Below are positions 1-51,199 of a stretch of 51,199 bases of DNA, one piece after another. This stretch comes from Candidatus Halobeggiatoa sp. HSG11 (GTDB lineage: Bacteria; Pseudomonadota; Gammaproteobacteria; Beggiatoales; Beggiatoaceae), in assembly GCA_030378105.1 (NCBI GenBank), contig JAUCGL010000017.1, positions 1 to 51,199 on the forward strand, in the 5' to 3' direction. Each line of letters begins with the position of its first letter. Positions within the stretch are counted from its first letter, which is position 1. The notes beneath the pieces were generated by a model, which worked only from the letters and a program-made list of their open reading frames with translations, was not told where the DNA came from and did no database searches. Made by a program: the position numbers and the translations under genes.

Positions 1-10
1 GAATATATAT

Positions 11-147
11 TATGTAGGGTGGGTAGTAACGAAGTGGAAACCCACCGAACCTTCAAAATGGTGGATTTCATTTCATTCTATCCACCCTACATTTGTTACT
101 TTTGACTTATGTATAACGATGAGACGAAGACGTTGGGAACGAGAAAA
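11..147 (+). repeat. Dispersed repeat family A, copy 1
   Basis: About 137 bp containing complementary GTAGGGTGG / CCACCCTAC segments and ending in CGTTGGGAACGAG. The same sequence recurs at 12796-12897 (right part only, same orientation) and 22072-22205 (full, inverted). It is non-coding and MITE/REP-like. It sits directly upstream of the first gene of the sugar cluster and may have replaced or modified its promoter region. Confidence 0.85.
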
Positions 148-178
148 TTTTTTTGCTTTTAGCTAATAAATATAAACA

Positions 179-1243
179 GTGTACAAAACCTCAAAATCTA
201 CGACTAAAATTCCATTACTTGTTCCCGACTTGCCAACTACAGAAGAATTATTGCCATGGTTAAAGTGTATTGATGATAATAAATGGTATAGCAATTTTGG
301 TCCATTAGTACAGGAATTTGAATCGAAACTGACTGAAATTTTAAATTCTAATTTAACTACAGTTAGTTCTGGTACCAGTGCTTTAGAATTATCTCTACTT
401 GCTCTTGATATCCCTGTTGGCTCTAAAGTTTTATTACCAGCTTTCACTTTTCCGGCTACAGTAACTGCCGTTAAACATGCAGGTTTGCAACCAATATTTA
501 CCGATGTTGCTGCTGATAATTGGCTACTTAATCCAAGCATTGCTCGCCAAATACGGAAAAAAATATCTTATGATGTTGTTATACCAGTGACAACCTTTGG
601 TCATCCACAACCAGTAAATGAATGGGATAAATTTTACAGCGATACTGGTATTAAAGTTTTAATAGATGCAGCTTCCTCTTTTGGAGTACAACCTATTGGA
701 AAAAATTGTATCATTACATTTAGTTTCCATGCTACTAAACCATTTGGAATTGGGGAAGGTGGTTTAGTTATCGCCAATTCAATTGAATTTATTCAACAGG
801 TAAGAAAATTAAGTAATTTCGGATTTGAAAATGGTGTTATAATTAAATCAGGCTATAATGGTAAATTAAGTGAATATCATGCTGCTGTTGGTTTGGCACA
901 GTTAGAACGGTGGGAACAAATAATTCAGAGGCGTAAAAAAATTTGGGATATTTATCAAGATTATTTAGATAAAAACACTTTACAAAACATGCCAAAGAAT
1001 TATATTCCTGCTATTTTGGCGGTTAAGTTTAATACTAAAAAATCAATTGATTATCAATTTCAAACTCGACGCTGGTATTATCCTCCATTATATAAACATC
1101 CAGCCTTTACTGATATACCAAAATTTGGACCTGAAACAGAAAATGATTTGCCAATAACTGAAAATTTATCTTTATTGGGTATACCATTTCATACCTCACT
1201 TACAGAAGATGATATTATTTACATTTGTGATAGTTTGATATGA
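179..1243 (+). CDS. DegT/DnrJ/EryC1/StrS-type PLP aminotransferase
   Basis: This 354-residue protein looks like a fold-type I PLP aminotransferase of the DegT/StrS family, which transfers an amino group to keto-sugar nucleotides. The SSGTSALE segment (63-70) is the phosphate-binding region, D163 in LIDAASSFG would contact the PLP ring nitrogen, and K187 in SFHATKPFGIGEGG is the expected Schiff-base lysine. The only plausible start is GTG at 179: an in-frame TAA lies two codons upstream and the first internal Met is far downstream. No strong ribosome binding site is visible. The gene is slightly shorter than usual for the family (about 370-400). A family A repeat ends about 30 bp upstream. The neighbouring dehydrogenase (6165) and acyltransferase (3993) suggest a shared amino-sugar pathway. 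Confidence 0.88.
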   Translation: MYKTSKSTTKIPLLVPDLPTTEELLPWLKCIDDNKWYSNFGPLVQEFESKLTEILNSNLTTVSSGTSALELSLLALDIPVGSKVLLPAFTFPATVTAVKHAGLQPIFTDVAADNWLLNPSIARQIRKKISYDVVIPVTTFGHPQPVNEWDKFYSDTGIKVLIDAASSFGVQPIGKNCIITFSFHATKPFGIGEGGLVIANSIEFIQQVRKLSNFGFENGVIIKSGYNGKLSEYHAAVGLAQLERWEQIIQRRKKIWDIYQDYLDKNTLQNMPKNYIPAILAVKFNTKKSIDYQFQTRRWYYPPLYKHPAFTDIPKFGPETENDLPITENLSLLGIPFHTSLTEDDIIYICDSLI

Positions 1244-1288
1244 AATTACTTTCAAAATAGACGATTAAAGAATATTTTCAGTGAATCA

Positions 1289-1315
1289 GATCTGCTAGGT
1301 TTTGAAAACTTAGAT
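1289..1315. repeat. Short hairpin, CTAGGTTTTGAAAACTTAG type
   Basis: Near-perfect inverted repeat (CTAGGTTTT / AAAACTTAG) about 50 bp after the aminotransferase stop. Related hairpins occur at 20242-20275 and 26873-26905. It has no T-tract, so a terminator role is uncertain. Confidence 0.5.
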
Positions 1316-1377
1316 ATTTAGGCTAAAATATTTGCCAAATTTGAAATTTATTTGTGTAGAAATATCAAGTCAAGAAA

Positions 1378-1386
1378 TGCTATAAT
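1378..1386 (+). promoter_or_regulatory. Extended -10 promoter element TGCTATAAT
   Basis: A consensus extended -10 (TGn-TATAAT) lies seven bases before the ATG at 1394. Initiation at the usual distance would give a leaderless or nearly leaderless transcript for the nuclease-like gene. The longer string AGAAATGCTATAAT recurs at 12974-12987, and AAATGCTATAAT on the minus strand at 23201-23212. Confidence 0.5.
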
Positions 1387-1393
1387 TTAACTT

Positions 1394-2056
1394 ATGGAGA
1401 AATTAACTTTTTCAAAAATAACTCGATTTGATTTAAAAAAAATTGTCAATATTCAGGAACGGGGAATAGATAAATATATTTGGACTGAAGTTGAACATAT
1501 TGGTTTGACTGACATGGAATATAATTATTTACAAACAATTAAAACTCATTTATTTAATTATGACACTCATCTAATGAATGAGGCTACAATTTGGGCTAGA
1601 GCTATTTACCCATTATTATTATTGGTGGAACGAGGTAATATTCAAGCTTGGGCAGAGGTACCATTAAAAGCTGTATATGGTGATTTTGAGTTAGAAGGTA
1701 TTGCTGATGGTGCTGTGGGTAGATGTATAAGCGGATTCTTGGAAGCACCATTTTTAATAATTGTGGAAGCTAAACGTGGTTTAGAAGCTGAAAATCCTTT
1801 GATCCAGTTATATAGTCAGATATTAGCAGCCGCTTATTTAAATTGGCAAAATGATTCAACTAATGACATTCAAACTATTTTTGGTTGTTATACTATCGCT
1901 GATACTTGGAAATTTTTAAAAGTAGATGTTGATAAAAACGATACAAACAATATTTACATGCGCGTTGAATCTTCAAGAGAATATGTTGAAAAATTAGAAA
2001 TTGAGTATATTTTTAAATTATTGAAAGGAATAGTAATTAGTAAAACTAATAAATAA
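1394..2056 (+). CDS. PD-(D/E)XK nuclease-like protein
   Basis: This 220-residue protein has no recognised name. Its centre carries a typical PD-(D/E)XK arrangement: D105 in GIADGAVG, then E125-A-K127 in LIIVEAKRG, followed by a helix with Gln (QLYSQILAAAYL). The same D...ExK...Q order occurs in the proteins at 10455 and 11353, so this is a small paralogous family here. It has no other domain, signal peptide or membrane segment. It appears to have its own promoter at 1378 and is followed after two bases by the glycosyltransferase gene, so it may drive the rest of the operon. Whether it is an active nuclease is unknown; many such stand-alone proteins remain uncharacterised. Confidence 0.6.
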   Translation: MEKLTFSKITRFDLKKIVNIQERGIDKYIWTEVEHIGLTDMEYNYLQTIKTHLFNYDTHLMNEATIWARAIYPLLLLVERGNIQAWAEVPLKAVYGDFELEGIADGAVGRCISGFLEAPFLIIVEAKRGLEAENPLIQLYSQILAAAYLNWQNDSTNDIQTIFGCYTIADTWKFLKVDVDKNDTNNIYMRVESSREYVEKLEIEYIFKLLKGIVISKTNK

Positions 2057-2058
2057 TT

Positions 2059-3960
2059 ATGGAACCAGATAAAAGTATTACAATAAGACGAATAGAACGC
2101 TTAGTTTATCAACAAAATACTGATGAAGCTATTATTGCTATTATAAGAATTTTAGAACTTTCAGAATCTAGAGGTGGGATAAAACTTGATAACGAAAGTA
2201 GCAATAAAGAGAAAAATGATAGACAATTAGAACAAGTCTTTTTAAATGGTTATACTCGTTTAGCTAGTGTCTTTACAGCTTTTTTTTCCAACCCTAAAAT
2301 ACTATTATCGCCAGAAGGTTTTCAAGCTATAGTAAAAAATAAGAAACATTTATTAGGGATTTTTGAGCTAAGTGGTTTTGGCAGTGCAGAGCATATGTTA
2401 GGTTTGGTTGGTACTCAAACAACCAGTGACAAATTTTCTATTCAAAATGAACAGCAATTGATGAAGTTTTTGATATTCTATTCATTGGGTTCGGAAATAG
2501 AAATAGGTTTTGCTGAATTGATAAAAAAAAGTCCGAAGTTGCTATTACCGATATATATTAATTTAATTGGAGAAGAAGGAGTATTAGATTTTTCTGCTGC
2601 TAAAAACCGAGACAATTTATTACGTTTGGGACCGTTGTTAGAAGATATCCCTTTAGAAAATTTTAGTAACTTAACCAGTTTATCAGTTTTATGGATGTAT
2701 TGTAGTTATACTTCTTGTGAAAATAAACATGATATCAAACATCACCTGAATATTATCATCCAAAAGTTTATGAAACAAGAAGGAGTAACAACCCCTTTTT
2801 TACCAGTTCCTCGCAAGATAAAACAACGACCGGTGATGCTTATAGTTTCAGAACGTTTTACCTCTAAACATGCTATGTACCGATGTTATGCACCATCTAT
2901 TCAACAGTTACAAGAAAAATTTGAATTGGTGTGTATTACAGAAAAAAGATTTATAGATGATAACAGCAAACAGTTGTTTGATAAAGTTATTTATGTGGAC
3001 AAAGAAAAAACAGCCATAAAAAAACTGGTTGGAAAGGTGATTAAATTAAAACCAGACATAATTTATTTCCCTAGTTTGGGAATGTTACAATGGACTTTAT
3101 TACTGGCCAATTTACGTCTGGCTCCAATTCAATTTATGACTTTGGGTCATCCAGCCACAAGTAAATCACCATTTGTAGATTATATTTTTATGACAAATAT
3201 TACCTTTTCCGATAAAGTTGATTGTTATAGCGAGAAAGTTGTATTGTTAGATGATGAAGAGGCCTTAGTTAATATTCCGCCAATAAATTTTGTTAAGTGT
3301 CCACCTGATATAAGTAAAAATCCACCAATTTTAAAGCTTATTGTTACAAGCACTTCTTTAAAGCTTAATGTATCTTTTATCGCTGTTTGTAAAGAAATTC
3401 TTGACAATAGCCAAAAAACAATAGAGTTTCATTTTTTTCCGGCTGAAAGAGGTATGAGTTATCAAAAAATTAAACAGCGGATTCGTAATTGGATACCAAA
3501 TGCTGAAGTTTATCCATTTACAGATTACAATACTTATATAGGCAATTTGAATAAATGTGATATTCATTTAAGTCCTTTTCCATTTGGAGGTTCTAATAGC
3601 AATATTGATTCAATGCGGCAAGGCCTCCCTATAGTTGCTATGGAAGGTCATGAAGCACATTCAAGGATTGACTCAATATTTTTAAAGTTAGGTAAACTAC
3701 CAAGTTGGTTAATTACTTACAGTAAAGAAGAATATGTTAAAGCTGCTCTTCGTTTAATCCATAATGATGAAGAACGGGTGGCTATTAGCGAAGCTTTATT
3801 AAACTTGGATTTTGACAATGTTTTTATGGATCATGAATTTCGTAATCACGAGAAAGTATTTGGCAAAGCGGTAGAATGGTTATACCAAAATCATGATTTT
3901 ATTCAAGATGATGGAAGAAAAGTTTGGACAGTAGAAGCCCAACAAGAGTTATCTAAATAA
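2059..3960 (+). CDS. HMW1C/OGT-like (GT41-type) glycosyltransferase
   Basis: The 633-residue protein has a helical N-terminal half and a GT-B-like C-terminal half. The segments IQFMTLGHPATSKSPFVDY, FHFFPAERG and LSPFPFGGSNSNIDSMRQG followed by GLPIVAMEGHEAHSRID are characteristic of HMW1C-type cytoplasmic protein N-glucosyltransferases and the related O-GlcNAc transferase group. It has no signal peptide or membrane helix, so it should act in the cytoplasm on a nucleotide-sugar donor and probably a protein acceptor. It lies between a nuclease-like gene and a NeuD-like acyltransferase. In this context it may transfer the modified sugar made by its neighbours; donor and acceptor cannot be read from the sequence. 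No separate partner adhesin gene is visible. Confidence 0.72.
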   Translation: MEPDKSITIRRIERLVYQQNTDEAIIAIIRILELSESRGGIKLDNESSNKEKNDRQLEQVFLNGYTRLASVFTAFFSNPKILLSPEGFQAIVKNKKHLLGIFELSGFGSAEHMLGLVGTQTTSDKFSIQNEQQLMKFLIFYSLGSEIEIGFAELIKKSPKLLLPIYINLIGEEGVLDFSAAKNRDNLLRLGPLLEDIPLENFSNLTSLSVLWMYCSYTSCENKHDIKHHLNIIIQKFMKQEGVTTPFLPVPRKIKQRPVMLIVSERFTSKHAMYRCYAPSIQQLQEKFELVCITEKRFIDDNSKQLFDKVIYVDKEKTAIKKLVGKVIKLKPDIIYFPSLGMLQWTLLLANLRLAPIQFMTLGHPATSKSPFVDYIFMTNITFSDKVDCYSEKVVLLDDEEALVNIPPINFVKCPPDISKNPPILKLIVTSTSLKLNVSFIAVCKEILDNSQKTIEFHFFPAERGMSYQKIKQRIRNWIPNAEVYPFTDYNTYIGNLNKCDIHLSPFPFGGSNSNIDSMRQGLPIVAMEGHEAHSRIDSIFLKLGKLPSWLITYSKEEYVKAALRLIHNDEERVAISEALLNLDFDNVFMDHEFRNHEKVFGKAVEWLYQNHDFIQDDGRKVWTVEAQQELSK

Positions 3961-3992
3961 TTTATGTTATAAATAATATTAAAATTGGTTAA

Positions 3993-4661
3993 ATGAAAAT
4001 TATAATATATGGTAATGGGGCAATGGCAAGAGTTGTTTATTCCTATATCAGGCATAATATGGAAGTGTGTGGGTTTACTGTAGATGATTCTTGTATTAAT
4101 CAAAATAATTTTTGTGAATTACCATTAATACCATTTAGTAAAGTAGAGTATCAATTTAGCCCTAAAATATATAAAATGCTTATAGCAGTGGGTTTTGTTG
4201 ATATGAATGAATTACGGAACATAAAATATCAAGAAGCTAAACATAAGGGTTATCAGTTCGTTAGTTATGTCCATGATTCAGTATTTCAACATGATGATAT
4301 GTTGATTGCAGAAAATTGTATTATCCTTGATTTTGTGTCAATACATCCCGGTACAACTGTTGGACATAGTACTTTTATATCAAGTAATACTAATATCGGT
4401 CATGATTGCAATATTGATCATTCAAACTGGATAAATTCTGGAGTAGCAATTGCTGGTAGTTGCCAAATTGGTTCTGGTTGTTTTTTTGGAGTTAATTCAT
4501 CAGTTGGAAATGATATTAATATTGGTAATCAAAATTTTATTGCTGCAAATACATTTATTAGTAAAAATACTAAAGACAATGAAGTATATTTATCAGAAGT
4601 AGGTCAACACCTAAAAATGCAAAGTAAAAGATTTCTTAAATTCAGTTCAGCATTAAAGTAA
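3993..4661 (+). CDS. NeuD/PglD-like sugar O/N-acyltransferase
   Basis: The 222-residue protein starts with a Rossmann-like PglD_N domain (MKIIIYGNGAMARVV) and continues from about residue 100 into a left-handed beta-helix of hexapeptide repeats (for example ISSNTNIGHDCNIDHSN and VAIAGSCQIGSGCFFG). This architecture is that of NeuD, PglD and PerB, which move acetyl or related acyl groups onto amino or hydroxyl groups of sugars. A His in the GHDCNIDHS stretch matches the region of the catalytic His of PglD. The gene starts 32 bases after the glycosyltransferase and ends five bases before an acyl-activating ligase, which suggests that its donor might be a special acyl group and not acetyl-CoA. 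Confidence 0.8.
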   Translation: MKIIIYGNGAMARVVYSYIRHNMEVCGFTVDDSCINQNNFCELPLIPFSKVEYQFSPKIYKMLIAVGFVDMNELRNIKYQEAKHKGYQFVSYVHDSVFQHDDMLIAENCIILDFVSIHPGTTVGHSTFISSNTNIGHDCNIDHSNWINSGVAIAGSCQIGSGCFFGVNSSVGNDINIGNQNFIAANTFISKNTKDNEVYLSEVGQHLKMQSKRFLKFSSALK

Positions 4662-4666
4662 GTGTA

Positions 4667-6160
4667 ATGAGTACTATTGCCCATAAAATTTTTAATCAAG
4701 CTAATAATAATCCCGCTAAAATTGCTATTTATTGTGATGAAAATTCCATAAATTATAGACAATTAGCTGACATGGTAAGTGGTTGGTCTGTTTCTATGCA
4801 AGAACAAGGAGTTAAATATGGTGATCATATAGCAGTATTGCTTCCAAACTGCATTGAATACATAGCACTTATGTTAGTTGCTGCAAATAATGGATTGGTT
4901 TTAGTTCCATTGAATATTGCATTACCTATAGAAGCAATCTATCAAGCATTTATAACTGCAAATGTGAAACATGTTGTAGCAACGGCAAATATATTAAAAT
5001 TGTTAGATTCAAAAATACCAATTGCTGATGATAGTTTATGGATTTCATTAGATGAAAAATATAATAATGCAATATTACTGATTGATTTAATTGGGGAAGC
5101 ACAAACAAATTTCAAATCAGAAGGTCAAGATAATGCTCCATTTATTTTAACTATGACCTCCGGTTCAACCGGTAATCCTAAACCAATTACTCTTGAACAA
5201 CAAACTAAACTGGCTAGAGCAAATTCCGCAATAGAAATATATAAAATATCAAATATTGACATAACTCTTGTGGCAACCCCTCTTTACCATTCTCTTGCGG
5301 AAAGATTGGTACTTATTGCTTTATTGACTGGTGGAACTGCTGTTTTAATGCCAAGATTTTCACCTTCAGAATGGATACGTATAGTAGAAGAAAAACAAGT
5401 TTCTTTCACTATAGCTGTTTCTTCACAGTTATCTCAAATAGCCAATCATATAGATAAAGTTAAGTCAATTGATAGTTTAAGATGTGTGGTATCTTCTTCG
5501 GCCTTATTAGAACTAAAAATTAAAGAAAGGCTTATCACAAAATTAAACTGTGAATTTCATGAATGCTATGGAACTTCAGAAATTGCTATTGCAACTAATT
5601 TAACAGCTAAGGATGCAACATTTAAATTAAAATCTGTCGGTAAAGCTATCTCAAATGTTGAAATTGGAATATTGACTGATAATGGTACTATTGCCGGAGT
5701 AAATGAAGTTGGAGAAATTATATGTAAAACTCCAATGCTCTTTAGTGGTTATTATGGTCAACCTAAATTAACTAATGATGCAATTTTTGATGATTATTTT
5801 TGTACCGGAGATATTGGTAGAATTGATGAAGATGGTTTTTTGTATTTTTTAGGCAGAAAAAAAGAAATTATTATTAGTGGTGGAATAAACATTTATCCAG
5901 CTGATATCGAATCAGTAATTATAGAATATGATTTAGTACAAGAAAATGCAGTTTTTCCATTTCCAGATGATAAATTAGGAGAAATTGTTGCAGTTGCTAT
6001 AGTTCCTAAAGAGCAGTTTAATTTAAGAACATTACGTTTATTATGTGCAGAACGATTAGCTGATTATCAACAACCACGCAAGTTTTTTATAGTGGAAAAG
6101 TTACCAAAAAATAGTTTAGGTAAAATTATGAAGCACCAACTTATATCGACATATACTTGA
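4667..6160 (+). CDS. Class I adenylate-forming acyl ligase (AMP-binding)
   Basis: The 497-residue protein has the full ANL superfamily motif set: P-loop TMTSGSTGNPKPI, the ECYGTSE adenine-contact motif, YFCTGDIGRIDEDGF, the hinge GRKKEIIISGG, and the C-terminal catalytic lysine region PKNSLGKIMK. It should activate a carboxylic acid with ATP and load it on CoA or on the phosphopantetheine of a carrier protein. An acyl carrier protein is encoded 1.1 kb downstream in the same operon (7311), making ACP loading plausible. The acid cannot be predicted. It is a stand-alone ligase with no condensation or carrier domains. It follows the NeuD-like gene by five bases and precedes the dehydrogenase by four. 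Confidence 0.88.
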   Translation: MSTIAHKIFNQANNNPAKIAIYCDENSINYRQLADMVSGWSVSMQEQGVKYGDHIAVLLPNCIEYIALMLVAANNGLVLVPLNIALPIEAIYQAFITANVKHVVATANILKLLDSKIPIADDSLWISLDEKYNNAILLIDLIGEAQTNFKSEGQDNAPFILTMTSGSTGNPKPITLEQQTKLARANSAIEIYKISNIDITLVATPLYHSLAERLVLIALLTGGTAVLMPRFSPSEWIRIVEEKQVSFTIAVSSQLSQIANHIDKVKSIDSLRCVVSSSALLELKIKERLITKLNCEFHECYGTSEIAIATNLTAKDATFKLKSVGKAISNVEIGILTDNGTIAGVNEVGEIICKTPMLFSGYYGQPKLTNDAIFDDYFCTGDIGRIDEDGFLYFLGRKKEIIISGGINIYPADIESVIIEYDLVQENAVFPFPDDKLGEIVAVAIVPKEQFNLRTLRLLCAERLADYQQPRKFFIVEKLPKNSLGKIMKHQLISTYT

Positions 6161-6164
6161 AAAT

Positions 6165-7292
6165 ATGGATACTTTTTCAATTGGTTTTATTGGTGGTTCA
6201 CTTCAATCTGCTGTTGGATATACGCATTTTATATCATCTCGAATGGATAATCGTTGGTCTGTTGATGCTGGATGTTTCAGTACAGATGCTGATGCAAATC
6301 AAGCAACTAGCCAAGCTTATGGTATTAATCCAGATAAAGTTTATGACACTTGGCAAAAAATGTTAGCAAATGAAAAGCAATTGGACGCAATTCTGATACT
6401 AACTCCAACTCCATCTCATTATGAAATAGTCACAGCTTGTTTAAATAAAGGTTTTTCAGTAATTTGTGAAAAAGCTCTAGCCTTGAACTCCACAGAAGCT
6501 AAAAAAATTATTACTGTACAAAAGCTTAATAAAGGTTTTTTAGCTGTAACATATAATTATTCTGGTTACCCAATTGTTCGTGAGTTACGACAAAAAATTA
6601 ATAATGGAGTACTTGGTAAGATATTACATTTTCAAGCTGAAATGCCACAGGAAGGATTTATTAAAGCAGATGTACATGGAAATAAAATAACTCCTCAATC
6701 ATGGCGACTCACAGATACAGGAGTAATTCCGACAATTTACCTTGATTTAGCAGTACATTTACATCAATTAATTTATTATTTGATTGGTCAAAAACCAATT
6801 GAAGTGGTTAGTCAGCAAGCAAGTAATGGTTGGTTTGAAGTTATTGATAATGTTATGTGTTTGGTTCGTTATACTGACAATATTCAAGGACAGTTTTGGT
6901 TTAGTAAATCTGCCCTTGGTCATCGAAATGGTTTGAAACTGCGTATTTATGGTTCAAAAGCTTCGGCTGAGTGGTATCAAAATAATCCAGAGGAATTACT
7001 TTTATCTTATTCAGATGGCAAACGTGAAATTGTTGATCGTGCTTCTTCTTGTGTAGAACTTGCTAATAATATTAAATACAATAGATTTAAAGCTGGACAT
7101 CCGGCTGGATTTATGGAAGCATTTGCAAATCTTTATATTGATATTGCAGATAGTTTACGACAATATAAAACAACTGGTATTTGGAAATCAGAAGAAGTTT
7201 ATGGTCCTACATTAGCTTTGGATGGGTTGCATTTTTTAGAAGCTATTTCTAAATCGGCGAAATCTAAAGTTTGGCAGAAAGTTATTGATTAA
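6165..7292 (+). CDS. Gfo/Idh/MocA-family oxidoreductase
   Basis: The 375-residue protein has an N-terminal NAD(P)-binding Rossmann domain (FSIGFIGGSLQSAVG at about residues 4-18, where the usual GxGxxG is GFIGGS) and the family motif ILTPTPSHYEIVTAC followed by VICEKALAL, corresponding to the usual EKP. The C-terminal half has the expected alpha/beta sugar-binding fold, including HLHQLIYYLIG. Members such as WlbA oxidise a sugar-nucleotide hydroxyl to a ketone that a DegT aminotransferase then aminates, matching the gene at 179. The EKP-to-EKA change removes the conserved proline but keeps the lysine. Translational coupling with the preceding ligase is likely (four-base gap). Confidence 0.85.
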   Translation: MDTFSIGFIGGSLQSAVGYTHFISSRMDNRWSVDAGCFSTDADANQATSQAYGINPDKVYDTWQKMLANEKQLDAILILTPTPSHYEIVTACLNKGFSVICEKALALNSTEAKKIITVQKLNKGFLAVTYNYSGYPIVRELRQKINNGVLGKILHFQAEMPQEGFIKADVHGNKITPQSWRLTDTGVIPTIYLDLAVHLHQLIYYLIGQKPIEVVSQQASNGWFEVIDNVMCLVRYTDNIQGQFWFSKSALGHRNGLKLRIYGSKASAEWYQNNPEELLLSYSDGKREIVDRASSCVELANNIKYNRFKAGHPAGFMEAFANLYIDIADSLRQYKTTGIWKSEEVYGPTLALDGLHFLEAISKSAKSKVWQKVID

Positions 7293-7310
7293 GTATCAAG
7301 GTATTTATTA

Positions 7311-7556
7311 ATGTCAGAAAAAATTAGAAATTTTGTAATTTCTGCTATTGAAAAAAAAGGTAAATTACCAAAGGACTGTGATATAGATTCTTTTAATTAT
7401 ATTGATTCTGGTTATGTAGATTCAATGGGAATTATCAAATTTATGATAAGTATTGAAGCTGAATTTAATATTGAATTAACTGAATCAAATATGGAATCTC
7501 CAGAGTTTAAGACTATTGGTGGTTTGGTTGGTATAATTAAAAATAAGATAGCTTAG
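7311..7556 (+). CDS. Acyl carrier protein
   Basis: This 81-residue acidic helical protein has the phosphopantetheine attachment motif in SGYVDSMGI, with S38 as the modified serine, and the C-terminal helix seen in carrier proteins. It is a discrete carrier between the dehydrogenase (18 bases upstream) and the radical SAM gene (five bases downstream). It is not near fatty-acid synthesis genes, so it is likely a dedicated carrier that holds the acyl group activated by the ligase at 4667, for use by the NeuD-like acyltransferase or as a substrate of the radical SAM enzyme. The last two roles are inferences from gene order. Confidence 0.88.
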   Translation: MSEKIRNFVISAIEKKGKLPKDCDIDSFNYIDSGYVDSMGIIKFMISIEAEFNIELTESNMESPEFKTIGGLVGIIKNKIA

Positions 7557-7561
7557 TTGAT

Positions 7562-9379
7562 ATGAAAATGAATCACTTAATAGTCGTACCTAGAATAGTA
7601 AATAATATTGGAGATTGGTATCAATTACCTTTGGGCATAGCCTATATTTCGTCTAGTTTAGAAAAAGCTGGTTTTACTCTATTTAAACTTAATTTGAACA
7701 CAATTGCCGGTTCAGTTCATGATATTTTAAGTAATGTAATTGCAAAACATAATATTAATACGGTTCTTACTGGTGGTTTGACTGGTCAGTATGGAGCTAT
7801 TAGAGATATTGCCAAAGAAACCAAATTAATTAATAAAGATATCAAAACTATAGTAGGTGGAGGCATAATTACAAGTGCACCAGAACATGCAATGGAAGCT
7901 CTTGAATATGCTGATTATGGAGTTATTGGAGAAGGAGAAATTATTTGTTGTGAATTACTTGAAACTATTGAAAATAATCTGCCTATAGAAAAAGTTATCA
8001 GTATAGTTTACCTAAAAAATGATTCATATATAGTTACACCGGGCAAGCCTGCCACAGTAGATGTTAAAACTCTACCTTTTCCAGATTATAAAGGACTAGA
8101 ATTTGATAAGTTAGTAAAATCGGTTCCTAATACTCTTGGTATGTGTGAATATAATACTTTACCAATAGTAACCAGTAGGTCGTGTCCGTATAAATGTACA
8201 TTTTGTTTTCATTCCAGTGGCCAAAAATTTCGACAGAGAGACTTAGATAGCGTTTTTGCAGAAATAGATTATCTTGCAAATGAATTTGGAGTTAAATACT
8301 TATCTATTCAGGATGAGCTATTTGGGTTGAAAAAGAAAAGGATTAAAGAATTTTGTGATAGGATTAAAAATTATAATATACAATGGCTTGCTAACTTTAG
8401 AGTAACTGATATTACTCCCGAACTGATTGCAATGCTTAAAGAGGCAAATTGTGCTACAGTGGCGTTTGGTATTGAGAGTGCGGACAATTCAGTTTTAAAA
8501 AGTATGAATAAACGTATCACCATTGAGGATACAGAACGAGCATTAGAACTTGTATATAATGCTGGGCTCGGAATTCAGGGAGTTTTTATTTTTGGTGACA
8601 TAGCAGAAACAGTTGAAACTGCTACCAGAACTTTTAACTGGTGGAAACAACATATTAAATATGAACTACAATTAAGTGCTATAATAACTTATCCGGGAAC
8701 TGAACTGTACAAATATGCACTTAGGGAAAAAATTATTAAAGACCCGGTGCAATATATCAAGGATGGTTGCCCATTGGTTCGTTTATCCAAACATATGACC
8801 GATGAGGATTATAAGTGGCTGTTTGAGCAATTGGCATCACTTCCTAGAATGTTACACAATTTACCAAACCAAGTTCAAGTCACTAATATTGATTACGAAC
8901 ATGGCAATATTGATGTAACTGGCAATTGTGTTACCTGCGATACGGCAAACAAATGGGAAAAATCCCGGCTTTTTGTACTAGAAACATTGGTGTGTAAAAG
9001 CTGCGGTAGAAGACATATTGCCCCAATACCAAAACCAGTTACCGATATAATAAGTTCTAATATTGATAAGCTTATTGATAAATATGGAAAAGTTGCTTTT
9101 TGGGGAGTAAATTCATATTTTTACAAACTTTCTGAACAATTGAATATAAAACAGTATGACAAATTGTTTTTTATTGATCAGTCAGATGTTAGATGTGGAC
9201 TTAAAATATTGAAACATACCATACAATGTCCTGACGTTATAATGGAAGAAAACATAAAATGTGTGGTTGTATCCGTAGTTCAATATTTTTCCATTTTAAA
9301 ACAACCTATTGAAGATGATTATCAACAAGAAAAGGTGATGAGTATCTCAGAACTTTTATCTGACATTGATAATATTTGA
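7562..9379 (+). CDS. B12-binding-type radical SAM protein with C-terminal Cys-rich segment
   Basis: The 605-residue protein has an N-terminal cobalamin-binding-like Rossmann domain (about 1-170, with IVGGGIIT and YGVIGEGE, but without an obvious DxHxxG base-off histidine motif). The radical SAM core follows, with the 4Fe-4S ligands C208, C212 and C215 in SRSCPYKCTFCFHSSG. After the core lies a four-cysteine zinc-ribbon-like segment (CVTC ... CKSC, about 455-490) and a final Rossmann-like part (KVAFWGVNSYFYKLSEQL). Family members methylate or rearrange unactivated carbons. Here the substrate may be the sugar or the carrier-bound acyl group. The distal portion recalls the nucleotide-binding lobe at the N terminus of the following FkbM protein, whose ORF it meets. 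Confidence 0.82.
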   Translation: MKMNHLIVVPRIVNNIGDWYQLPLGIAYISSSLEKAGFTLFKLNLNTIAGSVHDILSNVIAKHNINTVLTGGLTGQYGAIRDIAKETKLINKDIKTIVGGGIITSAPEHAMEALEYADYGVIGEGEIICCELLETIENNLPIEKVISIVYLKNDSYIVTPGKPATVDVKTLPFPDYKGLEFDKLVKSVPNTLGMCEYNTLPIVTSRSCPYKCTFCFHSSGQKFRQRDLDSVFAEIDYLANEFGVKYLSIQDELFGLKKKRIKEFCDRIKNYNIQWLANFRVTDITPELIAMLKEANCATVAFGIESADNSVLKSMNKRITIEDTERALELVYNAGLGIQGVFIFGDIAETVETATRTFNWWKQHIKYELQLSAIITYPGTELYKYALREKIIKDPVQYIKDGCPLVRLSKHMTDEDYKWLFEQLASLPRMLHNLPNQVQVTNIDYEHGNIDVTGNCVTCDTANKWEKSRLFVLETLVCKSCGRRHIAPIPKPVTDIISSNIDKLIDKYGKVAFWGVNSYFYKLSEQLNIKQYDKLFFIDQSDVRCGLKILKHTIQCPDVIMEENIKCVVVSVVQYFSILKQPIEDDYQQEKVMSISELLSDIDNI

Positions 9380-9384
9380 AAAAT

Positions 9385-10458
9385 ATGCTTACTATCCACG
9401 AAATAAAGCCAAATATTCAAGCAGTTAATTTTTGTAAGGACTTTTTAAGTTCCGATCCCAAAAAACGTTATGTTGTTGGCAAAAATGAATATTCAAAAAG
9501 TATTATTAGCCAAATTGAAATAGAAGCAATTATAGATGATTTCACCACAGATACAACTTATTTGGATAAACCAATAATAAAAACAGAAAATATACCATCT
9601 GATAGTTTGGTGATAGTGGCAGTAACAATTTATCCTTTTACGATTAGAAACAAATTATCTGAGATGAATATCAGGCAATTGGACTATTTTGCTTTTTATG
9701 AACATTCAAATCTTGATATAATACAGGTAAAAGTTTGGGCTTCATTCAGAAAGGATTTTAAAAACAATAAAACCAAATATTTATGGGTGGACGAGCTGCT
9801 GGCTGATGCTGAATCAAAAAGGATTTATAACCAAATTATTAACTTCCGTCTATCAGGAAACTTAGCCTATATGGAAGGTTTTACAGACCGTCAAAAACAA
9901 CAATATTTTGAAGATTTTCTTGATCTAAAAAATGAAATTTTTGCAGATGTTGGAGGCTTTGATGGTTTCACCAGTCTGGAATTTATAAAAAAATACCCTG
10001 ATTATAAAGCTGTTTATATTTTTGAGCCTGAATTGGAAAACATGGAAAAAGTTAAAGCAAATCTCGCTCAATATCCTAATATCAATTTTATCCAGCAAGG
10101 CTTATCCAATAAAAAACAGATTGTTAAGTTTTCTGTATCTGGTTCAGCTTCTACAATCAGCGAAAATGGTACGATAGAAATACAAGTTGATGAATTAGAT
10201 CAGATTGTTAATGATGCTATTTCGTTTATAAAAATGGACATTGAAGGTGCTGAAGGTTTAGCAATTGAAGGGGCAAAACAAACTATTTTGAAAAATCATC
10301 CAAAACTAGCTATTAGTGTTTATCATAAAGCCAATGACTTTTGGAAAATCCCCGAACAGGTGTTGTCAATAAGAAATGATTACGATATTTACCTTCGTCA
10401 TTATACGGAAGGAGTTGATGAAACAGTTATGTTCTTTGTTCCAAATAATAAAATGTGA
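9385..10458 (+). CDS. FkbM-family SAM methyltransferase
   Basis: The C-terminal half is a typical FkbM methyltransferase: SAM-binding FADVGGFDGFTSLEFIKKYP, YIFEPELENMEKVKANL, FIQQGLSNKK, and the motif FIKMDIEGAEGLAIEGA. Such enzymes O-methylate hydroxyl groups of sugars or small molecules. The first roughly 150 residues form a separate Rossmann-like lobe (YVVGKNEYSKSIISQI ... LVIVAVTIYPF) like those fused to other glycan-modifying enzymes. The ATG at 9385 is used here; a TTG at 9376 would add three residues and overlap the preceding stop codon. The stop overlaps the GTG start of the next gene. A capping or modifying methylation of the cluster's glycan is the likely role. Confidence 0.85.
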   Translation: MLTIHEIKPNIQAVNFCKDFLSSDPKKRYVVGKNEYSKSIISQIEIEAIIDDFTTDTTYLDKPIIKTENIPSDSLVIVAVTIYPFTIRNKLSEMNIRQLDYFAFYEHSNLDIIQVKVWASFRKDFKNNKTKYLWVDELLADAESKRIYNQIINFRLSGNLAYMEGFTDRQKQQYFEDFLDLKNEIFADVGGFDGFTSLEFIKKYPDYKAVYIFEPELENMEKVKANLAQYPNINFIQQGLSNKKQIVKFSVSGSASTISENGTIEIQVDELDQIVNDAISFIKMDIEGAEGLAIEGAKQTILKNHPKLAISVYHKANDFWKIPEQVLSIRNDYDIYLRHYTEGVDETVMFFVPNNKM

Positions 10459-11057
10459 AAAAACATTGCTACAACATGAATAATTCAATTTTAAAAAAAG
10501 ATAAACGTTATTCATTTTCTGATTATTTTTATATGAACAACCCAACCGAAGAAATTATCACAGAATTGGGTTACTCTTTAGAATTTGCAGAAATTCAATT
10601 TCCTTCAACTACAAATATTGAAAATACCACTGTTGAAAACATAAAAAATATTTATTATAAATTACTCCCAAAAATAACGCTTAACTCAGAAATTGCTAAA
10701 CGTGAATTTATGATAGCACCATTATTACATCAAGTGATACTCAATATTGATGATAAATTAAATGGTTACATAGATTATTTAATTCGTTCTAAACAAGAAT
10801 TGATAGTTATCGAAGCTAAAAAAGGTGATTTGGAAAGAGGTTTTAATCAGTTAGCAGCAGAAATGATAGCGTTAGACCAATACGAAACAAGCCAAGTACC
10901 AGAAATATTATATGGTGCCATAACAATTGGTGAAGTTTGGCGATTTGCTCAATTAAAACGACTAGATAAAACTTTAGTTAAAGATATCAATCTATTTAAA
11001 TTTCCTCAAGATACTAAAGAATTATTAGTAATTTTAACAGGGATACTTGCAACATAA
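10455..11057 (+). CDS. PD-(D/E)XK nuclease-like protein (array member A)
   Basis: The 200-residue protein has D107 in GYIDYLIR, E120-A-K122 in ELIVIEAKKGD, and Q132 in ERGFNQLAAEM, the same D...ExK...Q layout as the gene at 1394. The GTG at 10455 overlaps the stop of the FkbM gene, which favours translational coupling; an ATG at 10476 is the alternative. A large part of this gene is repeated at 12090-12335 with very high DNA identity but with a deletion that removes the D/ExK core. No partner methylase or specificity gene is visible, so a classical restriction role is not supported. The biochemical function is unknown. Confidence 0.6.
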   Translation: MKKHCYNMNNSILKKDKRYSFSDYFYMNNPTEEIITELGYSLEFAEIQFPSTTNIENTTVENIKNIYYKLLPKITLNSEIAKREFMIAPLLHQVILNIDDKLNGYIDYLIRSKQELIVIEAKKGDLERGFNQLAAEMIALDQYETSQVPEILYGAITIGEVWRFAQLKRLDKTLVKDINLFKFPQDTKELLVILTGILAT

Positions 11058-11064
11058 TTATTTG

Positions 11065-11150
11065 GTAATCTTACATAAAGTAGTGATGAACATTTTAAGA
11101 TATTAATTTAATTATTTTTTAACAGTAACCGCTACTTCATTTAGGATTAC
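11065..11150. repeat. Inverted repeat after nuclease-like gene A
   Basis: Arms at 11065-11083 and 11132-11150 match at about 16 of 19 positions and enclose an AT-rich loop. It begins eight bases after the stop at 11057. It could be a degenerate mobile repeat or a folded 3' end; there is no clear T-tract. Confidence 0.45.
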
Positions 11151-11352
11151 TAAAAATCAAATGGTTAAGATGTTTTTTCTCCCAAATTTGGTTTTGCCTG
11201 CATTATTTTGTAAGGATACCTATCAATACCAAATGTTGAGGTAGTTTCGTGAAATTTACAAAAATACGATTATTTGCCCTTAAGTCCACTAAAATTTTGA
11301 ATTTCATATCAAGCTATTTTAATTTCAACTACAAATTTAAAAGTATAAGTAA

Positions 11353-12084
11353 ATGGATATTCAAAAAATCATAGACAATTTAACGCCAGAAAGTTTAGAG
11401 AAAATTAACGAGGCATTTGCCAAAAAACAAAATAAAATTCCGACTTACTCTTATTCTCAAATAACTTTCAAAGATTTAAAAAAACTGTTTGATATTAAGA
11501 ATAATCCGACATTCGATATATTTGACAGATGGTTTAATAATAATATTGAACTCAAATTTGATGATGTTCAATTTTTAATTAATTTGATTAGAAATCATGA
11601 AGTTTTAATAGACAGCTATAAAGAAGAGGATTTAAAAGTAAAGTTCATCACCCCCATATTAAATAGAATTCAATTTTTAGATATGGACATACCATTAAGA
11701 GATTTTTATGAAGAACAATTAACTTATAAAACAAAGAATTTTATTTTAACAGGTGTAACTGATTTTTTAATTGCAAAAGGGTTAGAATTTCCGGATGAAC
11801 CCTATTTTTTTATTCAAGAATTTAAAAAATCTATTAAAAATGATGATCCACGTCCCCAATTACTAGCTGAACTCATTTCAGCTGTTGAATTAAATCATTT
11901 TAGTTCAATGAAAGGTGCTTATATTGTAGGTGCTATCTGGCATTTTGTTATTTTAGAAAAAATAGGAACCAATAAATACCAATATTTTATTAGTAAATTA
12001 TTCAATGCGACAAATATAGAAGACTTAAAATCTATTTATAAAAATTTGCTATTTATAAAAAATGAAATTATTAATAACATTTAA
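11353..12084 (+). CDS. PD-(D/E)XK nuclease-like protein (array member B)
   Basis: This 243-residue protein has a helical N-terminal region (about 1-125) and a C-terminal restriction-endonuclease-like core with D137 in TGVTDFLIA, E156-F-K158 in FFIQEFKKS, and Q169 in RPQLLAELISA. The N-terminal part is clearly paralogous to the truncated gene at 12421 (shared patterns such as IPxYxYSxI and LKxxFxxPxLxRI). The core resembles that of the proteins at 1394 and 10455 only in motif layout. It stands about 300 bp after member A. I do not recognise a named family and no function can be assigned beyond a possible nuclease fold. Confidence 0.6.
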   Translation: MDIQKIIDNLTPESLEKINEAFAKKQNKIPTYSYSQITFKDLKKLFDIKNNPTFDIFDRWFNNNIELKFDDVQFLINLIRNHEVLIDSYKEEDLKVKFITPILNRIQFLDMDIPLRDFYEEQLTYKTKNFILTGVTDFLIAKGLEFPDEPYFFIQEFKKSIKNDDPRPQLLAELISAVELNHFSSMKGAYIVGAIWHFVILEKIGTNKYQYFISKLFNATNIEDLKSIYKNLLFIKNEIINNI

Positions 12085-12089
12085 GGATA

Positions 12090-12394
12090 AAAAATATTTA
12101 CTATAAATTGCTCCCTAAAATAACGCTTAATTCAGAAATTGCTAAACGTGAATTATGATAGCATCATTATTACATCAAGTGATACTCAACATTGACGCTA
12201 AATTATTGGAAAGAGGTTTTAATCAGTTAGCAGCAGAAATGATAGCGTTAGACCAATACGAAACAAGCCAAGTACCAGAAATATTATATGGTGCTATAAC
12301 AATTGGTGAAGTTTGGCGGTTTTCTCAATTAAATATAATTATTTTAGAAATGGAACATAGTGAATTTTCCAAACCTAACGTATCATTTTCATAG
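12090..12394 (+). pseudogene. Decayed copy of nuclease-like gene A (A')
   Basis: From about 12090 to 12335 the DNA closely matches 10647-10957. A one-base deletion (GTGAATTATGATAG versus GTGAATTTATGATAG) breaks the frame near 12150. An in-frame 69-bp deletion then removes the stretch from Asn103 to Asp125 of gene A, which carries the acidic residue and the ExK motif. An ORF can still be read from an internal ATG at 12155 to 12394, but its last part is unrelated sequence. The product would lack the active site, so it is best treated as a relic. Confidence 0.8.
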
Positions 12395-12441
12395 CGATTG
12401 TTCATTACCTTTGAATTTTATTGAATAATTTAAGAATTATT

Positions 12442-12906
12442 ATGAAAATACGCCAAGAAACAGAGCTAAACTTATTAAGAAAAATAGAAGCCTTAGAACA
12501 GGAAATAAAAGAGATAAAAGGCGAGAATAAAGAACCAATTCCCATCTATCAATATAGTAGAATAAGAGATATTGATTTGGATGAGATTGTGAATATCTCT
12601 CAAAAAATAAATCGAACCAAGTTTAATAACTGGTTTATTAACGACATTGATATAAGTAACAAAGACGAGTTATTTCTACTTGAACTTTTAGAACAAGAAG
12701 AAAACTATATATCCCTATATAATGAAGAAACATTAAAAATGAGATTTTTAAGTCCATTGCTGAGGAGAATAGATTTTAAAACTGAGCAATTTCAAGAACC
12801 TTCAAAATGGTGGATTTCATTTCATTCTATCCACCCTACATTTGTTGCTTGGGACTTATGTATAACGATGAGACGAAGACGTTGGGAACGAGAAAATGAC
12901 ATATAG
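12442..12906 (+). pseudogene. Truncated paralogue of nuclease-like gene B (B'), cut by a family A repeat
   Basis: The first roughly 110 codons encode a paralogue of the N-terminal region of the protein at 11353 (IPIYQYSRIRDIDLDEIV, LKMRFLSPLLRRIDFK). At 12796 the reading frame runs into the family A repeat and ends within a few bases after it at 12906; the last 37 residues are encoded by the repeat. The nuclease core expected after this point is missing. ATG at 12442 is used; a TTG at 12421 is also possible. It is most likely a dead gene. Confidence 0.78.
12796..12897 (+). repeat. Dispersed repeat family A, copy 2 (partial)
   Basis: Matches positions 48-147 of copy 1 almost base for base, from GAACCTTCAAAATGG to GGGAACGAGAAAAT, but lacks the left GTAGGGTGGGTAG part. 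It lies inside the reading frame of the truncated gene B'. Confidence 0.88.
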
Positions 12907-13226
12907 CAATTCTTAATTAAATTCTACAAAAATATCAATTATTTATTTTGTATTACTGTAATCTATTTAATCGAGAAATGCTATAATTAAGTATATATAC
13001 TTATTTAGGAAAAATGTCTCATCCCCTATTTCTTCTGCTAACCATGAGAATAGGTTATTTTGGATTGTCAACCAATAAGTTGATTAGTTTTTCTTTCAGT
13101 TTTTCCATTATTTTTTCTTGCTTATTTAAGTATCTTGTTATATTATCTCATTATTTATCTTGTTTGTATAATTACAATTCTCTCTTTTTATGAGTTTTGC
13201 AAGAGGCTCGAATATAGAATATTTTA
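12898..13226. other. Intergenic stretch with a promoter-like site and one possible 59-codon ORF
   Basis: TGCTATAAT at 12979-12987 is an extended -10 on the plus strand, followed by the palindrome TAAGTATATATACTTA. An ORF of 59 codons runs from ATG 13014 to TGA 13193 behind an AGGAAAA ribosome-binding-like site. It is hydrophobic and low-complexity and I do not recognise it. On the minus strand a short coding-like remnant ends in LINLLVDNPK near 13053. Neither is called as a gene. Confidence 0.35.
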
Positions 13227-13712
13227 ATGAAAATAAAAACTGGGTTAGGTCAAGATAGTCATCGTTTTCAAGATAACTCTATTAATTTTAAAGAGTTAAT
13301 ACTTGGTGGAGTTAAGTTTGAGAACAATTTATCTTTGCAAGGTAATAGTGATGCTGATGTGGTGTTACACGCTTTGTGTAATGCTATTTCTGGTGTTACG
13401 GGAGTAAATATTTTAGGTAAAATAAGTGATGACCTATGTGCTAAAGGAATAATAGATAGTAGTGTATATGTTCAAGAAGCTTTAAAATATTTATGTAATT
13501 GGCAAATTTGTCATGTATCTTTTAGTTTTGAATGTCAAGTGCCTAAAATAACTCCTAAAATTTCTGAAATGAAATATACTATTAGTAAATTATTAGAGCT
13601 ACAAATTCAAGATATAGCTATAACTGCTACTAGTGGTGAAGGTTTGACGGCTTTTGGACGTGGGGAAGGAATTCAGGTTTTTTGTATAGTGACGGCAATA
13701 AATGACACGTAG
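13227..13712 (+). CDS. ispF: IspF-like 2-C-methyl-D-erythritol 2,4-cyclodiphosphate synthase
   Basis: The 161-residue protein aligns over its full length with IspF of the MEP isoprenoid pathway, which cyclises CDP-methylerythritol phosphate to the cyclodiphosphate with release of CMP. The metal ligands are present: D10 and H12 in GQDSHRF and H48 in SDADVVLHAL. The C-terminal SGEGLTAFGRGEGI matches the usual LGFTGRGEGI element. The middle differs from the common form: the DIGKxFPDxDP loop is replaced by NILGKISDDLCAKGI, which marks a divergent subfamily. No ispD is adjacent. It overlaps the next gene by 11 bases. The fold and active site are secure; the precise substrate is a little less so. 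Confidence 0.8.
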   Translation: MKIKTGLGQDSHRFQDNSINFKELILGGVKFENNLSLQGNSDADVVLHALCNAISGVTGVNILGKISDDLCAKGIIDSSVYVQEALKYLCNWQICHVSFSFECQVPKITPKISEMKYTISKLLELQIQDIAITATSGEGLTAFGRGEGIQVFCIVTAINDT

Positions 13713-14208
13713 CATAAGTATGGCAAGTGGAATGCAAATTGCTCAACAAGCAACAGCAGATATAACAACTTGGTTGAATAAATTACCACAAACTCAAAAA
13801 ATTACAAATGTTGAAAATGAACTTGTATATCAAAAAATAGATGTTGATTTGGTATGGACAACTAAAAAAAGCTGTTATAAAGTAGAAATTAAAGGTGATC
13901 AATGGCATAAGACAGGTAATTTTTTCTTTGAGACTAAAAGTAATCGAGAAAGAGCTACACCCGGATGTTTTCTCTATACCGAAGCAGATTTGTTATTTTA
14001 CTATTTTGTTATTCCTAAGATATTATATATTTTAATAATGCCAGAAACTAGACATTGGTTTTTGGCCAACATACAACGTTTTAAAGAGCGTTCTACCACA
14101 ACTCCGGTCGGTAATGGATTTTATACAACTGTGGGAAAATTAGTACCTATTGAGATTGTTTTGCAAGAATTGGAAGTGAAAAGATATAATTTGGATATTC
14201 CTAAATAA
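13702..14208 (+). CDS. PD-(D/E)XK-like hypothetical protein
   Basis: This 168-residue protein has D49 in IDVDLVW, E62-I-K64 in YKVEIKGD, and a second acidic/lysine strand FFFETKSN, a layout consistent with a restriction-endonuclease-like fold. The C-terminal half (YTEADLLFYYFV, FYTTVGKLVPI) resembles small stand-alone proteins of unknown role found in cyanobacteria and sulfur bacteria. The start at 13702 overlaps the ispF end; an ATG at 13720 is an alternative. It is not a close paralogue of the nuclease-like genes upstream. No methylase or toxin partner is near. It converges on the histidine kinase gene, with no clear terminator in the 87-bp gap. Confidence 0.5.
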   Translation: MTRSISMASGMQIAQQATADITTWLNKLPQTQKITNVENELVYQKIDVDLVWTTKKSCYKVEIKGDQWHKTGNFFFETKSNRERATPGCFLYTEADLLFYYFVIPKILYILIMPETRHWFLANIQRFKERSTTTPVGNGFYTTVGKLVPIEIVLQELEVKRYNLDIPK

Positions 14209-14295
14209 TAATTCGGACATTTTAACAGTACCATAGCATCGTAACTTACCATTATATAAAGGTAAATAAAAAATATGATGAGTTTCGCAGAAATT

Positions 14296-17200
14296 TCATA
14301 ATGGTTTTATTAAAACCGAAAATTCTTTAATTGCTATTTTAATAGCTGTTATATCAAAAATTTGAGCATTTTCTGACAATGTTTTACCATATTGTATAAA
14401 AGCTTGAACATCATACTTTTCTCCTAATTTTGTTATTTTTGTGGCTAGTTTATTAACCCTACCCATTTCCAATACAACATTTAAATCTTTCAAAATCGGT
14501 ATAATTTCTTGTTCAAGCTGTTTTTTGAATTCAGGAAAATAAGTAATTTCAGTTGGATTAATAGTAAGAACAACTTCTTCAGTTTTAAGAGCTTCTATAA
14601 CATCAGTATATTTAAGATGATTGGACAACTCACCAAGTAGCTCAGAAATATTAACTGGTTTAGTTAAATAACCGTTAAAACCATGTGTATCAATCTTTGT
14701 ATCCAATGCAGTTGCGGCTGTCAAAGCAATAACTGGAATGTTAGCAGTATTTGGATTATCTTTTAAATGCTTGGTTGCTTCATAACCATCCATTTCTGGC
14801 ATTCTTATATCCATTAAAATCAAGGTAGGCTGGTATTTTTCTACAAATAACAATGCTTGTCTACCATTTTCTGCACAGATAACTTCTAAATTAACCTGTG
14901 ATAAATATTCTCTGATTAAATCACGATTAGATTCAATATCATCAACAACTAACACTGTTGTCTTTGTGAAAGTGATATTATTTAATTGAAAATTATTGTC
15001 TGGTTTCGCATCTTGTGTGATAACAGCAGTTTCAACTTCCCATAAAATAACCTTAAAACAGCTACCTTTGGGAGTACTAGTAACTGAAATATGACCATCC
15101 ATTATTTCAACCAAATGTTTGCTTATAGCAAGTCCTAATCCAGTTCCCCCATATTTACGGGTACTTTGGCCATCCTGTTGTTTAAATGATTTAAAAATAA
15201 GAGTTTGTTGGTCAGTGGGAATGCCTATTCCAGTGTCTTCCACCGCAATAACCAAATTTATGTAATCGTCTTCGGTATACATTTTATTGGCGCAAAGCTT
15301 CACATAACCATGCTCAGTAAATTTAATTGCATTACCAATCAGGTTTAACAAAACTTGTCGCAAACGAGATTCATCTAAAAGTAAAAATGGTGGTAAATTT
15401 TTATCAATCATCATAGAAAATTCAAGTTTTTTTTCTTCTATTTTGAGATTAAAAATTTGTTGTAATTCGGTAAAAATAGTCTGTAGATTGACTGGTTCAT
15501 ATTGGATTTCTAAATGCCCTGCTTCAATTTTAGACAAATCAAGTATGTCATTAATTAAAGTTAAAAGACTTTTACCAGCAGTTCGAATAGAATTAAGATA
15601 GATTTTATGTTTTTTATCAGTTATTTTAGTAGCAAGTATATCACTAAAACCAATAACTGCATTCATTGGAGTACGAATTTCATGACTCATATTAGCAAGA
15701 AATTCACTTTTGGCTTGATTAGCAGCATCTGCTTGTTCTTTAGCTTTCTGCAATTCATTTTCTATCTGTTTACGTTTAGTTATATCTTGCAAAAAACCCA
15801 TTACTTTGCGGAGATTATTATTTTGTTCATAATAATTTTTACCAGTTGCTTCTATATAACATATCGATCCATCTTGTTTTATTAATCTGTATTCATTAGA
15901 AAAACTAATAGGTTTATTATGATTGAGGGTAGTCTCTGCTAATCTTTTATTAGCGTGTTCTCTGTCATCAGGGTGAATATGATTCATGTAATTCTCAACA
16001 CTTGGCTCAATTTCACCCGGCTCGTAACCAAGTATTCGGAAAATTTGGTCTGACCATTTAACTTCCATACTATCAGGATAAAATTCCCAACTACCTAATT
16101 GAGCTATTTGCTGAACATCTTTTAAATCTTGCTCATTTTTTGCCAATGCAAGTTCAATTTGTTTACGCTCTGTGATATTCGTTGCAACTTCCATTCGCAC
16201 CAGCCGTCCATCTGGCCATTTAATGGCTTGATCTCGACATAAATACCATTTACCATTTTTGGTATTCTGGAATTCCCAAACATGAGTTTTAGTTGGATTT
16301 CCATCTCGATCCAAAAGCTTATCATTAGTACAAAAAGAACAGGGACCAGTTTGTTCAGTCTGTAATATTTGCCAACATGGCTTGCCAATAACATTATTAT
16401 TTTTATTTTGATTTATAAATAAGAGTTCATAATTATCAAAATCACAAACATAAACAAGTGCATCTAAATTATTTGTAACTGTTATAAAACGTTCATGAGA
16501 TTCTTGTAATGCTTTTTCTGCTTGTTTACGTTCAGTTATATCTGCAAAAGTTGTATAAACTTGGTATGGTTTACTTTGGCCTGATTTAAACTGAGGAATT
16601 GCATTGATATTTATCCAATTATAGTTTTCTTCAGATGGGTTAAAAATTCCCATAATAACATTTTTAACTGGCTTGCCTTTTTTTAACGAAATCATTGCTG
16701 GATGAGTTTTTCCCGGAAAATCGTAACCATCTTCATGAATCGCTTTCCAACGTGGATCAACTGATTTTTTACCCTGCATTTGCTCAAGTGTCAAGCCTAA
16801 AATACGTTCAGCCGCTGGATTGGCAGAAATTATAGCACCGGCTGCATTTTGATACACAACTCCCTGCACCATTGATTCAAATAACAGACGATGTTTTTCC
16901 TCACTTTCTCGCAATTTTTCTTCAGCTTGTTTACGCTCAGTTATATCTAAAGAATATTCAATCATTTGGATAACAGTATCAGTACTGTCTGTAATGGGAA
17001 AACCGTGTACTTCAATATTTTTTAAATTACCATTTTTGTCTAAACGAATATGTTCTACTATAGTTGGTTTTTTAGTTTTTTTAACTATTTGGAGTGGACA
17101 AAAATTATCCATTCCAATACAAGGCGTATTATTTTTATGTGTCAATTCATGACATGTTATTTGAGGTTTAAAACCTAATTTTTGTGTCGCTACGTTGGCT

Positions 17201-18345
17201 AGTTCAATTTGGTAATTGTTAGCATTAATAACATAGAATGGATGATCAAGCGAATCTATAACCTGTTGGAGAAACCTATTTTTAGTTTGTAAAATTGTTT
17301 CAGCCTCAGCATATTTGGAGCGAGCATGGCTTAAAAATACTGCAACAATAATAATTAATACAACTAATAATATAAATGGCATAGCCATATAACTTAAGAT
17401 TTGACGTGACTCTGTTTGTAATTGTGGAATAAAAGAAATAACTTTCCAGTAATAATCATTAGTTAAACTTGGAGAATAGGCTTGTTTAGTATCAGTACTA
17501 GATTTTTGTCCTTCTAAAAGAGGGTAAATGGTGATGAAAGTAAATAAACCATTAGCAGTATTAAATTGACCTGATTCTGCTGCTTGAATTAGCTGCCATT
17601 CATTGGGGAAACGATTGCCAAAAGTAGTATTTTTTTTGTACATAAATCCCCATTCATCTTCTGGAATAAGTCCTCTTAACCAAAAACCGGCTGCATTGGT
17701 AACCATGATATGGTTGGAAGTATTCACAGCAAGTTTATCTAATTTTTGCAACAAGTTATTTCCCAAATAATTAAGCAATACTATCCCACGTTTGTTACCA
17801 GCCTGATCAAATACTGGTGTACCAAAACGAATAACTGGTTTTAATGGTTGTTCTATTTGCCCTTTTTCAATATTCAAATCAAACGGTGAAATAAACACTT
17901 CATTTTGTAATAAAATAAAAGTATCTCGAAAATAATAACGTTTGCTTTTTGATTGAAGTTTGGTTGAGGGAACAACTGATGGTTGTCCATCATTAAAATT
18001 AGCTCGAGCAATTTCCATTCCTGTATTATCCAGAAAACGAATTTGATCATAGAGCTTTTTTTGAGCAGCAAACTGACGATATTCTTGAGCTAAGATTTGT
18101 CGTTGTATTTTGGTATCGTTATCTAGTAATTTTTGTAATTCAGACTGTTTGGCTAAATACATCAAATCTGCAATTATATAATTAAACTCATTAATAATTT
18201 GTTCATTTTGACCATTTAAACTTTCAATCGCTTGAACTTCTAAAATAGCCTTATCATGACTTATTTGTTGATAGTAAATAGTTATTGTAATTAAAATTAC
18301 TGGTAACAATAATAATAAAAGTATTCTGAGGAAACGTTTTAACAT
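14296..18345 (-). CDS. Hybrid sensor histidine kinase with four PAS domains and receiver
   Basis: The 1349-residue membrane protein has a first TM helix (7-25), a roughly 290-residue periplasmic sensor of dCache-like appearance, a second TM helix (320-339), PAS1 (355-470), PAS2 (485-605), PAS3 (615-725), PAS4 (740-855), HisKA with H888 in NMSHEIRTPMN, a HATPase domain with NLIGNAIKF, DTGIGIP and GGTGLGLAIS, and a receiver with phosphoacceptor D1179 in LILMDIRMPEMDG. The last roughly 90 residues form a helical HPt-like end without an evident phosphorylatable histidine. PAS1 (C398, C409, C416) and PAS3 (C657, C669, C672) each hold a cysteine set that could bind a metal or react to redox changes. 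No cognate response regulator is adjacent. The signal is unknown. Confidence 0.93.
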   Translation of the reverse strand: MLKRFLRILLLLLLPVILITITIYYQQISHDKAILEVQAIESLNGQNEQIINEFNYIIADLMYLAKQSELQKLLDNDTKIQRQILAQEYRQFAAQKKLYDQIRFLDNTGMEIARANFNDGQPSVVPSTKLQSKSKRYYFRDTFILLQNEVFISPFDLNIEKGQIEQPLKPVIRFGTPVFDQAGNKRGIVLLNYLGNNLLQKLDKLAVNTSNHIMVTNAAGFWLRGLIPEDEWGFMYKKNTTFGNRFPNEWQLIQAAESGQFNTANGLFTFITIYPLLEGQKSSTDTKQAYSPSLTNDYYWKVISFIPQLQTESRQILSYMAMPFILLVVLIIIVAVFLSHARSKYAEAETILQTKNRFLQQVIDSLDHPFYVINANNYQIELANVATQKLGFKPQITCHELTHKNNTPCIGMDNFCPLQIVKKTKKPTIVEHIRLDKNGNLKNIEVHGFPITDSTDTVIQMIEYSLDITERKQAEEKLRESEEKHRLLFESMVQGVVYQNAAGAIISANPAAERILGLTLEQMQGKKSVDPRWKAIHEDGYDFPGKTHPAMISLKKGKPVKNVIMGIFNPSEENYNWININAIPQFKSGQSKPYQVYTTFADITERKQAEKALQESHERFITVTNNLDALVYVCDFDNYELLFINQNKNNNVIGKPCWQILQTEQTGPCSFCTNDKLLDRDGNPTKTHVWEFQNTKNGKWYLCRDQAIKWPDGRLVRMEVATNITERKQIELALAKNEQDLKDVQQIAQLGSWEFYPDSMEVKWSDQIFRILGYEPGEIEPSVENYMNHIHPDDREHANKRLAETTLNHNKPISFSNEYRLIKQDGSICYIEATGKNYYEQNNNLRKVMGFLQDITKRKQIENELQKAKEQADAANQAKSEFLANMSHEIRTPMNAVIGFSDILATKITDKKHKIYLNSIRTAGKSLLTLINDILDLSKIEAGHLEIQYEPVNLQTIFTELQQIFNLKIEEKKLEFSMMIDKNLPPFLLLDESRLRQVLLNLIGNAIKFTEHGYVKLCANKMYTEDDYINLVIAVEDTGIGIPTDQQTLIFKSFKQQDGQSTRKYGGTGLGLAISKHLVEIMDGHISVTSTPKGSCFKVILWEVETAVITQDAKPDNNFQLNNITFTKTTVLVVDDIESNRDLIREYLSQVNLEVICAENGRQALLFVEKYQPTLILMDIRMPEMDGYEATKHLKDNPNTANIPVIALTAATALDTKIDTHGFNGYLTKPVNISELLGELSNHLKYTDVIEALKTEEVVLTINPTEITYFPEFKKQLEQEIIPILKDLNVVLEMGRVNKLATKITKLGEKYDVQAFIQYGKTLSENAQIFDITAIKIAIKEFSVLIKPL

Positions 18346-18700
18346 GTTGGTTATTTGTCTATTATAATGATTTTGATTTTAACATAATAATTTGAACAAT
18401 TTTTAATTGATTAGGACTTATGCGTTGACAAGATAAATATTTAATGAAACTGTTTATCTTGTCATCAATGCGTAAGTCCTATTAATAATAAATTTCTAAA
18501 GAATCTTACTACATTAATAAGTTTTGATAATATTGATGATAGAAAGCAGGTAATGTATACTTTTAATAACATTTATAAATTGAACAAGTTCGTACAAATT
18601 AAATGCTTGATATTTATATTTAAATTCACTAAAAATTAAGCATTCACAATTAAGAATTGCTATAAATTACTATCATCTGTTATATAACAACATAAAAATT
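18346..18700. other. Divergent intergenic region between kinase and manC
   Basis: Contains one large hairpin (18413-18480, listed separately). TGCTATAAA near 18658-18666 is a plausible extended -10 for manC. No other ORF or RNA gene was recognised. Confidence 0.4.
18413..18480. repeat. Palindromic repeat family F (full hairpin)
   Basis: Left arm AGGACTTATGCGTTGACAAG and a right arm ending ATGCGTAAGTCCT are complementary apart from two mismatches and three extra bases, enclosing about 19 bp. A single half-copy (TTGTCAATGCGTTAAGTCCT) occurs at 23274-23293. Looks like a small non-coding mobile palindrome. Confidence 0.8.
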
Positions 18701-20116
18701 ATGCTAACTCCTATTATTCTTTCTGGTGGGGTGGGAAGCCGTTTATGGCCTCTATCCCGAGAACATTATCCCAAACAACTACTTGCTTTAATTGGCAATA
18801 ATACCTTGCTCCAAGATACAATTTTACGCCTAGCTGAACTCCCAGAACAAGCCAAACCGCAAGTTGTATGTAATGAAAAACATCGCTTTTTAGTTGCAGA
18901 ACAATTAAACAATATTGATGTTGAATCAGCTAACATTATTTTAGAACCGGAAGGACGTAATACTGCTCCGGCTGTTGCTGTTGCTGCTTTAACTGCCTTA
19001 TCTCAAGACCCAGAAGCAATATTATTAATTTTGCCAGCCGACCATTTAATTGCTAATACAACAACATTTTGTAAAGCAATTGAAGCTGGAATTTCATTGG
19101 CTGAAACTAATCATTTAGTTACTTTCGGGATTGTGCCTGATAGTCCAGAAACTGGCTATGGTTATATTAATGCCTCTGATTCTATAGAAAATTCTGTTGC
19201 TTTATCAGTAAAAAATTTTGTTGAGAAGCCTGATTTAGAGACAGCCGAACAGTATTTAGAATCTGGCGAATATTATTGGAATAGCGGTATGTTTCTATTT
19301 AAGGCTGCTAACTATTTACAGGAATTAGAAAAATTTGCTCCTGAAATTTTAACAGCTTGTAAATTAGCAACTGATAATGCTGTGGTAGATCAAGATTTTT
19401 TGCGTTTGGATTCCAAGGCATTTAAAGCTTGTCCAAGTGATTCTATTGACTATGCTGTGATGGAACATACTAATTCAGCAGTAGTTATTCCATTAGATGC
19501 TGGTTGGAATGATGTTGGTGCTTGGTCATCATTGTGGGAAGTTAGTAAGCAAGATGAAACCGGTAATGTTATTTTAGGTGATGTTTTAACAGAAAATGTT
19601 GCAAATAGCTATTTGCGTGCTGAACATCGGTTGTTGGCTGCGGTTGGAGTGGAAAATTTAACAGTTATAGAAACGGCTGATGCGGTGCTTGTTGCTCATA
19701 AGGACAAAGTGCAGGATGTCAAAAAAATTGTTACCCAGTTAAAAGCAACTAAACGTAGTGAAACCGAATTACATCGTAAAGTTTACCGACCTTGGGGTCA
19801 TTATGAAACCGTTGATATTGAAAAGCGATTTCAGGTTAAACGAATAACAGTCAATCCCGGTTCGAGTTTATCCCTACAAATGCACTATCATCGTTCTGAA
19901 CATTGGATTATCGTACAAGGTACTGCTAAAATAACTAAAAATGATGAAGTTTTCGTGCTTACCGAAAATCAATCAACCTATATTCCGTTAGGTACTAAAC
20001 ATCGCTTAGAAAATCAAGGCAGAATTCCGTTAGAAATCATCGAAATACAATCAGGAAGTTATCTTGGTGAAGACGACATTGTTCGATTTGAAGATATTTA
20101 TGGACGCAATGTTTGA
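18701..20116 (+). CDS. manC: Mannose-1-phosphate guanylyltransferase / mannose-6-phosphate isomerase
   Basis: The 471-residue protein is a bifunctional type II PMI/GMP enzyme that makes GDP-mannose, the precursor of mannose- and fucose-containing exopolysaccharide and lipopolysaccharide. The nucleotidyltransferase signature ILSGGVGSRLWPLSREHYPK begins at residue 5, FVEKPD is the substrate-binding lysine motif, and YWNSGMFLF and GWNDVGAWSS are typical. The C-terminal cupin (about 355-471) has RPWGHYETVD, FQVKRITVNPG and LQMHYHRSEHWIIVQGTA, with metal-binding His residues. The length is normal for the family. It is transcribed alone, so its product probably serves glycan pathways elsewhere as well as the glycan cluster in this window. 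Confidence 0.96.
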   Translation: MLTPIILSGGVGSRLWPLSREHYPKQLLALIGNNTLLQDTILRLAELPEQAKPQVVCNEKHRFLVAEQLNNIDVESANIILEPEGRNTAPAVAVAALTALSQDPEAILLILPADHLIANTTTFCKAIEAGISLAETNHLVTFGIVPDSPETGYGYINASDSIENSVALSVKNFVEKPDLETAEQYLESGEYYWNSGMFLFKAANYLQELEKFAPEILTACKLATDNAVVDQDFLRLDSKAFKACPSDSIDYAVMEHTNSAVVIPLDAGWNDVGAWSSLWEVSKQDETGNVILGDVLTENVANSYLRAEHRLLAAVGVENLTVIETADAVLVAHKDKVQDVKKIVTQLKATKRSETELHRKVYRPWGHYETVDIEKRFQVKRITVNPGSSLSLQMHYHRSEHWIIVQGTAKITKNDEVFVLTENQSTYIPLGTKHRLENQGRIPLEIIEIQSGSYLGEDDIVRFEDIYGRNV

Positions 20117-20241
20117 TAGGAAATTTTCACATATTCTATACAATGGTATATAAAAATGATAAAATTATTCTATGTTTTCCATATACTATATTTAAGGACA
20201 AAAAATTTACCTATAGATGTTCATTAAGATACATTCGTGTG

Positions 20242-20275
20242 AAACCTGTGGGGTTTTGGAAACCTCGTAGGTTTT
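20242..20275. repeat. Short hairpin with AAACCTxxTAGGTTT arms
   Basis: The sequence AAACCTGTGGGGTTTTGG followed by AAACCTCGTAGGTTTT can fold in more than one register. It lies in the 225-bp gap between manC and the hydrogenase gene, related to the hairpins at 1289 and 26873. It could end the manC transcript, but no T-tract follows. Confidence 0.45.
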
Positions 20276-20341
20276 AAGTGAAATTATTTATCTGAAAAAC
20301 TATATCTATGTTCTTAAGCACTCAAACATAGGAAACGAATC

Positions 20342-22045
20342 ATGGCAAAAAGAATTACCGTTGATCCGATAACCCGTATTGAAGGTCATCTGCGTATTGA
20401 CTGTGAAGTAGATGGTGGTAAAGTAACCAATGCATGGGCTTCGGGTCAAATGTGGCGTGGCATCGAATTGATGTTAATAGACAAAGACCCACGAGATGCT
20501 TGGGCAATAACTCAACGAATCTGCGGAGTATGTACTACAGTACACGCCCTTACTTCAGTACGAGCAGTAGAAAATGCTCTTAAAATGGAAGTACCAATTA
20601 ATGCTCAATTAATTCGTAACCTTATAATAGCGGCTCATGCTGTTCACGATCATATTGTCCATTTCTACCATTTATCAGCTTTAGATTGGGTTGACATTGT
20701 TTCAGCTCTTGATGCTGACCCCAAGAAAACTTCCCAGCTTGCCGAAAGTTTATCTGATTGGCCTCTTAACAGCCATCATACAATGGTTCAAGCTCAAACT
20801 CGTTTAAAAGACTTCGTGTCATCAGGTCAATTGGGCGTGTTTGCGAATGGTTATTGGGGTCATCCGGCCATGAAACTATCGCCTGAAGTTAACTTATTAG
20901 CATCTGTTCATTATTTACAAGCTCTTGAATATCAACGTAAAGCTAACCAAATTGTAACTATTTTAGGCAGTAAAACTCCTCACATTCAAAATTTAGCTGT
21001 TGGTGGTGTTTCCAATCCAATTAATATGGATAGCCAATCAGCTCTTAATATGGAGCGTTTGTATCATATAAAAACTGTTATTGATGAGTTGGGAGCTTTT
21101 GTTAAAAATGCCTATATGGTTGATGTAGCGGCAGTGGGAGCATTTTATCCAGAATGGACTAAATATGGTGCTGGGATAACAAATTATTTAGCTGTGCCGG
21201 ATATGCCATTGGATAGTAAAGGAACTGAATTTAGTCTACCGGGTGGTTTTATTAAAAATGCTGATTTGACAACCTTTAAAGCTATCAACAATTATCAAGA
21301 CGAGTATTTTGAAAAAGGTGTGGAAGAGAGCGTTAAACATGCTTGGTATCAGGGGGGTAAAGGGCCTTTGCATCCTTATGATGGCGAAACTATTCCAGAA
21401 TATACCGACTTTCAAGATGAAGGTAAATATTCATGGGTTAAATCTCCAACTTTTTATGGTGAGCGAGCTCAAGTTGGGCCATTAGCAAATGTGTTATGTA
21501 TGTTAGCGGCTGGTCATAAACCAACTCATAAATATGCTACTGATATGGTTAAAACAGTTAGTGGCTTGCTAGGAGTTGAATTGCCATTGGAAGCTTTGCA
21601 CTCAACTATTGGAAGACATGCAGCAAGAGCTATACGTTGTGCTGTTTTGCATGATGAATTAGGTAAACAATGGGATTTATTGGTGAATAATATTGCTAGT
21701 GGTGATACAACTACTTACAATAGACCCACTTTTCCTAAAGAAGAGATTCGTGGCTTTGGTTATCATGAAGCTCCACGCGGTACTTTATCTCATTGGACAG
21801 TTATTAAAGAAGGTAAAATCAAAAATTATCAATGTGTTGTGCCAACAACTTGGAATGCTGGGCCAAGAGATGAAACTGATGCTATTGGGCCTTATGAAGC
21901 TTCTTTATTAGATAATCCGGTCGCTGATCCAGAATTACCACTTGAAGTATTAAGAACTGTTCATTCATTTGATCCTTGTTTGGCTTGTGCGGTACATTTA
22001 ACAGATACTGAAAATAAGGAAATTGTTAAGGTAAAAGTACTGTAA
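20342..22045 (+). CDS. hyaB: NiFe-hydrogenase large subunit (group 1 uptake type)
   Basis: The 567-residue protein carries both Ni-binding motifs: C61 and C64 in RICGVCTTVH, and C546 and C549 in DPCLACAVH. A 15-residue tail follows H552, so it should be made as a precursor and cut after this His by a HyaD/HupD-type endopeptidase. Family signatures ITRIEGHLRI and GRHAARAIRCA are also present. The product binds the NiFe(CN)2CO centre and oxidises H2 at the periplasmic face together with a 4Fe-4S small subunit. That small subunit, the cytochrome b and all maturation genes are missing from both sides, which is unusual. An AGGAAA ribosome binding site precedes the ATG. HupL is an equivalent name. 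Confidence 0.95.
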   Translation: MAKRITVDPITRIEGHLRIDCEVDGGKVTNAWASGQMWRGIELMLIDKDPRDAWAITQRICGVCTTVHALTSVRAVENALKMEVPINAQLIRNLIIAAHAVHDHIVHFYHLSALDWVDIVSALDADPKKTSQLAESLSDWPLNSHHTMVQAQTRLKDFVSSGQLGVFANGYWGHPAMKLSPEVNLLASVHYLQALEYQRKANQIVTILGSKTPHIQNLAVGGVSNPINMDSQSALNMERLYHIKTVIDELGAFVKNAYMVDVAAVGAFYPEWTKYGAGITNYLAVPDMPLDSKGTEFSLPGGFIKNADLTTFKAINNYQDEYFEKGVEESVKHAWYQGGKGPLHPYDGETIPEYTDFQDEGKYSWVKSPTFYGERAQVGPLANVLCMLAAGHKPTHKYATDMVKTVSGLLGVELPLEALHSTIGRHAARAIRCAVLHDELGKQWDLLVNNIASGDTTTYNRPTFPKEEIRGFGYHEAPRGTLSHWTVIKEGKIKNYQCVVPTTWNAGPRDETDAIGPYEASLLDNPVADPELPLEVLRTVHSFDPCLACAVHLTDTENKEIVKVKVL

Positions 22046-22071
22046 TAGCTGATATTTTTAAGCTAAATTAT

Positions 22072-22205
22072 CTCGTTCCCAACGTCTCGTTTCATCGTTA
22101 TACATAAGTCTCAAGCAACAAATTGTAGGGTGGATAGAATGAAATGAAATCCACCATTTTGAAGGTTCGGTGGGTTTCCACTTTGTTCCTACCCACCCTA
22201 CATAA
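22072..22205 (-). repeat. Dispersed repeat family A, copy 3 (full, inverted)
   Basis: Inverse orientation relative to copy 1: it starts with CTCGTTCCCAACGTCTCGTT and ends with CCTACCCACCCTACATAATCA. It begins 26 bp after the hydrogenase stop. Confidence 0.88.
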
Positions 22206-22207
22206 TC

Positions 22208-22314
22208 ACTGCCATTTGTGTTAAGGGCAACTATAAAGGATTTGCCCCTACGTTAAATGATGATTTGTAGGGGTTATTTCTTGTGGTTACCCCAATAAAT
22301 CTTTCTTAACTTAT
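22208..22314 (+). repeat. Dispersed repeat family C, copy 1
   Basis: Runs from CTGCCATTTGTGTTAAGGGC to TTCTTAACTTA and is about 90% identical to 40586-40688. An internal hairpin CCCCTAC ... GTAGGGG is conserved in both. Non-coding. Together with family A copy 3 it fills almost all of the 308-bp gap between the hydrogenase and protease genes. Confidence 0.85.
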
Positions 22315-22353
22315 TACATTGAATATTTTGTTGGGAATGGTAACCCAAGGCAA

Positions 22354-23133
22354 TTATAAGTTACAATTAGGTTTATTAACTACTTGTTTATAAAGATGTT
22401 TAGCCTGCCCCATAGCCCGATTTAAATTAGCAATACGGGTATCATGTGATGGATGTGTAGATGAAAATTCTGGTGGTTGTGATTCATTGCCAGCCCCCAT
22501 ATTTTGCCATAGCTTAACACTTTCTGTAGGATCAAAACCAGCCTTAGCCATAAAATACAATCCCATTTCATCCGCCTCACTTTCATGAGTACGACTATAT
22601 GGTAAAATTATTCCATATTGAGCTCCTATTCCCAATAATCCCATTACTTGTTGTCCCATTTCTGATTGAGTATTACTAACAGATTTGATTAATGTCAAGC
22701 CTTGGGATAATACAAATTCTTGTGATACTCTTTCATTACTATGATTAGCCAATACATGACCAATTTCATGGCCAACAACAGCCGCTAATTGGTGTTGGTT
22801 TTCGGCAATGTTTAACAATCCGGTATGAACTCCAATTTTGCCTCCCGGTAAAGCAAATGCATTAGCAGTTTCATCTTTAAAGACAACTACTTCCCATTCA
22901 GTTTTATTGTCACTGACTTGAATAAGTGCATTGGCAATACAAGTAACGTAATTGTTAATCTGTCGATTAGTTTCGATTGGATTTTCTTGTTTCATTTGGG
23001 AAAACGCTTCTATTCCCATAGTATTCATTTGATCGGCTGGCATGAAATTTAATTGTTTTCTGCCTAATGGTGAAGTAACACAACTAACCAATACTAGTGT
23101 GGTTAAGCTGGTTGTAATGATTTTTTTTAACAT
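22354..23133 (-). CDS. M48-family metalloprotease, outer-membrane lipoprotein (LoiP/YcaL-like)
   Basis: The 259-residue protein begins with a lipoprotein signal peptide with C18 in VLVSCVTS as the probable lipidated residue. The zinc site is H122-E123-x-x-H126 in VVGHEIGHVLANH, with the third ligand expected in the SEADEMGLYFM segment (about 183). NAFALPGGKIGVHTGLL upstream of the HExxH motif is typical of M48B/LoiP proteases, which cut damaged outer-membrane or periplasmic proteins. It is monocistronic on the minus strand with a well-placed extended -10 at 23201-23209. A second, membrane-anchored M48 protease is at 28785. Confidence 0.93.
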   Translation of the reverse strand: MLKKIITTSLTTLVLVSCVTSPLGRKQLNFMPADQMNTMGIEAFSQMKQENPIETNRQINNYVTCIANALIQVSDNKTEWEVVVFKDETANAFALPGGKIGVHTGLLNIAENQHQLAAVVGHEIGHVLANHSNERVSQEFVLSQGLTLIKSVSNTQSEMGQQVMGLLGIGAQYGIILPYSRTHESEADEMGLYFMAKAGFDPTESVKLWQNMGAGNESQPPEFSSTHPSHDTRIANLNRAMGQAKHLYKQVVNKPNCNL

Positions 23134-23200
23134 AATTTAAGTTCTATTTATACTTGAAAAGATTTAGGAAAATTCCGTTATAAGAATTGTTATACCTAAT

Positions 23201-23209
23201 ATTATAGCA
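23201..23209 (-). promoter_or_regulatory. Extended -10 promoter element TGCTATAAT (minus strand)
   Basis: Reads AAATGCTATAAT on the minus strand about 70 bp before the ATG of the M48 lipoprotein gene, identical over 12 bases to the elements at 1375-1386 and 12976-12987. Confidence 0.5.
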
Positions 23210-23273
23210 TTTCCCACTCCAATTTAAGAGGGAGGTGAGATGTGTTGTCATCTTTGGAAATGTTTTTCAACTT

Positions 23274-23293
23274 TTGTCAATGCGTTAAGTCCT
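23274..23293 (-). repeat. Half-copy of palindromic repeat family F
   Basis: TTGTCAATGCGTTAAGTCCT matches one arm of the hairpin at 18413-18480. It lies 15 bp downstream of the stop codon of the minus-strand pilin-like gene that ends at 23308. Confidence 0.6.
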
Positions 23294-23307
23294 AGTTTTA
23301 TAGATTT

Positions 23308-23985
23308 TTATGGTGGTGGCCATTTACCAGCAAGAACTAATTGATTGATTAATATATTTTTTGGTAGCCAAGTTAATATATCGTCAAATTGATTTTCTAC
23401 AAAACTATCTTGAGTAAAAATATCTTTTGTGGTTGTTGAAAAAGATAACGAACAATTTGCGCCTCCAGAATAGCCATGCTTATCGTTTTCTTCTTCTGGT
23501 CTACCATTTTTTCCACAAGAATAAATAACTGCAATTACATTTGAATTAACTCCAACTGTTTCATTGGTAAGAGGATTATCATTAATATCTCTTATTTTTA
23601 ATCCACTGCTTGTGTCTAAAGAAACCGGAAAATTTATAGTTCTGTAAGCATCATCAAGTCGGTAACGAATCGGATTGCCCCATGAATCATATCTGCCTAC
23701 ACCTAAGATAATCCAAGGAATTTCACCTTCTTTGTTGAGAACACAAGGATGATCTGTTCCTTTACCATTACTAATAGGTGGCAGGTTAGGACAAGGAAAA
23801 TTACCATTAAGAATAGCATATCCTATCAACGCCTCTTTGACAGTTTCCAGAGTTTTTTGAGTATCTTTAATTTTCTGTTGATTCATTTGCATTGACAACG
23901 GCATTAATAGGCCACCTATTAAAAAACCCATTATAATCATAACGATAGCCATTTCAATTAAAGTAAAACCTTGGGATATTTTCAT
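23308..23985 (-). CDS. Type IV pilin-like protein (prepilin-type N-terminal)
   Basis: The start chosen at 23985 gives MKISQGFTLIEMAIVMIIMG, a class III signal with cleavage after the Gly of SQG and Glu at mature position 5, followed by a hydrophobic helix. Its ATG overlaps the TGA of the gene upstream, so the two are translationally coupled; a longer ORF from 24042 would add 19 unlikely residues. The globular part has the module shared by all three proteins of this locus: a KEALIGYAILNGNFPCPN segment, IPWIILGVGRYDSWGNP, a yRLDD turn, IAVIYSCGKNG, and FDDILTWLPK. It should be processed by PilD and assembled as a minor pilin or pseudopilin. Confidence 0.8.
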   Translation of the reverse strand: MKISQGFTLIEMAIVMIIMGFLIGGLLMPLSMQMNQQKIKDTQKTLETVKEALIGYAILNGNFPCPNLPPISNGKGTDHPCVLNKEGEIPWIILGVGRYDSWGNPIRYRLDDAYRTINFPVSLDTSSGLKIRDINDNPLTNETVGVNSNVIAVIYSCGKNGRPEEENDKHGYSGGANCSLSFSTTTKDIFTQDSFVENQFDDILTWLPKNILINQLVLAGKWPPP

Positions 23986-24659
23986 TTTGGTAAATCCTTT
24001 GTTTTTGCTAAATAATTTGTCAAAGTGTATTTTGATAACCATGTTAATCTATCATCAAATACATTTTCCACATAATCTCCTTTTTTATAAGTTGCATCAT
24101 TTGCTATAGTAATTTTATTACTACTCTCCGCTTCACCATTTTTACCATAAGATAAGATAATGGCTATTATTCGAGAATGATCGGATAATTCTTTAGTAGT
24201 CAAGTCATTACCATATCTATCTATTACAGTTAATTTTTTATTAAAATCTGTTTGTAATGAATCTCTTATACCACTGCTTGCAGAATAATATCTATCAACC
24301 CGATAATGAAAAGGTCTTTTCCACGCATCATGTCTGCCGATTCCTAAATCTGCCCAAGGTAAATAACCTTCTTTTTTACATAAAGCAGTATCTTCTATGC
24401 CAATAGCATCGACATCGTAAGCTCCATTCACACAATGTTTTTTATATTTAGAACATCTAGCAGGACAAGGCAAACGCCTATTAATAATAGCAAAACCGAC
24501 TAAGCTTTCCTTTATCTGTTCCAAAGTAACATCTGTTTTATTAATTTTTTTATAATCGCTCATTAAAGCCATTGATTCAAGTAAACCACTCATAATAAGA
24601 CCAATTATGGCTAGTGCGATTGCCAATTCAATTAAACTAAAACCTTTGTATTTATTCAT
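23982..24659 (-). CDS. Type IV pilin-like protein (prepilin-type N-terminal)
   Basis: The 225-residue protein starts MNKYKGFSLIELAIALAIIG, with cleavage expected after the Gly of YKG and Glu5 in the mature N terminus. Its globular part repeats the module of its neighbours: EQIKESLVGFAIINRRLPCPA, YLPWADLGIGRHDAWKRP, YRVDRYY, IAIILSYGKNGE, and VFDDRLTWLSKY. It sits 14 bases after the large pilin-like gene and overlaps the start of the next one. The paired Cys residues in the first loop (CPARCSKYKKHC) suggest disulfides, fitting an extracytoplasmic location. No pilus motor or secretin genes are in the window. Confidence 0.82.
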   Translation of the reverse strand: MNKYKGFSLIELAIALAIIGLIMSGLLESMALMSDYKKINKTDVTLEQIKESLVGFAIINRRLPCPARCSKYKKHCVNGAYDVDAIGIEDTALCKKEGYLPWADLGIGRHDAWKRPFHYRVDRYYSASSGIRDSLQTDFNKKLTVIDRYGNDLTTKELSDHSRIIAIILSYGKNGEAESSNKITIANDATYKKGDYVENVFDDRLTWLSKYTLTNYLAKTKDLPK

Positions 24660-24673
24660 AATTAAGAGTTTAT

Positions 24674-26755
24674 CTATTTTGGTATATCACAATCATTCCA
24701 GTTATCTTTGCATACAATATCGTTAAAATCTTTATCTGTTTTTTTCCGTTCAAAATTACAAACTTGAGGAGAATTAGGGCATTTATTATTATTAAGATAA
24801 TATTGAAAATATGAAAAATTATCATCTTCAAGATAGTTGTTAATATCCTCTTTAGCAGCATTATTGTCTCTGGTTTGATTGTTTAGCCTTTGTCCAGCAA
24901 CAAATATTACAAATTTATCTACTTCATTATCATTAACTTTCAAAATATCAGTAGGAGATATTGTAGGAATTGGACTAACATATTCCCAATCATATTTATT
25001 ATCATCTTTTATTTTAGCAAACGTATCTTCTTTAATTTTTGCCTCTCTAGCTTTGAAATCATGCCATGTTTCATTAGCCTTCCAATTTCTTTTTGCTTTT
25101 ACCCAAAAATGAACAGCACCACCTGTATTTGATGCGTAATCACTGCTTACTGCGTAAAAAACTTTTTCTTTCCATTTATCCCACCAGAAATTGTTAAAAC
25201 ATTTATCAGTCCATTCTGTTAACATTCCTTTATCAGTAGCAGTGTTAGGTATATTGGGAATTCTGCCAAAAAGGTTATCATTATCAGGTGGACATATATC
25301 TTTATACGAAGTATCTTGATATCCAATATTATTAAAGCAATCAGGATCATTTATATCAGCAGCCCAAGGGAATCTTTTTTCAACAAATATAGATTTTTTC
25401 TTATAGTCATCTCTTTTTTCAATTTTGTTACAACCACTTGTAGCTGATTTACAGGTAACATTGTCATCATCACAACTTGTTTTACATGCAGCAACATCCA
25501 CACACGCTTGTTCACAATCAGTATCACCTTCACAATCATCCAGACAATTAGGTACATCTTCACATTTGGTTCCACAATCATTCTGTTTGCCATCACATTT
25601 TATTTCACAATGTTCAATTTGAGCATTAACGTAATCTTCAATGTAAGTTTTTACATCATGAGATGGTGTATCTTCTGCTCTGTAATTTCCAGCTACAGGA
25701 TTTTCCCAATCCCCTATTGCCTCTAAAAAACCTCCATCTGTTCTTGATTCTCGCAAAAAACGTTTTTCATATAGATAATTATTAACATTTACAAGGCATT
25801 TTCTAACTTGTTTAGCTACCCAAAAATCCATTCTTTCATATATTGGCTCATAATCCTGCCGGGTTATTAACATTAATGTATCATTAAAAATTATTTCACC
25901 ATCAGTATCATAAGTTAAAGGAGCATTGATAAATACTGAGTTGTTTTCGGTAGGTAATGCTTCGTCACCCCAATCATCTGTTGCTGCCGATTCATTTACT
26001 CCCTTAGAATTATCAATAGTATAACCAGCACTAACCTTAAATTTGTCGAGATAATTCTCAGCCTTATTAATATTATCTAAATTATTAATATTATCTGTAG
26101 AAACAGATGTATTTTTACTACTACAAATTGTTTTTGCACCAGTAGGAATACGACTTTGTCCCTCAAGAGCTTCGCCGGCTGCAAAAATAATAGCTATGGT
26201 TTGTTTCGCTGCATCATCTTCTGATGTACATGTAGAAGACGTACATGTTGTTGCACCAGCAATTTTATTACCCTTAATATTCTCAACAATAAATAATCCA
26301 GGTGTATCACTGGTCAAAGCCGATTTAGCTTTATCCTTATAATTACCGGAGACTGCGTACCATAAACAATCGCCATTGCCATCTCGTAAAGGAGGCAAAC
26401 CAAGAGTACGCCAAGGAAACCATCCTAAAACACTTTTACCTTTACTTTCACAAGACAGTCCCTCACTTTCAGAACCAGATGGGTCACTACTACCATCACC
26501 ATCAAGGTCTGGACATGGTAAATATCCTTGTGGTTCATTAGAAGAATGAGTTTCCGCATAAACAGCCGCAAATCCAAGCAAAGCTTCTTTAGCCTGTCGT
26601 AATGCCTTATTTGTTTGTTTTTGGGAATTAATTTCACGCTGAAAACGGCTATTATTAACCCCAGACAAAAAAAATGTGGCAGTACCTAAAACTACAACTG
26701 TCAAAAATATAATTAAGGCAATTCCTGATTGATTATTAAGTATTTTAGTAGACAT
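24674..26755 (-). CDS. Large pilin-like protein with Cys-rich insert
   Basis: The 693-residue protein begins with a PilX/PulK-like N terminus (NNQSGIALIIFLTVVVLGTA), a hydrophobic helix without the standard Glu5. The region 45-230 carries the module found in the two smaller neighbours (AKEALLGFAAVYAE, GYLPCPDLDGDG, GWFPWRTLGLPPLRDGNG, LWYAVSGNY, IAIIFAAGEA). A second, looser copy is seen near the C terminus (FVIFVAGQRL ... NYLEDDNFSYF). Between them, about residues 380-470, lies an insert with around sixteen Cys and many Asp/Glu, in patterns such as CDGKQNDCGTKC and CEGDTDCEQACVDVAAC. It is probably an exported tip or pseudopilin component with metal-binding or heavily disulfide-bonded loops; the function is unknown. 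Confidence 0.75.
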   Translation of the reverse strand: MSTKILNNQSGIALIIFLTVVVLGTATFFLSGVNNSRFQREINSQKQTNKALRQAKEALLGFAAVYAETHSSNEPQGYLPCPDLDGDGSSDPSGSESEGLSCESKGKSVLGWFPWRTLGLPPLRDGNGDCLWYAVSGNYKDKAKSALTSDTPGLFIVENIKGNKIAGATTCTSSTCTSEDDAAKQTIAIIFAAGEALEGQSRIPTGAKTICSSKNTSVSTDNINNLDNINKAENYLDKFKVSAGYTIDNSKGVNESAATDDWGDEALPTENNSVFINAPLTYDTDGEIIFNDTLMLITRQDYEPIYERMDFWVAKQVRKCLVNVNNYLYEKRFLRESRTDGGFLEAIGDWENPVAGNYRAEDTPSHDVKTYIEDYVNAQIEHCEIKCDGKQNDCGTKCEDVPNCLDDCEGDTDCEQACVDVAACKTSCDDDNVTCKSATSGCNKIEKRDDYKKKSIFVEKRFPWAADINDPDCFNNIGYQDTSYKDICPPDNDNLFGRIPNIPNTATDKGMLTEWTDKCFNNFWWDKWKEKVFYAVSSDYASNTGGAVHFWVKAKRNWKANETWHDFKAREAKIKEDTFAKIKDDNKYDWEYVSPIPTISPTDILKVNDNEVDKFVIFVAGQRLNNQTRDNNAAKEDINNYLEDDNFSYFQYYLNNNKCPNSPQVCNFERKKTDKDFNDIVCKDNWNDCDIPK

Positions 26756-26787
26756 TTAACTCATTCCCAGATTTATGGTAATTGCTT

Positions 26788-26820
26788 CCCTTTCTTAAGT
26801 CTTTATAACTTAAAAAAGGG
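26788..26820. repeat. Hairpin upstream of the large pilin-like gene
   Basis: CCCTTTCTTAAGT and ACTTAAAAAAGGG form a near-perfect stem. It lies between mlaA and the pilin-like operon, both on the minus strand, and could be a terminator for mlaA or part of the pilin leader. No U-tract follows on either strand. Confidence 0.5.
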
Positions 26821-26872
26821 CTTAAAGGAAAAATGATTATTAAGGAACGTACATGAAATAATTTAAGATAAC

Positions 26873-26905
26873 TAGACCTACTAGGTTTTGAAAACTTAAG
26901 TAGCT
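26873..26905. repeat. Short hairpin, CTACTAGGTTTTGAAAACTTAAGTAG type
   Basis: An inverted repeat sharing CTAGGTTTTGAAAACTTA with 1289-1315. It starts about 20 bp downstream of the mlaA stop (minus strand), as expected for a transcript-end structure, but lacks a clear T-run. Confidence 0.5.
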
Positions 26906-26925
26906 CTTATCCAACATTGTAGAAA

Positions 26926-27714
26926 TTATTCCTCGTCTTCATCTTCTAATTCTTCATCTTCTTCATCATCAAATTCATCGTCAAACTCATCTTCTTCTAA
27001 AGGAGGATCACCATCATAAACAAGATAATTACGCCTTGCCAAATAAGCATTGCGTAAATAGGCATATTCATCCATAGCTGCTTTTTCCAAAGCTTTTTCT
27101 GCTCCTAATAAATCAGCTCGTAAATCAATTTTATTAACTAATTCTGAACTCCAAGAAGCATGAGTAGATGTCATACCCATAGGTTTTCCAGTATAATAAA
27201 AACGAGGATTTAAAAAAATATCAATTCCCAATCCAACAGCATCACGCCCAGAACTCGGTCCTAAGAACGGTAAAACAACATAAGGACCACTATTAACTCC
27301 CCAATACCCTAAAGTTTGACCAAAATCTTCGTTATGTTTAGGTATATCAAATTTACTAGCTAAATCTATAAATCCCAAAAGTCCAAAAGTACTATTCAAC
27401 AAAAAACGACCACTATCTGAAGCTGCTTGTTTAAATTTAAATTGTAATAAATCATTAGCAATTATTGTAATATCACCAAGATTACCAAAAAAATTAGTTA
27501 TACTTTCATTGATTGGTTCTGGTGTTATTGCTTTATAACCTTTTGATATTGGTTTTAAAACAGCTTTATCAACAGTTTTATTAAAAGCATAAATATTGCG
27601 ATTAATTTTCTCAAAAGGGTCAGAATTTTCAGTAGGAACCGTTGAACATCCAGACACAAACCATGCCAAGATAAGTAAACCTAAAAATGGTCTATAGTAA
27701 TTGGTATTTAACAT
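26926..27714 (-). CDS. mlaA: MlaA (VacJ) outer-membrane lipoprotein
   Basis: The start at 27714 gives a lipoprotein signal with C23 in WFVSGCSTV; a start at 27726 would add four residues. The body is a full MlaA domain: DPFEKINRNIYAFNKTVDKA, FGNLGDITIIANDLLQ, LLNSTFGLLGFIDLA, EDFGQTLGYWGVNSGPYVVL and LPFLGPSSGRDAVG. MlaA removes mislocalised phospholipids from the outer leaflet of the outer membrane and passes them to MlaC and the MlaFEDB transporter. The remaining mla genes are not in the window. The C-terminal 25 residues are almost all Asp and Glu (DEFDDEFDDEEDEELEDEDEE region), which is not standard for the family. Confidence 0.94.
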   Translation of the reverse strand: MLNTNYYRPFLGLLILAWFVSGCSTVPTENSDPFEKINRNIYAFNKTVDKAVLKPISKGYKAITPEPINESITNFFGNLGDITIIANDLLQFKFKQAASDSGRFLLNSTFGLLGFIDLASKFDIPKHNEDFGQTLGYWGVNSGPYVVLPFLGPSSGRDAVGLGIDIFLNPRFYYTGKPMGMTSTHASWSSELVNKIDLRADLLGAEKALEKAAMDEYAYLRNAYLARRNYLVYDGDPPLEEDEFDDEFDDEEDEELEDEDEE

Positions 27715-28012
27715 AATTATTTCCATATATGAAATTACTTTGATATAAAAATTTAATAGGGAAGTTCTTTTGTTTTTTTAAAGACTACCTATAAATATTA
27801 ATGTACATATATACTAGTTTAGCTTTAAATGGTCGTTAAGTAAAATTTTACTGTTATTAAAATCTTTAAGTAGTTATAATTATTCAGCAATTTAGCACAT
27901 AAACCCATTTAAAATACAAATATGGCATTTCCCGTTTGCATATCTCCCCATTGAATTTTTATCAACATAAGTTTATACTTCAGTTTGAAAAAATAATTTT
28001 AGGATAACAATT

Positions 28013-28327
28013 ATGATCTTAACAACTTTGGAAACTGTACCCGGCAAAAATATAACGGAACATTATGGGCTTGTGCAGGGGAGTACTATCAGAGCTAAAC
28101 ATATTGGTAAAGATATAATGGCTGGTTTCAAAAACATAGTGGGAGGTGAGCTAAAATCTTATACAGAATTATTACAAGAAGCTCGCGAAGAAGCAGTTAA
28201 AAGAATGGAAGATCAAGCAGAACAAAAAGGGGCAAATGCTGTAGTTAATATTCGTTTTGCAACTTCCTCAGTTGCACAAGGAGCAGCAGAACTATTTGCT
28301 TATGGAACCGCAGTTAAAGTGGAATAA
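28013..28327 (+). CDS. YbjQ-family (DUF74) protein
   Basis: The 104-residue protein is a full-length YbjQ/UPF0145 member: MILTTLETVPGKNITEHYGL, VQGSTIRAKHIGKDIMAGF, the strongly conserved GGELKSYTELLQEAREEA, and a C-terminal FAYGTAVKVE. These form small pentameric barrels of the heavy-metal-binding-domain type, but their cellular role is not established. A ribosome binding site AGGATAAC precedes the ATG. It is separated by two bases from a second, membrane-anchored YbjQ-like gene, which overlaps an M48 protease gene, so the three are probably one operon. Confidence 0.92.
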   Translation: MILTTLETVPGKNITEHYGLVQGSTIRAKHIGKDIMAGFKNIVGGELKSYTELLQEAREEAVKRMEDQAEQKGANAVVNIRFATSSVAQGAAELFAYGTAVKVE

Positions 28328-28329
28328 TT

Positions 28330-28788
28330 ATGGAAAATATATTACAAGTTCTTTTCGTTCTATTTTTAATGATTATCGGTTATCTATTCGGTAGTTATAG
28401 AGAAAAACGTCATTTTAAAAGTTTACAGCAACGAGAAAAAAATACCTTGCATCTTTCAGTAGCTAATTTTGGTAATCAGCAAGCTCTTATTGCAGAAGTT
28501 ACAGAAACTAAGTTAATTGTTGGGAGTGTGGTTATTTCAATTGATTATTTTAAAAAAATTTCCGCAATATTGAGAAATTTGGTAGGTGGAAAAGTGATTG
28601 TATATGAAAGTTTATTAGATCGAAGCCGTCGAGAAGCTGTATTACGTATGAAAGAACAAGCTATTGAATGGCAAGCTAAACAGGTTTTAAATGTCAGATT
28701 GGAAACAGTTGCAATTGGTGGCCGTTTTGGTGGTAGAACTGATCCGGGGTCAATTGAAGTTATTGCATATGGAACGGGGGTTAAATGA
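28330..28788 (+). CDS. Membrane-anchored YbjQ-like protein
   Basis: The 152-residue protein has one N-terminal TM helix (about 5-22, ILQVLFVLFLMIIGYLFGSY), a short basic linker, and a YbjQ-like domain from about 70 onward (KISAILRNLVGGKVIVYESLLDRSRREAVLRMKEQA, ending IEVIAYGTGVK). It is more divergent than its neighbour at 28013. The domain would face the cytoplasm if the N terminus is outside. The gene shares the ATGA overlap with the start of the protease gene at 28785, indicating translational coupling. A role as a regulator or partner of that protease is an inference from arrangement alone. Confidence 0.82.
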   Translation: MENILQVLFVLFLMIIGYLFGSYREKRHFKSLQQREKNTLHLSVANFGNQQALIAEVTETKLIVGSVVISIDYFKKISAILRNLVGGKVIVYESLLDRSRREAVLRMKEQAIEWQAKQVLNVRLETVAIGGRFGGRTDPGSIEVIAYGTGVK

Positions 28789-29669
28789 GTATTAAATATA
28801 TACCAAAGGATATAACAGAAGAAACTAATGTCAACGTTACTCGTCGTCATCCATTAAAAAATTTTATTTATTTACTAACTACTGTGGTGGTGGTTAGTGT
28901 CGTCATATTTTTTGCTTTAGGTTATACTGCGAGTTGGTTGGTTACAAGAATTAGTCCAGAAAACGAGGCCCGAATAGGTAACTTGTTGTACGACACTATT
29001 TCAGAAACCGAAATAACAGATGACAGAAGAATTTACTATTTGGATGAACTTTTACATAACATGCTGAATTTAGGGGAGAATGCTCGTCTTCCTCTAACGA
29101 TCCATTTGATAGATACTGAGGTTGTTAATGCTGCCATCATGCCGGGAGGCCATGTTTTAATTAATACTGGTCTGTTACAAGAGGTTAAATCAGAAAATGA
29201 GTTAGCATTTATATTAGCTCATGAATTGGGACATTTTCAACATCAAGACCCTCTGAAAAGCTTAGGACGTTCTTTAGTTGTTTTATCTGCACTTGCTGCT
29301 GTTGGAGTAGGCACTTCTAGTTCATCAGGAGGATTGTCAGAAGTTGTATCTTGGACTGGAGAAATGACTATATTGCATTATAGTAGAACTCAAGAACGAC
29401 AAGCCGATGAATATGGTTTGGAAAGAATAACCAATCATTATGGTCATGGAAATTATAGCTTGGAATTTTTTAATAGACTCAAAGAAGAGGATGATGAATT
29501 TTACCAAGTTTCTCAGTATTTTGATAGTCATCCGCAAAATCAAGAACGGATTAATTACTTAAGTAAATTGGCTGTCAATAATAATTGGGACATGAAAGGA
29601 GATATAACTCCATTGCCAAATTGGATTAATTGTCCAGATATGGATGAAATGCAATGTGAAGTTGAGTAG
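28785..29669 (+). CDS. Membrane-anchored M48-family metalloprotease
   Basis: The 294-residue protein has a short cytoplasmic N terminus, one TM helix (27-49) and an M48 peptidase domain with the zinc motif H146-E147-x-x-H150 in ILAHELGHFQHQDP. The expected third ligand is in the RQADEYGLERI segment. AAIMPGGHVLINTGLL is the conserved substrate-strand region. It is distinct from the lipoprotein protease at 22354 and is probably anchored in the inner membrane facing the periplasm. It closes the YbjQ operon. Targets are unknown; related proteins cut membrane or exported proteins under stress. Confidence 0.9.
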   Translation: MSIKYIPKDITEETNVNVTRRHPLKNFIYLLTTVVVVSVVIFFALGYTASWLVTRISPENEARIGNLLYDTISETEITDDRRIYYLDELLHNMLNLGENARLPLTIHLIDTEVVNAAIMPGGHVLINTGLLQEVKSENELAFILAHELGHFQHQDPLKSLGRSLVVLSALAAVGVGTSSSSGGLSEVVSWTGEMTILHYSRTQERQADEYGLERITNHYGHGNYSLEFFNRLKEEDDEFYQVSQYFDSHPQNQERINYLSKLAVNNNWDMKGDITPLPNWINCPDMDEMQCEVE

Positions 29670-29672
29670 TTT

Positions 29673-29790
29673 TATTTCTTGAAATTTTGAACAAACCCAC
29701 CGTTAAGTCATGATGAAAGCGGTGGGGCGGAGCCACTTTATTTGCAGAATCGCCAGATGTGTCGGGACAACGTAATAGCTATTTTTCAGG
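29673..29790 (-). repeat. Dispersed repeat family D, inverted copy
   Basis: TTTGAACAAACCCACCG followed by GGCGGAGC and GTGTCGGGACAA corresponds, in reverse complement, to parts of 37976-38175. It forms a long imperfect inverted pair with 29842-29968, with about 50 bp between them. It starts a few bases after the M48 protease stop. Confidence 0.6.
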
Positions 29791-29841
29791 TATTGAAATC
29801 CAAGTACAACAGTATATAAATTAAATGTTATGAATATTTAT

Positions 29842-29968
29842 ATTCCATGAACTATTTTTCAGCGAAACAATTGTTATTTTCTCCGAGACACATCCGGTTT
29901 CATCGGACGACTCCACACTAAGCAGCTCTGCTTAAACTATTTCTTCAAATTTAATAACTTTCACCATT
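29842..29968 (+). repeat. Dispersed repeat family D, direct copy
   Basis: TCAGCGAAACAATTGTTATT and GGTTTCATCGGACGACTC match TCAGCGAAACAGTTATTATT and TGTTTCATCAGGAGACTC at 38030-38087, and the following AACTATTTCTTCAAAT matches 38167-38182. Confidence 0.65.
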
Positions 29969-30010
29969 AGCATATCAATCCCATAAAAAAATATTATCAT
30001 ATATTAACCT

Positions 30011-30101
30011 TGGTAGTCCTCCAATATGTAGTGTTAAACCTGATTAGGTATTTGAAACTTAACATGTTTTTTGGAGTTATCACTACTTTTTGGAGGACTA
30101 C
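30011..30101. repeat. MITE-like element with TGGTAGTCCTCCAA terminal inverted repeats
   Basis: GGTAGTCCTCCAA at the left and TTGGAGGACTACC at the right are exact inverted repeats enclosing about 65 bp. No coding capacity. It ends about 40 bp before the LRR gene's ATG, so it forms much of that gene's upstream region. With the family D pair it fills the 471-bp gap 29670-30140. Confidence 0.75.
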
Positions 30102-30140
30102 CTTAACCTTAAAAAATGCCAATCTAAAAATCTAATCACT

Positions 30141-31718
30141 ATGAAAAAAATCAATATTTTATCATCTATATCTTTGATAATATTAATTATTACACTATCT
30201 GCTCAGATAACATATGCACTGACTACAACCAATTGTTCACAAATTTCACAAACTGAGTGTAAAGGTTTGATGGAGCTTTATTATCGTACAAATGGCTCTA
30301 AATGGAAAGAAAGTTGGCATGAAGAGCCCTGTGATTGGCAAAGAATAATTTGTGAAGATGGACATGTAACTCAAATTGATTTAAGTGCAAATCAACTCAA
30401 TGGTCAGATTCCCCCATCAATTGGCCATCATTTTAGCAATTTATTAAGCCTTAACCTAGCTGATAATCAACTAACCGGCACAATTCCATCTTCTTTGGGG
30501 TATTTGAGTCAATTAAAAAATCTGGCTTTGAATAATAATCAACTAAACGGTTCTATTCCAAGTTCCATTGGTTATATTAAACAACTACAAACTATTAATT
30601 TAAATAACAATAAACTGAATGGATTTATTCCTCAATCTTTAGGAAGTTTGCAACAATTACAACGGTTTGATATAAGTAATAATCAATTAGAAGGGATGTT
30701 TCCTAAATTTGTTGAACATTGGCAACAGTTGAAATTCCTTAATTTATCCAATAACAAACTAATTGGTTCTATTCCAGCTTTCCTATACAATTGGAATCAG
30801 CCGGTGTATCTCAACATATCTGGTAACAAAATTACCATTGGCTCCACAACTTGTCCAAACATAAGTAACATTCCACAATCTGAATGCAATGCTTTAGTAC
30901 ACCTTTATCATAGCACTGATGGAAAAAATTGGAAAAATAATACTGGCTGGGATAAAATAACTGGTGAATCAAAAAATACATGGCAAATTTTGGAAAATGT
31001 GAGACAGTTCTGGAATACTTATTTTAACCTAAATAATCCTTGTAACTGGTATGGAGTTGGTTGTTATGCTGGACATGTAACTCAAATAAGATTACATGAA
31101 AATCAACTGAAAGGTTTTATTCCTGAATCGTTAAGCAACTTAAATAAGTTAGTTGGTTTGTCTCTATATTCCAATCAATTAAATGGTGTTATTCCTGAAT
31201 CACTTGGTAATTTAAGTTATTTGAAATGGCTTTGGTTAGAAAATAATCAATTAAGCGGCTTGCTTCCTGAATCACTCAGTTATTTGGATAATTTGCAACA
31301 TTTGGATTTATCTAATAATCAACTTGATGGACCAATTCCTAAATCATTTGGTAATTTATTATTATTGAAAACCTTTTATTTATCAGATAATCAATTAAGT
31401 GGTTTAATTCCCGAATCAATTGGTAATTTAGTTAATCTTAAACACCTTAAATTGAATAATAATCAACTTGGTGGCTTTATTCCAAAATCGCTTGGTGCTT
31501 TGATTAGGCTTGATTCTATCAGGTTAAATAATAATCAATTAAGTGGCTCTATTCCCAAATCAATTTTAAGTTATTTAAGTTATTTGGGACAGTTAAATAT
31601 ATCTAACAATCAATTATCATGTGATGAAGCTTTATCATTATTTAAGAATATAAAGCCTGATATTCGTCATAGAAAACTTAACATTATTTGCCTTAATAAG
31701 ACAACTAAAAAATTATAA
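30141..31718 (+). CDS. Secreted plant-type leucine-rich repeat protein
   Basis: The ATG at 30141 begins a clear signal peptide (MKKINILSSISLIILIITLS ... ITYA); a longer ORF from 30090 runs into the MITE and is rejected. The 525-residue protein has two LRR blocks, each with a Cys-containing N-cap of the LRRNT_2 type (CKGLMELYYRTNGSKW ... PCDWQRIICEDGHVTQIDL, and CNALVHLYHSTDGKNW ... PCNWYGVGCYAGHVTQIRL). The repeats have the plant-specific form L-x-x-N-x-L-x-G-x-I-P with about 24 residues per turn. It should be exported to the periplasm or surface as a protein-binding solenoid. Ligand unknown. The DUF3137 gene follows after nine bases. Confidence 0.88.
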   Translation: MKKINILSSISLIILIITLSAQITYALTTTNCSQISQTECKGLMELYYRTNGSKWKESWHEEPCDWQRIICEDGHVTQIDLSANQLNGQIPPSIGHHFSNLLSLNLADNQLTGTIPSSLGYLSQLKNLALNNNQLNGSIPSSIGYIKQLQTINLNNNKLNGFIPQSLGSLQQLQRFDISNNQLEGMFPKFVEHWQQLKFLNLSNNKLIGSIPAFLYNWNQPVYLNISGNKITIGSTTCPNISNIPQSECNALVHLYHSTDGKNWKNNTGWDKITGESKNTWQILENVRQFWNTYFNLNNPCNWYGVGCYAGHVTQIRLHENQLKGFIPESLSNLNKLVGLSLYSNQLNGVIPESLGNLSYLKWLWLENNQLSGLLPESLSYLDNLQHLDLSNNQLDGPIPKSFGNLLLLKTFYLSDNQLSGLIPESIGNLVNLKHLKLNNNQLGGFIPKSLGALIRLDSIRLNNNQLSGSIPKSILSYLSYLGQLNISNNQLSCDEALSLFKNIKPDIRHRKLNIICLNKTTKKL

Positions 31719-31727
31719 AAAAAACAT

Positions 31728-32696
31728 ATGCTTAACGAACTCAAGAATTTTTATGAAGTCCATTTAACTCCAAACCTAACTTTACTTGAAGAACAACGCA
31801 AAAATATAACTAATAATTTCAATATTATTTTGTTTTTCTATGGAATATTTATGATTATTATTGTTTTAACATGGATTTTTTATAATAATTCTTGTTTTAA
31901 CATTGTTGGAGTTAGCATATTATTTATCATAGTTATGGTAATTTTTTCTCTGGAAACATTTGTTCTATACGACAAGTTGCAAGCTGCTTATACAGAAAAT
32001 TTCAAACAGGTTGTGATTCATCCAATGATTAAATTTATTGATGATGATTTAAATTACCAGCCCAATAAAGAAATTACCCCTAAAAAATTTTATACTAGTC
32101 TTTTTTTTAAAGATGAATACGGTAAAAAAATTGACAACTGGCAAGCGGAAGATCATATTAATGGAACTCTTGACAGAATACCAATGACATTTTCTGAAAT
32201 TAATGCTGAAGAAGTGAGAGAAAGGGGAGATACAACAACAACTATAACAATTTTTGAAGGATTATTTTTTAGTTTTAAGATGAAGACAAATTTTAAAGGT
32301 ATCATACTTCTTAATGTTCACGAGGAGTTATGGCGTAAAAGATTCTCTTCATGGTGGCTCAAAAAAAGTATAAAGAAAGTAAAATTGGAAGAACTAAAAT
32401 TAGCAGATAACTTAACCGTCTATAGCGATAATCCATTAATGGTATCTCAACTTTTTAGCAATAATTTTCAAACAAATTTGTTGACGTTGCAACGTCGGAT
32501 AAAGCGGCCAATACACCTATCTTTTATAGATAACAAATTATACCTAGCAATATCAACGAAAAAAAAATTATTTGAGGTATCAATGTTTAAGCAGGTTAGC
32601 TATGAATTAGTTGAAGATTCTTTTAATTATTTGCAAATTGGTATTGAAATTATGAAAATGGTTAAAAATACAAATTTTGGAAAGAATTATGCCTAA
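31728..32696 (+). CDS. DUF3137-family membrane protein
   Basis: The 322-residue protein has two close TM helices (about 31-52 and 58-80: NIILFFYGIFMIIIVLTWIF and SILFIIVMVIFSLETFVLY), then a soluble region with the features of DUF3137: ITPKKFYTSLFF, a GTLDRIPMTFSEINAEE stretch, FEGLFFSFKM, LTVYSDNPLMVSQLFSNNF and a C-terminal LSFIDNKLYLAIS. The family has no known activity. The soluble part is likely cytoplasmic. Its stop overlaps the start of the TMEM43-like gene by eight bases, so the two are probably co-translated; DUF3137 genes are often next to LemA or similar membrane-remodelling genes. Confidence 0.78.
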   Translation: MLNELKNFYEVHLTPNLTLLEEQRKNITNNFNIILFFYGIFMIIIVLTWIFYNNSCFNIVGVSILFIIVMVIFSLETFVLYDKLQAAYTENFKQVVIHPMIKFIDDDLNYQPNKEITPKKFYTSLFFKDEYGKKIDNWQAEDHINGTLDRIPMTFSEINAEEVRERGDTTTTITIFEGLFFSFKMKTNFKGIILLNVHEELWRKRFSSWWLKKSIKKVKLEELKLADNLTVYSDNPLMVSQLFSNNFQTNLLTLQRRIKRPIHLSFIDNKLYLAISTKKKLFEVSMFKQVSYELVEDSFNYLQIGIEIMKMVKNTNFGKNYA

Positions 32697-33906
32697 ATCT
32701 TCTACTAAAAAATATTGTAATTCATGGATTTGTCGTATTGTAGTTATAATTATATTTACTCCAATTAGCCTTGTTATATTTAATGTATGTTACACATTGT
32801 TACTGTGCAACGAAGAAAATGCTATTTATCGTGACATTGTGTTAGAAAAAGCCGAAGATATGATTTCCAATATTGATAGTCAACTGGTTCATATAACAAG
32901 TTATACTTTTGCAAATGGTACTTTAACAGATGATAAATTTAATATTTTTGTTCCTCATGCTATCAAGTTGAGACGCACCGTAAAAATGTGCCAATGGGAA
33001 GAAACCGTCACTGATCATCATGATGAAGAGGGTAGTTATACTCATACCACTTATGACTATTCAAAAGTTTGGAGTGAGTACCGTATTAATTCTGATAATT
33101 TCGAATATAGTTATTATCATAATCCATCCATGCCACTGCGAAGCAACGAACTTGTTGCCCAACAAGTATATCTTGGAGAATTAACTTTACCACCAAGTAT
33201 TATTGCTAAAATATATAGTTATGAACATTTAAAAGCTGATGTACAAGTGCCAGATAAGGTATATAATCGAAAATCACATATTCATAAAGACATTTACTAT
33301 CTTGGCAATGATCCTGATAATAATCAAATTGGGGATTTATGGGTAAAATTTGAGGTGATTAATTCCAAAGAAATTATTAGTGTGATTGCTAAACAAGTTG
33401 ATTTAAAGCTATCTGCTTATCGAATGCAACCAGATGATTTAAATATTCCTGATTATTTATCCACTAAAAAATATGAACATAAATCTAATTATATTGAATT
33501 ATTTGGATATGGTGAATTAGATATAAAAACAATATTTCTTAACGCAAGAATAGATGATTTTACCAGTAGGTTATCAGCAAGAATTGTTATGTTTCCTCTT
33601 ATATTTGTTGGTATTTATGTAATATTCATTATACTTGGCAGATTGGGAAGTTTCTTATCTTGTTTAAATATTTTAGCTGAGTGGGGAAGAAATTGGATTT
33701 CCTTGGCTTTCTTGGCCATTGCTATATCTTTTATAAGTATTGCAATTATCTGGCTAAAATATGCTCCATTAATAGCTATAGTTTTGATATTAATTGCAAT
33801 ATTCTTTTTAAGATATTTGAAAGCTATTAGTTTATTATCGGAAGTACCAAAGTTATCATTAGAACCAGTCCTTAATCCTGAAAGGAACATACTACATAAA
33901 AACTAG
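32689..33906 (+). CDS. TMEM43-like membrane protein
   Basis: The ATG at 32689 follows a GGAAAG ribosome binding site; a TTG at 32677 is less likely. The roughly 405-residue protein has one N-terminal TM helix, a large extracytoplasmic domain (about 50-280) with conserved features of the TMEM43/LUMA family (an aromatic-rich MCQWEETV stretch, YDYSKVWSEYRINS, and NPSMPLRSNELVAQQVYLGE), and three C-terminal TM helices (about 295-380). Human TMEM43 is a nuclear-envelope protein; bacterial homologues are uncharacterised. It overlaps the DUF3137 gene, indicating a shared role in the envelope. Confidence 0.78.
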   Translation: MPKSSTKKYCNSWICRIVVIIIFTPISLVIFNVCYTLLLCNEENAIYRDIVLEKAEDMISNIDSQLVHITSYTFANGTLTDDKFNIFVPHAIKLRRTVKMCQWEETVTDHHDEEGSYTHTTYDYSKVWSEYRINSDNFEYSYYHNPSMPLRSNELVAQQVYLGELTLPPSIIAKIYSYEHLKADVQVPDKVYNRKSHIHKDIYYLGNDPDNNQIGDLWVKFEVINSKEIISVIAKQVDLKLSAYRMQPDDLNIPDYLSTKKYEHKSNYIELFGYGELDIKTIFLNARIDDFTSRLSARIVMFPLIFVGIYVIFIILGRLGSFLSCLNILAEWGRNWISLAFLAIAISFISIAIIWLKYAPLIAIVLILIAIFFLRYLKAISLLSEVPKLSLEPVLNPERNILHKN

Positions 33907-33918
33907 GAGTTTAGAAGA

Positions 33919-34024
33919 GGTTTTATGATGTCCACGAAACGTTCATATTCCGTTAGCTATTCAATTTTTTAGTGAGACGGTGAAAGCTACTCTTCGGCTT
34001 CGCTTCTCCATGTCTCGCAGCGAT
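33919..34024 (+). repeat. Dispersed repeat family D, rearranged copy
   Basis: TTATGATGTCCACGAAACGT matches 37993-38012, and CTACTCTTCGGCTTCGC followed by CATGTCTCGCAGCGA matches 38211-38248. It occupies a third of the 314-bp gap after the TMEM43-like gene. The remaining 34025-34220 shows nothing recognisable beyond AT-rich promoter-like sequence. Confidence 0.6.
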
Positions 34025-34220
34025 TAATTAAATTTGACAATAATTTAACATACCATTATAATCTAAGAGTGATATTATTTTGTTACAACTTGTAAAAATC
34101 TTAAATACACCTGGGTTATTATGGCAATCAATAAATTGATGTTCAAATCTAGGTCTGAAAATTGATTTGTTTATAAGGTTGCCTAATTAGCTCATTCCAA
34201 AGAAATAATAAGGTAAAATT

Positions 34221-34403
34221 ATGAAACGTTTCAAGAGTATATCAGATTTAATAAAAGATGAACCAGAAAAGCTTAATATTAAAGGTATTAAAGAAATTAA
34301 AGGCAAAGAGTTAAATAATAATTTAACTTTATTTGAAAAGCCTAACAATAAGACTAGGGATACTAAATTTCTAGTAAAGAAAGAAACAACTGCTATTATT
34401 TAG
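34221..34403 (+). CDS. Small hypothetical protein upstream of a PARIS-like pair
   Basis: This 60-residue lysine-rich protein begins with an amphipathic helix (MKRFKSISDLIKDEPEKLNI) and has a repeated IKGIKEIKGKE segment. An AAGGTAAAA ribosome-binding-like site precedes its ATG. It has no signal peptide or known domain. The gap to the ATPase gene is 93 bp. A small regulator or antitoxin-like role in the downstream system is conceivable but nothing in the sequence proves it. Confidence 0.45.
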   Translation: MKRFKSISDLIKDEPEKLNIKGIKEIKGKELNNNLTLFEKPNNKTRDTKFLVKKETTAII

Positions 34404-34496
34404 CATTACTATTGTGTAGTAATATAATCTTTATAGTCTTATTTTTATTTTAAACTCACTTTTAAAATCCTACCGAAATAAATTATCCTAACTAAA

Positions 34497-35378
34497 ATGC
34501 AAAAAATCAAATATATCAAAAAAGTAGAAATTAAAAATATGTGGAATAAATATGATATTGAATGGAATTTGAATGAAAATGTCAATATTTTAGCAGGAGA
34601 TAATGGTAGTGGCAAAACCACAATTTTAGACTTAATTGCCGGTACAATTCATGGTGAACTAGAAGAACGTATGGCTACTATGGTTGATGAAGTAAAAGTT
34701 ACATTCAATAACGATAAATATGTAACTTACCAGAAAGTTAATGCTATATTTTCTCATCAAGCTGATTTAGGAATAACAAAAAAAGAGCTACAAGAAATAT
34801 TACCAATGGGAATTGTGAGTACATTTGATCAACCATTACTAATACGTGAAGCTATAAATAAATTAGATAAAACCGTTAGGACTGAGTTAGATGGTCAAAT
34901 ATTTTTTCTTGGAAGGGAATACCTTAATTATTTAGTAAATATTGGCAAACAAGCAATAAAAGCCTTATCCTCCGAACGAACAAATGATAATATCCAAGTT
35001 GATTTTAATAAAAACTTGTTTTTAGATACAATTGACATTCTATTTAGACCAACTGGTAAAAAAATTGATAGGAATAAAAATGAACTTGTATTCAAACAAG
35101 GCAAAAAAGAATTAACTCCTTACGAACTATCATCAGGAGAAAAGCAATTGATCATAATTTTTCTCACGGTTTTAATACAAGAAGATAGAAATGGTATTTT
35201 ATTTATGGATGAAGCTGAAAATTCCTTGCATACTGATTGGCAAGAGAAGTTAATAGGAAATATTAAAAGCCTCAGTAGTAATAGCCAAATTATTATGGCA
35301 ACACATGCTCCTTCAATTATATTAGATGGTTGGATGGATAGGGTTTTTGAAGTACCTGAAATTATTAAAAATAACTAG
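34497..35378 (+). CDS. AAA ATPase, AriA-like component of a PARIS-type defence pair
   Basis: This 293-residue ABC-type AAA ATPase has Walker A G34-DNGSGK-T41, an ABC signature LSSGEKQ at 211-217, Walker B ILFMDEAE at 234-241, and an H-loop MATHAPS at 267-273. No coiled coil of SMC size is inserted, and the central region IVSTFDQPLLIREAI matches OLD/AAA_15-type defence ATPases. It is followed directly by a DUF4435 gene. ATPase plus DUF4435 is the composition of PARIS, where the ATPase AriA senses phage anti-restriction proteins and releases the nuclease AriB. The protein is shorter than the best-known AriA proteins, so it may be another subtype. Confidence 0.8.
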   Translation: MQKIKYIKKVEIKNMWNKYDIEWNLNENVNILAGDNGSGKTTILDLIAGTIHGELEERMATMVDEVKVTFNNDKYVTYQKVNAIFSHQADLGITKKELQEILPMGIVSTFDQPLLIREAINKLDKTVRTELDGQIFFLGREYLNYLVNIGKQAIKALSSERTNDNIQVDFNKNLFLDTIDILFRPTGKKIDRNKNELVFKQGKKELTPYELSSGEKQLIIIFLTVLIQEDRNGILFMDEAENSLHTDWQEKLIGNIKSLSSNSQIIMATHAPSIILDGWMDRVFEVPEIIKNN

Positions 35379-35394
35379 AATTATAGGTAAAAAA

Positions 35395-36411
35395 ATGGGT
35401 ATAAAAGATAAAGTAAACTCTGATTTTTTTGGAGGAAGAAATTATTACAATAAGTCAAAAGGAGAAGAAAAATTAATCACAGTTTTTGTTGAAAGCGAAG
35501 ATGATATACCATTTTGGAAAGATATTTTCGATAAATCTAATTTGCGAACGAAAATATATCCAGGTTCACAAACTTCACCAGCTAGAGGGAGAGAAGAAGT
35601 ACTGAAACATGCTCGACTTAAATATGATAAGGATGGTAGTAAATTTGAAATTACGGGAGTAGGTAAATATTTAATTCTTTGTGTAGATAGTGATTGTAGT
35701 TATTTATTAAAAAATCGTACAGAAAACTCAAAAAAAATCAATGGAAGTCCGTACATATTTCAAACTTATACTTATTCGATTGAAAATTACAAATGTTATG
35801 CTGAAAGTCTTCATAAAATAGTAAAAAGAGCAACTTTAAATGATAATGCACAAACATTATTTAATTATGTTGATTTTTTAAAAAAATATTCAACAATAAT
35901 TTATGATTTATTTGTCTATTTTTTATACTACTATACCAAAGAAGAATATGCCAACGTAAGAATTGATGATTTTTCTGACATAATCAAATTAAGTCAAGTT
36001 GATACTTTGTCACAAGGAGAGAAAACACTCGCAAAATTAACAGAAATAGTTAAAGACAAATTGACAACTCTTGATAAAATTCCCGATACACAGATAAATC
36101 AATTTAAAACTAAACTCAATAAATTAGGTGTTAAACCAGAAAATACATATCTTTTTATAAAAGGTCATACTCTTTTTGATGAAATTGTTTGCAAGTTTCT
36201 TACACCAATTACAAGCAATTTAAAGAAACAAAAAATCGAACAAATACAAAAAGATGAAGAAATTAGTAAAGAAAAAATAATTCAAAATATAGATAATTAT
36301 AACAATTCTCTTACGTACTATAAAGTTTTATTACACAACAATACAGATTACTATGAATGTTTTTTAATGAAAAAAATTTGGAAAGATATAGAAAAATACA
36401 ATTCGCTTTAG
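35395..36411 (+). CDS. DUF4435 protein, AriB-like effector of a PARIS-type pair
   Basis: The ATG at 35395 lies 16 bases after the ATPase stop behind an ATAGGTAA site; a start at 35326 inside the ATPase gene is less likely. The 338-residue protein has the DUF4435 N-terminal pattern FVESEDDIPFW with E33, and ILCVDSDCSYLL with D98 and D100, a TOPRIM-like acidic set. TYTYSIENYKCYAE follows as in other members. The C-terminal half is helical with charged stretches. In PARIS, AriB is a TOPRIM nuclease that cuts tRNA after release and halts phage growth. That activity is inferred here from family and neighbour only. Confidence 0.8.
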   Translation: MGIKDKVNSDFFGGRNYYNKSKGEEKLITVFVESEDDIPFWKDIFDKSNLRTKIYPGSQTSPARGREEVLKHARLKYDKDGSKFEITGVGKYLILCVDSDCSYLLKNRTENSKKINGSPYIFQTYTYSIENYKCYAESLHKIVKRATLNDNAQTLFNYVDFLKKYSTIIYDLFVYFLYYYTKEEYANVRIDDFSDIIKLSQVDTLSQGEKTLAKLTEIVKDKLTTLDKIPDTQINQFKTKLNKLGVKPENTYLFIKGHTLFDEIVCKFLTPITSNLKKQKIEQIQKDEEISKEKIIQNIDNYNNSLTYYKVLLHNNTDYYECFLMKKIWKDIEKYNSL

Positions 36412-36432
36412 CTAATAATCTAGGAAACATAA

Positions 36433-37290
36433 ATGCGTTACTTAAAATTATTCATAGGTACAGTTCTCATTATAACATCTGGCTGTGTTGGAGGTGAATT
36501 ATTACCTTCTAATTTAAAAAAATGTCCTGATGGCAGTAGCTATCTTGGTACTGAACAATTATCCTTTTCAAATGCAGAAATTAACCATTTGACTGCAATG
36601 CTTTTTAAAAATGAATGTGGCAGCAAATATGAAAACTTGATTGCATGGAATAAAGGTGAAGATTTTATGTCATTAGGTATAGGGCATTTTATTTGGTATC
36701 CACAAGGCAAAGAAGGACCATTTCAAGAAACCTTTCCATCACTTATCAACTATTTAAAAAACAGAAGAATTCAATTGCCATCATGGTTATCTACCATGAG
36801 AAAAATAGATGCCCCTTGGAATTCTCGTAAAGAGTTTTTTGCAAAATATAATGACAATAGACTAACTTCATTAAGAAATGCTTTAATTAAAACAATGGAT
36901 TGGCAAGCTTTATTTATTGTTGAAAGATTAAATAACTCTCTGCCAAAAATGTTATGTGCTACAACACCAAAACTACGTTCTCAAATTCGTAATAAATTCT
37001 ATATAGTCGCTAATTCGCCAAATGGATTATATTCTCTAATTGATTATGTCAATTTTAAAGGAGAAGGTATCTCCAGAAAAGAACGTTACAATGGATTTGG
37101 TTGGGGTTTGTTACAAGTTTTAGAAGAAATGCAGCTTACAAGGCCCGGTAAAACAGCTATTTTTGAATTTTCTAAAGCTGCTGAAAGAATTTTAATCAGA
37201 AGAATAAATAATTCACCCAAACAAAGGCGTGAAGGACGTTGGTTAAAAGGTTGGAAAAAAAGAATTTATTCATATACAACGGAGAATTAA
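36433..37290 (+). CDS. Conserved lipoprotein with lysozyme-like appearance
   Basis: The 285-residue protein starts with a lipoprotein signal with C18 in IITSGCVGG. The region after about residue 50 has the conserved NECGSKYENL and WNKGEDFMSLGIGHFIWYP segments, where the acidic residue before SLGIGH recalls the catalytic loops of lysozyme-like folds. I know similar uncharacterised lipoproteins in proteobacteria but no named family. It begins 21 bases after the DUF4435 gene in the same direction. Whether it belongs to the defence unit or is simply adjacent cannot be told. Confidence 0.6.
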   Translation: MRYLKLFIGTVLIITSGCVGGELLPSNLKKCPDGSSYLGTEQLSFSNAEINHLTAMLFKNECGSKYENLIAWNKGEDFMSLGIGHFIWYPQGKEGPFQETFPSLINYLKNRRIQLPSWLSTMRKIDAPWNSRKEFFAKYNDNRLTSLRNALIKTMDWQALFIVERLNNSLPKMLCATTPKLRSQIRNKFYIVANSPNGLYSLIDYVNFKGEGISRKERYNGFGWGLLQVLEEMQLTRPGKTAIFEFSKAAERILIRRINNSPKQRREGRWLKGWKKRIYSYTTEN

Positions 37291-37292
37291 TC

Positions 37293-37871
37293 ATGAAAAA
37301 CTTACCATCTTATTCTAAAGTTCTAGCAACAATATTTTTTGCTACCTGTTTTATTTGGTCAAACAATGTATTATCACAAGATTGGAGAGATTTATTTCAC
37401 AAGTATCATTCTACAAAAGAAATCATTGCTCCTAATGGTTTTATACTGAAAAGTAGTCATTCTGTTGATTCCAAAACTATTAAAGAAACTAACGAATATG
37501 CTGAAATTAAAGTAATTGGGTATTTGGAAAATTTGAACTCTGACAGACTTCGATTTTATATATCTAAATGGAGTTGGAAACAAGCCTCAAAGGGACGTAA
37601 TCCTAATTGGATTTTGATTAAATCTGGTGGCAATGGCGGTAAAAAATGGCGTGATGATTTTGTGGAACTTCCGAATATTCAACAAGTTCATGCTGAAACT
37701 CATATGATTAAAAAGGTTCCAAGTTTATACGCAAAAGATGTTAAGATTATTACCACATCGGAATATATCAATGTTGCTGGATATATAAATAGCGAAGACG
37801 GACGTTTTTATATGTCCGATTGGAGTTGGCGTAGATTAAGTGAAGGAAAAGACCCAAAACGCATTTTCTAA
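37293..37871 (+). CDS. Exported hypothetical protein with internal duplication
   Basis: The ATG at 37293 follows GGAGAATTAATC and gives a signal peptide (MKNLPSYSKVLATIFFATCF ... NNVLSQ); a longer ORF from 37239 overlaps the previous gene in another frame and is rejected. The mature protein of about 165 residues contains two related units of about 45 residues: a first with GYLENLNSDRLRFYISKWSW and a second with GYINSEDGRFYMSDWSW, each ending in (G/S)(K/R)xPxxI. It ends suddenly after the second unit. In the next frame, coding-like sequence (FSKELKKKGHGKLAGAINIS) runs on to a TAA at 37953, so a frameshift near 37860 is possible. Confidence 0.6.
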   Translation: MKNLPSYSKVLATIFFATCFIWSNNVLSQDWRDLFHKYHSTKEIIAPNGFILKSSHSVDSKTIKETNEYAEIKVIGYLENLNSDRLRFYISKWSWKQASKGRNPNWILIKSGGNGGKKWRDDFVELPNIQQVHAETHMIKKVPSLYAKDVKIITTSEYINVAGYINSEDGRFYMSDWSWRRLSEGKDPKRIF

Positions 37872-37975
37872 AGAATTGAAAAAGAAAGGTCACGGTAAAT
37901 TAGCAGGTGCTATTAATATTAGTAAGACTTTAAATTATATTTTGTCGGAATAACTGGCAGATAAATTTATAAAAG

Positions 37976-38316
37976 GATTTTCGCAGAAATTTCATGATGT
38001 CCACGGAACGTCCATATTCTGTGAACTATCTCAGCGAAACAGTTATTATTTGCCCCGACACGTCCTGTTTCATCAGGAGACTCTGCATAAACAGCTCCGT
38101 TCCACTGCCTCCTCCATAACGTTAACACTGAGCTTGTTCAAAAATTCAAGAAATGCCGCTTCGCTTAACTATTTCTTCAAATAAAAGAACTCTCACGCAA
38201 GTCGCAGACTACTCGACTTCGGCTTCGCCTCTACATGTCTCGCAGCGAGTGAAATAGTTATTAAGTTCGGGCTACTCTTCGACCTCGCCTCTACATACCT
38301 CGCAGCATAGTGGATA
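37976..38316 (+). repeat. Dispersed repeat family D, longest copy
   Basis: About 340 bp of mosaic repeat. Blocks are shared with 29673-29968, 33919-34024 and 40497-40575, and contain internally repeated CTCGACxTCG...CCTCTACAT(G/A)(T/C)CTCGCAGC units (38211-38248 and 38278-38308). Non-coding. The mixed orientation and partial overlap of blocks indicates repeated insertion or recombination. Confidence 0.65.
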
Positions 38317-38433
38317 GTTAAAGCTAAAGTTTGCTTATAATTTAATTACGATAATATTTTTTAGAAACAGAATTTAAGAAACTAGACTTAACCATCAATT
38401 TCTTTGTTTCTTAACATGCGGACTTGCGAGAAA

Positions 38434-38494
38434 ATCACCAAATAAGAGTTATGGTTACATAAAATTGTAAGCAACTCAAACAATAATTGGTGAT
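38434..38494. repeat. Inverted repeat downstream of panD
   Basis: ATCACCAA at the left and TTGGTGAT at the right, with inner GAGTT / AACTC segments also complementary. It is about 120 bp downstream of the panD stop and could fold as a hairpin of about 60 bases. Confidence 0.4.
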
Positions 38495-38617
38495 CGTCTC
38501 CGTATTTAACTTGTGGATGTTCTACCATTTAAGTTAAAGCCTTAATTGATGATTAAGAATGGCAATCTCATCCATAGAGCTATTTCACTCCGAAAATATT
38601 AAATAGTCACCTTCTAA

Positions 38618-38995
38618 CTATACATGCGGTGGCACAGTATGACGAGTATTAATAATCTTATTAGTTTCATCCAAATAAACTAAAATAGGTCGATGCGTCG
38701 TCACTTCTTGAGCAGTTAAACCAATATAACTACAAATAATAACTCGATCACCGGGATCAGCTTTATGTGCTGCGGCCCCATTGATTGATATTATTTTAGA
38801 ACCGTCATCAGCTCGAATTGCATAGGTAACAAATCGTTCGCCATTTTTAAGATTATATATGTGAATCTGTTCATATTCATATATGCCTGCAATATCTAAT
38901 AATTCCCCATCAATGGCACAAGAACCTTCATAGTCTAATTCTGAATGAGTGACACAAGCACGGTGAAGTTTGGCTTTTAATAGAGTACATTGCAT
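38618..38995 (-). CDS. panD: Aspartate 1-decarboxylase
   Basis: Start 38995 gives [20 protein letters not shown], matching the family N terminus; an ORF extension to 39046 is rejected. The 125-residue proenzyme has the self-cleavage site G24-S25 in YEGSCAID, whose Ser becomes the pyruvoyl group, and the conserved [29 protein letters not shown] segments with Y58-region and K9 catalytic features of the family. It decarboxylates L-aspartate to beta-alanine for pantothenate and CoA synthesis. panB and panC are not adjacent. The C-terminal tail is slightly longer than in E. coli but otherwise normal. Confidence 0.97.
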
Positions 38996-39170
38996 AAGAT
39001 ATCCTATATTTTTTAAACAGACTATAATATCATAATTAACAATCAATTGGTATAATTAAATTTAAGCATATCTATAAAATATATTTCATATTAAAATTAA
39101 TTATATTATATCAATTTCTATTATATCTATTTAACTTATTGTATATAAGTTACTTTTTTAGAATTACTCA

Positions 39171-40166
39171 TCATTTTGAACAATTGTTTTGCTCTTCAAT
39201 AGGGAAAATATCTTGCACTAAAAATGATAATGGTTCTTTGCCCGGAATCATCTTCATTTTAACTTCATAAGTGGTAACACTACCATCAAATGCACTTGTC
39301 ACATCAATAGCTGGCATAGATAAGCTACCATCACTTAATGAAAAAAATCCATGTACTCGTAATGGACTACAAGAAGTGACCGGAATTTGAGTTGGGCATT
39401 CATTAACATCTATACCACAAGAAATCGGATTTTGTTTGCATTGTGATAAAGTTTCTTGAATAGCCTGATTAATATTAGGATTAACAATAATTCCACAAGA
39501 ACCGGGTTCAGTTTGGCATTTTTGAACACCTGATTCAGTAGAGCCGTCTGTATTATAATCAACTGTTATACCACAAGAACTCGGATCAGCTTGACATTGT
39601 GCTATACCATCAGCAACAGAACCATCGGTATTTTTATATACTGTTATTTCACAATCGCTTGGAGAGTCTTTACATTGTTGACGACCTTCTTCTATAGAAC
39701 CATCAGTATTTTGATTAATTTCTATATCACAAGAATTTGGATCAGCTTTACATTGTTGTTTTCCTTCTTCAATAGAGCCATCGGTATTTTGATTGATCTC
39801 TATATCACAGGAACTCGGATCAGCCTTACATTGAGCAACTCCATCTTCAGTAGCACCATCATCATTAGGCCCACGCTGAATGCCACAAGATTCTGGAAAC
39901 TGTTTACATTCTGCCTTAACTGCTTCTTCATCAATGTCATTAGTAGAACTAACTGAGATGCCACAAGCTCCAGGATTACTTTTACAATATTCCATAGTTT
40001 TGGTTAAAGCAGCATAAAAACCTTCTACATACAATGAATCTGTATTAGTTGGGGCTGGTACAGACAATTCTTCTGAATCATTTGGTGTTGATGCAGAATC
40101 ATTTTCTTCAGCATATAGGTTAAAAGTAAGTAAAATGATGCAAATAAATATTATTTTGGTATACAT
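39171..40166 (-). CDS. Secreted protein with 26-residue Cys repeats
   Basis: The 331-residue protein begins with a signal peptide (MYTKIIFICIILLTFNLYAE) and a Ser/Thr/Pro-rich linker. Residues of about 55-245 consist of seven or eight tandem units of 26 residues with the pattern Q-C-K-x-D-P-x-S-C-x-I-x-(I/V)-x-x-N-T-D-G-S-x-x-x-G, so each unit has two Cys and an NTDGS turn resembling a Ca-binding loop. The central units are almost identical, the outer ones diverged. The C-terminal 85 residues (SPLRVHGFFSLSDGSLSMPA ...) form a separate beta-rich domain with three Cys. Likely a periplasmic or surface protein; no family name recognised. Confidence 0.7.
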   Translation of the reverse strand: MYTKIIFICIILLTFNLYAEENDSASTPNDSEELSVPAPTNTDSLYVEGFYAALTKTMEYCKSNPGACGISVSSTNDIDEEAVKAECKQFPESCGIQRGPNDDGATEDGVAQCKADPSSCDIEINQNTDGSIEEGKQQCKADPNSCDIEINQNTDGSIEEGRQQCKDSPSDCEITVYKNTDGSVADGIAQCQADPSSCGITVDYNTDGSTESGVQKCQTEPGSCGIIVNPNINQAIQETLSQCKQNPISCGIDVNECPTQIPVTSCSPLRVHGFFSLSDGSLSMPAIDVTSAFDGSVTTYEVKMKMIPGKEPLSFLVQDIFPIEEQNNCSK

Positions 40167-40496
40167 AGTATTAGTTGTTTAATATAGTTTACATTAATTA
40201 TAGTATAGAGAAGTAAAATTATGAAGAATATTTTCACTAAATCGTTAAGTGAGTATTAGAAAGAATTTTATAAGAAATGTCAAACATAAGTGAATTTTCA
40301 ATTGAATAAATTATGCTAATACAGAATAAATAATTAATATTGTTGTTGAATTTAGTTAATAGTTACTATACAGTACAACACACCTGAATGTTTTCTATAA
40401 ACTTTCTTAATTGCTAGATTATCAATGTTTCTATTTTTAAGAATTTCATGTAGTCAGCAACTTGCTTGAATGTTATTAAATTTGAAAAAAAATAGT

Positions 40497-40575
40497 TTAA
40501 GCGGAACGGTATTTCTTTAAATTTTGAACAAGCTCACCGTGTAACGTTATGGGGGAAGTCGATGGGATGGAGCTG
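40497..40575 (-). repeat. Dispersed repeat family D, inverted fragment
   Basis: In reverse complement this matches 38090-38165 of the longest copy, including TTTTGAACAAGCTCA and TAACGTTATGG. Confidence 0.65.
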
Positions 40576-40585
40576 TTTTAAGTTA

Positions 40586-40688
40586 CTGCCATTTGCGTTA
40601 AGGGCAACTATAAAGGATTTCCCCTACGTTAAATGATGAGTTGTAGGGGTTATTTCTTGTGGTTGCCTCAATCAATTTCCTTAACTTA
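40586..40688 (+). repeat. Dispersed repeat family C, copy 2
   Basis: About 90% identical to 22208-22314, including GGGCAACTATAAAGGATTT and TTGTAGGGGTTATTTCTTGT. Confidence 0.85.
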
Positions 40689-40723
40689 ATGGCACAGTTA
40701 CCCTATGGGCTAGAAAATATCTA

Positions 40724-40783
40724 AAAGTTGGTTAAATGTTTAGTTTGATAATAGTTTGGTGGGCAACGAGGGGATGTTGCATT
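40724..40783 (+). repeat. Dispersed repeat family E, partial copy
   Basis: AAAAGTTGGTTAAATGTTTA followed by GATAATAGTTTGGTGGGCAACGAG matches 42972-43017 closely; the distal palindrome part of family E is missing. It adjoins the 3' end of the frameshifted toxin gene. Confidence 0.7.
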
Positions 40784-40794
40784 ATTTATTTGAG

Positions 40795-41129
40795 TTAATT
40801 TTCTAATAAAATCTCTTTTTTTATAATATTTATCAAATCGCTATTTGAGATATTTTCTCTATCAGTTTTTGAATATATGGATATTAAATATAAACAATCA
40901 TCAACTAAATAATAAGTTATTACCCGAAATCCACCGCTTTTACCTGACGAAAGTGAAGAATTTTGTACCCTAATTTTATAGATGTTATCAGTTAAAAGTG
41001 TTCCCATAGTTGGATTATCTTTAAGTTTTTGTATTAGCTGTGATAAATCATCTTTAATTTTGGGAAAGCGTTTTTTAGTTTCTTAACAGCTTTGTCAAAC
41101 CTTGGAATAGTATAAATTTTATAATTCAT
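40795..41129 (-). pseudogene. RelE-family toxin gene, frameshifted at an A AAA AAC site
   Basis: Starting at ATG 41129, which overlaps the antitoxin end by 11 bases, the frame reads MNYKIYTIPRFDKAVKKLKN and then meets a stop about 12 codons later. A shift of -1 at 41070-41076 continues as RFPKIKDDLSQLIQKLKDNP and on to 40795, giving a complete toxin of about 111 residues with the family's SSGKSGGFRVITYYLVDD core and an IYSKTDRENIS end. The shift point is the heptamer A AAA AAC in the phase required for -1 slippage. It is either a one-base deletion in an A run (dead gene or sequencing error) or programmed frameshifting. The product would be an mRNA-cleaving ribosome-dependent toxin. Confidence 0.75.
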
Positions 41130-41334
41130 TGAGTAGTTCTTCGACAGGTCTTGATTTGAGTTTATTATCCAAAACAAGTTTCATTTCTTGTAAACCTTCT
41201 TGAAAGTTTTCTTTGATTTCATCTTCACTATCATGAATTTTTATTATTTCAACTCCATCGTTTTTTAAACGTTCTAAAATCCATAATACTTTGTCTGCTA
41301 TTTCTTTATTTTGGAAATTAACTTCTATTTGCAT
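41119..41334 (-). CDS. Antitoxin of the RelE-like module
   Basis: The ATG at 41334 gives MQIEVNFQNKEIADKVLWIL; a longer ORF from 41379 reads into a family E repeat and is rejected. The 71-residue acidic helical protein ends EMKLVLDNKLKSRPVEELLNEL, as in small antitoxins that precede RelE/ParE-type toxins, with a helical N-terminal part and a C-terminal toxin-binding tail. Its last codons overlap the toxin start, which is the normal order for type II modules. I do not recognise a named DNA-binding fold. Confidence 0.72.
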   Translation of the reverse strand: MQIEVNFQNKEIADKVLWILERLKNDGVEIIKIHDSEDEIKENFQEGLQEMKLVLDNKLKSRPVEELLNEL

Positions 41335-41357
41335 TTTTTTACTCCAAAAGTTGGAGG

Positions 41358-41450
41358 ACAACGAGAAGGTTTTGCACATCTAACCTTGTCTTTTTAAATG
41401 ACGCTGGTGTGTCATGACTGCATTCCTAATGAGGTCGCTAGGAATGAGTA
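41358..41450 (+). repeat. Dispersed repeat family E, copy 1 (diverged palindrome)
   Basis: CTTTTTAAATGACGCTGGTG, TGTCATGACTGCATTCC and a hairpin CATTCCTAATGAGGTCGCTAGGAATG, matching 43005-43105 over the same span. Located between the two toxin-antitoxin modules. Confidence 0.78.
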
Positions 41451-41466
41451 AAATTACATTTTTAAA

Positions 41467-41808
41467 TTAATCAATACCTTCAATTTTATTGGCATAGACC
41501 CTTATCAGTTTAAATTTTTCACTCATCAAACAGACATCATCCCAAATCTTTGATATTTGTTGATGAAACTGCCTCATTTTCATATTTCCGAGCTTGATAT
41601 GGATAATTCTTGGTGGTGGCTCATTAAGTATGATCATATCTGAGAAATCAGTATCTTTTGTGACTATAGTTAGATTATTTTTCTTTGCATATTCCCAAAT
41701 CTCACTATCTTTTAATTCATCATCAATATGAACTACATGCTCATATTTTTCACCAGCCCAAATAGAAAAACGGCTTGGTAGATTTACGTCTATTAAATAT
41801 TTGCTCAT
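41467..41808 (-). CDS. DUF5615 PIN-like toxin
   Basis: The 113-residue protein matches the DUF5615 family of small PIN-like (Mut7-C-related) putative toxic nucleases: D8 in KYLIDVNLP, the SEIWEYAKKNNLTIVTKDTDF motif containing acidic residues D56 and D58, and the closing PPRIIHIKLGN strand. It is encoded three bases downstream of a DUF433 gene, the usual antitoxin partner. It would be an RNase controlled by that partner. Length is normal for the family. Confidence 0.88.
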   Translation of the reverse strand: MSKYLIDVNLPSRFSIWAGEKYEHVVHIDDELKDSEIWEYAKKNNLTIVTKDTDFSDMIILNEPPPRIIHIKLGNMKMRQFHQQISKIWDDVCLMSEKFKLIRVYANKIEGID

Positions 41809-41811
41809 TAT

Positions 41812-42060
41812 TTAGGTTATTTCTTGTAAGACATATTTGCGACCCATTAATTTACTGGCAAATAACAAACAAGCATGAATATCTTTTTCTTCCAAAGAGG
41901 GATATTGTCTTAAAATTTCTTTCTCTGTTTCCCCTGCACTTAAAAATTCCACAATTGTTTGGACAGTTATTCTTTTTCCTCTAATTGTTGGTTTACCATT
42001 ACATAGATTTGGGTCTATAGTTATTCTGCCGTCTATATAGCTAATTTTTATTGGCTTCAT
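41812..42060 (-). CDS. DUF433 antitoxin
   Basis: The 82-residue protein is a standard DUF433 member: ITIDPNLCNGKPTIRGKRIT, VQTIVEFLSAGETEKEILRQYPSLEEKDIHACL. It has a winged-helix-like domain that binds operator DNA and is proposed to neutralise DUF5615 toxins. It is the first gene of the pair, with the toxin three bases downstream. Autoregulation is expected for such modules but no operator was identified. Confidence 0.92.
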   Translation of the reverse strand: MKPIKISYIDGRITIDPNLCNGKPTIRGKRITVQTIVEFLSAGETEKEILRQYPSLEEKDIHACLLFASKLMGRKYVLQEIT

Positions 42061-42149
42061 ATTATGTGTACTCTATATGTATCAGTCATTATCATAGTTA
42101 TTTTTGGTGGGCTGCGAGAAGATGTTGCATACACTACATGGCTTAAAAT

Positions 42150-42277
42150 TGTAGAGTGTATAAGCGAAGCGTCATACACCACCAAATATATGAAAAATCA
42201 AATTCTTGTTGTAGTTATAGTTCATGAAGCTATTGATTATGGTGTATGACGCTATCGCTTATACACCTTACGAGTTA
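42150..42277. repeat. MITE-like repeat family B, copy 1
   Basis: About 125 bp with long terminal inverted repeats (GTGTATAAGCGAAGCGTCAT ... ATGACGCTATCGCTTATACAC) and a near-identical copy at 43350-43482. The TAA stop of the minus-strand PIN gene (42275-42277) is the outermost triplet of the right inverted repeat. No coding capacity. Confidence 0.88.
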
Positions 42278-42697
42278 AGATATGTCTTCCACCCAAAGTA
42301 ACCACTTAATATAATTGCTTGATTTTAATGATTCATAAAATTTCAAATCTGCTGTTACCATTTTTCCATTTAATGATATTGCAAGACTGAGATATAAACA
42401 GTCATATAAACTTCTTTGAGTTTCATTTGCGATTTCATAAGCTTTTAATAACACTGAACGATCATTATGCCATTTAAGAGGAACTTGTTGTATTTCGTTG
42501 ATTACAAAATCACTTTCATTATTATCAATTTCTCCACGCCTCCGTTTTTTGCAAACTACATTAATAAATTCTAATAAAAATAATTGAGGAACATGTAATT
42601 GATAAGTTGGATTTAATAATAATCCTGCTACTTCCGTGTGTATTTCGGGAAAATACCATTTAATAGCAACACTGCTGTCAACTACAAATATTTTCAC
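42275..42697 (-). CDS. VapC-like PIN-domain toxin
   Basis: The 140-residue PIN domain has the acidic site D7 (FVVDSSVAIKW), E43 (LLEFINVV), D99 (SLYDCLYLSLA) and D117 (MVTADLKF), which together bind metal and cleave RNA in VapC toxins. Its start overlaps the antitoxin gene stop by four bases. The stop codon lies at the very edge of a family B repeat. It is complete and looks functional. Confidence 0.92.
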   Translation of the reverse strand: MKIFVVDSSVAIKWYFPEIHTEVAGLLLNPTYQLHVPQLFLLEFINVVCKKRRRGEIDNNESDFVINEIQQVPLKWHNDRSVLLKAYEIANETQRSLYDCLYLSLAISLNGKMVTADLKFYESLKSSNYIKWLLWVEDIS

Positions 42698-42924
42698 CTT
42701 TTTCTATCCTTTCTTATTAATTCAACACTGTCACTGAATATACGACCACTTTGTTCTAGTTTTTTTCTAAATTGATGGGTGGCTTTCCAAGGATCAGTTT
42801 GAGGTTCATCTTTATCTTCTAGAAATAAAACTATTACTTCAGCTTTTGGGTAAGATACATTTGGTGGAATTTTAATGGTTAACGTATCTGAAGTTACATT
42901 GTGGATTTCACGTAATGCTTGCAT
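42694..42924 (-). CDS. VapB-like antitoxin
   Basis: The 76-residue protein comes before and overlaps the PIN toxin gene by four bases. Its N-terminal half (VTSDTLTIKIPPN) suggests a short beta-rich DNA-binding part and the C-terminal half (DPWKATHQFRKKLEQSGRIF) a toxin-wrapping helix, as in VapB/DUF2281-like antitoxins. The identification rests mainly on gene arrangement and size. Confidence 0.72.
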   Translation of the reverse strand: MQALREIHNVTSDTLTIKIPPNVSYPKAEVIVLFLEDKDEPQTDPWKATHQFRKKLEQSGRIFSDSVELIRKDRKR

Positions 42925-43004
42925 GATAATTTCCTTGATTAATAATTAAAAATGGTGGAAAAATCCAAATTTAAAAGTTGATTAAATGTTTGTTTGATAA
43001 TAAT

Positions 43005-43105
43005 TTGGTGGGCAATGAGAAGATATTGCACATCCAACTCTGTCTTTTTAAATGACGCTGGTGCGTCATGACTGCATTCCCAACGAGGCCGTTGGGAACG
43101 AGTAA
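43005..43105 (+). repeat. Dispersed repeat family E, copy 2 (perfect palindrome)
   Basis: Matches 41358-41450 and ends in the hairpin CATTCCCAACGAGGCCGTTGGGAACGAG (REP-like). Its left extension (42972-43017) matches 40724-40783. It directly adjoins, on the minus strand, the broken end of a REP-associated transposase fragment. Confidence 0.82.
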
Positions 43106-43107
43106 TA

Positions 43108-43326
43108 AAAATCATCATCTCCAATGGGTAATGTTAGGATACAGTGTAAATGTTCAGGTAATATCACAATTGTATCAATATAAAAAGGACGTTGTTGTTT
43201 GGTTTTACGGAAAGCATAACGTAATAATTCAATATTTTCAGTTAATAATTTTTGTTTACGTTCCAATAAATTAACTGTAAAAAAATAACAACCACCCGGT
43301 ACACGATAACGAATATAATTAGACAT
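43108..43326 (-). pseudogene. REP-associated tyrosine transposase (RAYT) fragment
   Basis: The 73-residue N-terminal part of a Y1_Tnp/RAYT protein is clear: RYRVPGGCYFFTVNLLERKQ, the IDTIVILPEHLHCILTLP segment with the H59-x-H61 HUH metal motif, and the PIGDDDF that follows. The catalytic tyrosine helix and the rest are missing. From 43107 the frame runs into the family E palindrome and stops. RAYTs mobilise REP palindromes, so a truncated RAYT touching a REP-like hairpin is notable. Confidence 0.85.
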
Positions 43327-43349
43327 TAAATATTATCATCATAACTTAT

Positions 43350-43482
43350 TGTAGGGTGTATAAGCGAAGCGTCATACACCAAAACCCAAAATTTATAAAA
43401 AATCAAATTCTTGTTGTAGTTATAGTTCATGAAGCTATTGATTATGGTGTATGACGCTATCGCTTATACATCTTACAAGTTA
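43350..43482. repeat. MITE-like repeat family B, copy 2
   Basis: Near-identical to 42150-42277, including AAATCAAATTCTTGTTGTAG and AGTTCATGAAGCTATTGATT in the centre and the same terminal inverted repeats. The TAA stop of the protease/caspase gene (43480-43482) occupies the outermost position of the right repeat, as in copy 1. Confidence 0.88.
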
Positions 43483-45042
43483 TTTCCAAATTCTAATGGG
43501 ATGGTTACCAGCAAAATAAAAATTTTCAGTTAGTGAAGATTCTGTCCAAGGAGTTTGTTTTCTATCTGTGTCTTTCATTACTGCAAGTTGTACTTTTTTA
43601 AATAATTGTTCAATAGTTATACCCTGTTGACGAATAAATCTTAAAATATATTTAGTATAAGGACTATTACGTCCCAATCCATCCCGTGCCACGTCTCCAG
43701 GGGAAGTAGCATAGGCAATAAATAAATTATCAGGGGGGATAAAATTTGAGACAAAATTGTCATTTATTTCTTCATATTCATTTAAATCTATACTAAGTCC
43801 TTTAGTTATAATACTTTTTTTAAAGTTAAACCTATTATCACGACAAGTATCAATAATGGCAATATTCATTTTATTATTAGATATCTTCATTTCTCTTAAT
43901 ATGGTTGCCAAAGGTATTTGTTTGGATTGTGAATTATCAATATCAGTAGGAAAAATATAATTTTTACCGCTAATTTGTGAGCCATGCCCAGAATAATAAA
44001 AAAGTCCAATAGTTTCTTTATTTAAATTATCTCGAAAAATTTTAATAGAGTTCCTTATAGTTTGTTCATCAGCATCCTTTACAGACTTTACCTTAAAGTT
44101 TAACTCTTCTAAAACATCAGATATATCTATCATATCATTAATGGGACTATTTAATGAAGGAAAATTTTTATAATTGGCATTACCAATAACTAAAGCATAT
44201 CTAGGCCCAAAAGCAGTTGAAGCAGTTTCTTGTTTATAAGAAGGATTATACGTGATAGCATTTGAAGTAGTTTCTTGTTTATAAGAAGAATTATACGTGA
44301 TAGCATTTTGTTTTTTTAAAAAAGTCTTATACCCTTTATACCATGTATCACTAGTCCATTTTTTCATATCATTAATAACTTTCTTGCCACCTTTTACTCC
44401 ACGCAAAAACTCTCTAATTTTTAATGAAGAACAGGTTACAGTGGCAACATTAGTAATTGAAGTAATCATTCCAATAACCTGATTTCCTTTCATTACTGGA
44501 CCACCAGAGTTTCCTGTACTTATATTACTTCGTGAAAACAAAATATTAGAACCTTTTAAACCTGAATAAGATAAATCACCACGCCCCCAAGGTGCTCCTC
44601 CTCTTGGAAATCCAAATGTGAAAAAATCATCATCAAAATTGGGTTCATTAAATTTATCATCTAAATAGAGTGGCAATATATCGTTTGATATATTATTTAC
44701 TGATAAAAGAGTTAAACCATTTTCAAACTCTTCAGAAAAAACAATTTTGGCTTTAATTTCTTGATTATCAAAAAATTCAACCATTGGTTTTGAGTCACCC
44801 GTTACTATATGAGCTACAGTAACAATATAAATTTCATTAGGATAAACTCCCACGATAAAGCCAGTACCTTGTCTACCGTTTGAGCTTATTCTAACTACAC
44901 CCTTTCTAAAGTCTTCTTTTTTGATGCTTTCAGATGTTTTAAACTCAACTTTTATTGGTCCTTTTTGAATACTATTAGATGAAGTTGATACCTGACACCC
45001 AACCAAAACAGCCAAAACAAAAACCAAATACAACCTATTCAT
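43480..45042 (-). CDS. Trypsin-like protease / caspase-like (C14) fusion lipoprotein
   Basis: The 520-residue protein has a lipoprotein signal (C16 in AVLVGCQVS). A trypsin-like domain (about 45-215) has H78 in VTVAHIV and S179 in STGNSGGPV. The catalytic Asp normally in D-L-A-L-L is replaced: the segment reads ENGLTLLSV with Gly109. After a linker with two copies of a NAITYN(S/P)SYKQET unit comes a caspase/metacaspase-like domain (281-500) with H353 in YYSGHGSQ and C400 in IIDTCRDN, preceded by RYALVIGNANY. Such protease-caspase fusions are common in filamentous cyanobacteria and sulfur bacteria and may act in proteolytic cascades. Target unknown. Confidence 0.9.
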   Translation of the reverse strand: MNRLYLVFVLAVLVGCQVSTSSNSIQKGPIKVEFKTSESIKKEDFRKGVVRISSNGRQGTGFIVGVYPNEIYIVTVAHIVTGDSKPMVEFFDNQEIKAKIVFSEEFENGLTLLSVNNISNDILPLYLDDKFNEPNFDDDFFTFGFPRGGAPWGRGDLSYSGLKGSNILFSRSNISTGNSGGPVMKGNQVIGMITSITNVATVTCSSLKIREFLRGVKGGKKVINDMKKWTSDTWYKGYKTFLKKQNAITYNSSYKQETTSNAITYNPSYKQETASTAFGPRYALVIGNANYKNFPSLNSPINDMIDISDVLEELNFKVKSVKDADEQTIRNSIKIFRDNLNKETIGLFYYSGHGSQISGKNYIFPTDIDNSQSKQIPLATILREMKISNNKMNIAIIDTCRDNRFNFKKSIITKGLSIDLNEYEEINDNFVSNFIPPDNLFIAYATSPGDVARDGLGRNSPYTKYILRFIRQQGITIEQLFKKVQLAVMKDTDRKQTPWTESSLTENFYFAGNHPIRIWK

Positions 45043-45051
45043 AAAAATCTC

Positions 45052-46173
45052 CTATTTATCCCCATCAGGCAAAACCTTCACAACATTAATCGTCACAATC
45101 CCAACCACACCAATAATAATCGGAATAATCCACAACAAAATATTAAACATCACCTCACGAAACTTACTAGCCTTCGCAATAGTATCCGCCCGAGTCAACC
45201 GATACTCCCTTGCATTCTCAGAAAAACCATCCAAATGCGTTGTTATCGCACCCTCCGCCAAACCATTCAAACGCACCTTAAGCCCATCAATACCAGTAGA
45301 AATATACCCAACCTTAAAAACATCCTCATCAGCAAAATCCACCACATTCGACTCCCCAAAACTAACCGGCTTAACATTAGGATAATTCGGATAACTTATC
45401 GTACCACGCTTAACCGCAGTCTTCACAACCCGCTCACCATTCTCCATATCATCCCAAAACCAATCCAAATCCGTAACGGCCAAACCACTTGGCAAAATAT
45501 CAAAACTCTGATCAGTCGGCATCGACAACACCATCCGCAACCAATCACTCTTTCCAACTACAGAAATCATCGGATAACGCCGTGACAAACCAGCAACCTC
45601 AAAATTGGGTGAATCAACTTTACAATGCCGAGTCTCAACCTGAAAAGCTCCCCGATGCCGCAAAACAGCCTCCGAACTTGCAGAATTAGCAATATTTTCA
45701 ACCGCAATATTAAGAGTTTGATACAACTTTTCACCCGGCTTAACACTCAACGTTATTTTAGCATCCTTCGCAACCGACAACCTATGCAACATACCAAAAT
45801 TCATATCATCCGGCATCACAGTCGTTACCGAAGCATTAGGCAAAAATCGCTCATCCTTACCAGTTATACTAAACGGATTACCCATATTATCCACAAACTC
45901 AATCTTCTCAAACTCCTTAATTCTAACCGAATGAAATTTAACCGACTGTCTCAAATCAGTTGCATCCGCCATCCGAAAACTAACTCGATCCACCACCAAA
46001 TCAACCTGAACCTGAGTCGAAACAGGAATAGTCAGCAAATAAACTATCGGATAAATTAACAAAAATACCAAGAATAATATACCAATACTTTGAACAATAA
46101 TTTTAACTATACTCTTCAGCAAATTATTGAATAAATCCCTAGTCTTATCAGCAACATTTTTTAATTTTTTCAT
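45052..46173 (-). CDS. Hypothetical membrane protein with large exported domain
   Basis: ATG 46173 gives MKKLKNVADKTRDLFNNLLK; an ORF extension to 46233 is less likely. The 373-residue protein has an N-terminal TM helix (about 25-50), an exported beta-rich domain of about 270 residues, and a C-terminal TM helix (FNILLWIIPIIIGVVGIVTI). No domain was recognised. The gene is odd in composition: the coding strand is much richer in G, the antisense strand lacks stops over long stretches, and codon choice differs from the neighbours, which suggests transfer or different selection. It is nine bases upstream of the protease/caspase gene and probably co-transcribed with it. Confidence 0.62.
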   Translation of the reverse strand: MKKLKNVADKTRDLFNNLLKSIVKIIVQSIGILFLVFLLIYPIVYLLTIPVSTQVQVDLVVDRVSFRMADATDLRQSVKFHSVRIKEFEKIEFVDNMGNPFSITGKDERFLPNASVTTVMPDDMNFGMLHRLSVAKDAKITLSVKPGEKLYQTLNIAVENIANSASSEAVLRHRGAFQVETRHCKVDSPNFEVAGLSRRYPMISVVGKSDWLRMVLSMPTDQSFDILPSGLAVTDLDWFWDDMENGERVVKTAVKRGTISYPNYPNVKPVSFGESNVVDFADEDVFKVGYISTGIDGLKVRLNGLAEGAITTHLDGFSENAREYRLTRADTIAKASKFREVMFNILLWIIPIIIGVVGIVTINVVKVLPDGDK

Positions 46174-46195
46174 ATTTTGATACCTATATTTAAAA

Positions 46196-46284
46196 TGTAG
46201 GATGCAATGAAGAATGAATTGCATCAATTGCATTGAACAGATGTAATTCTTAAGATGTAATTCGTGAACTCATTACATCCTACA
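46196..46284. repeat. MITE-like hairpin repeat family I
   Basis: TGTAGGATGCAATGA at the left and TCATTACATCCTACA at the right are inverted repeats; inner segments (GAATTGCATCAATTGCATT, ATGTAATTCTTAAGATGTAATTC) are also self-complementary. It ends two bases before the stop codon of the minus-strand gene at 46287. Confidence 0.75.
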
Positions 46285-46286
46285 AT

Positions 46287-47000
46287 TTACTTAATCTTTG
46301 GCTGATGATAAAAGCTAATCACTTTATAAATCGGGTCATTATTATCAAGGAAATAACCATCAACAATCAATTCATAAGTTCCAGCTTGAGAATTCTTACT
46401 ATCCCAATAAATCACAAATGGTTCTCCAACAAATTGCTTATCTAAACTTTCTTCTGTAACAACTTTATTACCTTGATAAATAACATATTTTAATTTGGCA
46501 TTACCACCAACTTTTAATACAAACAAATAACCATTAATAGCTGCTGGTGGATTATTATGATAAAAAATAACCGGTGCGACATATTCCTTCTCATCTTTAA
46601 TAGCTAAACGAGCCACAATTCCCAAAGATGTTATTTTTAAATTCAACGGTGCAATAACATCACTGGTACGCCACATAAAATTATTAAATCCAGATTTCCA
46701 ATTTGGAACCACTTGATCCAACTTATAAAAATGTTTTGGACGCACTTCCTGTACATCAATATCAACTTTAGTTGCTTGTTGCAAATAAAATTTCACCTTA
46801 CAATAAGCTGGTATTGGCTGCCATTTTTCATCGTAATCAGCAGTGGCAGAAAGCAATTCAATATCTCGTCCACTAACAGGCTGAGGCTTAATACCTTCCC
46901 ATCGATCACCTCGATCTTTATAGTCTAAACTATCTCCATATGCAGAATATGCGAACAACATAATAACAATAACTAAACTTTTGTTTTTAAAAAATAACAT
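46287..47000 (-). CDS. Exported hypothetical protein
   Basis: ATG 47000 gives a signal peptide (MLFFKNKSLVIVIMLFAYSA YGD); the ORF extends to 47072 but that part is not signal-like. The mature protein of about 215 residues is beta-rich with segments such as CKVKFYLQQATKVDIDVQEV and GEPFVIYWDSKNSQAGTYEL, the latter recalling FlgD/Ig-like C-terminal repeats of extracellular proteins. No enzymatic motif is seen. It is upstream of the 45052 membrane protein in the same direction, so a shared envelope role is possible. Confidence 0.6.
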   Translation of the reverse strand: MLFFKNKSLVIVIMLFAYSAYGDSLDYKDRGDRWEGIKPQPVSGRDIELLSATADYDEKWQPIPAYCKVKFYLQQATKVDIDVQEVRPKHFYKLDQVVPNWKSGFNNFMWRTSDVIAPLNLKITSLGIVARLAIKDEKEYVAPVIFYHNNPPAAINGYLFVLKVGGNAKLKYVIYQGNKVVTEESLDKQFVGEPFVIYWDSKNSQAGTYELIVDGYFLDNNDPIYKVISFYHQPKIK

Positions 47001-47108
47001 GATAATTAACCTTGGTTTAAAATCGTGAATTATTGTATACAACATGATAAGTGATAAAGATATTTTTATCAAGTATCAACTTCTTATGCCCTGTATAATT
47101 ATTAGCTA

Positions 47109-48644
47109 TCAATTCAAACTTATATGTTTCAATCGCAAGCCAAATATTAATAAACTCGTCACATAAACTAACATTCCAACTGCTATCAATCCAAATAAAT
47201 TAATAACTCGTTCAAATACAGTCATAGCTAACCAGACAGCTACAGAATCACTGCCCCACCACAATAAGGCTATCATGAAAATATTTGCTACAAGAATTCG
47301 TAATAACAATAAATGCCAACCGGTTTGTGGTTGAAATAAATTCAGTTTGCGTAAGCTTCGATATAATAATAGTGCATTTAATAACGCTGCTACTGAAGTT
47401 GCAACAGCTAAACCAACATGTGCCAAGTGCCAAATTAATGTTAAATTAAGTACAATATTTGTCACCATTGCGATAACTGCAATTTTAACTGGAGTACGAG
47501 TATCTTGTCGAGAGTAAAACCCAGAAGCTAATACTTTAATTAAAATAAAACCAAGTAAACCAATTGCATAAGCCATTAAACTATGGCTAGTTTTGATTAT
47601 ATCGCTATCTGTAAATTCTCCACCATAGAATAAAGTGATTAAAATTGGCCCGGCTAAAATCATCAAACCACACATGGATGGAGTTGCAATCAAAAATACC
47701 CAACGCAGAGACCAATCTAAGGTACAGTTATAATTATTAATATCATCACGGGCAATAGCTCTGGATAAATTAGGTAACATGACAGTTGCTAAAGCCAAAC
47801 CAAACACACCAACTGGAAATTCCATCAAGCGGTCTGAATAATATAACCATGAAACGCTGCCAGTTACTAAAAAAGATGCCATTAAAGTATCCATGAGCAA
47901 ATTAATTTGTGAAACTGATACTCCAAATAATGCAGGAATCATTAAATGGTGAATACGCTTAACTCCTTCATCATGACGATTAAAACGGGGCTTAGGTAAC
48001 AGTTGTAATCTATATAAAAACGGTAATTGGAAAGTTAATTGAATTATTCCTGCTACTAAAACACCATAAGCTAATGCTATGATAGGTTTATCAAAATATG
48101 CGGTAAACCATAAAGCCGAAGAGATCAAGCATAGGTTAAGTAACACTGGGGTAAAAGCAGGGATGGCAAATTGACCATAAGTGTTTAATATTGCTCCAGC
48201 AAATGCGGTTAAGGCAATAAACAGCAAGTAAGGAAAAGTTATACGTAACATTTCTACTGCTAAATTGAATTTGTCAGGATATTGAATGAAACCGGGAGCA
48301 AATATCATTACTAATAAAGGTGTGGCTATAACTCCAATAACTGTTATCCAGAATAAAATTCCTCCTAAATTACCAGCAACATGATCAACTAAATGTTTGA
48401 CTTCTATTTTGCTATGTTTGGTTTGATATTCACTTAAAACTGGGGTAAATGCTTGAGAAAACGCACCTTCGGCAAATAATCGTCGCATGAAATTGGGAAT
48501 TTTAAATGCTACCAAAAAGGCATCAGTACTGGTGCTTGCTCCAAATATATGAGCTATAACGACATCTCGTGTGAAACCCAAAATTCGGGAAATAAATGTT
48601 AATCCACCAACCATTGCAGTTGATTTAAGTAATGTTTTGCTCAT
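47109..48644 (-). CDS. murJ: Lipid II flippase MurJ
   Basis: The 511-residue protein is a MATE/MOP-superfamily flippase with about fourteen TM helices. MVGGLTFISRILGFTRDVVIA near the N terminus with DAFLVAFKIPNFMRRLFAEGAFSQAF is diagnostic for MurJ/MviN, and later YYSDRLMEFPVGVFGLALAT, SFLVTGSVSWL and FYSRQDTRTPVKIA also match. It moves lipid-linked peptidoglycan precursors across the inner membrane. The length is normal and no key charged residue of the cavity is evidently missing. It is flanked by an exported protein gene and a divergent glycosyltransferase gene. Confidence 0.96.
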   Translation of the reverse strand: MSKTLLKSTAMVGGLTFISRILGFTRDVVIAHIFGASTSTDAFLVAFKIPNFMRRLFAEGAFSQAFTPVLSEYQTKHSKIEVKHLVDHVAGNLGGILFWITVIGVIATPLLVMIFAPGFIQYPDKFNLAVEMLRITFPYLLFIALTAFAGAILNTYGQFAIPAFTPVLLNLCLISSALWFTAYFDKPIIALAYGVLVAGIIQLTFQLPFLYRLQLLPKPRFNRHDEGVKRIHHLMIPALFGVSVSQINLLMDTLMASFLVTGSVSWLYYSDRLMEFPVGVFGLALATVMLPNLSRAIARDDINNYNCTLDWSLRWVFLIATPSMCGLMILAGPILITLFYGGEFTDSDIIKTSHSLMAYAIGLLGFILIKVLASGFYSRQDTRTPVKIAVIAMVTNIVLNLTLIWHLAHVGLAVATSVAALLNALLLYRSLRKLNLFQPQTGWHLLLLRILVANIFMIALLWWGSDSVAVWLAMTVFERVINLFGLIAVGMLVYVTSLLIFGLRLKHISLN

Positions 48645-48838
48645 TTTTTAATTAAATAATTTATGAATAAAGTGAATAAGGCTCTTTGGTTATTTATGTA
48701 GTTTAATGGTATAGTTAATTAAGATATTATAACCAACGGAAGCAAGGGAAGCAATCATGCACCTTTTTCCGATAAAATAAAAATATAGCTTGATAGTTGA
48801 GTTATAAAAATTGAATTCCAACCTAATTGAGATAAAAA

Positions 48839-49696
48839 ATGTTATCTATAATCTTACCTTGTCTTAACGAAGCAGGTAGTTTAGAAACTCTTATTCCACG
48901 TTTAGTTCTATCTTATCCAGATGCAGAAATTATTGTAGTCAATGATGGGTCAAGCGATAATTCGGCTGAAATTGCAACCCAAGCCGGTGCTAAGGTAATA
49001 ACTCACCCGTATAGTAAAGGTAATGGTGCTGCGATCAAAAGTGGTGCAAGAGAAGCTAGTGGAGATATTTTGGTGTTTATGGATGCTGACGGACAGCACG
49101 CTCCAGAAGATATTAAACGATTATTAGGAGAATTAGATACTGGGTATGACATGGTGGTTGGAGCTAGGAGTTCTAGTTCACAAGCCAGTTTTGGGCGGTT
49201 GTGTGCGAACAGTTTTTATAATTGGTTAGCAAGTTGGATAGCTGGACATAAAATAGCTGATTTAACTTCTGGTTTTAGAGCTGTTAAAGCTAGTAAATTC
49301 AAAGAATTTTTATATTTATTACCTAATGGTTTTTCTTATCCAACAACAATTACTATGGCATTTTTTCGAGCTGGTTACAGTGTCAATTATATTCCCATAG
49401 TTGCACATAAACGGATTGGCAAAAGCCACATTAAGCTTATTAAAGATGGGATACGGTTTTTATTGATAATTTTTAAAATTGGAACTTTATATTCACCTTT
49501 GAAATTATTTGGGCCATTAAGTGCAGGATTTTTTCTATTGGGAATAACCTATTATAGTTATACATTTATAACTGATGGACGTTTTACTAATATGGGAATG
49601 TTGTTATTTGTTACCTCAATATTGATTTTCTTAATTGGCTTAATATCCGAACAGATAACTCAACTTTTATATAGTAATTCTAACCGGGACTCATAA
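48839..49696 (+). CDS. Family 2 glycosyltransferase (dolichol-phosphate-mannose-synthase-like)
   Basis: The 285-residue protein has a GT-A domain with LPCLNEAGSLETLIPRL, VVNDGSSDNSAEIA, and the metal-binding DADGQHAPEDI at about 80-90, then a GARSS and FRAVKASKFKEF segment, and two C-terminal TM helices (about 220-275). This is the architecture of bacterial DPM-like/GtrB-type polyprenyl-phosphate glycosyltransferases, which make a lipid-linked sugar for later transfer outside the cytoplasm. The GT and the convergent gene downstream are separated by a hairpin. Sugar specificity cannot be inferred. Confidence 0.9.
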   Translation: MLSIILPCLNEAGSLETLIPRLVLSYPDAEIIVVNDGSSDNSAEIATQAGAKVITHPYSKGNGAAIKSGAREASGDILVFMDADGQHAPEDIKRLLGELDTGYDMVVGARSSSSQASFGRLCANSFYNWLASWIAGHKIADLTSGFRAVKASKFKEFLYLLPNGFSYPTTITMAFFRAGYSVNYIPIVAHKRIGKSHIKLIKDGIRFLLIIFKIGTLYSPLKLFGPLSAGFFLLGITYYSYTFITDGRFTNMGMLLFVTSILIFLIGLISEQITQLLYSNSNRDS

Positions 49697-49709
49697 AATA
49701 TGAATCCCG
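49685..49709. terminator. Probable bidirectional terminator hairpin
   Basis: CGGGACTCATA and TATGAATCCCG form an eleven-base stem with one mismatch and a three-base loop, between two convergent genes. It overlaps the stop codon of the plus-strand glycosyltransferase gene. The flanks are AT-rich but there is no perfect T-tract. Confidence 0.55.
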
Positions 49710-49736
49710 ATTATAAATATCAGACCATATTAATCT

Positions 49737-51199
49737 TTAGACATCAGGTTCATACGACATAGTTTGTACATTACCAAACTCATCTTCAAATTTAAGCTGA
49801 TTGCCATGTTCTTCATCCAAAGTAATATTTGGTTCAATTCCTTCTCTAGGTTCTGGAGGAGGCATGATGTTGAACCCTGGTTTCAATTTTAACTTAGCTC
49901 CCATAAATACAACCATAATTGTACCATCCATGACATTAGGAGTTACCTGTTCCACACCAGGGAATTTTTCAGCTACACCTAGGAATGTATCAGGAGACTG
50001 CATAGTTGGAAGCATTTCTTGAACCGAACCATCCGGATATACCATAACACCAATGCCACCCTTCATATTTAAACCCGGATGTAATGGACCATGTTTCTTT
50101 TCCATTGGCCCACGTCCCTGTACAAAAGGATTAAATACACCGGAATAAGCATCATTTCCTATATCTATGCGAGTATCACCATGTTCTCCAATCTCACAAC
50201 TACCATTTTCACCAAGTGCTTCCATTAGACCATCAGGGTTATGCGGTGCTGGATTCATTGAGAACTGATAGCCTTCAGGTGTAGTCATAACATACCTGCC
50301 TTTTTTATCTTGAGATAAACCAGTTGGTACATCTGGACCAGCTTGAGTCATTTCATTGACATCAGGTGCAAAACCAAATTTGACTCCACCACCTTCAACA
50401 TTAAGAACACCATCATCTCTTTGTTTAAAAGCAAAATCACCAAAACCAGCTTGTTCTAAACCTTTATTCAAACCACCTAGAACAGTATCACCTTCAACCT
50501 TACCATCTAAACCTTTAGCAAAATCAGGCATTTTTGGCATTTTCATACGTGGTGACTGTGGCTTGCCGTGAGGTCGTTGGTGAGGTGAAAATGTTAATTT
50601 TTTACCCATTCCTGGACCGCCTTGACCTTGATCGCCTTGAGGAGGTTGACCACCTTCACTACCTTGAGGAGGTTGACCACCTTCACCACCTTGTGGAGGT
50701 TGACCACCTTCACCACCTTGTGGAGGTTGACCACCTTCACCACCTTGTGGAGGTTGACCACCTTCACCACCTTGTGGAGGTTGACCACCTTCACCACCTT
50801 GAGGAGGTTGACCACCTTCACCACCTTGAGGAGGTTGACCACCTTCACCATCTTGAGGAGGTTGACCGCCTTCGCCACCTTGAGGAGGTTGACCGCCTTC
50901 GCCACCTTGAGGAGGTTGACCACCTTCACCATCTTGTGGAGGTTGACCACCTTCACCACCTTGTGGAGGTTGACCACCTTCACCACCTTGTGGAGGTTGA
51001 CCACCTTCACCATCTTGAGGAGGTTGACCACCTTCACCACCTTGAGGAGGTTGACCACCTTCACCACCTTGAGGAGGTTGACCACCTTCACCATCTTGAG
51101 GAGGTTGACCACCTTCACCACCTTGAGGAGGTTGACCACCTTCACCATCTTGAGGAGGTTGACCGCCTTCGCCACCTTGTGGAGGTTGACCGCCTTCGC
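49737..51199 (-). CDS. Partial gene for a Gly/Gln/Pro/Glu-repeat protein, 5' end outside the window
   Basis: The reading frame of the ATG at 50609 is open upstream all the way to the window edge, so that ATG is internal. At least 486 residues are encoded. Residues encoded by 50630-51199 are a tandem nine-residue repeat, GGEGGQPPQ with some GDG or GSE variants. After it comes a unique domain of about 290 residues beginning GKKLTFSPHQRPHGKPQ. It contains DGVLNVEGGGVKFGF, GRYVMTTPEGYQFSMNPAP, DIGNDAYSGVFNPF and GIGVMVYPDGSVQEMLP, short beta-hairpin-like units. No family recognised. The composition suggests an exported or surface protein with a flexible Pro/Gly stalk; the true start lies beyond the right edge. 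Confidence 0.72.
   Translation of the reverse strand, partial: EGGQPPQGGEGGQPPQDGEGGQPPQGGEGGQPPQDGEGGQPPQGGEGGQPPQGGEGGQPPQDGEGGQPPQGGEGGQPPQGGEGGQPPQDGEGGQPPQGGEGGQPPQGGEGGQPPQDGEGGQPPQGGEGGQPPQGGEGGQPPQGGEGGQPPQGGEGGQPPQGGEGGQPPQGGEGGQPPQGSEGGQPPQGDQGQGGPGMGKKLTFSPHQRPHGKPQSPRMKMPKMPDFAKGLDGKVEGDTVLGGLNKGLEQAGFGDFAFKQRDDGVLNVEGGGVKFGFAPDVNEMTQAGPDVPTGLSQDKKGRYVMTTPEGYQFSMNPAPHNPDGLMEALGENGSCEIGEHGDTRIDIGNDAYSGVFNPFVQGRGPMEKKHGPLHPGLNMKGGIGVMVYPDGSVQEMLPTMQSPDTFLGVAEKFPGVEQVTPNVMDGTIMVVFMGAKLKLKPGFNIMPPPEPREGIEPNITLDEEHGNQLKFEDEFGNVQTMSYEPDV
50632..51199 (-). repeat. Tandem array of about 21 units of 27 bp (coding)
   Basis: On the minus strand the unit is GGTCAACCTCCTCAAGGTGG followed by TGAAGGT. 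The GGTTGACC core recurs every 27 bases from 50644 to 51184. Unit variants differ only at silent sites or GGT/GAT, and neighbouring units share variants in blocks, as expected from unequal exchange or slippage. The array continues past the right edge. Confidence 0.92.

Follow-up and report, generated by a model that had tools for sequence, protein, structure and literature searches.

In Pseudomonas syringae pv. tabaci, the viosamine island consists of vioA, vioB, vioM, vioT, vioS, vioR and acp and decorates flagellin with an amino sugar that is N-acylated and O-methylated (PMC3927599). Flagellin islands in enterobacteria have been reported to contain genes for GT41, DegT, NeuD and FkbM proteins, an ACP and fatty-acid-CoA ligases, of which the ligase and ACP genes were interpreted as pointing to a liposugar (PMC4875605). 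ATP-grasp proteins have been described in two other flagellin modification loci, namely sfmABCDE in Shewanella oneidensis, where the protein is a proposed carboxylate-amine ligase (PMC3765264), and the type B locus of Clostridium difficile (CDR20291_0244-0247), where the gene is located near a gene for an FdtB-like aminotransferase (PMC5207246).

Here, we analyzed a stretch of 51,199 nucleotides, referred to as the window, which represents an entire contig, so that the first gene discussed, degT, stands at the contig edge. At the family level, the window shares an aminotransferase, an acyltransferase, a discrete ACP and a methyltransferase with the viosamine island. That island has genes named as a 3-oxoacyl-ACP synthase III and a 3-oxoacyl-ACP reductase (PMC3927599), neither of which is found among the ten window genes at 179–11057, while the window has a ligase, a Gfo dehydrogenase, a B12 radical SAM protein and an HMW1C-like glycosyltransferase. 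The window has the same gene families as the enterobacterial islands, but the GT41 proteins in those islands are of the SPINDLY type, the word oxidoreductase is absent from the main text of PMC4875605, and an exchange with ATP-grasp is not described in the available text of that paper. The sfm locus contains an IlvB-like TPP enzyme, as found beside one of the loci collected below (L054), and an ATP-grasp protein, as found in the sister cassettes of the window, but it is of the pseudaminic-acid type and the term carrier protein is absent from its main text (PMC3765264). The C. difficile locus likewise has an ATP-grasp gene near an aminotransferase gene, but with FemAB-like and ornithine-cyclodeaminase-like genes, and no ACP or acyl ligase is described in the available text (PMC5207246). 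No paper was found that combined four of the terms flagellin, AMP-binding, acyl carrier protein, ATP-grasp and Gfo, and among 3,057 matches on glycosylation in Parabeggiatoa, none of the ten listed contained that name.

Gene content of the locus

The eight protein families named in the original prediction were all found at 179–10458, tightly packed on the plus strand; the prediction had left out a ninth gene in this segment, which codes for a protein of 220 amino acids (1394–2056, plus strand). The intergenic gaps from the glycosyltransferase through FkbM are 32, 5, 4, 18, 5 and -4 bases on the same strand, a spacing as in a single operon. A scan for promoters and terminators gave no signal above shuffled sequences (74 vs 79 and 5 vs 4.9).

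The 220-amino acid protein, located between the aminotransferase and the glycosyltransferase, has no Pfam or NCBIfam match, and neither this protein nor the product of the gene that overlaps the end of the FkbM gene (10455–11057) matched Pfam at E 0.1. A gene with 71% identity is present at the equivalent position in one relative (G029, locus L023). Residues D105, E125, K127 and Q138 are invariant across five aligned proteins, and this D..E-x-K..Q pattern may represent a PD-(D/E)XK-like core.

The NeuD/PglD-like left-handed beta-helix acyltransferase (3993–4661, plus strand) scored 141 bits against NeuD_NnaD, below the cut-off of 160.8, and 59.9 bits against 3bss, which we take to be PglD; the HE pair of 3bss, presumably catalytic, is aligned to H137-D138. 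This pair is invariant among seven NeuD proteins from other cassettes, which are 53-75% identical to the window protein. The ANL adenylate-forming acyl ligase (4667–6160, plus strand) matched the AMP-binding domain with 193.7 bits and its C-terminal domain with 46.5 bits. The motifs TSGSTG, TGD and GRxK and the C-terminal GK lysine are intact in all 12 aligned ligases, as are the conserved stretches YHSLA[EQ]R and VSSSA. Among the 60 listed of its 173 solved relatives, most are named CoA ligases or related enzymes, not carrier-loading ones, so that the ligase may load CoA in place of the ACP.

The Gfo/Idh/MocA dehydrogenase (6165–7292, plus strand; PF01408, PF22725) belongs to a discrete subfamily: in a search of 398 genomes from the phylum, matches ended at E 2e-129 and none were obtained from there to the limit of 1e-90. 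The discrete ACP (7311–7556, plus strand) scored 20.1 bits against PF00550, with a cut-off of 20.8, but the DS motif is present, with the phosphopantetheine serine in DSMGI, and full-length relatives occupy the equivalent gene position; the copy in Parabeggiatoa is 80% identical. The B12-binding radical SAM protein (7562–9379, plus strand; B12-binding 53 bits, Radical_SAM 69 bits) had a single distant relative (34%) besides itself in 369 genomes of the class. The FkbM-family methyltransferase (9376–10458, plus strand), which has a listed TTG start and an extra N-terminal region, is over the cut-offs for both PF05050 (51.9 bits) and TIGR01444 (71.3 bits).

A resident aminotransferase and glycosyltransferase pair

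The stretch consists of two units, a resident pair of a DegT aminotransferase and an HMW1C-like glycosyltransferase, and a separate cassette. The DegT/DnrJ/EryC1/StrS aminotransferase (179–1243, plus strand, GTG start; PF01041 215 bits) has copies with 63-77% identity in seven genomes (G002, G003, G004, G005, G029, G036 and G038), and in five of these it adjoins the glycosyltransferase gene, in the absence of the cassette genes; the pair is thus regarded as the older unit. Identity to the usual DegT protein of the cassettes is only 27-30%, and no DegT protein closer to the usual type was found in the window genome. The cassette may therefore need the resident DegT.

The best NCBIfam model for the window DegT is DesI, which describes a 4-aminotransferase, although its score of 146.6 bits is below the cut-off of 650. 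The one cassette DegT scanned with NCBIfam (from L053) also had DesI as its top model, again below the cut-off. As judged from the names of the best matches among solved chains, both are closer to 2po3 (113 bits for the window, 231 bits for L053) than to WbpE (91.5 and 144 bits); the printed name of 2po3 is 4-dehydrase, and we take this chain to be DesI. RmlB is encoded elsewhere in the window genome (507.6 bits, over the cut-off).

The glycosyltransferase (2059–3960, plus strand), of a cytoplasmic type, is the sole GT41 match in the window genome. A TPR-type OGT was ruled out by its scores, which place it in the HMW1C/NGT branch: HMW1C_N (PF18071) was matched with 45.5 bits (cut-off 27), GT41 (PF13844) with 37.1 bits (cut-off 25), and the best solved relative, 3q3e, with 245 bits over most of the length. 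The score against the NCBI equivalog for UDP-glucose:protein N-glucosyltransferase (NF049992) was 325.3 bits, short of the cut-off of 1000. A single-sequence structure prediction of this protein had a mean pLDDT of 40.

We compared the window enzyme with ApNGT and AaNGT, which are HMW1C-like N-glycosyltransferases. In the phmmer alignment, nine of the 14 residues of the UDP-sugar site in AaNGT are identical (H276, R280, G369, H370, T437, K440, Y500, N520 and D524), and five are changed (S277A, H494F, S495T, T519S and G521S). In contrast, none of the three residues that read the sequon in AaNGT (R177, H214 and D215) is kept, the aligned positions being E, a gap (S in MAFFT) and V in a comparison based on sequence alignment, in which the numbering is shifted by one relative to the rest of the alignment. 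The three residues are also not present in the eight other copies of the family that cover the region (L022-L028, L030), and are missing in L031 but kept in L029. The DegT neighbor is a further difference from the NGTs. If right, an HMW1C-like branch with a changed acceptor site would be of interest for protein glycosylation tools.

A cassette with two types of ligase

We collected loci with the Gfo protein as the only query, first 20 and then seven more, so that the remaining cassette genes were unselected. The contigs were scanned with two short peptide patterns, from the window and from L047, both of which are ligase-type loci, so that distant cassettes will have been missed. Genes were called as a greedy pick of long reading frames, which may overlook genes that are short or that overlap others, and tblastn was run in addition on the initial 20 and the later seven loci.

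Among the 27 loci, 11 have the ligase, 15 have an ATP-grasp ligase, one (L074) has neither and none has both. The ACP was identified in ten of the 11 ligase loci, as compared to none of the other 16, and NeuD in ten of the 11 ligase loci, as compared to none of the 15 ATP-grasp loci; the exceptions are L064, with ligase and NeuD, in which no ACP was found, and L079, with ligase and ACP, in which no NeuD was found. The order NeuD, ANL, Gfo, ACP, FkbM is shared by nine of the first ten ligase-type loci, which come from several phyla, and nine of these ten have an ACP relative at the equivalent position. Within the initial set of 20 loci, the ATP-grasp gene occupies the position of NeuD and ANL between DegT and Gfo (in L060, DegT is elsewhere), and the ACP beyond Gfo is also gone, so that two separate positions switch together. 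FkbM was present in 18 of the first 20 loci, and in 13 of the 15 ATP-grasp loci. In scans of a few ATP-grasp proteins, L055 was over the Pfam cut-off for ATP-grasp_4 and L060 over that for ATP-grasp_3, while with NCBIfam L055 weakly matched PylC, an amide-forming ligase, and L057 weakly matched other models.

The linked ligase and discrete ACP thus co-occur, in loci all gathered by Gfo, with a logic like that of DltA and DltC. The co-occurrence with NeuD and the exclusion of ATP-grasp support the idea that ligase, ACP and NeuD jointly acylate an amino sugar, but kinship among the loci weakens the statistics: the Fisher value of 1.3e-6 takes no account of relatedness, and the starred branches of the Gfo tree contain two independent contrasts between ligase and ATP-grasp (sign test, p 0.5). 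With only two supported contrasts, the difference across loci may reflect one single exchange. Supported contrasts were likewise too few in the tree-aware comparison of ligase with ACP. Since the 27 loci were chosen by Gfo, they cannot reveal a ligase and ACP apart from sugar genes; a search anchored on the ligase in 42 genomes of the family gave two matches, both inside cassettes.

The cassette records are named as Pseudomonadota, Bacteroidota, Ignavibacteriota, Thermodesulfobacteriota, Cyanobacteriota and Verrucomicrobiota, although some of these labels may be wrong because many records are metagenome bins. We consider the cassette NeuD-ANL-Gfo-ACP-(radical SAM)-FkbM to have probably been acquired. 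In the second cassette-bearing genome of the family (G022), no GT41 protein was found, so that the link between cassette and glycosyltransferase within the 42 genomes is one of adjacency in a single genome. These results, with the pair-only loci and the Parabeggiatoa cassette, show the eight families split among relatives, and a single conserved eight-gene unit was rejected.

The radical SAM gene is an optional part of the cassette. In the Parabeggiatoa cassette, ACP and FkbM have no such gene between them, and a search of that genome at E 1e-50 did not find one, while relatives with 60-62% identity lie downstream of FkbM in L049 and L054. The original prediction had this enzyme perhaps acting on an ACP-bound acid, which is not indicated by L054, where the relative (61-62%) accompanies an ATP-grasp ligase with no ACP or ligase in the fetched stretch, which ends within the radical SAM gene.

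Flagellar genes lie beside nine of the 27 Gfo loci, which makes the flagellin glycosylation island the closest known kind of system. The window shares DegT, NeuD, FkbM, ACP and a glycosyltransferase with such islands, but it is not located beside flagellin, FliD or FliS genes. Flagellin was not found over the cut-off in ten genomes of the family, including that of the window; a weak match was obtained in G004 (21.2 bits, cut-off 26.6).

A gene for a class II DAHP synthase adjoins FkbM in L053, and DHQ synthase genes were observed in L050 and L054. An acid of the shikimate type was considered for this reason, as a lead from three of 20 loci in which some of the genes were scanned.

Proposed pathway and alternative explanations

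We infer from the gene families a pathway in which DegT would aminate an NDP-4-keto sugar, and the ANL ligase would adenylate a particular carboxylic acid and load it onto the dedicated ACP. The NeuD-like enzyme would take the acyl group off the ACP and place it on the amino group of the sugar, Gfo would oxidize or reduce either the sugar or the acid, and FkbM would act as an O-methyltransferase on the product, which the B12 radical SAM enzyme may C-methylate or otherwise alter. The completed sugar would then go to the resident GT41-type enzyme for attachment to a cytoplasmic protein headed to the cell surface. In the sister cassettes, the tasks of ligase, ACP and NeuD would fall to a single ATP-grasp ligase. 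We regard this model as a whole, a resident pair plus an acylating cassette that feeds protein glycosylation, as somewhat probable.

Another explanation, which we consider unlikely, is that the two units are unrelated and neighbors by chance, with the cassette making an acylated sugar destined for surface polysaccharide, while the glycosyltransferase moves an ordinary sugar, such as glucose or the DegT product, to proteins. The pair without the cassette in five relatives, the cassette in a genome where GT41 was not found, and the polysaccharide-type surroundings of some cassettes (a PF13440 flippase in L053, an ABC transporter and a GT2 enzyme in L055) are consistent with this. The gap of 32 bases between the glycosyltransferase and NeuD, with all genes on one strand, argues against it, as does the possible need for the resident DegT in a genome where the usual aminotransferase was not found. 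Also, GT41-type enzymes from another branch, OGT-like, are located near the cassette in ten of the 27 loci (by tblastn, with Pfam on L052 only).

Equally unlikely in our view is that the acid is both made and carried by Gfo, ligase and ACP, with Gfo outside amino-sugar synthesis and the same acid in both types of cassette. In L079, Gfo, ligase and ACP are inside a PseB-PseC-PseG-PseI island that already accounts for an amino sugar. Further, Gfo identity is 57-76% in the first 20 loci whichever ligase is present (43-49% in the other seven), and the motifs close to the expected pocket of the ligase barely vary across phyla. On the other hand, Gfo/Idh enzymes of known substrate, as judged from their names, mostly act on sugars and cyclitols, and a DegT relative is encoded in 19 of the first 20 loci.

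A Wlb-like route, in which an NDP-sugar is oxidized at C3 by Gfo, then aminated at this carbon by DegT and acylated from the ACP by NeuD, was the analogy drawn at the outset and now appears improbable. Its family-level make-up fits, the weak matches of Gfo include a UDP-GlcNAc 3-dehydrogenase (65.5 bits, cut-off 450) and WbpE is among the DegT relatives. But the window and L053 DegT proteins lean towards DesI, with 2po3 outscoring WbpE, the resident DegT occurs in stretches of relatives without Gfo, and L079 pairs Gfo with PseB and PseC. The 33 solved relatives of Gfo include no chain with the name WlbA or WbpB, although many lack a functional name.

Acetyl-CoA is the usual donor for NeuD-type enzymes, and the nearest solved names for the window NeuD are PglD and perosamine N-acetyltransferases, but a scheme in which NeuD takes this donor here while ligase and ACP serve the radical SAM or FkbM enzyme in another small-molecule pathway is the least probable, as NeuD, ligase and ACP are jointly absent from the 15 ATP-grasp loci, where Gfo stays and FkbM remains in most, and the radical SAM gene accompanies either type of cassette.

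Returning to the model of a resident pair and an acylating cassette, the part of the original interpretation that finds support is the joint role of ligase, ACP and NeuD, which co-occur with Gfo, mostly along with an aminotransferase and FkbM, while the eight-gene set, the Wlb route and the role suggested for radical SAM do not. What seemed a curiosity of one genome becomes a Gfo-marked module whose acid-attaching part comes in two forms that were not found together in the 27 loci. A bolder and rather doubtful reading, which we place below the first two alternatives, is that two exchangeable chemistries, a ligase-loaded ACP plus NeuD or a single ATP-grasp enzyme, attach the same unusual acid to the amino sugar of a glycoprotein, and that in the window organism, where flagellin was not found, the first of these is coupled to a divergent enzyme of the HMW1C branch that is blind to N-X-S/T sequons and provides a new cytoplasmic route, by which acylated, methylated amino sugars would be put on surface proteins. 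If right, the two forms of the module would account for the presence of ligase and ACP in some glycosylation islands and of ATP-grasp in others.

Two gene units in the window

The eight gene families listed in the original prediction were all found on the + strand of the window, which is an entire contig out of a 5.2-Mb genome, and the genes almost abut, with the first of them, DegT, at the contig edge. Pfam gave no match for two small genes, one within the set (1394-2056) and one after it (10455-11057). Together with a third small protein without a Pfam match (11353-12084), their products share an invariant D..E-x-K..Q pattern, which we take to be the core of PD-(D/E)XK nuclease-like folds. 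At the other end of the contig, a reading frame on the - strand (50594-51175) is built of a short repeated motif (VVKVVNLLK-like) and is probably a tandem repeat, not a gene.

We compared the distribution of these genes among relatives. In the 42 family genomes, DegT had matches in 12 (E<=1e-60), the ANL ligase in only two, the window's genome and a Parabeggiatoa genome, G022 (E<=1e-60), and the radical SAM protein in the window's genome only (E<=1e-50). The glycosyltransferase gave 18 matches at E<=1e-10 in a search of 143 relatives, of which nine, the window's own counted, are family members at E<=1e-90. DegT adjoins the glycosyltransferase in five relatives (G002, G004, G005, G029, G038), and the other six families were absent beside the pair in the available stretches, although these span just 5.5-6 kb in two cases. 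Of the small D..E-x-K..Q genes, the one at 1394-2056 has a counterpart in G029, again placed between DegT and the glycosyltransferase. The two genes are about 2.5 kb apart in G036, and the glycosyltransferase has no adjacent DegT in G025 and G041.

In the Parabeggiatoa genome, NeuD, ANL, Gfo, ACP and FkbM occur in the same order as in the window with 65-80% identity, but the cassette lacks the radical SAM gene, and the genome (91% complete) gave no match to the glycosyltransferase or to GT41. We infer that DegT and the glycosyltransferase are resident and that the remaining genes are a separate cassette, because relatives hold the pair without the other six families and G022 holds the cassette without the glycosyltransferase. 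A reading of the eight genes as one conserved set does not agree with a pair that stands without the other six families in five relatives and a cassette that stands without the glycosyltransferase in G022. In the Parabeggiatoa contig (L047), the terminal portion of the ACP gene recurs behind FkbM, from about position 5048, and a further radical SAM gene, with CxxxCxxC, begins after it; the arrangement looks like a duplication scar left by gene insertion.

Two cassette types across phyla

The genome_contigs collection (one genome per species, 84,980 species) was scanned with two Gfo peptides, which gave 88 stretches and 20 loci with 57-76% identity. They come from records named Pseudomonadota, Bacteroidota, Ignavibacteriota, Thermodesulfobacteriota, Cyanobacteriota and Verrucomicrobiota, many of which are metagenome bins. 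A Gfo profile search of 369 genomes of the class and 398 of the phylum, two samples that may share members, added three and four loci, respectively, at 43-49% identity. All 27 loci were thus collected by Gfo, and the counts below speak for Gfo-bearing loci.

The ligase was identified in 11 of the 27 loci (L047, L048, L049, L051, L052, L053, L058, L061, L064, L066, L079) and an ATP-grasp protein in 15 (L050, L054, L055, L056, L057, L059, L060, L062, L063, L065, L072, L073, L080, L081, L082), while L074 has neither and none of the 27 has both. NeuD was detected in 10 of the 11 ligase loci and in none of the 15 ATP-grasp loci (E 1e-5); L060, of the ATP-grasp type, encodes a hexapeptide protein of distant similarity (30% over 64 residues). 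ACP is present in all ligase loci except L064 (10/11) and in 0/16 of the others. The order NeuD>ANL>Gfo>ACP>FkbM was observed in nine of the first ten ligase loci, with an additional methyltransferase gene ahead of FkbM in L049 and L052 and an additional gene ahead of Gfo in L049. The cassettes have their own type of DegT, only 27-30% identical to the window DegT, which is located directly upstream of NeuD in seven of the first ten ligase loci (the L048 copy is cut by the contig end) and upstream of ATP-grasp in nine of the first ten ATP-grasp loci; in L050, a DHQ synthase gene (1380-2507) sits between the two. Methyltransf_24 and fatty acid desaturase-like genes follow FkbM in six of the 20 peptide-scan loci, of both cassette types, including L058 and L066 (Pfam for L058).

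The ATP-grasp protein occupies the place of NeuD-ANL, and the ACP, on the far side of Gfo, disappears along with them. An ATP-grasp enzyme can couple an amine with a free acid unaided; the ligase, ACP and acyltransferase would perform the same coupling in three steps. The main support for this acylation model is that the exchange changes both positions. The association of ligase with ACP over the 27 loci has a probability of 1.3e-6 in Fisher's test, which ignores kinship. A test aware of the Gfo tree did not reach significance, because supported branches provide just two contrasts, compared with six on the best tree, and the pattern may stem from a single exchange.

The glycosyltransferase, the sugar and the acid

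The window glycosyltransferase (2059-3960, +) aligns with HMW1C enzymes across most of its length (245 bits). We compared it by sequence alignment to the AaNGT residues given in PMC10507012. In the sugar-nucleotide site, nine of 14 are identical (H276, R280, G369, H370, T437, K440, Y500, N520, D524), and five are changed (S277 to Ala, H494 to Phe, S495 to Thr, T519 to Ser, G521 to Ser). The sequon-reading residues R177, H214 and D215 are replaced, in an alignment that is poorly conserved in this region; R177A and D215A of AaNGT are inactive according to that source. Of the other family copies, the seven that extend to the sugar-nucleotide site (L022-L028) keep H276, R280, G369, H370, K440, Y500, N520 and D524 and have Ala for S277, while T437 is altered in L027 and L028. 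None of the three sequon-reading residues aligns in the eight family copies covering the poorly conserved acceptor region. L029, from another family and without an adjacent DegT, retains the canonical residues, and L031 has lost most residues of both groups in the same alignment.

DesI, a 4-aminotransferase, is the best-scoring model for the DegT of the window and for that of the L053 cassette, although both score under its cut-off, and RmlB, which makes a 4-keto precursor, is encoded elsewhere in the window's genome (507.6 bits). These matches favour, but do not prove, a 4-amino sugar like viosamine, as against the 3-amino sugar of the Wlb-type pathway suggested originally. In L079, Gfo, ANL and ACP relatives lie inside a pseudaminic-acid island (4911-13757) with FliS and with PseB, PseC, PseG and PseI over cut-offs.

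The ligase motifs are near-invariant, among them YHSLA[EQ]R and VSSSA where the pocket would be expected, and this constancy suggests one acid across phyla. L054 has, running divergently from its cassette, genes for an IlvB-like TPP enzyme, an HMGL-like aldolase/synthase, an SDR and a DHQ synthase (2105-7318), which are possibly genes for the acid; IlvB-like TPP and HMGL-like genes were also found by similarity in L056. Shikimate-type enzymes near the cassette include the DHQ synthase of L050 and a class II DAHP synthase adjoining FkbM in L053 (12530-13873).

Cassette neighbourhoods and flagellin islands

Flagellar genes are located near the cassette in at least nine of the 27 loci, as assigned by Pfam/NCBIfam over cut-offs (L049, L052, L057, L079, L082) or under cut-offs (L058, L063, L065), or by tblastn alone (L066). 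OGT-like GT41 genes were identified by tblastn in at least ten (L049, L051, L052, L057, L058, L059, L061, L062, L066, L082), with Pfam applied to L052 only. Both counts are lower bounds, since several contigs are short. The neighbourhood includes a flippase in L053 and an ABC transporter with a GT2 enzyme in L055. None of ten family genomes searched, among them that of the window, gave a flagellin match over cut-off.

Published precedents are flagellin islands that combine an aminotransferase, VioB, an ACP and a methyltransferase (PMC3927599) or that have GT41, NeuD, ACP and ligase genes (PMC4875605); ATP-grasp genes have likewise been described in flagellin loci of Shewanella (PMC3765264) and C. 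difficile (PMC5207246). Among the papers listed by a literature search, with most subscription papers outside its scope, none dealt with the exchange between ligase-ACP-NeuD and ATP-grasp or with its pairing with an HMW1C-like enzyme.
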